Positions 1 to 64,000 of a stretch of DNA of 64,000 bases are shown piece after piece. The notes beneath the pieces are model-generated. The model did no database searches, was not told where the DNA came from, and saw nothing but the letters and a program-made list of their open reading frames with translations. This DNA is from Vigna angularis (taxonomy: Eukaryota; Streptophyta; Magnoliopsida; Fabales; Fabaceae): positions 4,646,501 to 4,710,500 of the forward strand of contig NC_068973.1 in NCBI RefSeq assembly GCF_016808095.1. Direction: 5' to 3'. The position numbers and the translations under genes were made by a program. Position 1 is the stretch's first letter. The number at the start of each line of letters is the position of its first letter.

Positions 1-1726
1 CCATCGGCAATGGCTCCGACAACGAACGTCGTCATGGACCGTGGCTCGCGGCTGCCGTTCGGGCGGAAGTTTGGTTGTACGTGGAGAAGCTCAGCTACCT
101 TTGGATTCAAATGAAGAGGAAATGAGACTTTGGTCTCGTTTAGCACAAATGGGAGGAGGTGGCAGCACCCCTTGGGCCAGATCCACATAAACAACAAAAT
201 AAAAAAATAATAACAAAAAAAAATATAAAATGAAATTGAAACAAAACAAAAAAAGTATTTTCCTCCTTCACGCACCCCGTCATTTTCATTTTCATACCTC
301 CATTTCATTTGGGCTTAAGCCCATTCTTGCTAACAAAAATAAAAAAAGAAAGAAGAATTGGGCTCACACATTTCAGGATACACCACCAGTTTCATCCTTT
401 CACTCCTGACAGATACAAAAGTTGGAAAGAGGGATTTTGGCCCAAACTAAGGGGGCTCCAATTTTACTCCGCACACAACACTGGTTTTCATCTATGCACT
501 CCTATTCTTGTTGGTTTGATTCTCTCGCTCTATTTTTAAGCCTTTATTTCTTTATTTTTATTACTTGTTTGATTGTTAGTTTTTTTTACTGTATGTAACC
601 CTTTGTATGATACCTCACTTGTATATTGTATCTTATATTTTGTCAGATTTGTTCATAAAAAAAAAATTAAAAAAGTAAAAATAAAAATAAAACAAAAGAC
701 AAAAAGAAAAATACAAAATTAAAAGATAAATTAAAAATTACAAAAATACGTTTCAAAGGTTTAAGCACATGTGTGATCGCACGCATCGTCCTTGTGCTAA
801 AAAACCTTTTCTCTTTCTTCAAAAAATGCCAAAAAAATATGTTTCAAAGGTTTAGGCACATGTGTGATCGTACGCATCGTCCTTGTGCTAAAAACCTTTT
901 CCTTTTTTCAAAATCCCAAAAAAATATGTTTTAAAGGTTTAGGCACACGTGTGATCGCATGCATCGTCCTTGTGCCAAAAACCTTTTCTCTTTCTTCAAA
1001 AAAATGTCAAAAATACGTTTCAAAGGTTTAGGCACATGTGTGATCGCACGCATCGTCCTTGTGCTAAAAACCTTTTCATTCTCCTAAATAAAAAATACAA
1101 AAAAATATAAAATCTTCAAAAACTAAAAAACATCTATTTTTCAAACTACAAACAATATCGCCTTGCAGAACTACGTGATCCTTGATTCTCCATCAAAAGT
1201 GGAGATACGTAGGAGCAAGGCCAGTCCTTGTCAGGCTCATTCTCCCAAAAATCCAAATTATCCATAACAAGTTCTCAACAAATTTTCCAAACAAATTCTC
1301 AAACAATTTTCAAACAAATTTCTCAAGCAGTTTTCAAAATGAACTACGGAACCCTGATTTCTCATTCTGAATGAGAATACGTAGGAGCAAGGTCAATCCT
1401 TGTCGGGCCCAAAAAAGCTAAAAAATATTGTTTGTTTCTTTAGAGTTTTATTTTAAGGGAATGTTAAACACTTTGAAAAACCACATCCACATTCGCGCAT
1501 TTAGTTAAAGGTACTGCCTTAGGGCAGGCGTTGTAGGGTGCTAATACCTTCCCTACACGTAACCGACTCCCGAACCAAGAATCTGGTTCAATTTGACCAT
1601 GCCTTATCATTTTATGGTTTTTTCGTAGTTTTCCAGAATAAACTATGGTGGCGACTCCAAAATCTCTTTTCGAAATTTTTATTCTTTTTATTCGATCGTC
1701 GTCCCGTCGCGATTCCAGTTGCGACA
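1..1726 (+). mobile_element. Left LTR of Ogre/Tat-like retrotransposon, 5' end cut by the window
   Basis: Base 1 onward matches 15333-17056 almost base for base. I count roughly a dozen substitutions plus a few 1-2 bp indels in 1.7 kb, so about 99% identity. The copy ends in ...TTGCGACA at 1726, followed by a 2-base spacer and a primer-binding site, which fixes the LTR 3' end. Judging from the full copy at 13485-17056, about 1.85 kb of this LTR lies upstream of the window. It contains a four-fold internal repeat (about 749-1070) and a twice-used motif beginning TACGTAGGAGCAAGG (near 1205 and 1380). Short ORFs here are not conserved genes. High identity to the other copy implies recent activity of the family. 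Confidence 0.9.
749..1070 (+). repeat. Four tandem copies of an 83-90 bp unit inside the left LTR
   Basis: Units start near 749, 839, 926 and 1014. Each carries the core GTTTCAAAGGTTTAGGCACA, then TGTGTGATCGCACGCATCGT and CCTTGTGCTAAAAACC, followed by a T/A-rich spacer. The core contains the palindrome CACATGTG (one unit has CACACGTGTG). The same four units occur in the other LTR copy (about 16080-16410), so the amplification predates the split of the two copies. Function is unknown; possible roles in LTR promoter or RNA structure are inference only. Confidence 0.85.
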
Positions 1727-1728
1727 GA

Positions 1729-1746
1729 TGGCGACTCCGCTGGGGA
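1729..1746 (+). promoter_or_regulatory. Primer-binding site complementary to tRNA-Arg
   Basis: The sequence TGGCGACTCCGCTGGGGA lies 2 bases after the LTR end. It begins with TGG, the complement of a tRNA CCA tail. As I recall the family, this is the tRNA-Arg-type primer site of Ogre/Tat Ty3/gypsy elements. It shows that the LTR at 1-1726 is a 5' LTR with its internal region running rightwards, and that the unit could prime reverse transcription. Confidence 0.85.
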
Positions 1747-2952
1747 CCATGAGAGTCTGGCCATTTAATTAGATGTGCGAATTCAATGTGGTTTTTCTTT
1801 GTGTTTTTCTTCCCTTTCTTTTTCTTTATCTTTGTTTGATTTTTGTCATAATTGTATGTGTGTTTGTTTTGTTTATATTGAACCCTAGGGTAGAAAACAT
1901 GTTATATCTGCCTGGGATTTTTCTGGTTGTTTTGCAGGTGAGGGTTTGGGGTGTATAATTGCATTCTCCCTTCACACACACACAATATGCATATCATGAG
2001 TGGGGCCCTATACCCGGGTCTGAGCGCAACTTAGAAATAGAGGGGTTGTGTAGCGGTGTCATTTGGGACATACTTCCTGTTTGGCTATCGTGAGAACCCC
2101 AGCCAGAGTCTGTTCTCTTCATTTGTGTCTCCACATCTAGTTGATTACTCTGACTGTTGTGGAGAAACAGTGAAAAGAGCCATAGCTCTGGTGGCCTGAT
2201 TTAAGCATTAGGAAGCTATCCTTGTGAGTGCATATATTTGGCCTTAGAACTTCAGTCATCCAACCTTTGATAAGGCACAAAAGGGAGAAATGTGTATTCT
2301 TATAACCCTCATGTTCGCTTAATAAAAATCACGCACCTTGTACATATCATCATATCTCTTTATCTTTTTCTTTCTTTCTTTTGCTTTTTCCTTTTTCTTC
2401 GCTCATTGTTTTTCTTCATAGTCTTGTCACATTTTGTGGATCCTAGTCAAAAATTATAAAGTTGTGATTAAGGCCCTTAAGCTAAAAATGGAAATTAACA
2501 TGGAATTTGAGTCAAGGGGTATAAGAATTTGGTGAGTTTGTCAGAGGGGAAGAATTTGGGAAAATATTAAATGCAAGTCTTGAGGCCAAAGCTCTATACA
2601 ACTAAATCGGGCAATATACCCATGTCCCGTCCTGGCTGAAGTTTATGGGACCCTTAATCGTTGTTACGAACTTAAAGAGGGAAAGATGTTATGTTGTCTA
2701 CCAGTGGTGTATTTGTGGTTCATTTCCCGTGAGACTGGAGACGCCTTAAATTCCCTGTACCCCATGGAGGAATTATTGTAGTATGTAATCGATTACAAGG
2801 ACATTGTAAACGATTACCCGAGAGAAAATTGGATTTTGTACAAAAAAGTCCATCACAGGTACTCAGTCAGGTGAACATGGGTCACCATTGGAAAAAGAAG
2901 TGACTTTTAGGCACTTTTGCGCTTGTCTTAGGCTGTTCCTTGTGAACCACAT
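1747..2952 (+). mobile_element. 5' untranslated leader of the Ogre/Tat-like element
   Basis: No ORF here is supportable; the short ORFs are T-rich and lack recognisable domains. The stretch is typical of a long Tat-lineage leader. It includes two GTAAtCGATTAC-like palindromes at 2785-2796 and 2806-2817, related to those at 17642-17735. Assignment rests on position directly after the primer-binding site. Confidence 0.55.
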
Positions 2953-3138
2953 GTGAAAAGAGTAAATGAATGGGCGCAACTCTGTGCAAGTTTAAATGAA
3001 GAACAAGTTAAATGGTGTGTCCCTTGGGAGCATAGATTGCAGATTACATGTCATTGCGGGAGGTATCCTAATGTACCCCTCATGGGTATTAGGTGTTGTA
3101 TTAATTGCAATCCTGTGTTAGCGCAAAAAATAATTTGA
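2953..3138 (+). pseudogene. Decayed ORF1/gag-region relic of the retroelement (DUF7745-like)
   Basis: A 61-codon open stretch without an ATG start. It contains LNEEQVKWCVPW, then CHCGRYPNVPLMG and INCNPVLA. That pattern (W..PW, CG.FPNVPL.GT, INYNP.LA) is one I associate with an uncharacterised protein encoded near the 5' end of legume Ogre-type elements. It is closed by a stop, and the surrounding sequence (3140-3740) looks like the same protein broken by stops and frameshifts. It is therefore a relic. Family naming is from memory and should be tested by profile search. Confidence 0.4.
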
Positions 3139-4379
3139 GTATCCTGAGAGGATCGCTAACACCTGCATCTCTCGCCACATTGCAGATCATATGAGGAATG
3201 AATCTTCGCTGAAATGTTCCATCAAGTTAAAGACAATTGGGGGCAATGTTGTTCGTTTCGAAGAAAAGCCCAAGATCATGGACTGTTAATGAAAGTTTCC
3301 CTTAGCCAATGAATCACAGAAAGGGTTAAGACAATCAAGTTGTAATTAATTTCCCTTACCCAAATTGCGAAAAGAAATTTCAAAATGATGAGCAGTGGAT
3401 AGAAGCAGCAGTGACAAAATTAGAAGGAATGTTGCCATTCAGCTAAAAGGGGACATAAAGATTGAATGAGTCAGATGAAGGAATATGTCGTTGAAGAAGG
3501 ACAAGTCACTCACAATTAGCTTTCTTCATCAATGAAGTCATTGAAAATGTTCCTAAGCTATTAGCTGGTGCTGGGTCTGTAATGTCAATCATCAACCCGC
3601 CTAAGGGGATTGAAACATTCCTCAATTGTTGCGAGAAACTGATCAGACCAATGAAGAATGTGATGACTAAAGCCTGCGATGGTTGACCAAGAATTCCTAT
3701 GTCTCGCATTTTGGGAACTTCTGAATGATGAATCACCTTATTGACTCAGTTTCGTGTTAATTTCCAAATTATACCGGGGCAATTATTTTCACAGCTTTAT
3801 AATTTCTGACTCGAGATTTTAAACTGCGTTGTGTGTTCTTTTCATTTTAAAAAAAAAAAAAAACTAAAATACAGCTAAATATCTAAGATACCCTAAAGGA
3901 CTCGAACCAGTTCACAAATCTTGGAGAACCAAAAAGAAGGAATGAAAGTCGATATCCGACAACTGAAGGAACAAATGAGCTTAATCTTAGAGGCCCTAAA
4001 CGCCTTACAATGACTTGGAGATTTGTACACACCACAACTACAATAGAGTTTGAGTGGCACAAATTTTCCCTCCTTATTGGTCTTTCCTCGTATTACACTC
4101 CGCCGTGAGAGGCACACTCGGGTCATGAAGCCCACAAAAGACCAAGGAGAACACATTTGAGAGAGGAAACAAGCTGGGGACAACCACTTACATGGTCCTT
4201 TGAGGAAATTATTAAGCCAAGTATTGTGAGCACGATGAGGACAGAGCTGCCCGAGTTGAAATCTTCTCACCAAAGTCAATGTTGAGGTTGTCAGGCACAA
4301 ATTTGAGGTGCTAGAAAAATTGTGAAAGCCATAAAAGGTGGATGAAGCGCCAAGTTTGAAAGTGTTGCATGTACGCTCG
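3139..4379 (+). mobile_element. Degenerate internal region of the retroelement, no intact gene
   Basis: Plus-strand fragments read as broken protein sequence, but no frame stays open. A 178-residue minus-strand frame (3893-4429) starts inside the repeat array and has no recognisable domain, so I do not call it. No aspartic protease, reverse transcriptase, RNase H or integrase motif was found here or anywhere else in 1727-13484. Confidence 0.5.
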
Positions 4380-4592
4380 TCGCCAAGTGAGCGGACGCTC
4401 GTCACATAGCGAGCGCACGCTCGTTCCATAGTGACGCTCGTTCAGCGCGCAGTGGATGCTCGTTCAGAAAGTGGACACTCGTCCACGCTCGTCCAGAACG
4501 CTCGAAACGCTCGTCCAGCAGAGGACGTTCATCCAGAAAGTGGACGCTCGTCCAAAATTGGGATGCTCGTCCAGAAAATTGGACGCTCGTGA
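4380..4592 (+). repeat. Irregular array of GGACGCTCGTCC-like imperfect palindromes
   Basis: About a dozen variants of (G)GACGCTCGTCCA are packed into about 210 bp, separated by short runs such as GAAAGT or AAATT. The core GGACG-CT-CGTCC has self-complementary 5-base arms, so each unit can form a small hairpin. The local base composition is clearly more GC-rich than the flanks. It lies in the middle of the element's internal region. Confidence 0.75.
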
Positions 4593-5689
4593 CTCAATTA
4601 TTCAACCCTTCTCTTTAAAAGCTGATTCAGAGGAGTTGCAGAAGCAGATTTGGACGGAGAGGAAACTTATGCGTGATGCTACCAAGTCTCCTACGAAAAG
4701 GCCTTGTCTACTGGTTTCGTGAAGCCTGTTAAACTTCCATGATCCAGGGCTTATGGTTTCATTGAAAGTGTTGGGTGTTCCAGCGCAAAGCCAAACTTTA
4801 ATTGATTCAAGATGCTTAAGGTTCGATGAATTAGGCTTTAGGAAAACATAAGTCAGTATACAAGAGAATTTGATGTTGTGAAGTGTCTCACTACCGAGGA
4901 GGTATGCGCATCGATATAGCACCTTCATCCATGACTTTCAATGTGAACATTCACTATAAGGTTCTCAAAGTAGTGCTGGAAATCGAGTCCTTAAAGGGTA
5001 TTGCGAAAAAAAAAATTAAAAAAAAAATTGAAAAACTTTTGTCTTCTTGCAGATTGTTAAACTCTTGTTTTTCGAAAATAGAAAAAAACAAAAAATAATC
5101 AAAAACAATGTTGCAGTGTCGGATTTTCCCGAATTTGTTGTTTTCTCGCGATGCATGTTTTCCATTCATATAGTTATTTCAGCGCGTATTGCAGCGTGTT
5201 TTCCATTAGAGGCTTGTCTTGAGCCGATTTCTTTCGTTGTTTCATACACATATTTCATTGAAATTTTGCTTATCACTTTCACTTCAGATCTCATGTTTTT
5301 ATTCGAATTCAATTTTCCCTTATTTTCTTGTAAATAAATTATTTTAGCCTTTTTTTTATATACATAATTGTTGGAAGATCTTGTTTTGACTGAAATAAAA
5401 GAAAAAGCATAAAAATCCATTTCATTTCATCATCGGAAAAGGAAAATACAGTAAAGTCGGATACACTCATACGATCTTGGCATCATGATAAATAAAATAA
5501 AAATGCATAAAAAAAAAAACAGAAATAACAAAAAAGAAGTGCAAGGTCACAAATTCAAATAAAAAACAAAAAAAAAGCAAATAAAGCAGATAACAAAGGA
5601 AAATAAACAATGTTCGTGGTTCGATCACTGGTGATCGTTAATATTACAGACCATGAAAAAAAAAACCATGAAAAAAAGAAAACAACAAT
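4593..5689 (+). mobile_element. Internal region of the retroelement between the palindrome array and the antisense gene
   Basis: Short frames (4456-4722 and 4883-5337) are not recognisable. The second half is rich in A and T runs. On the minus strand this interval would hold the 3' UTR and terminator region of the WOX-like gene that ends at 5690. I see no strong single polyadenylation signal. Confidence 0.35.
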
Positions 5690-6263
5690 TCAGCGAAAAA
5701 ATTCCCGAGCTGGTTGCGGTGGTCTGAGGGAGAGCTCCGTCGAGGGAGCTCTGGTTCGGAAGGTGAGATGCATGGGTGGAGCGATTTGTCGTCCGTCCCT
5801 GTCGTCGTCAATGATGATCGGAACGGGGAACAAGTTCAGCAGCCTCGGCGCCCTCATGATCACCCAGTCATATTCTTCCAAAAAAAACAAACAAAACAAA
5901 ACAAAAACAAACGAAATTTTTGTCAATAATAAGATGAGGAGAAAATTTGAAAAAAAAAAAAAAAAGATGGAGGTGATCAGGATGCTTACCATACATGTAT
6001 AGCGGCAGTTGCGAGAACTGAGTGCCAGTGGGGTCTATCTCCGCTTGCCAGCGCCTGACCCGATTGCCGTGGTTGTTAAACCAGCAGTGCACATTGTATT
6101 CAGTGGCATCTGCGAAAGCCCTTAGTCGAGATGCGATCTCGACGACTTGGGCTCTGCTGGGATGTGTGACCCCGTAATTGTAGATATGGGTCATCATTTT
6201 GACCTGATCGTCAGTAGGTCTCCACCGCTGACTGGTGTACCTATCCATCTCCATCTCGCTCAT
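5690..6263 (-). CDS. WOX-family homeodomain transcription factor carried antisense in the retroelement
   Basis: The ATG is at 6263-6261. Coding exon 1 is 6263-5990 (91 codons plus 1 base) and ends at a GTAAGC donor (5989). The intron ends in a T-run then GGAAG (5875). Exon 2 is 5874-5690, ending in TGA. The phases match and give 152 residues. Residues about 12-71 form a WUSCHEL-type homeodomain: RW.PT..Q at 13-20, P35, RLR.F at 46-50, and recognition helix NVHCWFNNHGNRVRR (57-71) with W61, F62, N64 and R68 at the conserved W48, F49, N51 and R55 positions. LLNLFP at 103-108 resembles the WUS-box (T-L-x-L-F-P), and LSL at 139-141 resembles an EAR repressor motif. Known WOX proteins of this clade are nuclear repressors controlling stem-cell identity. 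Odd points: it is short, and the recognition helix differs at usually fixed positions (NN for QN, GN for KA). Expression is not shown. Confidence 0.8.
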
Positions 6264-6281
6264 CTTTCCTCTATAAGTTTT

Positions 6282-7039
6282 CTGAAAAAAAAATAATAAT
6301 AATATAAGAATAAAAAGAACAAAAACATAACAAAAGCATAAAACAAAGGAAAGTTTTTTCAGTGTTTTCTTTATTCGTTTTTGTTTCCTTTTAAGTTAAT
6401 TTTTGTCCGGTTGGTTCTTGTTATTTCAGTGTCTGGTCTCGGATCTGTTTCACGGTCCTTGTAAGAGGGTCCTAAACGGATCTATGTCCTTTTGTCCTTG
6501 TCCTTTTGTCCTTGTCCATTTGGTCCATGTCCGGTTTATACAAATTAAAATTCTTTTTTAAGTTTTCTGATTTTATGGGGTACGTGGCGTTGTTCTACCC
6601 GATTGTCTCTGCCATACCTTCAATCGAAGGGAGATTAACGTCTGGTTTCCAGCCTATATACCCCTTAGGTTTAAGACAGTTGTGTTTTTAAGTGTTTTAT
6701 GTTTTGAAAATTAAAAAAAAAGAGGAAGAAAGAAGACTCAGAAAGAAAAGCAAAGAAGGGCAAGACGGAAATAAAAGCAAGCGAAGCAGAAAGCTAAAGA
6801 GTAAAGGCAAGAACAGAAAGCGCAAAGGGAAAAAGAGCAGAAAGCATAAAGAAAGGAAATATAAAAGGGAACGGGAAGAAGAAAAAAAAAAGCAGAGAAA
6901 GCATCAAAGGGCAGAAAAACAGTAAAAAAAAATGAAGGGCGAAAAGGAAAGAAAAGCAGAGAGGGAAGAGCGGAAGGAAGAGCAAGAAAAGGAAAAACTA
7001 AAAGGAAAGAAAGAAGATCGAAGAGCTCAGAAGACTTAC
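6282..7039 (-). other. Predicted 5' UTR intron of the antisense WOX-like gene
   Basis: On the minus strand a perfect CAG/GTAAGT donor lies at 7040/7039. A T-rich tract followed by CAG ends at 6282, 18 bases before the ATG at 6263. The 758-bp interval is strongly pyrimidine-rich on the minus strand (purine-rich on the plus strand at 6700-7000). That strand bias also produces the long Lys/Arg/Glu-rich and Phe/Leu-rich frames seen on either strand there, which are not genes. The splice assignment is inference from consensus only. Confidence 0.6.
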
Positions 7040-7230
7040 CTGGAAGTGGAACACACACTGAAGCTCCTCGGAAGGCACGGACGCTGTGGAAGGCGGGGAC
7101 GGAGGAGCCTCGCAGAAGTCCAGACACTCAAGGAAGAGAGAGAAGAGAGAAGAGGGAGAAAGAGAAGGATAGAGAGAGAGCGAGATCGGGAAAATGTCGC
7201 TCAGACGCCGAAGGGGTACCCATTTTATAG
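7040..7230 (-). promoter_or_regulatory. Antisense TATA box and non-coding first exon of the WOX-like gene
   Basis: On the minus strand CTATAAAATG occupies 7230-7221, a close match to the plant TATA consensus. A start site is expected near 7195. The following minus-strand sequence (about 7190-7125) is a long CT-rich pyrimidine patch of the kind found around plant core promoters and 5' UTRs. The exon then ends in CAG at 7040 before a GTAAGT donor. There is no ATG in the exon frame that I would call coding. The promoter faces opposite to the LTR transcription direction. Confidence 0.6.
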
Positions 7231-7239
7231 CCGAGCAAA

Positions 7240-8490
7240 TCCACTGTGGCTACAGTTCCGGTCGCTGCAACCGTCTGGTGTCGGTCTGATTTCTTTCTGA
7301 GTTTTTTTAAAAAAAAATAAAAAAAATTTGAAAAATCTGAAAACGGGTAGGGTTTTGTTGGGTCGATCCGGCCCAATTCAATACTTCTTGGATGACCCGA
7401 TTTCACCAAAAAATAATAAAACAAAAAAATCAAAAATATGATAAATGGAAAATTTTCAAAAATATATAAGTGGAGTGATGTAAAATTTGAAGTGTTCAAA
7501 ATTGTTTTTCAATTGCATGATAAAGGACATTTTTCAGGTTCATTGGGCCTCATTACCATGTTAGCTTTCTTTGAACCCAATTCTTTCTGAAATATAAATT
7601 TGAGTGAAGAATTATTTTGGCATGTTTGTAATTTCACATCACACCATTTTGTCTGTTTTTATTCCTTCTTCTACATTTTGAATAAATCCGAAAATAAAAA
7701 TATTGAAAAAGGAACAGTGCTCGAGTCCATTTGGCCCAATGGCCTTCGTGGTTTTCTCTCGAGTCCACTTCTTTTGAAAATATGTCAAAAAATTTTTGTT
7801 TTCACATTTTTGCTGTTGAATGATTTTTTGTACATTTGTTCAAATTGTCTTGTGTGATTTTCGTTGATTTTGTTGTTAAAGAAGAAAAATCTGAGAATGA
7901 AAGATGAACAGTTTTTGAGCCCATTAGGCCCTTTTGGCATATGTGGTTTCTCTTGAAGCAGTCCATCTGAATTTCTGAAAAATAAAAAAAATACATGTTT
8001 ATTTTGTGTTCTCAATTCATAATTTCCCTTTTCATTTGTGTGAATAAATATTTGTGCAAAAAAAAAAGGGAATTCAGACTCTTGTCTCAAGTTTTTTTTT
8101 TTCATTATTGTAAAAGGAATAGTGTTAGGCCCATTGAGTCTTGTCGTGGTTGTAACAAGAATAATGTTTGGCCCATTGAGTCTAGTGGTGTTGCAAAATT
8201 TTCTTTAGTTCAATCTTGTGAAATCTTCTCATAACAAAAAAATGATTTTCTTTTAGCTTGTTCCATAAACTTTGAAAAATGCAAAAAAAAAAATGTTTTC
8301 TTTGTCATCTTCTTGTGACAAGTTCACACGGCTCAGGTCATCTGATCCATTGGGTCAATGTGCCTGGTAAGTCCACCTTCCTTCTGTGATTTTTCTCCTC
8401 GGGTTCGATCCGATCTGGATTTTCCCGTGTCAAAAAAAAACTTTTTTCAAACATTTTCCTAAACAAAATTTTCTCATATCAATCTTTGCA
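7240..8490 (+). repeat. Diverged long-period repeats in the hypervariable 3' part of the element
   Basis: A phrase of the type GCCCATTgGGCCyt, followed by CGTGGTTtCTCTcGAGTCCA..TT and an A/T-rich spacer, recurs near 7540, 7725, 7920, 8130 and 8170. The copies are imperfect. No gene is supportable. Tat-lineage elements are known for a variable region of tandem repeats upstream of the 3' LTR (established for the lineage), which fits. Confidence 0.45.
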
Positions 8491-8494
8491 TTGC

Positions 8495-9212
8495 TCGCCA
8501 AGCCTAGTTTCTGCACTGGTTCCCTAGCCCTTGTTTCCATTTTAGCTCTCAAATCCTATTTCCCATACTGGTCTACAAAGCTCAGTTTCCATACTGACCC
8601 GCAAGGCCCAATTTCCACATTGAAAAAAAAAAAAAAAAAATCTCAGATACCACAAAAAAAAAAATCTCAATTTCCACATTAGCTCAGAATGCACATTTCC
8701 CATATTGGTCTGCAAAGCTCAGTTTTCATACTGACCCGCAAGGCCTAGATTCTACAAAAAAAAAAAAAAAAAAAAAAAATCTCAATTTCCACAACAACTC
8801 ATAAAGCCCATTTCCCATACTGGCTTGCAAAGCCCAGCTTCCATGCTGACCCGCAAGGCCCAGATTCCACATTGGCCAAAAAAAAAAATCCCATTTCCCC
8901 AATGGCTCAGAAAGCCTATTTTCCACATTGGCCCAAAAAGTTCATTTTTCATAATGGCTTGCAAAGCTCAGGTTCCATACCGACCCGCAAGGCCTAGATT
9001 CCACAATGGCCGAAAAATTTCAATTTCCACATTGGCCTAGAATGCCCATTTCCCATACTGGCTTCCAAAGCTCAGTTTCCATACTGACCCACAAGGCCGA
9101 GTTTCCATTGGCCAAGAAATCCCAATTTCCCCAATGGCTCACAAAGCCTATTTGCCATATCGGCCCGCAAGGTCCAGTTTCCAGGCTGATCTGCAAAGCC
9201 CAATTTTCAAAC
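8495..9212 (+). repeat. Minisatellite with a base unit of about 27-32 bp
   Basis: Units of the form CCATACTGrCyyGCAAAGCyC followed by AGTTT or AGATT alternate over about 700 bp. Paired units give a higher-order pattern of roughly 120-180 bp punctuated by long A runs (8622-8640, 8755-8779, 8878-8888). The reading frames that cross it, such as the IPHWPKK-type repeats, come from the repeat and are not genes. Confidence 0.8.
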
Positions 9213-10240
9213 CAAAAAAAAAAAAAGAATCTGTTTTTCAACTAGCATCATCATTTTTATTTCATATACTTTTCTTCGTGCATAAAACAAAAAAAAATAC
9301 GCAAAAGTTTGAGTCATTTGTTTTCGATACAAATCATCCATTTTATGAGATTTCAAAAAAAAATATAATGGATGTCATAATCTCCTGGAGTCAAATGATC
9401 AAATCGCATATTCTTAAGAGATATTTGTGTGTGCATCGCTTGAAAACATCATTCTTTAGCCCTCACTATACCAAGAGATTGGCCCAATCATATTCTTGAG
9501 CCCATAATAAACACCAAGTTTTACACTGGGGCAGATTTTCCGTTACCTCCATTGCGTTCATTTGGGAGATTCCTGAATCCGTTAGGACAAAACAAAAACA
9601 AGGAAAAAATGAATAAATAAAAAATGAATGACTCTTGTTGAGATCATTTAGTCTTGTCTCCTAATTAATCTTTTGAAAATAAAACAACCAAAATTTGAAA
9701 TGACGTGTGGCCATCTTTCTTCATCCAAAACAAAAATATATCCTTTGATACCCAAATTTGAGCCAATAAGAAATTTCTTTTCAAAATTTTACCCAAACAG
9801 AGGTTACCATCATGGTAGAAATCAACTCAAATTGCAGGAAGAACACACTTAGTGATCAAATGAAGTGAATTCCTCAAAAGCGAAGCAAAAATGCAAAGAA
9901 TCACAAAGTGATAGCAAGCAAAGAATGAAATTCGAGAAGGGGCAAAGTAGTCAAAACAGTTTTGACGAATAACTGATACAAAGTATAGATGATAACTCTT
10001 GTTTTTCAAAAAAATATACCCACAAAAATTTATTTGAGCCTTTATATCCTTTCTTTCAACACCCTTTAGCCCAAGCCACATTACAAGCCCAATAAAAGTC
10101 CACACAGATTGAATAATGGTTGCTTAAATTTTCATAAAGTTTAATTTTGAGACAAGACAAAAATGACCAACAATGCAGTTGTAAAAAAAAAATGAAAAAA
10201 AAATGAATGATGATGAAAAATAAATGTCCTCGGATGAAGG
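9213..10240 (+). mobile_element. Retroelement 3' region without recognised genes
   Basis: Low-complexity A/T-rich sequence with isolated fragments. Phrases such as TGGGGCAGATTTTCCG recall the GGGGCA phrases that recur downstream. No coding frame has a recognisable domain on either strand. Confidence 0.35.
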
Positions 10241-10359
10241 GAACTCCCTATTGATCAAAATTATACAAAGGAAAATCAAACCGTTTGGGGCAATCTTTTC
10301 GAGCCAATCCTTTCCATATCCATCACAAATTCCTGAACACATTCAAGTCCCATCCAAAC

Positions 10360-10900
10360 TCTTTCCCCGAGTCCCAAACTTGGGGCAACTTTGTAAGCTC
10401 TTCATAACCTTTTCGCCTGTTCTTTAAAACCGGGGCAACTATGTGAGTTTCATATGTTTCGGCCCGGCCCATTCAGAATATTGGACGACTTTGTCAATCT
10501 CACATTTGTTTCATCTGTATATTCAAAGTTCGTACCAAGACCGGGGCATCCCTTGTTGGGCCTCTCAGATTTGTCCGTACTGAAATTCATAAATACACCC
10601 TCAAAACAGGGGCAGACACTTTGGGGTTTTGTATGATCCTGAGTCCATCTTATCATTCGTAAACCCAAAATGGGGGGCAACCTTTTGTTGAACCTCGCTT
10701 AATTGACTCATACCCAAAACCAAGGCGTGACTTTCATATGCTTCTGCCCATTCAGAGTATTGAGCAATTTTGTTAAATCTCAAATTTTTTTCATCTGAAT
10801 ATTCAAAGCTCATACAAAGACTGGGCATCCCTTGTTGGGCCTTGCATGATCTTGGTTCGCCCCGAACTTCAGAAACTTAAAACCACCAAAATTGGGGCAA
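10360..10900 (+). repeat. Two copies of a unit of about 285 bp with CGGGGCA phrases
   Basis: The block from CATATGTTTCGGCCCGGCCC (about 10456) through CTTGTTGGGCCT (about 10562) recurs in diverged form from CATATGCTTCTGCCCATTC (about 10735) through CTTGTTGGGCCT (about 10843). Each copy holds ATTCAGA.TATTG.., TTTCATCTG.ATATTCAAAG and GGGGCA/TGGGCA. It is part of the same hypervariable domain. Confidence 0.65.
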
Positions 10901-11340
10901 TTTGCAAATCCCACATGATATTCTCACTCCTTGATTCCTGACTTGTTCCCTCACAATTCATAGATACATTTGTCCATACCAATACTTTTACCATGTTCCA
11001 GAGCAGCTTCTGGGTATCTACTAGCTCACATTGGCATTTGTATCCGTTTCAAGGAGTAGGAGGCTCGAGTGGCCCACCCGGTACTCTCCAAATCCTTCCA
11101 ATCATCCTCCACATATTTTAACCAACCCCTGATATCAAGCATGTACACACTAGTATCTCGTCAAGAAATGCATAGCATACAAACTTCATTTTGCACAGTT
11201 GACTTTAGAATTTGGACATCCATTGAAAGGAAATTGGAAGTCTAGATCGTCATAAATTGGATGATTTCAAAGGAAACAAATTGACTCTCAAAAAAAAAAT
11301 GTCATAGGTTCATAATCTTCCAATATATCATGTACATATT
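10901..11340 (+). mobile_element. Unique-looking stretch of the retroelement 3' region
   Basis: No coding frame, RNA gene or clear repeat recognised. It lies between the GGGGCA repeats and the 11.35-kb tandem array. Confidence 0.3.
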
Positions 11341-11344
11341 TTCG

Positions 11345-11740
11345 TCAACCTTGAATTTTCCTCCATGTATATTACATCAATTTTTCTTCCTTCAAAAAGA
11401 CAAAAAAAAAATGCATCAAAGTTTTCCCTTCCATGTATGTTACATCAATTTTTCTTCCTTCAAAAAGACAAAAAAATCAACATTCATCAAAGTTTTCCTC
11501 TCTAATTTCAAAATTTCATCAAATTTTCTTTTTCAAAAAGACAAAAAAAATTCATCAAAGTTTTCCTCTCTAATTTCAAAATTTCATCAAATTTTTCTTC
11601 TTTCAAAAAGACAAAAAAATGCATCAAAGTTTTCCCCTCCATGTACATTACATCAAATTTTCTTCCTTCAAAAAGACAAAAAATCAACATGTATCAAACT
11701 TTTCTTCTCCAAATTTCAAAATTTACATCAACCAAGTTTC
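11345..11740 (+). repeat. Tandem array with TTCAAAAAGACAAAAAA units, about 60-75 bp
   Basis: About six units share CATCAA(A)TTTTTCTTCCTTC followed by AAAAAGACAAAAAA and a variable linker with TGCATCAAAGTTTTCC. The 257-codon frame spanning 11330-12103 results from this array and the next one and is not a protein gene. Confidence 0.75.
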
Positions 11741-11913
11741 TCTTGCATGTCAAGATTTCAATTTCTTGTACAAAAATGCAGCACCTTGTTTTTAATTTCA
11801 ACCTTATGCAAAATTCTCAAAAAAAAAAATCAAAAATCAAAATCAAAAAGGTTCTCAAAATTTCAACAAATTCAAAATTTCATCTTTTCAAAACAGTCAA
11901 CCAATTTTTTTGC

Positions 11914-12295
11914 CATTGGTATCTCGGCCCTCTGTAAGACAATGGTCGAGCCCAATTTTTGCTTTTTGTCATTGGTATCTTGGCCCTCTGTAAGACAATG
12001 GTCGAGCCCAATTTTGCTTTTTGTCATTGGTATCTCGGCCCTCTGTAAGACAATGGTCGAGCCCAATTTTGCTTTTTGCCATTGGTATCTTGGCCCTCTG
12101 TAAGACAATGGTCAAGCCCAATTTTACTTTCTGTCATTGGTATCTCGGCCCTCTGTAAGACAATGGTCGAGCCCAATTTTTACTTTCTGCCATTGGTATC
12201 TCGGCCCTCTGTAAGACAATGGTCGAGCCCAATTTTGCTTTTTGTCATTGGTATCTCGGCCCTCTGTAAGACAATGGTCGAGCCCATTTTTTTTA
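11914..12295 (+). repeat. Seven copies of a 55-56 bp tandem repeat
   Basis: The core GGCCCTCTGTAAGACAATGG starts at 11926, 11982, 12037, 12092, 12147, 12203 and 12258, giving a very regular 55/56-bp period. Copies differ by only a few bases (CTCGG/CTTGG, GTCGAG/GTCAAG), so the expansion is young compared with the neighbouring arrays. Confidence 0.9.
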
Positions 12296-12700
12296 ACTTT
12301 TTCACACGACCCTCTGCATGGCAATGGTCAGATACAGACTTTTATTTTTTTCACACGACCCTCTGCATGGCAATGGTCAAATCAAATTTTACTGTTTCAA
12401 ATGACCCTCTGCATGGCAATGGTCAGTACATATTTTTAAATTTTTCTCAAACGACCCTCTGCATGGCAATGGTCAAATCAAATTTTAATTTTTTCAAATG
12501 ACTCTCTGCATGGCAATGGTCAGGTACATATTTTTAATTTTTTTCAAATGACCCTCTGCATGGCATTGGTCCGTACATTTTTTTAATTTTCTCAAATGAC
12601 CCTCTGCGTGGCAATGGTCAAGTCCAAATTTTAATTTTTCAAACGATCCTCTGCATGGCAATGGTCGAACCTAATCAAATTCAAATTTCTCATTCATTTA
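12296..12700 (+). repeat. Eight copies of a 46-50 bp tandem repeat related to the previous array
   Basis: The core GACCCTCTGCATGGCAATGG starts near 12308, 12357, 12403, 12453, 12500, 12550, 12598 and 12645. The shared skeleton CCCTCTG..(A/G)..CAATGGTC links it to the 55-bp family upstream. The two arrays therefore probably arose from one ancestral monomer that diverged and was amplified twice. Confidence 0.88.
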
Positions 12701-12839
12701 ATCTTGTTCATCTTATTAAAAAAAAGAAAAACAAACAAACAAAAAATTTTAATTAAAACAAAAAAAAATAATAATAAAAAAAAATGAAAAAAATTCCCTT
12801 TTTGTTCCTGATTCTTTTTCATTGAAAATTCTCTGTTTT

Positions 12840-13260
12840 TTCCTTGTGTATTTTGAAATCCGAACGAAATTAATATTTCTATCTTTACTTATCTTTTACT
12901 CTGATAATATGAAAACTTTGTTTATCATATGATCTAGTAAAATCTAAGTAAAGAGGGGCAACACTCAATTTCGTCCGGATTGATTAATAAATTTACTTTC
13001 AAAAAAAAATTAAAAAAATATATTTCCTCGTTCACTGCATCTGTAGCATTAGTGGACCCTCCACGAGGTTGTTACACCTCAATCTCTCATTTACCGTGCA
13101 CTTTATTGAAATCTTATTGTTGTTTCTTTTCGTCTATTTCATTTTGAGACCCGAACAAAATTAGTGTTTCTATCTTTACTTATCTTTTACTATGATAATA
13201 TGTAAATAGTAAATTTTCATATCATCCAGTAAAATCTAAGTAAAGAGGGGCACTAAAATA
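12840..13260 (+). repeat. Duplicated segment of about 115 bp, each copy ending in a polypurine tract
   Basis: A block beginning with a CCGAACGAAATT or CCCGAACAAAATT phrase, running through TATCTTTACTTATCTTTTAC and ending in CTAAGTAAAGAGGGGCA, occurs at about 12855-12960 and again at about 13147-13250, a period of about 290 bp. The purine run AAGTAAAGAGGGG looks like the polypurine tract that primes plus-strand synthesis just upstream of a 3' LTR. After the first copy comes CAACACTCAATTTCGTCCGG, which resembles the LTR start at 13485 (TGTTAACACCCAATTTTGTCC). Confidence 0.65.
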
Positions 13261-13479
13261 ATTTCAACTTGTGTTTCTATATTCACAATTTTTATAGTTC
13301 ACATTCATTTTTTTTATAAGCATTTTCGTAAAATTTGAAAAAGTTGCTCACTTCTAACCATATCTGGATTCTGAACATGTTCAACCAATTTTGACATCAA
13401 TGCAAAATAAACACATTGGGTACAAGCAATTTGTTTTCAAACAAATAATTTCAAGTAGAAGTCTTAGCATGTAGGTGTA

Positions 13480-16400
13480 GCCATTGTTAACACCCAATTT
13501 TGTCCGGGTAATTTTTAATAAAAAATATATACTTCTTTCCTTTTTATGATGTTTACTTCATTTTATTTCACTTGGTTTTATCGATTATTATGTTTGAATT
13601 GATTTTATTTTGATGAGATTTTATTTTATATGATTTAATTTTATTTTGTTAGATTTTATATGATTTTACTTTATTTGGTTTTATGTGATTTTTTTTTAAT
13701 TATATTTTATGTTATGTTGTTTAATTGGGTCTAATTTTATTTAATTTTATTTGTATTTTTATTGATCTTAGATTTTATTTTTTACGTTTTTTCTTTATTT
13801 ATGGAATGATTTTTTTGATATTTATTTTGTGGATAGCATGTAATTTTATTTGATTTGGTTTAATGCGGTTTATTTTTATTTGATTTGTTTCAAATTTACT
13901 TTATTTGATTTTGTCTTCCTTATTTGGATTTATTTCATGTGATTTTATTGTATGTGATTTCATGTGATCTTGTTTCTGTTATTTGTTTTTAGTTTTAGTT
14001 AATTTTGTTTGTTTTAAAAGTTACTTTATTTTATGATTTTTATTTCTATTTTAGTTTTATTTATCTTAATTTGTTTTATTTATGGAATTAGTTGATTTTG
14101 ATTAATATGATTTAATTTGGTAGTGATTTTATTTGAATTAAGATTCCAATGTGTCTTATGTTGATAATCTTCCTATTGCACTTTTAGACATTGCTCCTTT
14201 CCAATTATTCTCCAACGTGCCAGCCATTCATTGTTCTCTTCAGTTAATCACTTTCTTTTCCTAGCCGCCCACTAAGTTTTCCAACCATACTTTCATTTCT
14301 CCTCTTCCACCAATTAACTTAATCCTTCACAAAAAGCCTGAATGAGATCAACAGGAAGCAATCGAAGCTGACAGATACCATCTAATTTTATATATACCAT
14401 TTGAGGTATCACATGGAGAACAGTTTACAAATTTCTACCTTTACCAATCCTCCAATCACAGCTACCGACACTCTCACCTCTTACTGTGTTAAAGCCTACA
14501 TAATTCACAAGAGAGGGGGAGGAAGAAAAACACAGCTACTAGGGAGACCCATCATTCTACACTCTGACCAATCTTCATCCTAACCCATAAACATCTCTCG
14601 GCCATCCTTACAGCCGACACTTATGAGCCAATGAAACCCGCCGGCAATTTGCGTTCTTTTGCCAATTTAAGCAGAGGGAAATCTATCAATCGGGGCATAC
14701 CCACGGCTACTTGAGGCCATCATCATCTGACTCTCATCATTTTCCAACCTCTATTCCCCTCCATCAACCTAACATCGTCACCTTCATTTTACCTCACGGC
14801 CATTTCCCCAATCTTCATCATCTTAATATCATCTTCATCCATATACCACCTCCAGCATCATCTCTTCATCCTTACCCCTTATCCCACAACCATCGGGAAC
14901 ACCCATCATCATTAACCCTCACTTGTAGTACCAAAATCCCCAAAGTCGTTTCCCTGCAAGTAAAGAGAATTAATCCAAACACCCAAATCAATACACAAAT
15001 CAATACACAGAGCAGAACTAATCCAGTGTTTACCCCTCCCTGGGTTACCAATTTCGAAACAAAGAAGAGAAGGAGGGAGGAAGCAATGATGCTGGCCGGA
15101 TCGGGGCGGCGTGATGTGGTGGCTGGTCCAGAAAGGCAGTGACTCGGTGGTCATTTGCGGCGTGGTAGCTGGATCGGAGAAGCAGTGGCGCGCCAGACTG
15201 AATCGAAGAAGCGACGACCCCGGCTTGGTGGTTGCAGCAGCTGACGCAGCGGATGGCCGGCATCGTTGGTGGCTGCGAGAGCGTGTCCAGATCGCGGTAC
15301 AGCGAGCAGCGGAAGAGGAGAGCTTTCGCCTCCATCGGCAATGGCTCCGACAACGAACGTCGTCATGGACCGTGGCTCGCGGCTGCCGTTCGGGCGGAAG
15401 TTTGGTTGTACGTGGAGGAGCTCAGCTACCTTTGGATTCAAATGAAGAGGAAATGAGACTTTGGTCTCGTTTAGCACAAATGGGAGGAGGTGGCAGCACC
15501 CCTTGGGCCAGATCCACATAAACAACAAAATAAAAAAATAATAACAAAAAAAAATATAAAATGAAATTGAAACAAAACAAAAAAAGTATTTTCCTCCTTC
15601 ACGCACCCCGTCATTTTCATTTTCATACCTCCATTTCATTTGGGCTTAAGCCCATTCTTGCTAACAAAAATAAAAAAAGAAAGAAGAATTGGGCTCACAC
15701 ATTTCAGGATACACCACCAGTTTCATCCTTTCACTCCTGACAGATACAAAAGTTGGAAAGAGGGATTTTGGCCCAAACTAAGGGGGCTCCAATTTTACTC
15801 CGCACGCAACACTGGTTTTCATCTATGCACTCCTATTCTTGTTGGTTTGATTCTCTCGCTCTATTTTTAAGCCTTTATTTCTTTATTTTTATTACTTGTT
15901 TGATTGTTAGTTTTTTTTACTGTATGTAACCCTTTGTATGATACCTCACTTGTATATTGTATCTTATATTTTGTCAGATTTGTTCATAAAAAAAAAAATT
16001 AAAAAAGTAAAAATAAAAATAAAACAAAAGACAAAAAGAAAAATACAAAATTAAAAGATAAATTAAAAATTACAAAAATACGTTTCAAAGGTTTAAGCAC
16101 ATGTGTGATCGCACGCATCGTCCTTGTGCTAAAAAACCTTTTCTCTTTCTTCAAAAAATGCCAAAAAAATATGTTTCAAAGGTTTAGGCACATGTGTGAT
16201 CGTACGCATCGTCCTTGTGCTAAAAACCTTTTCCTTTTTTCAAAATCCCAAAAAAATATGTTTTAAAGGTTTAGGCACACGTGTGATCGCACGCATCGTC
16301 CTTGTGCCAAAAACCTTTTCTCTTTCTTCAAAAAAATGTCAAAAATACGTTTCAAAGGTTTAGGCACATGTGTGATCGCACGCATCGTCCTTGTGCTAAA

Positions 16401-17061
16401 AACCTTTTCATTATCCTAAATAAAAAATACAAAAAAATATAAAATCTTCAAAAACTAAAAAACATCTATTTTTCAAACTACAAACAATATCGCCTTGCAG
16501 AACTACGTGATCCTTGATTCTCCATCAAAAGTGGAGATACATAGGAGCAAGGCCAGTCCTTGTCAGGCTCATTCTCCCAAAAATCCAAATTATCCATAAC
16601 AAGTTCTCAACAAATTTTCCAAACAAATTCTCAAACAATTTTCAAACAAATTTCTCAAGCAGTTTTCAAAATGAACTACGGAACCCTGATTTCTCATTCT
16701 GAATGAGAATACGTAGGAGCAAGGTCAATCCTTGTCGGGCCCAAAAAAGCTAAAAAATATTGTTTGTTTCTTTAGAGTTTTATTTTAAGGGAATGTTAAA
16801 CACTTTGAAAAACCACATCCACATTCGCGCATTTAGTTAAAGGTACTGCCTTAGGGCAGGCGTTGTAGGGTGCTAATACCTTCCCCACACGTAACCGACT
16901 CCCGAACCAAGAATCTGGTTCAATTTGACCATGCCTTATCATTTTATGGTTTTTCCGTAGTTTTCCAGAATAAACTATGGTGGCGACTCCAAAATCTCTT
17001 TTCAAAATTTCTTCTTTTTATTGGATCGTCGTCCCGTCGCGATTCCGGTTGCGACAGCCAT
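13480..17061 (+). repeat. GCCAT direct repeats flanking the second LTR
   Basis: GCCAT lies at 13480-13484 directly before the LTR's first TG and again at 17057-17061 directly after its terminal CA. Five-base duplications are what Ty3/gypsy integrase makes at insertion. Finding them on both sides of one LTR is the signature of a solo LTR or independent insertion rather than the 3' LTR of the element on the left. See the finding for the competing reading. Confidence 0.65.
13485..17056 (+). mobile_element. Full-length 3.57-kb LTR of the Ogre/Tat-like family (solo LTR or 3' LTR)
   Basis: It begins TGTTAACACCCAATTTTGTC and ends ...CGGTTGCGACA, so it has TG/CA termini. 15333-17056 matches 1-1726. 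The first third is very T-rich (13500-14120), and 14200-15060 is C-rich with short non-conserved frames. 15060-15500 is the GC-rich part whose start is repeated at window base 1. The four-fold 83-90 bp repeat lies at about 16080-16410. There is no polypurine tract directly upstream, which would be required if this were the 3' LTR of the left element. Frames of 102-162 residues around 15045-15639 overlap each other on both strands and show no domains. Confidence 0.85.
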
Positions 17062-17641
17062 AATACTACTTCATTACTAACATTATAGATATAACTTCTT
17101 CTTGTATTCTTGCCACCACCACTGCACAATTCATTTCATTATAACAAAGTAATACGAGAAGATGTTGTTCCTTCACCTCCACCACATTTCGTACCTTTCG
17201 ACTACCAAATCTCCACCACCTTCACGCTTCTTCCTCCACCACGATAAACACCTGAATTCCCAGTGAACACCTGCATTAGAAACCCACTGTCAGACCACGA
17301 TAGATCACCCAGTACCATCCACTCCTCATATAATCAGTACTCCCTTGCTTGTCCACCATTGTTTCAACAGAACTGTATCTTCCCTCTCGGTCTTCTTATC
17401 TCTGACATGGCCTCCGCCACCCTCACCTCCTCCATAACTCCCTACAATGCCAATGAATAACAACCATTACAACGTAATGAATATTAAGCACTAAAAACCA
17501 CTGACCACTACCATACTTGTCCACTCCGGCTAATCATCTCGTCCTCGGTGGCGTCCAAGAACAACTGTCGTGCACCCCATAACCTGCTCCAGACACCGGC
17601 CAAGCACCCAATACAATTTCACTTATTTTTCAGTCAACAGT

Positions 17642-17735
17642 GTAACCGGTTACCTGTGCCCGTAACCGATTACATGACGCAGTGTAAATATCTCATACAG
17701 ACGTAACCGATTACGTCTACCGTGTAACCGGTTAC
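17642..17735. repeat. Four copies of the 12-bp palindrome GTAACCGGTTAC / GTAACCGATTAC
   Basis: Copies lie at 17642-17653 (perfect palindrome), 17662-17673, 17703-17714 and 17724-17735 (perfect palindrome). Intervening sequence is 8-29 bp. Variants of the same motif recur in other elements of this window (2785-2796, 2806-2817, 22101-22110, 57811-57969). It could be a binding site or hairpin; no function is shown. Confidence 0.9.
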
Positions 17736-18451
17736 GAAGCCTCCACGTCCACTGTTCATCATCTTCTCTGCCTCTCACGCACGACTTTCGTCTTCTTCTT
17801 CAACCCTTTGCTTGTTCTTCACATGACCACTCCCTTTCTGATTCTTCGTCCCAGTCTACACACGCACACCACCAAACAAACACATACATGATAATGGCTT
17901 CAACTTACCTCACCAGCCTCTTCCTTGTCTCAGCAAATCGCAAAATACTTTCAACACTAGCAACCACTCTCCACACATTCGCAGATACCTCTCAAACTTG
18001 CAACCAGTTTATTATGCTTCTCATCCCTCAATAAATAGAACCACACCTACCCACTACCATGCGCGTATGAGGTCCTATGGTCAATGGAGCTTTCATTTTC
18101 AACACTACACTTTGACTCTGATGCAGTGCAGGAATCTTTGTTGTTCATTGCTTTTAGAAGGCAAGGTAACATCACTGAGCCTGTGTAAAGCACACGAATA
18201 TTTCTAAAACCACGCCAAGCATGCACTCTAATATTATCAACAGTGTTTGAACTGCAGTTTCGGAGCAACGTACACGCTTGGAATATAATTGATGTCTGAA
18301 GGGCACACTGGACTTTTTACATTCAATCCACGCAAATCTCTCCAATTTTGTGAGTGATGAAAACGGGGTGTATCCCGCAAATCCGTCCGCGAAGATCCTT
18401 CCATTTCAGCTCAAACGAACACCACAACAGCCGCAAATCGTCGTTCTCAAA

Positions 18452-18483
18452 TTCGCATGAACAGTACTTTCTGTTCATGCGAA
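18452..18483. repeat. Perfect 13-bp inverted repeat with a 6-base loop
   Basis: TTCGCATGAACAG (18452-18464), loop TACTTT, then CTGTTCATGCGAA (18471-18483). The arms are fully complementary. It sits at the right edge of the C-rich repeat-like block. It is not followed by a T run and is not a bacterial-type terminator. It is probably a structural element of an LTR. Confidence 0.9.
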
Positions 18484-18510
18484 CACAGACTTAATGACGA
18501 ATCCATATAA

Positions 18511-21500
18511 GATAGACAAAATAAATAAATAAAAGCAAGAGAGCAAATATTTATACAACTTGCGAGCTAACATTTTGAAATTCTTTTGTGCATTATTATA
18601 AATTAAGAAAATTAACAAAGGGGTTGAAAAAAAGATTCTTCAAAACAATCATTAGTAGAAAACAATAACAAGAGAAGAGGAAACAATTACAATTATGAAG
18701 ATGAGATGACCATATATGCTGCTTACTACTATCAATATCGATATAAAACTGCTTAACATAAAAACTGCTTATTTATTAAATGTATGTTATTTATTTTTAT
18801 TTATTCTTATCTCCTAATGTATGTTATTTATTTTTATTTTGTTATTATTTATTATTACTTATATTAGTTTTATAAAAGAAATTTATCAGTGTACCACTTT
18901 TTGTATTTGTTGAGTTATTTAGATATTTTTTAAAATTAAAACTATAATTACATAATAATATAATTTTATTTGAAAATATAAATTTTATTTATATAATAAA
19001 AATAACTAATTATATCTTTTATGTCACAATAAAATCAGTCTCGACGTGGATACATGCGTAAAAGCTTCAAACATTTGAAGGAAAAAGTTTCTTAGAATTA
19101 TCACTGTAAATTAATGTATTTTTCATAAACATTTGTTTTCTCCTTATTATTCAATGTGTATGATTTATCCAAAATAGATATATTTTTTTCGCTATCCGAT
19201 TTTTAACCTTCACTTAAAAGTCATCAAGCATTTAAGAAATTTCTAACACAACATATATCAATGTAAGAAATAAATGTTTAATATAAAAGTTACTTTAAGT
19301 ATATTAAACTAAGTGTTATCCATACTATCTAAACAAACTATCAACCTTTTGTTAGAGAATGCAAATATAATATTTATGCACAAATCAAAATAACCTTATT
19401 CGATATGTCTATAAATAGAAACGTCACTATGCATGAATTAGTAATAATCTTACATAAATTCATAATATATTATGGGTTATTACTTTGTAAACCAAAAGCA
19501 ATTACTTTGTATAGTTTTATCATCAAAGAGCATTTGAATTGATACTCTATCTTGTTAACAGTTATCCTTCTAATATTTATAATATCTTTTCTTATTGTAA
19601 GTAAGAATATCAGTTATATAATATTAAAAAAATGCTTACACAAAAATTTGTTTGTTCTTAAATGAGACTTACAACCTTTTTTTAACATTTGACTAACATT
19701 TATAATAAATTTTGAGTAATCATATAAATATATAATAAATATATACAAGACATCAAAATTAATTTAATACGTGAAAGAGTTTTAATTGAAATTGGTTTCA
19801 TGAACCTTCCACAATAAATTATTCTTCATTTCTAAATCTTATTTTAAAATATCTTTTGAAAATTTTTGGATCATGAATCATGTGATCTATAACAATAGTA
19901 CTATTTATTTTCAAATGTTTCTCCTCCGCTACTTTTGCTTTTTCTACAACACTAAGCCATTATTAAGATTCTTTAGCATTACACTTGGCTTAGTAGATTT
20001 GATTTATATTAATAATAATAATAATAATAATAGCTTATATAAGGATTAAAAGTAATGAAAGTATATAAGTTTTAGGTACAACGTTGGTCTTCAAATTATC
20101 TCTTGTAATGGCTAATTTTTCACAACATTATTTTGCACTTGTGATAGTTATTATTATCATTATAATTTTACTGTAAAAGCTTTTTATTTATGAAATCTCT
20201 TTCATAATCACTCTAAGGTAATAGATACATTTATTTTTTTATTTTCATCATTCTCACAAAATTTATAGAAAATATTTTAGGATTCTTCTTCATGACTTAA
20301 AGAATATCATATGTTTATAATATAAGTGTTTATTATTATATGATAATTGCTCTTATCCTTTTAGATAATTAAGATTTTTATTTATTAATTGAAAAATAAA
20401 AAATGTTTAGTTTTTATTTGTGAAATTGAACAAAGTCACAATTGTAGGAAGGCTCGACACATACATAAATCTCCACAGTGATAAGATATTGTTTGTTTTA
20501 GGCTAAGTCCTTACGGATTTACTTTTGATACCACTCCAAAAGGTAGTAAGAGAGATATCTTATGTGTATATAAACTCATATCTATATATTGTTTTATTTT
20601 ATATGAGACTTTGTTTGTATCCTAACAAGGTCAGATTTCGACTGATAAATCATTTTACGATCCTGAAATTGAACGAACAATAGTAGACGAAAGAGAATTT
20701 TTAGGGAAGCATAAGAAGCAGTCACTATATTAGAAACATATGAAGATCAAGAAGAAAAAAAGGTAGATATGGTTGTAGAGTTTATCTTGGGAGAACTTAA
20801 ATACATGAAAGGGTGTGTTTAAGCTTCAAACTCAAAATAATGACTCAACAAATTGAAGCTCTCATAAAGAAATTCTCTACATTGTCTCAAGAGATTGAGA
20901 ATATTTCTCAAACATAACGTCAACAACGAACAAGTATATGGGTTATGTGGAGGAGATCATGCTAATGAGATTTATAATCAATGAAGGAATTATTTAAGAT
21001 ATAAAAAATAAATACATTTTTTAAATTTATATTTATTAACTGATTAAGTAATTAAAAATCATAATAGGAAAAATAATGTATAAAAAAAAGTAATACTCAT
21101 TCTCTTAACATAATAGATATGTTCAATAAAAAATCTTTAATAATGGTTAAAATGTGTGTAAGGATACCGTTTAGAAGAACGGTTTATTTATCAATTTTAA
21201 AAATCAACTTACTTTAAAAATATTTTTTACCAATACAATGAATTAAAGTGAATATTTTTAATTTATTATTTAAAATAAATTAACCGTAAGATATTCAACT
21301 TTTTATAATAATTAACTATTGATTGACAAAAGAATTTCAACTTTAATTACCAGTAAGTTGTGTAAGAAATTAGAGTGCTAAATAGAAAAAAAGTATAAAT
21401 CAAAACAAACAACTAAATTGTGTTAGTTATATAAGTAAATTATTTTTTTGATGTATGAAAATTTGTAATATTAAAAATAATTTTGAGTTTTGGTTATATG

Positions 21501-21879
21501 ATATATTTAAGTACTAAATTTATCTGGTTATTTGACATATATTTCTTAACATATTTATCATTATTATTGCTTAAATTAAACTATTAGATATAATTTGAGT
21601 TTTAGATATTGATTTAAAAATTTTAAATTTTATAAACTAATGAAATTACTAAAATGAATAAGTGAAAATATAAAATAAAATTTACAATATTATAAAATGT
21701 GTTTTTTTATTATATATATATATATATATTAAATCTTTGAAATAAACTATTAAATACAATTTTTATAAGAAATTATATGTAGACGTAATTATTTATTATA
21801 TAATATCAATTTAAGTTTTACATACTAAAATACGAAGAAATTTAGTAATAAAAATATCTATATTGTAACTTAATATTAA
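18511..21879. other. AT-rich intergenic DNA without a recognised gene
   Basis: No coding frame is supportable on either strand. It holds an (AAT)7 microsatellite at 20011-20031. A block at about 20445-20680 reads like a dispersed plant repeat (a phrase of the form CTCCACAGTGATAAGATATT followed by GGCTAAGTCC..ACGGATTT and CCACTCCAAAAGG), recognised only from general memory of plant genomes. Confidence 0.4.
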
Positions 21880-22790
21880 TGTAAAACCCTAGAAAATGGT
21901 ATTTTAGGAGTTGTAATATAAAAATAGCGAGACTGGGTTATTTTAATATTAAATGATTTTATTATAAATAATTTTGTTATAAACGAATTTCATTATTTTA
22001 AAACATATCATCCTTCTAGAAAACACTTTTCTAGAGTTCTCTACCATTTCCTTGAGAGTTATAACTTCTGAGTAGTCTCTTTGACGATTAGGAGGTGTCA
22101 AATCGATTACAGCAGCGTCAAGGTCTACAAATCTAACTAATCAATTTCAAGAATAGAGCAAGTAAGTTTTAACTCTTTTTTCTCCTTTCGTTTCCAAATC
22201 TGTTTTAGAATAATCTTGTAATGTTACATGTGTAATCATGGCTCATCTCCACGTTCTTGGTTTATCTAGAGTTTTAAGGACTCTGTCCCTTTGCAATTAG
22301 GTGTTTCATGATTCGTATAGGTTTTTCCTTACGGTTCAAGTAATCTGCGGAGCATTCTTTGAGTTGAGACTGTTGCTTCTGAGGTAAGGGAAGTTAGACC
22401 TTATCTTATTTGTGATTGTAGTGTAAATTTAGTATTTCTGTAATGTTGTGATATGATTATGATGTATGTTTATTATGTGTGTAATAGAAAGTAGTGATGA
22501 AATGTTTATTATATTATGATAAACTGTTTTATCACTAGTTTATCCTTGCTTCTGTGTTGTCTGTTGTATTGTTTTCTCTTTGCAATGATCATCTTAATGG
22601 TGTAAGCTTAGAGATACACTCTTTTCAGTTGTTCCTATAAGAGAGGTGATGGTGAAGAAGTGGGAAAGTCAGATGATTCTATATGTGTATATCTTGTCAT
22701 TCATAGATTTGTTTTATTGTAGTGGTTTTATTATCATATATGTAATATTTTATTTTAGTAGTATTTTACTATTAAAAATGGGATATGACA
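21880..22790 (+). mobile_element. Solo LTR, 911 bp, with ATTAA target duplication
   Basis: It starts TGTAAAACCCTAG at 21880 and ends GGGATATGACA at 22790. ATTAA occurs directly before (21875-21879) and directly after (22791-22795). There is no internal domain. The body from about 22020 (CTCTACCATTTCC..GAGAGTT, TTTGACGATTAGgAGGTGTC) is homologous in order to 56520-56960, and the 3' part carries ATGATCAT as in the LTR at 50498-52919. The three therefore belong to one family of different ages. Orientation is set by the shared order. Confidence 0.85.
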
Positions 22791-23182
22791 ATTAATATGT
22801 TTTATTGTTGATAATTTTTTAAGATAAAATTATTATTATTTTTAATTGGTATTATTTTACAAAATAAAATTAAAAAATATTTTTTAGATTTAATTTTATT
22901 AAGTTACTAAGTAATGAAATATCATTAAAGAAAAAAAGTAATGTAGAAAAAATAATTAATATAATAAAAATATCAAATGAAAAAACAATTATCAATATGG
23001 ATAAGAATGTAACTTTCTTAAAATCCTCTTTATTATATTATAATAAATAATAAATAATAAATTTTAGTTTAGTTTATAGTTAATAAATAATAGATAATAG
23101 ATAATTGATTAACAAAACAACTCCATGTACATGTGAATTAGTTTAAAAATAAAATAAATGAATAAAAAGATAAATTAAATTA

Positions 23183-23585
23183 GGTTTAATTGCTTCCTTT
23201 GTCCCCAGTTTGGTTGAATTGTGTCAAATTCATCCTCATTTTTAAAAAAGTTTCATTGTCGTCCTCACGTGGTGTAAAAGTGTCAATTGAATCCAAACAT
23301 AGAAAAAATTTGTGTCAAAGTAGTCATTTTTCCTATATCTCTATGTCTTCCTTTCATACAATCAAGTACAGATATTCATTTTACCTTATCCAATTTAAGA
23401 CTTTTCATAGCTCCAGAGAAGACACAGAGATATAGGAAAAATGACTACTTTGACACAAATTTTTTCTATGTTTGGATTCAATTGACACTTTTATACCACG
23501 TGAGGACGACAATGAAACTTTTTTAAAAATGAGGATGAATTTGACACAATTCAACCAAACTGGGGACAAAGGAAGCAATTAAACC
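23183..23585. mobile_element. Foldback MITE (Tourist/PIF-Harbinger-like) with TTA target duplication
   Basis: The left arm starts GGTTTAATTGCTTCC and the right arm ends GGAAGCAATTAAACC. The two arms, each close to 200 bp, are nearly perfect reverse complements around a short centre near 23360-23400. TTA flanks both ends (23180-23182 and 23586-23588), as in PIF/Harbinger-derived MITEs. It has no coding capacity; frames inside are read-through of the inverted repeat. It lies about 440 bp upstream of the JAZ start codon, and each arm carries a CACGTG G-box (23266-23271 and 23497-23502). Confidence 0.88.
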
Positions 23586-24025
23586 TTAAATATAAATGCA
23601 CGATCACGCTTAAGGCCAACTTATTATAAATAGTATGTATTTATTTATAATATAAGATTTTAAAAATCAAATTAAATTAACCAAAATGAAAACATGGTTG
23701 AACTGAAAAGTCAGAGTAGGAATGTTGGGTGGGCCAGTGGTCATGTGACCGCAACTTGTGAGAGACGCAAACCAGATAAGCAACAGATAAAGTAACCAAA
23801 TAAAGAAAATGAAAAACAAAAGCACAAAAAACACATGTTTCATTAAAAAGTGGGCAACATCGATGGTTTGTCACGCCTCATGTTGGAAGGTACTTTGCTT
23901 TTCTCGAAGCGTTGAAAATTCCCAGACACGTTTCCCCAAATATCCATCTTTTTCTTATCTCTTCCTTCCTCCTTCATAGTTTCCCCTTCCCACCTTCTGA
24001 TCTCTCTCTAGTTTTTCTCCCAACA

Positions 24026-27000
24026 ATGGGTGGTTCTGTCACTGTCAAGTCCGAGGTTTCCCTTCTAGAATCTTCTCCCTCTCCTGTGGAGAAACCTGAA
24101 GGAGTTTGTTCCAACATAGATGAACACCACCTGGTCCAACCCAATATGAATGACTCCTCAACCAACAAGTACGTTGCCAATAACTCTTTTGTCTTGCTTT
24201 CTTTGGATAAACACACACACACACACTCCTCACAAAGTTCCTTCCCTTTTTGTTTTTTCTTCAATTTGTTGTATTTTTGCAATTACCCTTTTATGATCTA
24301 GGGCAATTATTTTTTTTGTGTGTGGAGGCTGATATGCCATGGATGAAGGATAAAATAGTGGTTTTGTTTGTGTTAGTAAGAGGGTTTCCGTATGTGTGAG
24401 GTGAGATAGAGGACCCATATGCGTTTAGGTCATATGTTGGCATTTTATTGATGAATATCTAAAAAATAATTAGAGTATTTTGTGTTGACTGGAAAGGGGT
24501 ATTGTTTGGTGCTGGAGATTTGTGTGATTGGAAAAAGTAACGGTAGGAGATGAGCCTTTCGATTGTACTTGCAGGTTGTAACCCTACCTTACTTTTTTTG
24601 ATGAACTGAAAGAACTTTTTAATTGGACCCATCTTCTAGATTGGTTAAGTTATGTGTGCCAAGAAAGCTTTGGGGGTTTCATTTGGGTGATTTTTTTTGT
24701 CCTTTGCAAGAATGAAACTCTGGGAATTGGAAGAGGGAATATTTTCTTGGGCATAGCAACCTAACCTTATTCTGTCAGGTGGAATCTGCTATCTAGATCA
24801 ATTTGTACTGCTTGACTCTATCAAAAACTGATTTTTCATGGAAGAATTTGACATTTGATCATGATTAATGTTTTCTCTTCAAGTTTTGTTTGATCTACTT
24901 TACTAATTGGAACCTCTGCTCATCCTCTCTCACAGAATCAAACCACCCCACCTGAAGCAATTTTCTGTGTTCTCCTAAGCAGGCGCTGTTCCATTTTTCT
25001 GTCAGATGTATTCGTTGCTAGAATTCTAGTCTTATCTTTTCTTTTGTTATTCACTCATTTAGCTTAATTCTATTATATTCGCCGCACGTGTTATATCATC
25101 ATTTTTTGTTCTCTAGGTTGGAAAATTTTGACTAAACACTCGCACTGTAGAGTGTTGTTGTTTTCTTCAACTGTCTTGTAGAAGTTTTGCTTTGACTACG
25201 ATAGGTACTTTATTATCATGAATTATACCTGAAACATTTCTTCACTTAACCCGTCTGGCTTGAATTATATGAGGTCTCAATCAATCACCCAATCACTTTG
25301 AAAGTAGACCTAAAATACCTACTTATGGAACTTTTTTATATTATATGATTTAAGATCTTCAATTTTCTCCATAGGCCAACCCATCCCTTGTATTTTTGAA
25401 CTTGTGTCTCAATTTGACCCACTGTTTAATCAATAACCCTTTGATTTCAAAGCATATTTGCTTCTCAAGTACAACATTTCCTCTTTCTGAGCTTCTTTCG
25501 AGTATAAAATTTCTCAGCATCTTTTTGTCGTTTTTTCCCCTAATTTTGGAATGAACATAAAAGTTATGGAGTATTTTAAAGTATGCTGAATTATATCATA
25601 AAAACATTCTAACGATTCTGAAAACATCAAGAAAATGTCCTCTTATTTCTAAGTAAATGAGTTGGGGCTATTTTATTGTTCACTAGAGACTCATTTTGAA
25701 GTCAATGCCTATTTTAGATTAAAAAATCCTTCTTGCATTTATTTTTTCAATGGATAATGGATGGATTCATTTGGAAAGAGAGCATTCTACATATTTGACT
25801 TAATGCCTTTTCAATTTACTATTTGAAAATCCTTGCAGGGCAAATATGATACATCGCCTTCCCGGTCAATTTGAATACAAAATAAAAATCCTTATATATA
25901 TAAAAAATCCTAGGAAGCAATAGGGATTTAACCTATGTTATTAGATAATCTGAAGATACAGGCCTCAAATCATCTCCCTATTTCTTCTTGTGTTTTAGTC
26001 ACACATTGTCTCCCAGCAGAATACCCTTTTCGTTTGGATAAACTTAAAGCATAGCAAATTTTTCGATGCTTTAATTGATGAAATTCATCTGCACCTACAT
26101 TCTGTTAAGGTGCAATTGAAAGGCTTTAATGTGCATCACCCTTTCTTAACAAGGGTGGCACTAAAGCCTATTGATATGTGTATTAACTATTACGGCTTTG
26201 AAATTGAACCCAGAGTCAAAGGCTTCCTAGCTAACTGCAATGTTGTTCAGCAACAATTATTAATACTCGTATTTAAGCTAGTATTTGGTTCAGCTTGTGA
26301 GAAAGAGACTTTGATTTTGATAGCTTCTTGAAGGAGCTTTTAAAAAAGAACCATTTCCGTTTGAGAAAAACTAAAAATCATGCACTTATACTAATCTGTC
26401 TGGAGTTCAATTAAAAAAATTAATTCTTGACACATCTCTTGATAAAAGCTTATCACCATTATTAGGGATGATTCTGGGAAGTCTAATATGAAATTTCCAT
26501 CAAGTTCATTCTAACCAATGCATTTACATTGTGTTTGTGTTCGGTTGTATATTTATTTTCTATTATTTCTGTTTTAGGTCAGTGCCAACGTCTGGACTTA
26601 ATGCAGTGATTCCTAGTACGAACCAGCTTACCATCTTCTACAATGGGAGTGTTTGTGTCTATGATGGAATCCCTGCAGAAAAGGTATGGCCTTGCTGCAC
26701 TTTTACATTACAAATGAATTTTGTAGCTATGTGCCTTTAATCCAGTCTGTAACTTCACATGTTATGATGCCGTCCTAATCATCGTTTTCTATACAAACAG
26801 GTGCATGAAATTATGCTTATTGCTGCTGCTGCTGCCAAGTCTACTGAAGTGAAGAAGATTGGGACCCAATCTACCCTCATTTCACCTGTTCCCACAAGGC
26901 CTTCTTCTCCACATGCAATCACCAACAATATTGCTGCCTCACAGACAAATTCCATCTGCAGGCTGCAAGGTGATAATTTTCCTATTTTCATTCTAGATAT

Positions 27001-27436
27001 AGAGATGCTAATCTTAAATAATTGTCTTTTTATAATTTACCATATAGCAGTTGCATTGTCTTATATTTTAATGTGACACAAACATTCAAATCTCTTTTGG
27101 CTTTTTGCATCATCTTTCTCTAGAATTTCCAATAGCTCGCAGGCATTCACTTCAAAGGTTTCTTGAGAAGCGGCGAGATAGGTACTATATCTACCTGCCA
27201 TGTTTAGTGGGGGTTTCTAATATTTGTTCAGTTCAGAGACTCCTATTTTGTTTATGGTCTTATTAGTATATCATGTTTTTGGTTAAAGGCTGGGTAGCAA
27301 AGCTCCTTATCCTTCCTCATCAACCACTAAAGTTGCTGATAACATAGAGAACAACTTCTGTGCTGACAATGCCCCGGAACTGGTATCCTTGAATCGAGCA
27401 GAGGAGGAATTTCATCCAACAGTCTCTGCCTCTTGA
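24026..27436 (+). CDS. JAZ: JAZ/TIFY jasmonate-signalling repressor, JAZ11/JAZ12 (TIFY3)-like
   Basis: Five exons: 24026-24168, 26578-26683, 26801-26969, 27124-27181 and 27289-27436 (TGA). All introns are GT-AG with matching phases and give 207 residues. Exon 2 and the start of exon 3 encode the TIFY/ZIM domain: NQLTIFYNGSVCVYDG then IPAEKVHEIM. This domain mediates JAZ dimerisation and NINJA binding. Exons 4-5 encode the Jas motif EFPIARRHSLQRFLEKRR then DRLGSKAPYP, which binds MYC factors and, with jasmonoyl-isoleucine, the COI1 receptor. The FPIARR degron is intact. The protein acts in the nucleus and is removed by the proteasome on hormone perception (family knowledge). Jas wording and short length suggest the JAZ11/12 branch (inference). 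Intron 1 is about 2.4 kb. I chose the ATG at 24026 because upstream in-frame codons are not ATG and the context AACAATGG is good. Confidence 0.93.
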
Positions 27437-29471
27437 GCATTACTAGTGTTTGTTCTATGTTATGTCCTGTGATACTATGGAAGATCATATATTTGCATGT
27501 AGAATCACATATACTGATATAATTATATTGTTAGGTTCTGAAGTCTATAAATGTGTTTTATATGTAACATAGCTATGTAACAGCTATTGAACCTGAAATG
27601 GTCTGTAACAGTGTTTGTATCTGAGCACGTTAGGAAGTATGGTTTGTGTTCTGATCACCCTATATTAAACTGTTCCTGTATTTGATTATGTGGACAACTG
27701 ATTATCTATTATGTTGATGTTCCACTTCTATTTTTATGACATCTCAGCTTTTAATCCTTCACGTTTGTTCGTTGTGGAAAAGAATTGTAATTCAGTGGAA
27801 ATTTTCTTGAAGTAGCTAAACAAGATGAATTTGATGGTTCTTGATTTTTTTTAATGTCATACAATCTTTGCAAAACGAAGAATCTATTTATGAGCTTGCT
27901 AGTGTAGTTGTGAGGACATTTGAAAACTTCTATAAGGTGGAGTATGATAACATTTTTGAGGTTAATGTGCTTGGTTATAGGATTTCACATTTTAAGAAGA
28001 CAAGACAAGAAAAGTAACATGTTTCACACGAAAGTGAACTCTTATCCAAAACTGTTACGAGAAAATCTAAATATGTAAATATAAATGTAGTTTTATACCT
28101 AATTTGAAAGGATTTTAGTTACAAGCTTTTAAGTTACTCAAATATTAATATTAGTTGTGCCTTTTGTCCGCAGGTTTATTTTAACACGGCAAAAGAGAGT
28201 CGATTTTAATACCAGTGCATATATTTAAAGTGTCATATTTACGAAATATGTAAAAATATATTTTTTTCAAATGATAAAAATTTTAAAATAAAAGTAACGA
28301 GTTTGTGAAGTCATGCGAGGTTCTTAATGTTTTAATTTAAAATTCTCTTTGACTTATGAACGAATTAGTTTAGAATACGCACCGTCCTTTCAAGGAAAAA
28401 ACTTAAATTACGATAACTTTGATAAAAATAAATTATTAGGATGAAAACAAATAGGAGAAATGAATGAAATGTAGAGAAAGAAAAGATGAAATAGAAAATT
28501 TATCAATTCATACAAGTTGCAGGCTTTTATCAATTCATACAAGTCAAGGGTCTGTAGATACATTTAAGTACAAATCCATATTCAAATACCTCCAGATAGT
28601 TTCTACTATCTTTGAAGCATTATCATCCTCTATTCCAAGTTTCATAGAATTTTTGGTTCTTATCACATGTTTGAAAAATCGATTCACTACTCTATTAGTA
28701 ATTGCAAAAGCCTAGTACCAATGAAAAAAAAAACTAAAATATAATAAAACATAAATATTTATCTTTAAATTAAAACAAACTCATCAGTGCGAATTTAGGT
28801 GGGAGTATTTAGTAGACAAATTAAATAATTAAAAGTTGAAGTCGATGCAAAGATATCACTGCTATAAAAAGGAACAAACTTTTGTATAAATATTGTGACA
28901 GATGAAAAGAGAAGGGAGTATGATTTATACAAAATGTTCAGTTAATTTTGCATAAATTTAAGTAATAACTATTTTGATGATTATTCCTCTGCAAGATGCA
29001 GCATCCAGTGTGATGTTGGATGTGAGGGGCAAGTAATAAACCAAGTCAGTTTACGCAGAAGTTGAGAAAAAGGGTAACTGGGATTTCATTTAACACTGGC
29101 TAGGCCTAGTTATATCTTCAGAAATTCAGATTACATGTCTTCTTTAACAGTATACTTATAGCTTGAAATGATTGAGTCTATTTCCAGTTTCTTGCTTTGG
29201 CTTTTTATAAATAGATTGCTGCTTTCTGTCAGCTTCTAAATATCACATGTCCAAAACTTTTATGCTTGTAAGAGTTGAACACTATATAATCATTATCAAC
29301 ATTTATGACTAGATGTAACAGTCTTCAAGTAAAAAGAAACTGATGAATGAATAAGAGCCATTGTGATCATATCTAAGTAGCTGGAAATGAGGAAAATGTC
29401 ATTATAAAGAATTGTTGAAACCTCCGGTTACAATTTGAAACAGGAAATACAAAGGACAGGGACTACTTCAT
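27437..29471. other. 3' flank of JAZ and intergenic DNA up to the convergent RPL18 gene
   Basis: 27437 to about 27690 is probably JAZ 3' UTR (T-rich, TATATTAAACTG near 27660). The remainder is AT-rich without recognisable genes; the 28464-28715 frame shows no domain. 29230-29471 probably includes the 3' UTR of the minus-strand RPL18 gene. Confidence 0.4.
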
Positions 29472-31503
29472 TTAGAAATCTAGGCCATGTTCACGAGCTG
29501 CTTCAGCAAGTGCTTGAACACGGCCATGGTATGGGTATCCCCCTCGATCAAAGGCTACCTTAGTGATCCCCTTCTCCAAACAGGACTTTGCAATGATCTC
29601 ACCCATCCTTTTTGCTACTTCCTGAAACCAAAAAATTCAAAGGGTCAGGACCATCATGCAGTACACAGCTTATGGAGTTACAGGAGTATTCTTCTTCTGA
29701 GGAAACCATGAAAAACCCACTGTTGGGTAGAAGCTTGGGCTTGACATTTTGCATCATGGTTTTAGTATATACATTAAAAAATCTGAGAAAAATAATGAAA
29801 CAATATGTACCTGATGGTCAGTTAAAAGTAATGTGTTAGTATCACCACGAAACTGGAGATGAACTTATAGATGCAAATTGTTTCTTTCTTCTATAGTTAT
29901 ATAGAATGTTGTGAACCAAATAAAAACAAAGCAATTAAAATGGCATGGAGAAAGTACATAGTCATCAGAGATTCAGAGGTAACTTATGCAAGAATCCATT
30001 TCCAGAAACTCATTACCAAACCAATGCAAAGATTGACAATAGAACATTCAACTGCAACTGATGTAGCTGACTTACAATGATTACTACAAAGGACACATGC
30101 ATACTTATACTCAAGAACCCAAGGATTCCTTCTTCTTCATGTGATTTTTGTTTCCCTTAGTATCCGTAATCAATTGGCAAGAGAAAAATCTTCAGGAATA
30201 TGTTCACACAATGAAGTTGGGGTCCTTACGTGGTATTTTTTAATGGTACAGTTTCTACAATATGACACTTGGAATTTATATCCAGGAAAAGATCTTGTAG
30301 CTAACATTAAAAGGCATTCTATCCAGTTTATTAATAAACAGAGAGAAAGAAAATTAACGACAACGGCAATGACTTATGACAACATGAAGTCAATTGTAAT
30401 ACATCATTCTTGCAATTGTAAATACCCAAACGTACATAACTCAATTTTAAGTTAATAGACAGTTACTTCGTAATATTTCTAACAGCATACTATGAAACAC
30501 AAGAATTTTGACCCCTCCCCCTGTTAGACATATCATCAAGTACCACAACACAATAACTGTTTTTTGCCTCCAAAACATTTAAAATCGCCACTTTTCATTC
30601 TTGCATTTTCTTAATACCAAAATTTTCATCACTCAGGCTAATCCCTTTAAGTTACTAGACAGTTACTATGCAATCATTCTAATAAACACCCTAGCCATGA
30701 AACACACGGATTCTATCCCACTCCCCCAGTTAGACACATATCAAGAAGTAATTCTACAGCAACATATCATAGTTATACAAAAGGATGAAAGTTCCGGTAT
30801 GTTAAAAATGCAGAGACAAAAAAGGGCGTTTTCAAAGTCAAGGGCAGAAACAAAAAATTAGCAATTTGGATACCATTTGGGTCATCGTATTCGAGGTATT
30901 GTTCCTAAGGGGCAAGAGTGACCTACCTTAATGTTCAAGTCCATTGGACATGTCAGAGTAAAAGTTTGGAAGGTAATAAAACCACAGTCTTTCAATACGA
31001 AAATGGGAAATTTATTAATTTCCTAGCCAATGCCGAACACATTAGGTAGCAACAAAATCAAAACAGCATGTAACACACAATCAAAAGAACTCACAACTGT
31101 GGGGCCAGCTGAGTAATTAAACTCTTCAGCAAAGGTCTTCTGCATTGTGGAAGCCGAAGCAAGCGTGTGCATCGAGGAATCATCAATCACCTGCACAGAG
31201 AGGTGCTTGTTGGATCGGAACACCGACAACCTCGGCCTCTCGGGTGTCCCTTCAACCTGACAAAGAAAAGGCTTCAACTTTAGAGAATGAAAGCCGAAAC
31301 CGGGGAAAGTGAGCGAGTGAATGAACCTTCTTTCTGATGCGAGTGTGACGCGCAGTTCTGTCTTCCCTTCGGGTCCTAACTTTGGCTTCAACCACGAAAG
31401 GTTTGGGGTTTGATTGTGATAGTGTGGATAAGGAAGAGGAAGAAGAAGAAGCGGAAGAAGGGAATCCGCAGGAATGAAGGAAGGAAAGAGAAGAAGCTAA
31501 CAT
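29472..31503 (-). CDS. RPL18: Plastid 50S ribosomal protein L18 (uL18c), nuclear-encoded
   Basis: Exons on the minus strand: 31503-31327 (59 codons), 31256-31095 (54) and 29621-29472 (49 plus TAA), giving 162 residues. Introns are GT-AG and phase 0; the second is about 1.47 kb. Residues 1-38 are Ser-rich and basic with few acidic residues, a plastid transit peptide. The L18 domain follows: [11 protein letters not shown], then [19 protein letters not shown] (exon 2), then [20 protein letters not shown] and a C-terminal HGLDF (exon 3), which is characteristic of bacterial-type L18. The protein binds 5S rRNA in the large subunit central protuberance of chloroplast ribosomes (family knowledge). 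I chose the ATG at 31503 (A at -3); a longer upstream frame would begin with TTG. Length fits the family. It converges tail-to-tail with JAZ, about 2 kb apart. Confidence 0.95.
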
Positions 31504-32415
31504 TGTTTCCAACTTTACAGTGATGACAGACACCAATGTTTCTCCGGTTTATCGTCACCTTATCCTTCTGCCACATTCACTTCACCTCCGTTTTTCTTTT
31601 CAAGCGTCTACTTCGTTTTTTTTTTAATTATTTGTTTGATTTTCTGAATTATTTTATTTTTTATTAGGTTTTTCAAATGTGTTTTCTAGTTGATTCTTTG
31701 AATTTGATTTTTAATTCAAACCTTAGGTATAATTGTTGATAGTTAAAAGAAAACTATAATAATATCTCTTAAAACTTTCTCAAATTATAGTTATATTTTT
31801 TTTTGTTATAATGGTCTTTCTTGTCGAACTATAAATATAAAGCTTTTAAATGTTGAGAATATGATGTTTTTAAAACAAAGAGGTTTGTATAGAATTTGAA
31901 GAGTTGAGTAAATAAGTTTCTTCACCATAAAAATTGACTTGTATTAAATTGGTAATTTTAAAAGTCTTATTTGGTTTTAAACACTTAATATTTAATAAAT
32001 ATATTAGTTTGTTGATAACAATATGTAAATTGAACTAATGATGTCTGTATTCATCAAATTTCGTCTCGATAAATAAAATTTATTTCTAAAAAAATTATAA
32101 AAATAAGTAGTTAAAAAATTTCAAATATAAATAACAAATAAAAAATTATAAAGTAAAGTTCTTTTCAAATAAAATTAATCAGTTTTTTCATTTAAAATTA
32201 TAAAAATTAACTGAAAGATTATGTGAATAAAATGAAATAGAAAATTTCCTTTTTAAAAATATATATGATGAAAAATAAATCATAGAAGTAATTAAAAATA
32301 AAAACAAACAAAATGAAAAAAAAGAGAAAAGAGAAAAAAAGAAAAAAAGAAAAAGAAGAAGAAGAAAACAAGAAGTTAGGCCCAGCTTTTCTAAATAATA
32401 AGAAAAAGACAGAGA
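31504..32415. other. RPL18 upstream region and AT-rich intergenic DNA
   Basis: 31504 to about 31620 should hold the 5' UTR and promoter of RPL18. No clear TATA box was seen, as is common for plastid ribosomal protein genes. 31640-32415 is AT-rich. A segment at about 31975-32045 recurs in direct orientation at about 35180-35250. Confidence 0.4.
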
Positions 32416-32424
32416 AAATTTCAT

Positions 32425-33782
32425 GGGTGTTTCTTCCTACACTTTCAACATCTCATCTGCACTCCAAATATTTCATTTTTAACCTTCTAAAATTTCATTC
32501 TTACCCTATACCTCTAACTTTTTCAAAAATTTTATTTTTAACTTTAATAAATATCTTTTTACTTTTTTCTTTTTCTTGTTAAAAACAGTGTGTGTCCTCT
32601 TAATGATAATTAAATTTAAAATTCAAATATTATTTAATATAATTTTATATTTTAATAATATTAAAATATGATTTATATTATAATAATAATTATATTAAAA
32701 TATAAAAATAAAATAATTAAAATAAAAATAATTAAAATAAAAATAAAATTATATTAAATAAAATATTTAATATATTTAAATATATTAAATTATATTAAAA
32801 TATTAAATTAAATTAAATACTTATTGAAATTTAAATAAAAAATAAAATTTTAAAAACAATTATTTATCAAATATAAATAAAATTATAATAAATAAAATAT
32901 TTATATACATTAAATTATATTAAAATATTAAATTAAATTAAATAATTATTAAAATTTAAATAAAAAATAAAATTTTAAAAACATTTATTTATCGGATACG
33001 GATATCCGTAACCTAACTTATCGGATTTCTATAAGTTATTTTCAAATTTTCGTCTTTTTAAGCTTTAATAATTATTGAGTTTAATTTAATATTTTAATAT
33101 AATTTAATATATTTAAATACTTTTAAATGTGATTTTAAATATTATTTTTATTTTTATAATAATTATTATTCATTGTTATTTTAACATTTTTAATAAAATT
33201 ATTATAAAAATATAAATCATATTTTAATAATTATTAAAATATCAAAATATGATAAATTATATTATATTTTTTATTTAAATTCAATATTTATTAAATTTTA
33301 AATAAAAAACAAAAGTGTTAGTATATTTTACGGATTTTAATATTTGATAAACAAGTTTTTTAAAATTTTGGTTTTTGTTTAAAATTTCATAATTATTTAA
33401 TTTATTATAATATTTTAATATAATTTAATATATTTAAATATATTAAATCAAATTTATTATTATTATTTATTTATTTATTATTATTATTATTATTTTATTT
33501 TTATGTTTTTAATATAACTATTATTATAATATAAATCATATTTTTATAATTATTAAAATATAAAATTATATTAAATAATATTTATATTTTAAATTAAATT
33601 AAATTATTATTAAGGGGGTGAAGAGTGTTTTTAGTAAAAAAAAGAAGAAAATGAAAAAATATTTATTAAAATTAAAAATGAGTTTTAAAAAAATTGGAGG
33701 TACTAGATAAAATGGTAAAAGGTTAAAAGTGGAATTTTTGGAGGTGCAAAATAAGTTGTTGAAGGTGTAGGATGAAACACCC
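32425..33782. mobile_element. Mutator-like long-inverted-repeat MITE, 1358 bp, with 9-bp target duplication
   Basis: The left end is GGGTGTTTCTTCCTACACTT and the right end is the reverse complement of nearly the same sequence (...GTGTAGGATGAAACACCC). AAATTTCAT is present immediately before (32416-32424) and immediately after (33783-33791), a perfect 9-bp duplication typical of Mutator-like elements. Homology between the arms extends well into the interior, which is extremely AT-rich, with a palindrome ACGGATATCCGT near 33000 close to the centre. No transposase is encoded, so it is non-autonomous. Confidence 0.88.
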
Positions 33783-33834
33783 AAATTTCATTTTTTTACA
33801 GGCCTAATGTTTTTTAGCATCCACATTTAGTGAT

Positions 33835-34852
33835 GGTGTTGCTCCCTCCACCACCACACCTTTCTCCCTCCACCTTTTCTTTACTATTTTATCCTTCAGT
33901 AAAATTTTATTTTTAGGGTTATTATTTTTTAATTTTACCCATTCAGAACTTATTTCATTAATAACCTATTCTAGCCCGTACATGAGTAAAATACTTTTCT
34001 TTCATTTTAACATTATATTTCTTCTTCTCTTTCTTTCGTCGTTGTGAGATACTACAAGTTGCAAAGGTTGGTGGTGGTGGAAAGAATTATCAAGCAGTCT
34101 CCCTCTCGTGGTGCAGTGTGTGGAGTGGTGCAGTGCGTGGAGTGCTTCCTCATATTCGAATAAACCTTGAAATAAAACCCTAAAATAAAAAACGTAACAG
34201 GTGACATCCTTGAACGGATGTCAACATCCTTGAACGGATGTCAACATCCTTGAACGGATGTCAACATCCTTGAACGGATGTCAACATCCTTGAACGGATG
34301 TCAACATCCTTGAACGGATGTCAACATCCTTCAACGGATGTCAACATCCTTCAACGGATGTCAACATCCGTTTAAGGAAAAACGGATGTCGACATCCGTT
34401 TTACCTTAAACGGATGTTGACATTCGTTGAAGAGGTCACCTCCCGGTTACTTTTTTATTTTAGAGTTATTTTTATTAGGGGACATCCGTTGAAGGATGTC
34501 ACCTCCGTTGATGTATACTTCCTCACGCTGGTTGATGCTTTGAACGTTCCTCGATGTTCCTCCACACCACGGCGGCGACACTCCTTCACACCACGGCGGC
34601 AATGGAAGCTTTCAAACAAAAAAAAAACTGGGAAGAAAAAGGAATGGAAGTGCGGGAGGTTGGGAGGTGAAACGAAAATGGGGAAAGGGAAAGAGAGTTT
34701 CGTGGGTGGGTGCTGGGAAAGTAAAATTAGGGTTTCAAATTATTTAAAATAGGGTAAAAGTAAAAATCTTTTTAACTTAAGGATATAATTGTATTTAAAA
34801 TAATGTGGGGAGGTGGAGGAAGTATAGGGTGGTGGTGGAGGGAGCAACACCC
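33835..34852. mobile_element. Second long-inverted-repeat element carrying a 20-bp satellite
   Basis: The left end is GGTGTTGCTCCCTCCACCACCA and the right end is the reverse complement of GGGTGTTGCTCCCTCCACCA. The arms continue with a TCCACCT..-type sequence. Ends are similar in style (GGGTGTT) to the neighbouring Mutator-like MITE. I could not find a convincing 9-bp duplication, so boundaries are uncertain by a few bases. Inside lies the 20-bp tandem array at 34203-34362. Frames within (34318-34752) are satellite-derived and not recognisable. Confidence 0.65.
34203..34440. repeat. Eight exact 20-bp units, each an imperfect palindrome, plus diverged units
   Basis: The unit AACATCCTTGAACGGATGTC repeats at 34203, 34223, 34243, 34263, 34283 and 34303 (the first begins GACATCC). 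The units at 34323 and 34343 carry TTCAA. Further variants follow, up to the GTTGACATTCG motif near 34428. GACATCC and GGATGTC are reverse complements, so each unit can fold. There are no unique spacers, so it is not CRISPR-like. Confidence 0.93.
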
Positions 34853-35013
34853 ATCACCACCATCACCATTCATACAGGGACCGATTTTCTTCCTATCTTC
34901 ACCTCATTTTTCTTCTCTACACCATTCCTCCCTAATAATCTCCATCTTCCATTTTCACACTCAATTTCAAATTTTCTCACCACTCAAACTCTTCCTACAA
35001 ACAAATTCTTCAC

Positions 35014-35176
35014 GCGGATGTTATCGGCTATTAATACATTTTTTTCAACACGTAACCCACTGCCCCAACTTAATTTAATTTTACTAACCATTTTTCTAAA
35101 AACTTTTCTTAATAAACTATGATCGTGACTCTTTATATATTTTATTTTTTTTTTCTTCGTCGTGATTCCGTTTCAT
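35014..35176 (+). mobile_element. Ancient relic of the 3' end of the same Ogre/Tat-like LTR
   Basis: The order of motifs follows the end of the LTR at 13485-17056: GCGGATGTTATCGG..CTATTAATAC, then ACACGTAACCCACTGCCCC, then CTTAATAAACTATGATCGTG, ACTC, and finally CTTCGTCGTGATTCCG. The intact LTR has GCAGGCGTTGTAGG..GCTAATACC, ACACGTAACCGACTCCCG, AATAAACTATGGTGGCGACT and CGTCGTCCCGTCGCGATTCC. Many differences are C-to-T or G-to-A, as expected for an old methylated copy. It lacks a recognisable primer-binding site downstream. Confidence 0.6.
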
Positions 35177-38049
35177 AATTTTTTAATATTTAATAAATAT
35201 ATTAATTTGATGATAACAATTTGGAAATTGAATTAACTATGAGTATATATAATCATCATTCTATATAATTTTTTAAAATTTCAGAATTTATACGTGTAAT
35301 TTTAAGGTAAATAAGTGAATATGTCAAGAAAACATAATTAAACTTGATTTTGAGGCAAATACTAGTGTTGGATACCACCACGAAATTTCTCTTTGGTTAT
35401 ATAAGTCAAAAAATGATTTAATAGTCTAAAATCATTAAAGAACCTTCTTTAAATACTTTTAACTAATTCAAATGAACTTTTAATCTATTAGTCATCATTT
35501 CACATTGTTTTAATATATTAAAATACCATTTTAATTGACTAAGATCACTGTACAAAATTGTTTTTTCATTCAAAACAAATAATTGAAATAAAGTTTGAAA
35601 ATGCACTTCGAAAACAACTTTGCTTATTTTAATACATTTTCTTGAAGAATTTCTTTACACATACTTTTGAAAGATGAAAATCAAAACTTTGTCTTCTTAT
35701 GGATCACCTTCTACTATATTTCATCATTGTTCCGTAACTCTCAATCGAGAGAAATGCCTTAAGTAATTATAAAAATATGAATATAGTATAAGAATGTATG
35801 AAATTTGAAATTACAAAAATATAGGAATGCATTAAGTAATTTAGAGGTTAAATTTCATACTTTTAAATGTCTTATGCTAAAAGAACTAGTAGGAAAAATT
35901 AACTTCTTGAATCATAACATTACTAACACACTTGGAATATTTTAGCTTTTAAGTTTCTTAAACCTTACTTCATAGAAATATCATATCTTTAAGATGGTTT
36001 TGGTATGGGAAATAATATCACATTGTTTAAAATAATCTTACATTATTTCAGAGTCATAATCAAAAGTAATTTAAGTACATTTTTTCTATGTCAAAACTTC
36101 TTTTAAAACCAACACCAAACTTTTAAGTTCTAAAATTGATATTACATAAAGAAATTATTTTTTTATTCTTTAAGAGAGTTTGTCTTTGAAATCTCTTTTA
36201 TGTTCCCGTAAACAATACAGATGTTTATAACCTTAATTACGTTAAAATAACATTACTAAGATAATCATTCCAATATATGTTACAATTTTATCTTAAAAAA
36301 AAAATCTTCCTGAAGGTATTATTTGTTTTATAATTATATCTTATTTTTAGAAACCATATCTAAAAATTAAAGGAAAAATATAATTAAATTACCCTAAAAC
36401 AATTATAAAATGAATTTCATTGCGAAAGTTGATTCTAGAATAATATTTTCTGAAAAATGCTGGGATCAAACTTTCTTTTCCCGAAAAACTTTTGCTCCTC
36501 TTAAGAAAAAGGCAAACTAAAATATTTTTCTAACTTGTCAAGAAATTAAAATTTTTATCTTCTATACAAAAACTGTGTTACAGTTTTAGGTAGATATTTT
36601 CACACTCTTTTCCATTATAAAAGAATTTAAGAACGAGTCACCCAAATTCATCTTGTGGTATCCCACTTTGGAGTGATATACTAAAATATTAAAGAATATT
36701 TATAATGCAAGGATATTAAAATATTACCGACAATTCTAATATTGCATTTTCTTAAGGAAAAGAAAAAACTATTTGACACGATTAATTAAAAAGATGTTCT
36801 GCTTTATGTGAAATGTAAGCATCTTTTTAGTAAGAAGACAAAAGAACTTTAACAAAGATTGACTTTAAGTTGTTAATGACCAAGCTATTACCAAAATACA
36901 TATTAAAATAGTCAAAGAATGATAACTAAATTTATTTGGTACTTCAAATTTAATTAAAAAAATTTAATTAAGACATAAAAATAGAGTATATGAAAGATGA
37001 ATGTATTCCATTTATTTATTGAGGGAAATGATAAATTTCACCATGTTTAGAATGGAGGACGCGTTTGTAAGATTTGTTTTGTAGTGCTATATTTGACCAA
37101 GGTCCGTCCATTCAAACTCGTGAGGCGCGGCGGCTCGCCAACAAGGTGGCCCATGGAATCCTATATTTCTAAACAACTTCACTATCATTTTATTTCCTTA
37201 TTCATTAAGATTATTTCTTTTTTCTATTAATCTTCACCCTACTTCACTCCAATTTAGGAATAACCTTACCTAAATCAAAATCTTCTAATACAAACTAAAA
37301 TTTCAAATGGTGTTCGTCATTCACTAGCGTTTGCATTTAGTATCCAACAATGCACTAATTAACAATCTAAATGTCATGTTCTTTTATAGAAAATTTATTA
37401 CAGAGATTTAAAGATTATGATTTAAACTCAACTTACATAATATAAGATAAGGATAACACTCTTAATCCAAAATTATTAAAATAATGAATTTATAATTTTT
37501 TTTATTTTTTAGTGAATGTTCGTTTAAGTTCCAAATCGAGTAATATAATGAAAATATAACATAAAAAATTATTATAAAAATGAAAAGTTAATTTAAGAGT
37601 GATAACCGAAGTATTTTGGGTGTATAAGTAGTTGTATGTCATTGGAAGGTTTACAATTTCGTTTAAAAAAATTGTATAAGAATGTTTGCAATTTTTATCA
37701 GAAAATTACACATGTATTTTGCTAAAAAAATTGTGCAAGATGATTTGCAATTTTTGTTAAGAAAACTGTATGAGATGTTTAGTTTTGTCAAAATATTGTG
37801 TTTGCTAAATAAATTGCATATTAATTAATAATATTTTTGCTATGTGGATGTAGATCTTGAGGTGGTGAACCATGTAAAACTTATTGTGTGCTTTTATTTA
37901 AATTAATGTTTTTACTTATGTATGTATTTTTGTTTGAAGAAATTATTTTTTTATTGCGTGATTCCAAACAATGGTGTTAGAGTTAAGTGTTATTCTTTGT
38001 GATGACTCATACAATATAATTCATGTATTGAAAATCTTTTTTACACAGA
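35177..38049. other. Long AT-rich intergenic region
   Basis: No gene can be supported. Short degenerate repeats of the type TTTGCAATTTTTGTTAAAAAAATTG occur at about 37650-37810 and recur at 38585-38710. A short less AT-rich patch (37060-37165, with GAGGCGCGGCGGCTCGCC) stands out but encodes nothing recognisable. Confidence 0.4.
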
Positions 38050-38325
38050 TTTTAGGTAAGCTAGTCCCGTGAAATGGATACTTGTGGTTGGAAATACTTG
38101 ATGGGGAGATGATTGAGAAACCAAGTGAGTCTAAGTCTCAAGTTTAGATTGAAATGAGAGAGTGCAACAACATATAATGTAGAAGACTCATAAATTCATC
38201 GTCTTAAAGTTTTGGATTGAATGTGGTGTCAATTCTTTATGTTATTGGACTCAGGTCTTTTTAGTATTATGTTTACCCAATAAATTTTCCCCTCAAAAGA
38301 CTCATTTATGGTATTAGAGTAAAGT
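38050..38325 (+). mobile_element. Degenerate Ty1/copia-type LTR end with primer-site-like sequence
   Basis: The segment AACCAAGTGAGTCTAAGTCT through GTGCAACAACATATAATG, GACTCATAAATTCATCGTC, TTAAAGTTTTGGATTG and GTGGTGTCAATTCTTTATG reads like a common legume copia LTR (general memory). It is followed at about 38311 by ATGGTATTAGAGTAAAG, a decayed form of the initiator-Met primer site TGGTATCAGAGC. No internal coding region follows. Confidence 0.4.
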
Positions 38326-39929
38326 TCTAGTCAAGGAAGGAAGAAGAACAATTTGACGGACCAAAATCAAAACATTATGTATTGTACCTTTAGAGATATG
38401 TTATACTTGATAATTTTTTTTATACAATGACTTTGATAATGCATGTACAATTAGGTCTAACTTGATCAAGATGATGTTAGTGATTGATTCCTCTTAAGTA
38501 TTAATGAGTTTGTTAGAGATAATAATGTGGAAGTTACCGAAAAAAAGATATAACAGTAAAAAGTTCTCACCGTCTATGATTTTGTAATATTACTTTTGTT
38601 AAAAAAATTGTATGGAAAAATATATAAGTTTTGTTAAAAAAATTGCATAAGATAGTTGCTAACAAAAAATTATGAGATGGTTTATACTTTTTGTCAAAAG
38701 CAAAATTAGATGAAAGTCGGCAAATTTAAAAAATAAAATTTCTAATTACAATATTCCCTTACATTTCTTTGTTATATAAAACTAATATTTTTATTTTTAT
38801 CTCATGTGCAACTTAAACTTAAACTTTTAGAATTTTCAATAAATCATAAGCTAGTTATAGATACGTATCAATCCACTTAAACATGTCTTACATTAAATTG
38901 GACATTTTAGGAGATTTAATTATCTTTTTGTTAGATTATACCTATACTCCTCTTTTAAGGATGCAGATGAACATTACATGAGGTTATTTCTACAGCTGAT
39001 TTTTCTGCTGTCTCTATATGTTTTGATATACATTTCTCTTTCGTCATTCAAATCTTTCAACTTAACAAATCTAAATTTTTGTATAACATTATTTTTTTCT
39101 TCTAGATACGAAGATTTGCTACAAATCTTATTTGCCATAGACATTTAAAAACCTTGAAAAGAAAAATATTGAAATATCACTTATGAAATTCACTTATTTT
39201 TATAGCTCTCTATGCGTGTATTGATACATATACTTCCATTTCATTAGAAACTACTAAAAGATATAGTATGTAAAAAAATTAAAATTAATTAATTTCTTTA
39301 CAGGTTAAAATTGTAAATTAGTTGATCGAAGTATCTTTATACTTCTAACTCAAATTTATCTCACATAATTTTTTTTATATAAAAGGTCGAAAGTTAAAAA
39401 GCTTTGCGGGACCATGGCTCTTTTACTTTGAAGGTTCGTCTTTATCTTTTAAAAACAAAACATTTATACATAATCGATCTATCTATCTATATTGATAAAA
39501 ACATTTCTACGTAATCCATCTAGAAATCGAAATGCCACTTTTCCATCAAATTTTCACTTCAACTTACCAAAACATTCTGCAGTATTTCTAAACGTAGAAT
39601 TTTAGTACGAAGTGTTGTCATTATATTTTAAAAGGAAAAACAAATTCTTTTTTTAGATAAGAGCATCTTGAAGAGTGAAAAAACAGAGAATAGATAAAAC
39701 AATGTACATTTGATAAAAAAGAAAATAAAATCTCTCCATGATTTGCTCTAACGAATCATGTGGATTCCCTGTTAATAATAAGTCATTGACTTGCAAGAAT
39801 CAGAAAGTGAAATCGGCACCATGAAGAAGGGGCACTGATCCAGAGCTATCAAACACCTACACATATCACTCTTTACATTGACAGCATCCACCAAAACAAT
39901 CATGACTGAGTTGAATCCTTCAAGAGGTG
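38326..39929. other. AT-rich intergenic DNA and 3' flank of the next gene
   Basis: No coding frame recognised. The last few hundred bases probably include the 3' UTR of the minus-strand small-protein gene that ends at 39930. Confidence 0.35.
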
Positions 39930-40235
39930 TCATGATGAAGTTATATTGCAGGCGGAAGATTTAGACTTGTCAAGAATTGACCACATAACTTGAACATCTT
40001 CATAGCCACATGCCATGACTTCACCGTGAAGATCCATAATCCGGTTCTCTTGCTCTGCAGAATCACACAAAAGGAAAACATGAATGATTTAAAATAAGAC
40101 AGTGACGAGGGAAAAGAGAGAAAAACTTAGAAAGAAACCTGTTTGGGACTTCTTAGGGTCTCTGGGGGGTTGCTGGTTGAAGAAAGTGCAAGCCTTTTTG
40201 AAAGGGGTGGCAATGGTTTTCTTCCATGAGGCCAT
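39930..40235 (-). CDS. Conserved small plant protein, 73 residues, unknown function
   Basis: Minus strand, two exons: 40235-40139 and 40054-39930 (TGA). The intron has GTTTCT..CTGCAG borders and phase 1. The product starts MASWKKTIATPFKKACTFF, a basic amphipathic segment, with NQQPPRDPKK next. Exon 2 gives EQENRIMDLHGEVMACGYED then VQVMWSILDKSKSSAC. I recognise this LHGEVMACGYEDVQVMWSILDK block as belonging to a widespread family of very small plant proteins without assigned function. There is no signal peptide or membrane segment. A TATA box (CTATATAA, 40283-40276) lies about 40 bp upstream of the ATG, so the 5' UTR is very short. Both exon borders join in frame, which supports the model. 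Confidence 0.8.
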
Positions 40236-40275
40236 TGGTGTTGAACTATTGGGTTGGTCTAAGGTGTTCTTGGCC

Positions 40276-40283
40276 TTATATAG
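40276..40283 (-). promoter_or_regulatory. TATA box of the 73-residue protein gene
   Basis: CTATATAA on the minus strand, 41-48 bp upstream of the ATG at 40235. The expected start site is near 40247, giving a 5' UTR of only about 10-15 nt. That is unusually short, so the site deserves transcript mapping. Confidence 0.6.
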
Positions 40284-40499
40284 TAGTGGTGTGAATGTGG
40301 AAGAATATTATAGAATGAGAAATTGACAGAGGCACACAAAGAGAAAGAGAGAGAGAGAGGAGCAAGATCCGTGAGATGAGGGTATAGATGGAAGGAAAAT
40401 CACTCTTTTTATTCAATTCTCTTATCTCATCAAACAAAAAGCTCGCCGACTGTAACCAACCACATGCTGCACGCTTCCTCACGCACCTTACTTACACAT

Positions 40500-42414
40500 G
40501 AATTCTTTTTTCCACTCCATTCTATTCTTTCTTTTTTCTTTTTTACTATCTAAGCTACACAATTTTTCTATAAATTAAATGCGCAATAATACTTTCTTTA
40601 AAAAAAATTACCATCATTTATTTTTTTTAGAATAATTTAAGAAGACATGAAGAATAAGTATTTTGACATAAAGGGCATGTAATTAAATAAAATTGACTTG
40701 TTGATAGAAAAATAGGTGACATGAATAAAAAAAATATAATGTCATCATCGCATGTCTGATAGAAAAAAAAATATTAACTTGTTTAAAAAAATGGAGACTA
40801 ATGACATTCAAAATAATAGAATAAAATTAAAAAGTACAAAATAAACTAGTAAACGTTAAATGTAACTACTTCCAACATCAAAATTGAATAAATGATTCCT
40901 TTTTAGGTTTTGTAAACGAGGAATTATATACCGAATTATGGAAGATATCGATTTAATATATGAATATATAAAAATGTTGCAATTATGTTTTCTCTATAGT
41001 TTGCTGTGATATTTAATGATTAATTTTTATGTTTAAAAGTTAATTGATACTGTGTTATATTAAAGATTAATTATAGAGAATGATTTTTTTTAATATTTAA
41101 AGATGAAATTTTCTTCATTTTAAGAACTGAGTTATCACATTTTGAAAAAAAAAAGAAGGAAGTCATTCATCCCAAAATTCTTTGTTTGAGTTATTTAACA
41201 TAACACAACGTATTCGAGATAATTTGAAATTATTGATTAAGCAATCAAATGTTGATATATAGATTCACATGCTTAATGGTGGATTCTATTATTATTATTA
41301 TTAAAAAGAAAAGAGGAGAGACAAATGCTATTCTTTCTTTGCCATATGGAAGGGAGGTCCTTGATTTTCGTGGAAGGTCCCCCATTGCCTTTTTGCAACA
41401 TATGTTTTGTTTCCCTATTTTCTCTTTGGAAATAAGTCATACACATTGGGTGCACAATTTCATGTTCACTTACCCCTTTTAGACCTTCCAATCTCCTTGG
41501 TTCATACCACCCATGATATATGTTTGTATATACTTGTTTATGAAACTTTTACATTCAATAAAATAAGATAAATAATATATATAAAAAATCTATATTTTCT
41601 TAAGATTTGAAGTTGAAAATAATATATATAAATCTATTCACGATTGGTTAGTATAAAATATTTTCTATTTTGAGTTATTTTAGGTATTGGGTGGTGTTTG
41701 ATGGTTGTTTTATGACATTGGGGTGAAGAATAATGATTTGAAGGGAAGAACTCCAATGGTGATCTGAAAACTTTGAGACGTTTGTGATGAAAGAAGTTGG
41801 TGATTGGAGAAGGTTTAGTTCCCCATTTCATGGCATGTGATGTCCACATGCTTTGGTGGGGGAATGGGAACATGGAAGACTGAACTTAGGGTATCCAAAA
41901 CAAAAACCAACCCTTGTGTTGTGGGGTTCTCTAATAATAACTAAGACCTTCGTTTTCAAACCCATCTTACTTTGACGTAAAAACATGCCCATATTATAAC
42001 TTTGGAATTGAATGGTCTACGTATACATATACTCAGTTTTAGAATAATCAAAATAATATATGGGTTGACATGACATTCACTTACATTTTACGGGACCATT
42101 CAGGCTTTCAAATGTCATTAGAAAACAACATTATCATTTCAGAGTAAGAATCTGTCTCTATGTAATATTATATGCTATTTTTCAACAAAAATTATGTTGG
42201 AATTTAATTACAGATTTAATGAATACAATTAATGCCGCCAAATCAATACTTAATTTAAATTTTATTCCTAAACCTACACGCATGTATACCTACTCACAAT
42301 TAATTCAATTAAAAGAGTTCAAAACTAGTTGACAAATATGCTTATAAGCTAAGATTTATATACTCATTATATATTATAAAATCATTTTTTTAAATGAGGT
42401 GAGATTTATATATA
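40500..42414. other. Intergenic DNA without a recognised gene
   Basis: AT-rich. Frames at 41249-41482, 41273-41491 and 41634-41873 show no domains and lie on opposite strands of the same sequence. The patch at 41330-41510 is less AT-rich but contains nothing I recognise. Confidence 0.35.
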
Positions 42415-43517
42415 GGGATTTGCTAACGCCCGTACGTCTATTTTGTTTTAGTAGACAAAAATATTCTTATTTATCATGAATTCTAAGTTTTAAGGTTAAG
42501 GATATTTTAATAATTTTCATTCTCAAAACTTGAAAAAGAAAACCCAAACCCTTACTCACCTCTCTCATTCCTCTCAATCCTTTCTCTTTCATCTCTCTCA
42601 CTCCAACCTTTTCTCTGTCATCGTCATCTCTATTGTAGCTCCAATTGAAAAAATCAGAAACATTTACCTTTAAACAATTTGCCTTTGTAAAGAGTTGAGT
42701 CATTGACATATTCACCTTGAAGCAAAGGTTCATTCAAGATCTCTTCAATTTCACAATCTTCACCAACCTCTCTAATTTCATCATCTGCATATGTTGAATC
42801 ATCATCTCTAAAAAAAAACCTTCAATTACAAATTCTTTTGGATGTCATTATGCTTGTGAAAATTAAATAAAATTATATACGACAAAAATTATAAAATAAA
42901 AACTCATTATAAAGTCATTTTTTGTAAGAAATTGTTTAACAACGAGTGTTTCTGATTTTTTCCAGGCCAATTACCAATTCCTTTGATGTCATTATGCTTG
43001 TGAAAATTAGATAAAAAATTAGATAAGACAAAAATTATAAAATAAAAACTCATTATAAAATCATTTTTTATAAGAAATTGTTTAACAGCGAGTATTTCTG
43101 ATTTTTTTCTGGTCAATTACCAATTCCTTTATGCTTGTGAAAATTGGATAAAATTATATAAGACAAAAATTATAAGATGAAAACTCATTATAAAATCATT
43201 TTTTTTGTAAGATTGTTTAACGACAAGTGTTTTTGATTTTTTCAGTTAGGGCTACAGTAGGGATGACAGAGAAAATATTGGAGTGAGAAAGATGAAAGAG
43301 AAAGGGTTGAAAGAGAAAGGGTTGAGAGGAATGAGAGAGATGAGTAAGGGTTTGGGGGTCTCTTTTTTTTTTAGTTTTGAGAATGAAAATTATTAAAATA
43401 CCCTTAACCTTAAAACTTAGAATCCATGATATATAAGGATATTTTTGTCTACTAAAATCCGGTACACATTGCTAAAATGTACCAACTGAAAAACAGGTGT
43501 ACGCGTGTTAGCAAATC

Positions 43518-43519
<2 letters not shown>
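42415..43519. mobile_element. Mutator-like long-TIR element, 1105 bp, with internal tandem repeats
   Basis: The left end is GGGATTTGCTAACGCCCGTAC and the right end is the reverse complement of GGGATTTGCTAACACGCGTAC. The arms continue for about 230-290 bp (AGTAGACAAAAATAT, ATTCTAAGTTTTAAGG, CAAACCCTTACTCA, CTCACTCCAA). The left arm lacks about 40 bp present in the right arm. The centre holds three copies of a 137-144 bp unit starting ATGCTTGTGAAAATT (42850, 42994, 43131). The flanks are TATATATA on both sides, consistent with an AT-repeat target duplication. No transposase is present. Confidence 0.82.
42840..43250. repeat. Three tandem copies of a unit of about 140 bp inside the MITE
   Basis: ATGCTTGTGAAAATTA/G begins at 42850, 42994 and 43131. 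Each copy continues through GACAAAAATTATAA.AT.AAAACTCATTATAAA, TTGTTTAAC and CAATTACCAATTCC. Internal amplification of this kind is common in non-autonomous elements. Confidence 0.85.

Positions 43520-43607
<88 letters not shown>
43520..43607. repeat. (AT)44 dinucleotide microsatellite
   Basis: Uninterrupted AT repeat of 88 bp directly abutting the right terminus of the Mutator-like element at 43519. The left flank of that element also ends in TATATA, so the microsatellite probably grew from the target duplication. The reading frame of alternating Tyr-Ile across it is an artefact. Confidence 0.97.
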
Positions 43608-43608
<1 letters not shown>

Positions 43609-46600
43609 GTCGATACAAAATAACAAAAGTTAGTTTAAAGTATGAATTTCTTAGACTTTTGATTCTTTTCTTACTATTATTTGAAAAAGTATTTAAATAT
43701 TATAAAATTGAGGAATATTAAAATACAAAATATTTAATTTATAAGTTAAGTTCTTTGTGTAACTCATGTGAGCAAGAAGAATTTGTTTTTAGTAAAGTTT
43801 GTTCGGTAGATATAGATTAAAGTTTGTTAATACTTTATTAGAACCATGCCAAATTTTGTCTTTGATTATTTTTCTTCTTATTTTTGTGGGGGTGTTTGTG
43901 TAGTGAACATTTTTGCATTTGCAGTGAATTTATTCGACGAATGTCAGGATAAATTGATAGTAAACATGAAATGTTTAATGCAATGAATTTGGCCAAAGAT
44001 TGATATGTTCATTCGAGATAACGGATTTGAATTTTGGTAGTTAAAAACGTGTGTGCTTCTAGTTCAACAATATCTTCTTAAAAATTTCGAAGGTGAAGCC
44101 AACCATTATGTTCATAGTTGAGAAGGATAAGAAAACACTGATAGGACATGACAACTCTCTTATGTTGTGGTAATAAATTATTTCGTGCACTAAAAGGTTG
44201 AGATTTTCTTGTGATGTAGTATATTATATCCAACTAGTGTAGTGTAACTAAAGAGAGAATTAGGTTAGAAAATTGGACCAACTTTCTTTCTTTTCACTAC
44301 TCTATTTCGATTACAATTATTGTTGTCATTGTTATCTTTGTCATCATTATTGATGGATGAACTTAAGTTGAGATTTTGTATTTATAGGTTTCCAAGACCC
44401 TAACATTAGATAGTATCAAGTTTTAAAAGAGTTGTCCAACTCTGTGATTTATTGACAAATGCATCAAGTTAGTTGTAGTACAGTTGGATGAGTTATCATA
44501 TCCACATGGATTTAGTAAATATATTAATAGCTAGTTTTTGGATTTTCTATTTGGAAAACATTGGTAATATATATTATATCGATTGAGTGGAGTAGAGACT
44601 ATGATTGAATTTCATCTCATCTTCTACTATGTCACTATTATATGGTTTACTTAATATGCAAATCATTTAATGTCCTGAGAATATTCTAAGGTAGATCTAG
44701 ACTCATTCTGCTAGTGTGATTTCTCCAATCAGTTGAATGAATCCTTGTCTTAAGTGTATGACTCTTTTATCCAACCTACCCTCTAAACCATGTGAAAAAG
44801 CCTTTAGTAATAATGAGATGATTTAATTGGACCACAATTTAAGATCAGTCTTCCAACTCAATCAAAACCAGTAAAATAAGATGGGTGATCAAGTCATCCA
44901 AGTAATAAACACAAATCAAACTACAAACTATTGAATGAAAGCATAAATGAATATCCAAAAAGTAGAAGTACAACGAATTAGAACTGATTACATCCAACCT
45001 AGACAGGAGAGAGTTCAACTACTCATAGAATATTGCAATACAATTTCAACAACATCTACACATAGAATTTACAATAAGAGCATCTCTCTCTAGCCTCAGA
45101 GACTCATTCCCACTCTAGTAGTACATATTTTATCCTCCACTTAATGTTTAAAATAAGGACATAAGGTATTTATTTATAGAAACCCAACTTGTCTTTTTTG
45201 CCTCTGTGGTTGAACACCACTTTCTTGTGACTCAACCATAGAGGGTACAAGTCCTAATTAATAAGACGGTTTATCAATGAGATATTAATTTCTTGATGCA
45301 ACATGACTTTTAATTGTTTAGCAACATAAAATAGCTAAGTAGACAGTAAAAATAGAAGAACTTCATTGCTTAATTTTAGGTGTTGTGGTTTGGTGGTAGG
45401 AATGAGTTCACAAATTTGACTACATGTTTGGTTGTATCTTAGCTCCAACTAAAAATAGAGGTGTTGGTTTATAAGCACAACAATGGATCAAAATTGGATA
45501 AATTTTTTACACACAATAAATGAGAATGAGTGTGATTTTTTTACATCAATGTTCACTATGTTGGTTATCATGATTATACAAAATTTATTAGAGACTATTG
45601 ACAATAAAGGTGAATAGGTGCAAAAGTATTTATTAGAGACAGTTGAAATATAGAGAAAAAGCTAATGTACTCAACACCTTATTTACAATAGTATGTTTTT
45701 TTTAATTAAATTATATTTATGTAAAACTTGTTATATTTAATATTGTTTGAATTTGCAATGATCACTAGCAGTTGGTAATTCTTGCTCAGTAGTCTCTTGT
45801 GGTTCTTGTGTGTTCATTACATAAGAAACATAACACTTCGGCAGTTAAAAGTACACTAATAGTGTAAGGTTTTAAATAATTTATTTGTTTGTTATATAAT
45901 TTAATTTTATTAAGTTTCATACTAGACACAAATTTCAATGTACACTTATTTAACAAAGTGTTTAAGGCTTATTTGAAGTTGCAAGAACACATATCGTCTC
46001 TAGAAAGAAGTTTGAATTTATTGCGTCAATTATAACTAATTAATCTTTCGGACTATTGAAATACAATTATAAAGTTTATGATATTCTATGAATTTTACTT
46101 GTAGTGCGGATATTATGTGTTGAAGCACATACAAAAAAATCATATCTACAAACGTTGTTGACTCATAAAATTTGATAATGTGTATAATTTATAACTAATA
46201 TCTTAAGTGTTTAGCACTATAAGTTGACTCAAACCGTTTATATAAATTTTTGGTGATTCATCTCATTGGAATCAGGGGTTCTAAAGGAAGTTTATTCTTT
46301 AGCATTTACTATAAATGATGTTAAATGATTTTATGAGATTAGAATTCTATTATTTATTATGTAATTATCAAAACATTGAATAATGAAGTATTTATTATGT
46401 AATTATCACAACATTGAATAACGAAGGATGCAAAAGTTAGAAGAAAAAAAGCTAAATGGTGCCATAGATTAGAACAACACACAAAGATGCTTTCTAGAGA
46501 TGTTAAAACAGTTAATAAAATATGCCATCATTGTACAATTTTGGATAGACTCGGAAATCGAGAAACAGAGCGTGTTCTTGAACAAAACACTGAACCGGGT

Positions 46601-48420
46601 TTAACAAGATGCTCATTATAATTTTCTTGATAAAATAATGTTCAATTTGGTATACGAACAAAAATAAATTGACTGAAAATATGTAAAAGGAGTAAAAAAG
46701 TATGTAAAAAAAATGGTGAAAATTAAATATATTGATTAAAGAGAAACAGAGGAAAGGCTGAGTTAAGTAAATATAAATTCAAATAATAAAATAGATCCCA
46801 CTATTTTTAAAATTATATCTTTCTCTCCTCTTTCTTTTCCACCATACAGCCAACATCAGTGTTACCCTCTCCATTCTTTTTCTCAACCAAACTAGCAATA
46901 AATGAGACATTTATTGCCACAATTAATGTTCACAAGCAAAATAAGCTTTCATTAACAAACTTGAAAGTTCATGAAAAATATAAATGCATGGTCTATGATT
47001 TGAGACTATATATCCTCAATAAAAAGTAGCAAGTGTAGAATCTAAATATATATATATATTATATTCATTCGATGACTATTAATAAAGTAATGCCAATTAT
47101 GTGATTTAAATAATAATTTAACCAATATTAAAATACATAGAAAAAATATTAAATAAAATTTTTTATTATGTTTTAGTGGTCCCCCACATTATATTTCAGT
47201 TTTATTTGGTATACATCGGTATATTCCCAACGCAATTTCATTTTATTAACATTTAATTAAAGTCTTTTTTTCATTGGTTACAACAAGATGAATGAATATC
47301 TTAAGTAAGAAATAGTTATTATAAAAAGCATGGCTATTTTGAAGGTAGTGAAGGAAAATGAAAAGAATGGCATCCTATATGTGTGTGGAATATCCAGAAT
47401 GCATCGAATATAAGTAACATAATTTGATATAAATTGTGATAATGCAGAGAAACCAACGATGCATCTTATTCTTGACATTTTGAATTAAGTGCTTAGGGTT
47501 TATAGTTTATTTGGTTTCACATGCAATGTGACTGACAACTACAACAGTGATAATTATTGCTGCTATGATGATTGTTTTATTATAAATGAAATAATGCATT
47601 TGTTTAACAGCGAATTGAGATGATTGATTGGTGGTTTTCACATGTACGCAGACTGCATGTTTGCCAATTCAATGGATGGTCGGTGTCTGCCTTTTTCTCT
47701 TTAAGCTTCATCTTTTTCTATTTTATTTATTTTTTTCCTTCATTTTTAAATATAACATGTTTCTTTCTTGATGTTCGCCCATGATGAACAAGAATATCCA
47801 TATAGGATTAAATATTCTCTTCGGCATCATGCAAAAAATTTTAAACACTTTTCGTAATCAAGGGAAGAACAAAAATAGATCACAATTAGGAGAAGCAATC
47901 TAGGAAAATTTATATTAACAAGATACTAATCAATCAAGTAATTATAATATTTATCTTTTTGCATTCTCTCTTGTGAAATTCCACTTTTGAGTTCTTCATA
48001 ATATAAATGGGTGTTATTTATTTCATAATGAAGTGTTTATGGGCATTCTTATCCTTAAGTGTTCCTAGTTTGTAGTTTGTGGTAGTTATGACCCAGGAGT
48101 TGGGGAGGTGGATGTGGACACAAACATGGCCTTAGCTAACCCCCATTTGAAAATGAAGGGTTGGGAAGTGCAACATCAAGTACAATATGGTGGAATTCAA
48201 AATGCCAACTTATAGTGTCCTACAAACGTACCACTAACAAGGACTAAGCTTTAATGCAATCATGAAATACCAAAGCCATACACACCCATTATCCATTCTT
48301 TTTTTAATTCATGTTTCAACTTTTCTTGGAAACTTTCTGGCTTGTGTACACAATTATGTGCATGTTTTTGTCTCTTAAAGCAAAGGAATTGGTCCCCACA
48401 TCCATCTTTTCTTACTTTCA
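43608..48420. other. Long AT-rich intergenic region, no gene recognised
   Basis: No coding frame with a domain on either strand. Short AT microsatellite near 47047-47060. The patch at 48080-48290 is less AT-rich and looks like gene-flanking DNA, but I find no exon in it. Confidence 0.4.
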
Positions 48421-48470
48421 AATCTCTCTCATCTCATCTCATCTCATCTCATCTCATCTCATCTCATCTC
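48421..48470. repeat. (ATCTC)n pentanucleotide microsatellite
   Basis: About ten perfect copies of the pentamer after a short CT-rich lead-in. It produces a Ser-His-Leu-Ile-Ser repeat in one frame, which is not a gene. Confidence 0.95.
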
Positions 48471-50497
48471 CCTTTAATATAAATTTAATATCTCCATACA
48501 ATGCTTTTCTTTATGATTAATCTTAGTTGAAAAAACCTAACTTAACTGTTTTTTTCTTTTATAAAAACTATTTATGAATTCAATTCTATCAAATCATGTG
48601 TTGATTAGTTTATTACTCACTTGTGTAGTTTCTATGAATGGTTAGTTTTTTTTTTTTTTTATAAGTAAGCATGAATATTTAAGTTATGTATGTAGAGTCA
48701 TTATGTGAACATGTACAGTTGTGACTATAAATTTTTTTAAGTATTATTTCTCATCCTTTCAGGATTAACTGCAATTAAGTACTGAATTGAAGAAACATGA
48801 TCTGCCACTCATGTTTTATATTGACTTTCTGTTTAGGTTATGTTCAAAGTAACTCTAGAATTTTATATTATTCTTAAGAATGGATGCTAAATCAAGGCAT
48901 TAATTAATGTGTTCTTGTAACCAATGAACGTAAACACTTTCAAAACAAGGTATCTGATTATTAAACTTTTAAAATTCAGCAATAGCATCCCTTAAAATGG
49001 AGGTAATGTTTAGTGACCACCAAAGCAGGAAAATAAGAATTTTTTTACGTTGAATTCTTCATTTTTTGAATTATTCATTTCTAAAATAATTTTATATTCA
49101 TTTTCAATTGTGTAAATATTTTTTATTGTCTCCTTAAATTTTTAAAAACATGTATTTGGATATAGTGTAGGATTTGAAGAGATGATTAGTTGTATCGTAA
49201 CGAGAGAAGTCTAACTTCTAATGAGAAATAGAAAGAAATTTATTTTTTTGACACTTAAATCAATAGATTTAAAAAAAAAATTGTATAATATATGAATATA
49301 ATAGTGAGTAAAAGAAGTGAGTTAATATATCTTGGAACGATGATATCATGTATTTCTAGGATTTTTTTTTACTTATGGATAAACAAATTTTATTACTTGG
49401 AATTTTTTGGAAAATAATGAATTATTATTCATAAAATATTATCTGTGAATATATTCTTCCTTTAATCTTTCAAGATACACTTTAATAAAAAAAATGTCAA
49501 AAATTTTTAAGTTTTAAAGCAAATATTTGAGGTTAGAATATTAATGTTATATGTGAGAATAAAAATAAGTTTCTAATTTTTTTTTAATTTTAAATTCAAA
49601 ACTTGTTTTAATACCTCGAATAGACTCATGTGTTTTAAAAACAAAACTACGACGAGAAGAATACTTTTAATATAATGATTGACCTAATAATTAAAATTAT
49701 CTTAACCAACTTGATATAACTTGAAATTATTGAATTATAGTTGATAGTTGTTATTTAGATATCTTAGAGATAGTTGAGCTATTATTTCAATAATTTCAAA
49801 TTACCATAAACTATCTCTAAGGATTTTTTATATATAGAAATCTAAAGGCAATATGAAAAATTGGAAAGAATTTGAGGAAGCGTTGAATAATTTAAAGACT
49901 TTTTTATTACATGTGATTTAGAATGCAGCATAACTGAGCAATACGGATAATTGAGATAAAAAAGGAAATGTGTGTTTGCCACATGACGAATTTTCTACTG
50001 TAAATGCAGGACTTGTCTTGAACACTATTAAAATAATCAATATTTAAAAAATGCGTATTTCTGGGGTACTGTCAGATTCAAAAGTGGATGGAAGATACAT
50101 TTTAATAGAGAAATTCTAAAAAAGTATGGATCAGTAGACTAAATTAATGACTTTTGTTTTTAGTTTTTTAAATATATTGTGGTGCGAGTTCACAGGAAAA
50201 TTGAGATAAGATGAGAGGAAGATGGATATGATTAAAAAAAAGAGTTAAATATAGTTATTTATGTTTTAAAATGTTATTTAATTTTAATTTTGAAAATGAA
50301 CTTATATAATTAATGTTATTAAATGGCATTAAGAATTGTTAATATGGCTAATGGTGTTGGCAAACATATGTCCACGTGGTTAAAGATAGTCCTCATTATA
50401 GTTTATTTATAGCTAATTTATTACATTTATTATTAATATAAAATGAGATAATGAATATTTTACAAAATAAAATAAATAAAAATGAAGTTATGAAAAT
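48471..50497. other. AT-rich intergenic DNA
   Basis: Nothing supportable as a gene, RNA gene or bounded mobile element was seen. Confidence 0.35.
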
Positions 50498-52919
50498 TGT
50501 CAGAATCCATTAAAACCCACTAAAAACTCAAGCAGTGGGAGTCAAGTGCCAAGGAGAGAGTCAGCGTTTCAGTTAGTGGAAAACAGGTGACAGTAGGGGA
50601 GTGGTCCTTCGGTTTTAGTGACGACAGTATTTAGTGTCAAATTTCAAATGTCGTATCACTTATCTGCATGTTTTCCTTCTTCTTCAAACTGCTGAAACCA
50701 TTTCCTCATCCTTCTCTCTAAATCTCCTTCATCTTCTCTCTAAGAAAATCTCATTTTTCTTCTTCCGATCACCTCTCACGCACCGTTTGAACTCTCCCGG
50801 CGTCAAGGCCTTTCGTTTAAACCGATTGGGTTGTGGTTCTAAGCCGGTGAGTTACTTTCTCCTTAGCACGTTCGTTCTTTTCGCATGTAAACCCATATTT
50901 CTGGTCGCCTGAGCGAATCGTATTATTCTGAGTATTTCTGGTCTTCTGTTTGGTTCAGTTTCTTAAAACGTAACTGTCGAACGTTAAGGTCTTTGGTAGT
51001 GGTGAGCTCTATTATGCATTTGTGAGCGTTCGGTTACGTTTAGAGGTAAAGGAAGCTTATATAATTTGATTAAGATTCTTGTTTTGAACGGTTGTATGTT
51101 TGTATGATACTTTGTTTGATTATTTGATGAATATGAAATATTTGTGTTACTGCATGTTTGGATGTGTGGATGGACGATTGATAAATGGTGTGAACTGAGT
51201 TGAAATAGGGTTTGATCTTCAAACTGCAGTATTCTGAATAAATTCTGTAAGTGTGATCGAGCGTCATTCGTGATCGTTCTATTCTTCATGGAAGTGTATG
51301 GTCTTAACTGAATTCTCATGTTTTAGGGATATTGTCTGAGAGTCATTCTGTAATACTCTGAAGAATTATGTAAACTGTAACCAAGAGTCAGTATTGGCCA
51401 TTTGGTTTTCCTTTGAACGTCTGTCTAAACTAAATTCTTCTTCTGGAGAGAATTTAGTTAATGAAGATCGTTTTATATTATTAGATATATGTAAATAAGC
51501 GTTCGGTCTAAGTATAGTTCTTCTTTATGTTTCCTAAACAGTTTAGTTAATGTATTCTATAATAAGTAAAGTTGTAGATGATATCGTTATTTTTCATTAA
51601 AAATGAGTGTGGCGCAATTGTATATATATATATTCATTCATTTTATTTAAGTTTAGTAGTGCTCGGTCTTGGACCAAGCGTTCAGTCTCAGTAGCGCTCG
51701 TTCTTGATAAGTGTTTGGTCTTGGACCAACGCTTATTCAATAGTGTTCGGTTTCTAGAGGGCTCGGTCTTAAACCTAGCGCTCGGTCTTGCTTCAATAAT
51801 CTATCATTATCGTTTTTAAAATAAGAGTCTTCGGCCAAACTCAATAGCGTTCGTTTCTTCATAGTATCTCATCAGTTATTAGTATTTGGTGTCAAACAAT
51901 ATTGGTCTTTAAATGGTGTTCGCCCTAGAGTCTTAGTACTCGGTCTAGGCTTCGTGGCGTCCGGTTTGAACTCTTAAGGGTCCGTTCATTGAAGCGGATA
52001 AATTTGTAAATAACGCTCGGTCATGTTAATTCTAAGAAGTGTTATTCCATTCGGACTTGTGCTATGATGAGAAAGTGTGATCTTATTTCAGTTGAATATA
52101 TTGATGATGAAGTATGAGAGAATTTGAAATGTGATGCGAATGAAATATTTTGGTTATGAAAGAGTATTTCAAGGAGGAATATCTCAGAAAGTGATTATTG
52201 ATTGGTAAAGTATGAATGTGAGCAAAGCTTAGCGGGCATTTATCCTGATATTCCATGATTACTGATTCTCACGTAGAGAGGAGTAAGTCATGTGTGGGAA
52301 TGACATGAGGTCCTATTCCATAAGGTTAAGTTGGACGGAACGGATTAACCTCGGGTATCAGCTGTTAAGGGTATCCCAGTTACTACATCACCCGGGTGCA
52401 CAAACGTCGTAGCTACACAGGATTCATACAATCCGGATAGTCAGAGTCAAGTGGTCGGTCTTTGCATGCCATGATGTATGAATTATGATTTGGTTGTTGT
52501 TTGATTTAATCACGGAAATTGTATGTTTTATTGAATTAATTAAATTACATAAGCTTACCCTATTTATTATTTTGTTTGTGTTGTGCGTTCGGTTGTTGTC
52601 CTGTTGCAATGATCATCCGTGTGGATGTGAGCAGAAGGAGAAGAGTTGCTGGAAGAAGCACTGGAAGAGGTGGAAGTGAAGGCCGAAACTTAGGAACGTT
52701 CGGTCAGTTGTTGGCTTCATCTTTTGTAAGACCGTTCGATATAAGTTTATTTTGTAAACCGTTCGATCTAGTTGTAGTCAGTGTGCGGTTTTTAATTCCC
52801 TACTATTATGTAAGGCCGTTCGGCCATAATAATATCTCGTTATGTGTAGAACTGAGCTGTAGTATTATTAATGTGATTATTCACGTATATGGTTTATACT
52901 GTATTTTTGGGATGTTACA
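50498..52919 (+). mobile_element. Solo LTR, 2422 bp, with AAAAT target duplication
   Basis: It starts TGTCAGAATCCATTAAAACC at 50498 and ends GGGATGTTACA at 52919. AAAAT lies directly before (50493-50497) and directly after (52920-52924). No second LTR or internal region is present. The middle (51655-52030) is crowded with CGCTCGGTCTT-type phrases. The 3' part (ATGATCATCCGTGTGGATGTGAGCAG near 52608) matches the order seen near 58619 and 22587, linking it to the same LTR family. Frames at 50634-50912 and 52576-52932 have no domains. Confidence 0.85.
51655..52030 (+). repeat. Degenerate CGCTCGGTCTT phrases inside the solo LTR
   Basis: Phrases such as GTGCTCGGTCTTGGACCAA, GCGTTCAGTCTCAGTAGCGC and GGGCTCGGTCTTAAACC recur about 10-12 times with irregular spacing. 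GGTCTTGGACC is itself nearly palindromic. The composition and the CGCTCG core recall the array at 4380-4592, although the units are not the same. Confidence 0.6.
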
Positions 52920-52924
52920 AAAAT

Positions 52925-55900
52925 CTCATTAAATAAATTAAAACAATAAATATAAATAAAAATATTATTATGAATATTTTTTTAAATAAAATAAATAAAT
53001 AAATATGAGGTTATGAGTATTTTATCAAACTAATAAATATAAATAAAAATTAAAATTATGAACATCTCATTAAATAATTAAAATTATACATATAAATAAA
53101 AATGAGAATAAAAATGTCAAATTAAAATGAATAAATATACACAAATAAATATATATAAAATGATAAATGTATCGTTTTTCTTATCTTAAAAAGTCTTTTA
53201 TTATATTAATTTTTTTAAAGATATGTAAGTCATTGATGAGGTAAAAGATGAATAGGAAAATAAAATTTAGATCTTGAAGAGTTTAGATATAAAAAAACAA
53301 AAGTGGTTTCATGAAATGAACAATACGTAGGTAATTATAGAATATGAGCAGGGAGGTTGAAAGTAAAAAAATAATAAGAAAATTAATAAAAAATTTAGGT
53401 AAAAAAACAGTTAAGAAAACTAATAATAATAATTCAAGTCAGAAATTAAATGAAGAAAATAGTAAAAAAAAAATAAAAAAAAAATTGAGTGGAAAAATTA
53501 AGTAAAAAAGATAGCGAATAAAATAATAAATATTTTGGGTGGAGAATTCATATAAAGAAAATAATACAAAAATTGATATGGTAGGTAAGGGGTGTATAAA
53601 CAGAAAGGGAGAAGTGTAGCTAGTAAAAACATATTGGGTTTGTTAGTCCATTGGAAGAAGGGATAAAAATGGAAGATGGATAGAAAACAGTTTCAAAATG
53701 TTAAAATCGGAGGTGCAAAACGAATTAAATTTATTTTATTATTATTATTTTATATTTTTATTTCTAAATGAAAATATTATACATAAGATAACATATTTTT
53801 TTATGAATGAAAATATTATATATAAGATGATATTTACATTGTAAATATGGATGTTATAGTTTTTCAAATATTAATAAAATTCTCCCTTTCATAAAGGGAT
53901 AATCTTACTCCTACCATGTTCTATCATTATAACAAATCCTAACAGAACTTATTTAACCATTCTTTGGAGCTTATTAAAACTTACACAACTTTTGATTTGG
54001 ATAAGAATATCCAAGATTTTGTTGGTCATGTGTTTTTGTTGGTTGTACTTATAAATTCTGCAGAGGTAGTTCCATCTCCATGTGTCCTGTTTTTTCAATC
54101 CACCTTCAATAAAATCTCAGTAGAAAAGATATACCCTACATCCAAGATTGTGTTCCTCTATTTTATGTTTCTATCTATTCTTTTCATATTAGAGTCTTGT
54201 TGCATCCAATCCTGCTACACTAACATATTATTGTACCATTCCATGCACTGCATTAACATAAAAAAAAAATCCAATCCAACTCAATTAATATATAATAAAA
54301 AATTAGTAATGGTTTTATATATAATTCTAGTTTCAGTTTGTATACGAAACAAACTATAAATTCTTGTAGTGTAATTATGGTTAATTAAAGATTTGTTTAT
54401 ATTAATACCATAGAAAATGAGTTAAAGAGTGTTAGAGTGGATGCTCAATTAGAAGTTAAGAATACAAATTAATTTGAGATGATTAAGTTTAATCGAGTTA
54501 GTTGTAGATAGTTGAATTCTTTAAATTTATGGTTAGAGGTTTAATTATTGATCACGCATATGAATTAGGTATGTACGATGGTCGCATTTAAAGTGGCATC
54601 GGCTTAACCTAACTCTATTTTTGTGTATTGGAATGAGTTATCAAGTTGGGTTAGATTTGATTTATTTCAATATATTCAAATTAAAATTAGGTGAGGTAAG
54701 TTATGAATGAGATTTAGAGTAAATAAATTCGATCCAACCTTAGTATATATAATAACTGCATGATAAAATTATTATATGCTTAATCGTATGAATATTCTTC
54801 AATGAATGCCATGATATATATCATATATATTATTACAAGTAAATGTTAATGTTGTTGTAGAATTTTGTCTCTTAAAATCTCAATCGCAAGTAGCAAAATC
54901 AACCAATGATTATGATTTATTCTTATTAAAAATTTTCAATATTTTAAGAATTGCTATTTTATATGTGCGATATAGGTGCTATTTCAAAGCTTAAGATACT
55001 TAAGGTGTATTGAAGATTGTTTGGGTTAATGGCTTCGGTGATAAAATCAAGAAAAGTTTAAGACTAAAAAATGGGATCTATAAGGATGTGCTCATTTGAT
55101 TAAGTAATTAAAATAATGAGACCTAAATCATTTTTATTGTTGTATGTGCTCAGCTAGTATTAAAGAAAAATTAATCAAGTTTTGAAAAATATAAATGTCA
55201 TGAGTGGTTCACACAAAAAAGAATCAGACTCAAAACTTACCTAATTAGTTTGTTCAACAAAAATTAATCATAGACCAAGGCTAATGTAATTAGGTCTTGA
55301 TTACTTAAGTGAACTAAATCTTTCAAATTTTGCAATATTTTTCCTGATCAAATTAGTCCTCCTTTCTCAAAACAAATTTGTTCAACAGGCAATCACTATA
55401 ACAACAGTTAAAATATAATGAAATAATATGCAAACACGTTTCACTTTTTGAAAATCAACATTTTTAATGTAATTGATATTATGCTATGTAGACGAATGAA
55501 TGTATCCTTTGATACTAAAATTATGCAAAATACAAAAAAATTTAATAAAATTAAATTATGCTATATTTTTATTAAAACATTTTAAATGTATTATTTATAA
55601 AAGTAATAATTAGCTTAAAAGATATTCTTAGATAAATAAATAAAGAATAAAATGAAACACATCACTACCAAATAAGAAAAGTAAACAAACCAACTCAATT
55701 TAATTTAATTGAGTTGGGTTTAAAGTTAGAACAAATTCATTTATTGAATTATTTACTCTTCTTATATAAACAAGACCTTGTTTCCATGGACATAAACACA
55801 ATAATAATTTTTATGTTATGAAAGATTAGTCACTACTTATATTTGTTGAATAAAATATTTCATGAAAAAAAATTATTTGAAATTAGGAGAAATAATGGAT

Positions 55901-56469
55901 TAAAAGTTTTAATTTTAGAGATGATGATAAAATTTCTTGAGAAGTACTATATATAAATATTGTATGTAAAGAAATATTTAAAAATGTCGGTTGTATTCAT
56001 CAAAGTTGTTGTTAATAGTGTGAGTTTCATTGGATACTGAGAAATACTAAGAATATATTTCCTAACATTTTTCTTTGATTGAAATTTATTATAATTTAGA
56101 AAAAAATAATTGGAGTCTACCAACTTAATTAGGTACATCCCACACCATCCACGTCCATCACACCTCTGTCCTCACTTCACCCAGATCTCACACATCACTC
56201 ACCGTCCACCAAACACCTCAATCCATATCATCTCCTCGCACCTTCATTGCACCTTACCCCCGTTTCACCGTTATACCAATATATACAAATTGTTCAAAAG
56301 GTAGTTTGGTTGGTGGTTCAAATTTTAGATTATCATATTAAAATTAATTTGTTATTTTTATTCATTATCATTAGAATCAAAACATATATTTTAACACTAA
56401 GCTACGTAAGAACTAATATTAGAATTGGTAGCAGTGTTAAAATAAGTAAATCAAGTATTATAAAATTTA
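52925..56469. other. AT-rich intergenic DNA
   Basis: No gene supportable. The 131-codon frame at 53964-54359 begins with TTG and has no domain. 55940-56140 and 56110-56300 give overlapping opposite-strand frames without recognisable sequence. Confidence 0.35.
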
Positions 56470-58727
56470 AAAACAAGTTATTAAATAAATAAATTTTTTA
56501 AACTCGTTTAATTATCTTAAACACTCATCTTCTCTCTGAACCACTATTCTCTTGAACTCTCTACAATTTCTCTAAGAGTTCTAACTCCTCGATTATTTGT
56601 TTGACGATCAGTAAGTGTCTAGATGATCATTGCGACAAGATCTACCTATTCATCCAATCAATTTTTAGTTTAGAACAATTAAGTTTCAACTCTTTTTTCT
56701 CGCTCGTTCTTAGTTTGAGATAATGCGTTGTAATCCTTTATTTCATGTTATTCATGATTTCTTTTCCTAATTTTTAGTCAATCTAAGGTCCTAAAGATTC
56801 TTTCATTTTTCAATTTGGTGTTTCGTAGGTGTTTGTAGAATTTCCTTGCGTTTCAAGTTATCAGAGAAACGTTTCTAGAGTTTGATAGTTTCCCGTGAGA
56901 TAAGGGAAGCTATACTTTACTTTAGAATATATATTTGCTTTGTAAATTTAGTATGTTTATAACTGGTAATATAATTTAAGTGAAATTGTTAGGTTTGTGC
57001 TAATGTCCTTGATGTTTAGATGATAATCAATGATTAAGTGATGTTTGAATGTTTGATATGGTGTATTTATAATGCTTTTATTATTATTATTGCATATAAT
57101 GAAGTGTATTGGGTTTTGATATTGAATTCAAAGTGGCTGGAGTGAAGAGTAATCAAATCATTAGGTGTTAAGGTCAAAAGGAGAGGTTTTGATGGGTGAG
57201 TTTGAGAAATAGGGACTGAGGTGGGAAAAAAACTGTTATAGGGTTGTAATGAGGTAAATTGAGACTTGTTAGAAATGTTCTTTAAGTTAAATCTGATATG
57301 GAACAAAGGAGTAGTTTATGGTTGTAGTTTTGAAGTGTTTTAGTGTAAAAGAGAGGTTTTGGGTGGTGAGATTTTTAGGCAATGAGGGTAAACTATTTTC
57401 GGAAGTTGGAAGCATGTTATTAGAACCATTATGACTTGGTTAGAAAGTTAGATAAAAGAAATTTGTTGTAGAAGTATTCAGGGTACGATAGGGTAGGTCT
57501 TTTGACTCTTTTTGGTTGAAATTGAGGTTTTACATAATGAAAACTTGAAACAAAAGGGTTGTGAGTAATTTAATGTGTTAGGGTGTGCTATCTAGTATAT
57601 TTAGACTTGTTCACGCAGTTGGTGGACTAATATGGGTGCTAGAAAGTGTATAAATGGTTTTGGATAGCCTAGAGAAGTGATTTTGGGTTTGGAGTAGCGA
57701 TTTGGAGTTATAGTGGTGTTTTCAAGTGGTTCTCGATGTTTAGGGATCAATTAAAGTTGTGGGGAAAGTATTCAAAGCATAATAATTGATTTGACAATAG
57801 TTTATGTTTTAATCGATTATAACATTAACTTAATTGATTAAAACAAACACTTTAGTCTAATCAATTATGTTAGTGACATAATCGATTAAAATAGGTAGTT
57901 TTGTCCTATTTTGCTTTATGTGAATTTTGACTTGTTTTAACAGATTAAATTACCAATTTAATCGATTATTACTACTTGTAATGTGAAACTTAGACTAATC
58001 TAAACAAAATTTACTTGTACACATATGATCTATGTTTTTCATTATGCTTTTATGATCCTAAACAATTTTATTATCAAATTTATATGTTAGTATGCAATGT
58101 AAAAGTGATTGGATATGTATATGGTTTCAAATGGTTTCAAGGTTGGGAAAGTTGGTTCCAAGGTGGAACTTCTTGGTGTGGTTTCAAGTTGTATTACAAT
58201 GAATGCAGGTACGTAGCTCAATTTTGGGGGTTATCATAGCACTCTAATGGTCTTTCATTTTCAAGTAGAGAAGATTGATGCGTGTGATGAGAGTAATAGG
58301 AGGTCTTAGTCTAGGTGTTTCAAGTATAGCCTATGACGCGATATAGACCAACCTTGTGAGGGTGGTAGGGTGAAACCCATTTGAAAATGACTTTGCAAAG
58401 CAGTAGAGACTACCACAAGTGTACAACCCGCTATATCTCAATATTCATTCTAAATCCGGATAGTTAGTCTAGGTCTTTATATGTTGAGATGTTTGGTTAG
58501 ATGCATGTTATATGTGATTCATGTATATCTTGTTCTTAATATTATATGACTTGTTTTGTATTTAGCTTACCGTTGTGTTTGTGTACTGTTTGTATGTGCT
58601 TGTTTTTCATTTGTGACGATGATCATCTAGTTGGTGTGAGTAGAGAGCGATGAAGTTTCAGTTGAGCAGGTTCTTGGTAGAGTTTTTAAGATACTTTTTG
58701 AAAACTACTTTGAGCTCCACATATAAC
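56470..58727 (+). mobile_element. LTR-like sequence related to the solo LTRs, ends not resolved
   Basis: 56520-56960 parallels 22030-22440 in order: CTCTACAATTTC, GAGTTCTAACTCCT, TTTGACGATCAGTAAGTGTC, CAACTCTTTTTTCTC, GGTGTTTCGTAGG, GAGATAAGGGAAG and TGTAAATTTAGTAT. The right part (AATCCGGATAGTTAGTCTAGGTCT near 58453, then GATGATCATCTAGTTGGTGTGAG) parallels 52430-52630. The right end is interrupted by the solo LTR at 58728. AATCGATTA palindromes lie at 57811-57819, 57880-57887 and 57961-57968. No coding frame is recognised. Confidence 0.6.
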
Positions 58728-60066
58728 TGATAATGCTAATTCATACCATTATCTAGACATCATTTTAGTAGCAAAAATAATTCTTTTCTAGCTTGTAACT
58801 TGCTTAATCCTCTATTTTATCTTAGTTTTATGAATAATTGTGTTTTGGACTACTTTGATGTAATTTCATCTCTAATCCCTTATTTTGTAGCTAATAATGT
58901 GCTTGGAAGAATCCCCAACAATGTATAGAGCTGAACTAGCCACAGAAGAAACAAAACAACAAAAGAGAGAGTTCTGGAATGCGATCGCTGGGCTGTCGCT
59001 GGGCTGCCGCCGGGCTACTGCTGGGCTACCGCTGAGCGGTGAAAATCCAAAAATTGCCAGAATTTTGCGTTGAGCGCCATCTGCTTCGTAGTTTCGCCTA
59101 GGCACCTCATCCAGGGCGCCGAACGACATCCAATTTTGCAAATCTCGCGCCCGGGCGCTCCTCTAGGGGCGCTGAGCGCCACTTTTGCTGATGTGGCAGT
59201 TTGAGCTTATTTAAACCTAAAACACGAAGGGGTTTGAGTCTTTGGTTCTTTGGAGGCGCAATTCACTCAGAGGAGAGCTTGGAGGGCTGCTAGGGTTTGT
59301 GGGAACACTCCCTTCTTCCTCTTTGGTTTCTTCTTCTTCCATGGCCATTTTGTAAGCTTAAAGACTCTCCATGGATATGAAGAGCCAACCCTATCTTGTT
59401 GGGATTAGTCGTAGCCTATGATATTTGTTGAATGATTCAAATATATATACATATATATGTCTTTTCTATCAATTGCTAATATTCTTTTTTTCTAATCTTA
59501 AAGCTTGCATGTAATAGAGATGTTCATGGCTTGATCTTTGATTCATGGGTATGAGAATGTATCTTGTGCAATCTAGAACTGAAACAAGAGTACTAGTGGT
59601 TCATTGATTCTAGAGATGGGAGATGATTCACTTGTTGTCTTAGATCCTAGTTCTTAATGCAGGTTTTGCTTGTTAATTAATCAAGAGATTGATAGTTAAT
59701 AGGTGAAAGCTAGGCTCTTTCACTTAAGGAATTAGGGCTAGAGTGTTTTTGAGGATTGACTTTAGTAATTTGATGGAGAGGAGATGAAATTGTGTATGCA
59801 CTAGAGTGAATTGGTGAAAACTAATCTTAACATTGTCATTTCGTACTAATTCTAGTCTTTTCCGCTCTTAAGCGTCTCCGGATGCCAAAGACCACTTTTA
59901 TTTCCTTGTCAATTTATTTTGTTGCACTTATTCGTATATTCATTAATCTAAATGAGTTGTTAATCGTGCAATTAACTAATGTTACACGAGTCTCTTGAGA
60001 AACGATACTTGATCTTACCATTTTATATTACTTAAACGATTTGGTACACTTGCCGAGGTCTTAACA
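58728..60066 (+). mobile_element. Solo LTR of a different family, 1339 bp, with ATAAC target duplication
   Basis: It starts TGATAATGCTAATTCATACC at 58728 and ends CTTGCCGAGGTCTTAACA at 60066. ATAAC lies directly before (58723-58727) and directly after (60067-60071). The ending (GAAACGATACTTGATCTTACC, then GATTTGGTACACTTGCCGAGG) resembles legume Ty3/gypsy (Athila-like) LTR ends from general memory. It contains a GC-rich block (58975-59195) with CGCTGGGCTGCC-type and GGGCGCTGAGCGCC-type repeats. It is nested at the right end of the older LTR-like sequence. Confidence 0.85.
58975..59195. repeat. GC-rich short repeats inside the solo LTR
   Basis: Five CGCTGGGCT/CCGCCGGGCT-like phrases in 58980-59040, then GGCGCC/GGCGCTGAGCGCC palindromic phrases in 59070-59190. 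Clearly higher GC than the surrounding DNA. Confidence 0.75.
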
Positions 60067-60455
60067 ATAACTAACTTTTTAGTTTAAATATTTTAAAAAT
60101 ATAATTAAATTTTAGTATATGCATTAATTAATTCAAGCTTTCTATATCACGAGCTGCCAAGCAATGCACCTTGAACATGTTACACCACTCAAGAAAAAGG
60201 CAAAAGGGAGTGTATAGGAAGAAATACAATTGAAAACTTTAATTGGGATTACATTTTAATTGCTCATTGTTTGAGCTTATTAACTAGTACTACAACATGA
60301 GTCCATGGGAACCAATAACTACAAGTGATAAACCAAAATGATTCGTGGAGACCACAAATATATTTGAGATCTACAAAGATAAAAGGAAACAGTGCAGCTA
60401 TAATAATATGTTAACCAAACCATTCAACTTCATGAATGGGAGAAGAAAGGGAATT

Positions 60456-60713
60456 TCAAGGTGCAAATTTGCTGTGGGAGTCAGTGAGTCTGGTGGCATA
60501 GTATTTGGCAATGAAATCAGAAGCTTTTCTGTCAATGCCAGGCTCTGCAACCCAATGTGGTCTGTCTTCATCACTCGCAAAAACCCTTCTCATCCCATTC
60601 CCACTTCCTTCCCAATACTCTTCATATCCATTCTCACATGAGAAACATCCCTTCAATATCTTGTAAATTGATTTCTTCTCTGATCTCACTCTCTCTTCCC
60701 TTCTCGTCACCAT
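60456..60713 (-). CDS. Conserved small plant protein, 85 residues, unknown function
   Basis: Single-exon minus-strand gene, ATG at 60713-60711, TGA at 60458-60456. It starts MVTRREERVRSEKKSIYKIL, a basic region, then KGCFSCENGYEEYW. The second half has MRRVFASDEDRPHWVAEPGI then DRKASDFIAKYYATRLTD. I recognise the SDEDRP.WVAEPGIDRKASDFIAKFY block as a conserved signature of small plant proteins of unknown role. It loosely recalls the C-terminal helix of DUF761-type proteins (D/E-RKA..FIA.F). There is no signal peptide or transmembrane segment, and length is normal for the group. I chose the second possible start because the codon two residues upstream is TTG. Probable 3' UTR extends to about 60230. 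Confidence 0.8.
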   Translation of the reverse strand: MVTRREERVRSEKKSIYKILKGCFSCENGYEEYWEGSGNGMRRVFASDEDRPHWVAEPGIDRKASDFIAKYYATRLTDSHSKFAP

Positions 60714-60796
60714 TTTCAACTCTCACTCTCTCTACACTCACACCAATCTTTTAGTTTCACTGATTTCCTTCTACTAACACCTCTTTGTATTTGTAG

Positions 60797-61149
60797 GTGC
60801 CAAAAAGCAATCGCATGCCCTATTATTTAACTTATGCTGTGAAGAAAAAGGAGGATAAGGATTCCCTGAAATCACTGATAACTGATAAGGATGGTTATAT
60901 CTCTCATGTGATTGATCCACACACAACAGGCATAAGTGTCCTCCTCCTCTCCTTTTCATTTCTCATGCAATACTTCTCTCACCTACCTAGCTTCCTCATG
61001 CATTAATTCTTCAACTTTTCTTTTATCATCCAAATATAACTCTTCTGTATCCGTCTAGAACAGATAACTCCAAATCAGATTCTACGTTCAAGACCAATTA
61101 AAGAGGCTAAGTTGGAATCTGATGAAGTGCTGCGTAAAGGAGCCATATA
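60797..61149 (+). pseudogene. Possible gene fragment: two exon-like segments
   Basis: A T-rich tract ending TTTGTAG precedes an open segment at 60797-60930 (reads VPKSNRMPYYLTYAVKKKED.. and GYISHVIDPHTT). A second acceptor-like site (CTAGAACAG) precedes 61062-61148, which reads ITPNQILRSRPIKEAKLESD.. to a stop. Composition is protein-like, but no family is recognised, no 5' exon with an ATG was found, and the donor after the first segment is not canonical (CAG/GCATAAG). It overlaps the promoter region of the minus-strand gene. It may be a captured or broken gene piece. Confidence 0.2.
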
Positions 61150-61449
61150 ATCCTAAGGTATACAACAGGATTCTCAAATGTCATGTTGTATAGGGTAAAA
61201 GGGAAACATGAGTGCATTGAATTGACATTCGTGCTCTATCTTACAAGGCATATAGTATATATTTTGGACTGAAAATTGTAGAAAATAGAAAGTAAGTGTT
61301 GTGATAGAAGAGTGTTACCAGCAGTGAAGGTAGCGCTGTACAAAAGAGCCAGAAATGAGAACCTTATGATTCCAAGAATAGACAAGCAAGATGATGGAAT
61401 GATGGTATCACGTGATGTATTTGTAGTCATTGTGGTGTACACTTTTTGT

Positions 61450-64000
61450 TGATGGTGATTACTTTTTGTGTATGCTAGCTCTCACACTTTCATCAACATT
61501 GCACGTTCATTAAGAAGATTCTAATGGTCAATGTCACTGTCCAAATGCTGTCATTTTCTTTGGTCTAATGGGAAGGTGCCCTACAACGAGAGGGTGAAAA
61601 GTGATAAGAGAATGGAGAAAGAGATAGAGCCCAAATCTTAAAAAGTGGTTCACGAACTGAGTGTGAGATAGGATTTGCCCAACACAAGAAAGTTCTTCTG
61701 TCTTTCGGACTTAACAGTTGAGGGTTGTGAACCATTCAAAATCAGATCTCTTCAAGACCAGTGAGAGTAAGATCATTTGGCTAAATAACATCTAATGAAC
61801 TATTAGTAATTTTCATTACATCAACATAAAACTTCTTCACATAATATATACTCACTTTTGTCTTAATATATTTTCTACATACAAAACAATACAACCAGTT
61901 ACTCTTAATGAGAAACGTTGCTATTCATTTTCTCACTATAAAAACTTTAGGAAGTGACAAAACTTCTCTATAAATACAAACTACCAACGAATTACAGACG
62001 GCAAAATATATGGTAGTAAAAGTTCATCAATAAAACTTTACTCAGATAAAAAAATGCGTAGGTAATTATTAACCGTTAGGATTTATCAATAATTATTCAT
62101 CCGTAATAATTATAATCAAATTTATCGATAAATATATTTTGATAATTATTAACCGATTTTGATTGTTATATGTTAATAAATATCTTGATTTGATTTTTTC
62201 TTTTTCTTTTTCTTTTTCTTTTCCTTCTCTTCTTTCGTCGCCTCAGCTTCTACACTAGAGTTGCCACTATTTAGTGTTGCCACTACCACCTTTTCCTCTA
62301 ACAATAAAGTTGATTTATGTTTCTTGTGTTCTTCAATGACTCTAACACGAGTCCAAATTCTCTACTGGATGTTTTGGTGTTAACTTCTATAGAGTATTAG
62401 CAGTGTACCGATGCTGATACTTTATTTTTTTTTTAAATATTTTTAAATATTAAAATCAGTTCATCAATGTATTTTGAAAGTTCAGAGAAACAAAGTAAAA
62501 AAAAAAAAAATCCACCAGAGAATCCAAATTCCTCTTACACTCCTTACCCTTGATTTATCTTAGTTGGGATAGATTCATTATTTCCAATTATAATTTCGTA
62601 AATAAAAAATTATGTTAATGTGAGACTCGTAAACGTAACTTGCTTGATATTAAAGAAAGGTTGTTGTATAAACAGCTTTATTAAATTTTAAGGAATTTAT
62701 ATACGTAGAATTGATATTAAAATAACACTTTACATATAAATGAACTCTCGTTATATGCTCTTAAATAAATAATTATTAAAAAATAATAATAATAATTAAT
62801 TTAGAGATTAAAAATAATTAGTTATTATATTTAATTAAGTTAGAGATTTTTTTATAATTAAAAATTATTAGTATATCTAAAATAGTTTCTATTACTAATA
62901 AAAATTTATAGTTAATTTTTAATTTAGAGTTTAAATTAGTTTCTAATCAGACTACTAAGAATTTAACAACTTTTTGTTATTAAATTCTAATAGAAGACAT
63001 GAATAAACATATAATAGAAGATTTTATATCAATCATTATTAGTTGCTTCTGCATGATAAAGTCTATCAACATGTTGCAGATTGAAAGTTGTCTCGAGATC
63101 TTTTATTCATATATCATAACTTTATTAAAGGTTGGTAGACTTTTTAACTAAGATCGATTCTATAACACTCATCTGAGTATGAATAAAATACTTTTCGTCT
63201 TATAATTTTTTTTTTATACTCACATCACCGAATTATCTTACATTCCTAGAGAAATTTTTTGATATGCTATATCAAATTCTTATTTAAGATTCATGAGTTA
63301 ATTTCTCTGCTTAATGGATAGTTTTCCAAATTATAAAAACAAAAATACATCTTGTAAATTAACATGTGTCATAAGCACTTTTTTTTTTTTCTAATGAGAT
63401 ATTCCATCTCTTAAAACCTGAATCGAGTTTGATAGCATGATAATTATATTATTAACTTATTTATTTATTTATTATATTCGAATTAAATATTAGTTCATCT
63501 ATTTATTATATTGTTGAATTATTTATTTATTATATTTGGATTAAATATTAGTTCATCTATATTTAATATTATTTTTTATTATCAAAACATAAAAATTAAA
63601 GATAAGAATCGTCTTATAAATAGATACTTTAGTATATAGTAAAGATTTAACCCTCACAAATAAAACTATAATGATATATGATGAGACTAAACACACAACA
63701 AAGTAAAAGATGCTACTAACAAATGGAAATTTCCTTGAAATTTTTTATTACAATAACTTGAAAATACTCAATTATCAGCAATTTTCTTAAACTTGATGGA
63801 AATAAAATAGATACAAAATGCAAGTTTATCCTTGGAAATCTGAAGACAAGCGAATTTTATGGGTGCTTTCCATATTCCTTCCCGATGCTGCATATCTAGT
63901 TTGATTTGTTACATGATGTATTATACTTTCACTGAAACTTACGTCAATGAAATGACCAAGAAAGAAAAAGAAATGAAGAAAGTAGTGAAAAATTAGAATT
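61450..64000. other. AT-rich intergenic DNA to the window end
   Basis: No gene supportable. It contains a (TTTTTC)n tract at about 62195-62226 and a two-copy direct repeat of about 59 bp with ATTAAATATTAGTTCATCT (63480-63560). The last 300 bases (about 63720-64000) are somewhat less AT-rich and could be flank or UTR of a gene outside the window. Confidence 0.4.

What the first reader, a model, noticed from the sequence alone, without database searches (positions are those of the whole stretch)
5690..7230. A WUSCHEL-related homeobox gene carried antisense inside a non-autonomous Ogre/Tat-like LTR retrotransposon
Seen: on the minus strand, two exons that join in frame encode a WOX-type homeodomain, a WUS-box-like motif and an EAR-like end. 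The gene sits between an Ogre/Tat LTR with tRNA-Arg primer site and polypurine tracts, with no gag-pol in the 11-kb interior. Known: Tat-lineage elements sometimes carry extra ORFs, including antisense ones, and WOX proteins are master regulators of meristems. Inference: the element captured, and may spread, a stem-cell regulator that could alter host development or favour transmission through meristem and germline cells. I do not know whether a WOX cargo has been described.
Basis: partly seen in the sequence, partly recalled or inferred. Interest (0 to 1): 0.93.

Follow-up and report, generated by a model that had tools for sequence, protein, structure and literature searches.

The report
Stem-cell regulator gene inside jumping DNA
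In adzuki bean a family of jumping genes carries, in hundreds of copies, a gene related to the plant stem-cell regulator WUSCHEL, and the gene's protein has been kept intact by natural selection, so the jumping genes probably use it.

Summary
On the minus strand two exons (6263-5990, 5874-5690) join into an open 152-residue WOX-type homeodomain protein (Pfam Homeodomain 2e-6; PDB WUSCHEL 3.4e-10), preceded by a 5'UTR intron and a TATA box at 7230. The gene lies antisense in an LTR element without detected gag-pol, part of an LTR-int-LTR-int-LTR array. A 41-base intron block of this gene occurs 332 times; 10 of 10 loci fetched through it hold the gene, 9 uninterrupted. Pooled pN/pS is 0.16-0.22 in frame and 1.08-2.32 in wrong frames or on the other strand, so the protein is under purifying selection. 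One carrier has long open gag-protease and RT-RNaseH-RNaseH-integrase frames, so this is an accessory gene of a probably autonomous Ogre/Tat-type lineage; the window copy is a gag-pol-less derivative. Related WOX repeat families lie outside the host WUS clade and mostly keep WUS's base-reading residues but change neighbouring DNA contacts. LTR-borne WOX amplification in two other Vigna species was already reported in a 2023 meeting report. Expression and targets are unknown.

The parts
1..1727 (+). 3' part of LTR2 (the LTR begins at about -2080, outside the window)
   Evidence: 99.2% direct repeat of 15332-17057; extent from upstream sequence
1728..1747 (+). primer-binding-site-like sequence; tRNA-Arg type recalled, not tested
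   Evidence: same motif in an independent copy
2584..3135 (+). broken remnant of an ORF1 with DUF7745, in two pieces separated by stops
   Evidence: PF24924 3.3e-10 (2584-2778) and 1.9e-17 (2932-3135)
5690..5874 (-). WOX exon 3, coding (WUS-box-like LLNLFPVP, acidic stretch, EAR-like TELSLRPP)
   Evidence: pooled pN/pS 0.22 in 29 copies
5875..5989 (-). intron 2, GT..AG, kept in 31 of 31 aligned copies
5990..6281 (-). WOX exon 2: start codon at 6263, homeodomain
6282..7039 (-). intron 1 in the 5'UTR; donor GTAAGT in 31 of 31 copies, acceptor AG in 25 of 31
6571..6678 (-). highly conserved intronic block, also in 4 of 4 family-B loci
7040..7200 (-). 5'UTR exon 1 (transcription start inferred, not mapped)
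   Evidence: sequence; donor GTAAGT conserved
7223..7230 (-). TATA box CTATAAAA of the antisense gene
   Evidence: CTATAA in 30 of 31 copies
7486..7506 (-). 21-base block, each base shared by at least 30 of 31 copies, with a TGAA/TTCA inverted pair; candidate regulatory site
   Evidence: such sites are not enriched in the element
11907..12675 (+). tandem repeats near the 3' end of the interior
13242..13250 (+). polypurine tract AAAGAGGGG next to LTR3 (a second one at 12951)
13251..17057 (+). LTR3; homology to other family LTRs starts at about 13485 (TGTTAACACC)

Best explanation
This is a working accessory gene of an Ogre/Tat-type LTR retrotransposon lineage in Vigna. It encodes a small WOX-type homeodomain regulator on the strand opposite to gag-pol. 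Shown: the gene lies antisense and keeps a TATA box and two introns in many dispersed copies; its protein is under purifying selection across copies; one carrier has long open gag-pol frames, while the window copy has lost them. Inferred: introns survive because the sense RNA cannot splice them; a spliced antisense mRNA is made from the element's own promoter; the protein enters the nucleus, binds DNA with its WOX homeodomain and recruits co-repressors through its WUS-box; its main targets are the element's own promoters (LTR and/or antisense promoter), so that it tunes when and in which cells the element is expressed, comparable in role to antisense regulators of retroviruses.
For: Homeodomain by Pfam, PDB and fold search. 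28 of 31 aligned copies end at the same 152-codon stop, 31 of 31 keep ATG and GT-AG of intron 2. Pooled dN/dS 0.158 over the CDS of 29 copies; exon 3, mostly outside the search match, 0.220 against 1.08-2.32 in wrong frames and on the other strand; exon 2 in 11 loci found through noncoding DNA 0.188 against 1.62; block-ascertained loci 0.160 (exon 2) and 0.196 (exon 3), 11 rows with the window, wrong frame 2.19, 9 of 10 uninterrupted. LTR pair around an independent copy 99.6% identical. A carrier with gag, protease-like, G-patch, RT, RNase H, RVT_3 and integrase domains between DUF7745 and the antisense WOX. TATA in 30 of 31 and donor in 31 of 31. In the rows counted, N90 and R94 of WUS are kept in 33 of 33, neighbouring contacts changed.
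Against: No RNA, protein or binding data. 10 of 10 tested DUF7745 elements, none of them a known carrier, had no homeodomain at the expected place, and 2 of them show the end of pol there, so the gene is not needed by the whole lineage. TGAA-type sites are not enriched in interior or LTR, so self-binding is not shown. A gag-pol-less copy keeps the gene, which a purely trans-acting product would not require. 6 of 31 copies lack the AG acceptor of intron 1. Family D shows weaker constraint (0.458, 7 loci).
Confidence: 0.68

Rival explanations
1. Host-directed effector: the protein mimics or antagonises host WOX proteins in shoot meristems or the germline lineage, enlarging or altering the cell population in which new insertions are inherited.
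For: WOX fold, WUS-box core and most base-reading residues of WUS are kept; retention in a gag-pol-less copy fits a benefit to whichever element expresses it. A domain of the LONELY GUY family (YgdH) is reported in Citrus LTR elements (PMC9289625, section read).
Against: Y86 is replaced in 32 of 33 repeat-borne homeodomains counted, K92 and A93 in 33 of 33, and Q89 in 7 of 7 of family A, while all four are invariant in 13 host WUS-clade rows; nothing shows expression in meristems.
Confidence: 0.2
2. The conserved thing is the RNA or DNA (for example a packaging or regulatory sequence), not the protein.
For: Noncoding blocks are highly conserved too: 7240-7763 and 6290-6700 differ less between copies than synonymous sites do, and the intron block is about 87% identical between families A and B.
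Against: In the exons substitutions follow the reading frame: pooled pN/pS 0.16-0.22 in frame, 1.08-2.32 in other frames or on the other strand.
Confidence: 0.03
3. Host-level selection: amplified WOX copies are kept because they help the plant, for instance in salt tolerance.
For: Large amplification was noted in two coastal Vigna species; its role in adaptation was called unknown (PMC10714607, passages read).
Against: Hundreds of similar copies also in this crop genome; constraint across copies inside transposons is what selection during retrotransposition would give; copies with stops exist.
Confidence: 0.05
4. Neutral passenger, or host genes with LTRs inserted beside them.
For: Some copies have stops: 9 of 150 listed matches, L038, L113.
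Against: Frame-specific constraint; LTR pairs around the gene at two independent places and a carrier with gag-pol frames.
Confidence: 0.02

Closest known systems
LTR-borne WOX genes of Vigna marina and V. riukiuensis (talk by Naito, in meeting report PMC10714607, passages read; the cited preprint is not held and was not read)
   Same: WOX genes amplified, mostly with identical LTRs at both ends, within the genus Vigna; more than 1000 copies in V. riukiuensis
   Different: The passages seen mention target-site duplications but not orientation, lineage, gene structure, selection or gag-pol carriers; here another species, and no duplication seen at the window array
Antisense ORFs (TRP28 and others) of Retand elements (PMC11963269, abstract and passages read)
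   Same: Antisense gene between pol and the 3' LTR of a Tat-clade element, predicted DNA-binding, defective derivatives, tandem repeats in the same region
   Different: Different domain (WOX homeodomain, with introns and clear host homologues), longer LTRs, DUF7745 ORF1; 'homeo', 'WUS', 'WOX' and 'Vigna' do not occur in that paper's main text
AlkB-type RNA demethylase in orchid Ty3/gypsy elements (PMC9289625, abstract, section 12 and passages read)
   Same: Host-type functional domain fixed in giant Gypsy elements
   Different: RNA-modifying enzyme rather than transcription regulator; 'homeo' and 'Vigna' do not occur in its main text
Host WUS/STENOFOLIA proteins
   Same: Homeodomain fold, WUS-box core, N90 and R94 of WUS
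   Different: Short protein, changed phosphate-contact residues, outside the host WUS clade in the tree

Membership tests
WOX (WUSCHEL-related homeobox) family | WOX-type homeodomain | tested here: met
WOX (WUSCHEL-related homeobox) family | WUS-box (TL-LFP type; consensus recalled) | tested here: met
   L106, F107, P108 invariant in 23 aligned proteins; the first T of the consensus is not kept
WOX (WUSCHEL-related homeobox) family | EAR motif LxLxL (recalled) | tested here: inconclusive
   TELSLRP only partly fits
WOX (WUSCHEL-related homeobox) family | Placement within the host WUS clade | tested here: not met
   Host WUS clade (14 rows) 98/97 without any repeat family; families A-D (35 rows) on one side of a branch, 61/93; 68 columns, with the program's warning about long branches
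Ogre/Tat LTR retrotransposon | Second RNase H between RH and integrase | tested here: met
   RVT_3 between RT_RNaseH and the integrase domains beside a WOX copy, L102; criterion from PMC6317226 (passages). Not testable in the window copy, where no pol was found
Ogre/Tat LTR retrotransposon | Place in a reverse transcriptase tree | not tested
   No named reference RT sequences were fetched
Ogre/Tat LTR retrotransposon | tRNA-Arg primer-binding site | not tested
   Motif seen at two copies; its tRNA is recalled
Ogre/Tat LTR retrotransposon | Extra ORF1 before gag (recalled for Ogre) | tested here: met
   DUF7745 frame of 694 codons upstream of gag at the L102 place; broken remnant in the window
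Non-autonomous LTR retrotransposon (window copy) | Paired LTRs, PBS and PPT without gag-pol | tested here: met
   not every frame of the interior was tested

The most novel reading that the evidence does not exclude
A WOX homeodomain gene has become a selfish regulator: captured by a Tat-type retrotransposon lineage, diversified into several families (A, B, C/D) outside the host WOX clades sampled, with an altered DNA-contact surface and its own conserved promoter-proximal block, and kept even by gag-pol-less elements because it controls in which cells, perhaps stem cells or germline precursors, the elements are expressed.
Probability: 0.4. Interest if true: 0.9.

Novelty: new variant of a known kind. 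Interest (0 to 1): 0.75.

Why it matters
Antisense accessory genes are common in Tat-clade elements but what they do is unknown. Here the encoded protein has a well-studied host relative with solved structures and known DNA sites, hundreds of copies in a small diploid crop genome, and frame-specific constraint, so the question of what such genes do becomes directly testable. It also warns that some Vigna records named WUSCHEL-related homeobox are transposon genes, which affects gene-family counts.

Tried and rejected
Rejected: dead passenger and selection on the nucleotide strand only (frame controls); host gene beside LTRs (LTR pairs and a gag-pol carrier). Rfam gave one chance-level match in 1-17100 (E 0.16, far under its gathering score). 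TGAA-type sites: three patterns tested in three stretches; not enriched in interior or LTR; one pattern reached 1 in 100 simulations in 7230-7763, but it was chosen after seeing the site. RNA fold of the intron block: plus strand z -2.0 (8 of 200 shuffles as good), minus strand z -0.7, not convincing. A first alignment with unoriented loci was wrong and was redone. The homeodomain tree cannot fix the origin of the gene (68 columns, 21 open forks). The three protein-database searches returned 58, 69 and 75 proteins; by the names shown they are V. angularis except V. radiata (P0072), V. umbellata (P0073), Rehmannia glutinosa (P0075, inside the host WUS clade) and two without a name (P0074, P0076). 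This does not show absence elsewhere. Ten paper searches ran.

Biases and dropped rows: searches used loci chosen by similarity to the window protein, which favours intact copies; (exon 2) and 126 used loci chosen through noncoding DNA to lessen it. L032 and L037 were left out, and two of 31 copies of the exon-3 test by length; L043 was left out of the exon-2 test. P0063 (a degenerate family-B protein that has lost R38 and R94), P0066 and P0075 were left out of the residue counts; P0051 has K for R38. The DUF7745 test: 19 places were picked at every sixth of a typed list; the known carrier C10:21449557 was left out of the request and the second one, C7:5176711, of the smaller request, so the 10 tested hold no known carrier.

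Full report
What was checked. The minus strand at 6263-5990 and 5874-5690 joins in frame into 152 codons ending in a stop. Pfam finds one family, Homeodomain, 2e-6 and 27.9 bits over a cut-off of 22.9; the only PDB sequences found are WUSCHEL and STENOFOLIA. An AlphaFold2 model of a 152-residue relative, P0001, shows three helices (18-29, 37-47, 55-76) with block pLDDT of 82-92 for residues 11-70 and low confidence elsewhere (mean 63.5); its best PDB matches are STENOFOLIA and WUS, one of 207 with E under 0.001. Upstream of the start codon are an intron with donor GTAAGT at 7039 and a TATA box at 7230.

The element. The repeat 1-1727 / 15332-17057 is the end of a longer LTR. Upstream sequence shows LTR-interior-LTR-interior-LTR with a period of 15,331 bases; Kimura distances are 0.0011 (LTR1-LTR2), 0.0032 (LTR2-LTR3) and 0.0043 (LTR1-LTR3), so the array is probably young. 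PBS-like and PPT motifs sit at the expected places; no target-site duplication was visible. Other LTRs of the family begin their homology at about 13485, so 13251-13484 is an extra piece between PPT and the usual LTR start. No gag or pol domain was found in 10 ORFs and 10 sense-strand pieces (not every frame tested); DUF7745 remains in pieces at 2584-2778 and 2932-3135. An independent copy at C2:25886010 has an LTR pair 99.6% identical over 3311 bases, with PBS and PPT about 12.3 kb apart and an interior that matches the window's in pieces; its domains were not searched.

Organism. Several contig lengths of the genome equal those shown for V. angularis records in the protein database, for example C1 65407200 for P0048 and C9 32215300 for P0067; the name is inferred from that.

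Copies. The protein search scored 150 of 1018 candidate places; of the 150 rows listed, 141 have no stop inside the match; these are the best-scoring ones. A DNA query from noncoding sequence 7400-7690 scored 40 of 232 candidates and gave 12 loci, 12 of 12 with an open exon 2, two of them the window and its tandem sister. The 41-base intron block occurs 332 times with up to 2 mismatches, control 0. Of 85 exact block places listed on C1-C3, 43 have a listed WOX exon downstream; of the other 42 I fetched 10, and 10 of 10 hold the whole gene, 9 with an uninterrupted frame and one (L113) with a late stop.

Selection. Over 31 genes (window and L009-L038), 31 of 31 keep the ATG and intron-2 splice sites; 28 stop after 152 codons, L037 after 156, L032 after 147 with a changed end, L038 after 81. 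Pooled dN/dS is 0.158 in 29 of 31. Exon 3, which lies mostly outside the search matches, gives pooled pN/pS 0.220, against 2.32 and 1.16 in the wrong frames and 1.08 on the opposite strand (14 non-overlapping nearest pairs: 0.286, opposite strand 0.941); exon 2 in 11 loci found through noncoding DNA gives 0.188 against 1.62. Block-ascertained loci with the window give 0.160 (exon 2) and 0.196 (exon 3) against 2.19. Over the CDS of 29 copies pN/pS is 0.076 among the most similar pairs and 0.206 among the least similar, so no rise towards 1 in recent divergence was seen. TATA: CTATAA in 30 of 31; donor GTAAGT in 31 of 31; acceptor AG of intron 1 in 25 of 31.

Autonomous carriers. DUF7745 was listed at 118 places, 118 of 618 candidates being scored. 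Within 25 kb, 7 of 150 family-A places and 5 of 46 repeat-type places that I picked have it in the expected opposite-strand order, 4 pairs lie in another order, and 0 of 25 family-B places have it. On C1-C3, 8 of 42 DUF7745 places have an exact intron block in the right order, two of them over 20 kb away, and one pair lies in another order. Between WOX and DUF7745 at C10:21.44 Mb lie two sense frames open over 1211 and 1152 codons, with gag, aspartyl protease (below cut-off) and G-patch, and with RT, RNase H, RVT_3, H2C2 and integrase core; the LTRs of that element and the other carriers were not examined. A second RNase H between RH and integrase marks Ogre and Retand (PMC6317226, passages read). 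Against universality: of 10 further DUF7745 places, none a known carrier (10 of 19 picked, 118 in all), 0 have a homeodomain in a 2.6-kb window at the expected place, and 2 show the end of pol there; a gene at another distance would have been missed.

Relatives and origin. Family B (36-48% identical to the window protein, about 25 places, same exon split) and repeat families C and D (alike over the whole 601-base loci fetched) were found. Whether B, C and D sit between LTRs was not examined; one D and one C place have DUF7745 in the right order, at 10.3 and 22 kb. In a tree of 60 homeodomains and 68 columns A-D are on one side of a branch with support 61/93, not conclusive; the host WUS clade is 98/97 without them. 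pN/pS of the homeodomain is 0.105 in 10 C and 0.458 in 7 D loci. R38, N90 and R94 read bases in WUS (PMC7203112, passages read). In 33 repeat-borne rows counted N90 and R94 are kept in 33, Y86 is replaced in 32, K92 and A93 in 33, and Q89 in 7 of 7 of family A and no other; R38 is R in nearly all sequences printed.

Interpretation. Shown: a protein-coding accessory gene, antisense, with introns and TATA, dispersed with LTR elements and under purifying selection. Inferred: expression, DNA targets, repression. Antisense position explains why introns survive, since the sense RNA cannot splice them. Keeping the gene in a gag-pol-less element suggests a benefit to the carrier itself. Self-regulation is my first choice by analogy to antisense regulators of retroviruses (discussed in PMC11963269, passages read); host-directed action is the main rival.

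Novelty. PMC10714607 (passages read) reports WOX genes amplified between identical LTRs in V. marina and V. riukiuensis; PMC10357499 notes WOX expansion in V. reflexo-pilosa (passages read). No description of antisense structure, selection or gag-pol carriers turned up in my paper searches, which cover open-licence papers only and of which I opened six; the cited preprint and Steinbauerova et al. are not held and were not read.

Noticed in passing
window 6571-6678: Intron block about 87% identical between WOX families A and B (4 of 4 B loci), whose proteins are about half or less identical; holds a TATATA-like sequence and a 6-codon ATG..TAG frame; may be a second core promoter and leader (inference).
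   Followed up: partly
window 13251-13484: Extra 234-base piece between the polypurine tract and the usual LTR start in all three LTRs of the array; its 13300-13484 part has four lone matches elsewhere.
   Followed up: partly
G000 C4:4998533-5032135: A second likely LTR-int-LTR-int-LTR array of the same LTR family, about 16.2 kb period.
   Followed up: no
P0073 (Vigna umbellata): Gene model joining a family-B WOX exon to an unrelated C-terminus (arabinogalactan-like by recall); either annotation error or exonised transposon gene.
   Followed up: no
P0074, P0076: Two unnamed divergent WOX-like proteins with a shared N-terminus on a very long branch.
   Followed up: no
P0047, P0062, P0067, P0070, P0071: Public V. 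angularis records named WUSCHEL-related homeobox 1, 2, 4 or 8-like resemble families A and B.
   Followed up: partly
window 32424-33783 and 23182-23586: Long self-complementary stretches (73% and 89% identity), possible foldback elements.
   Followed up: no
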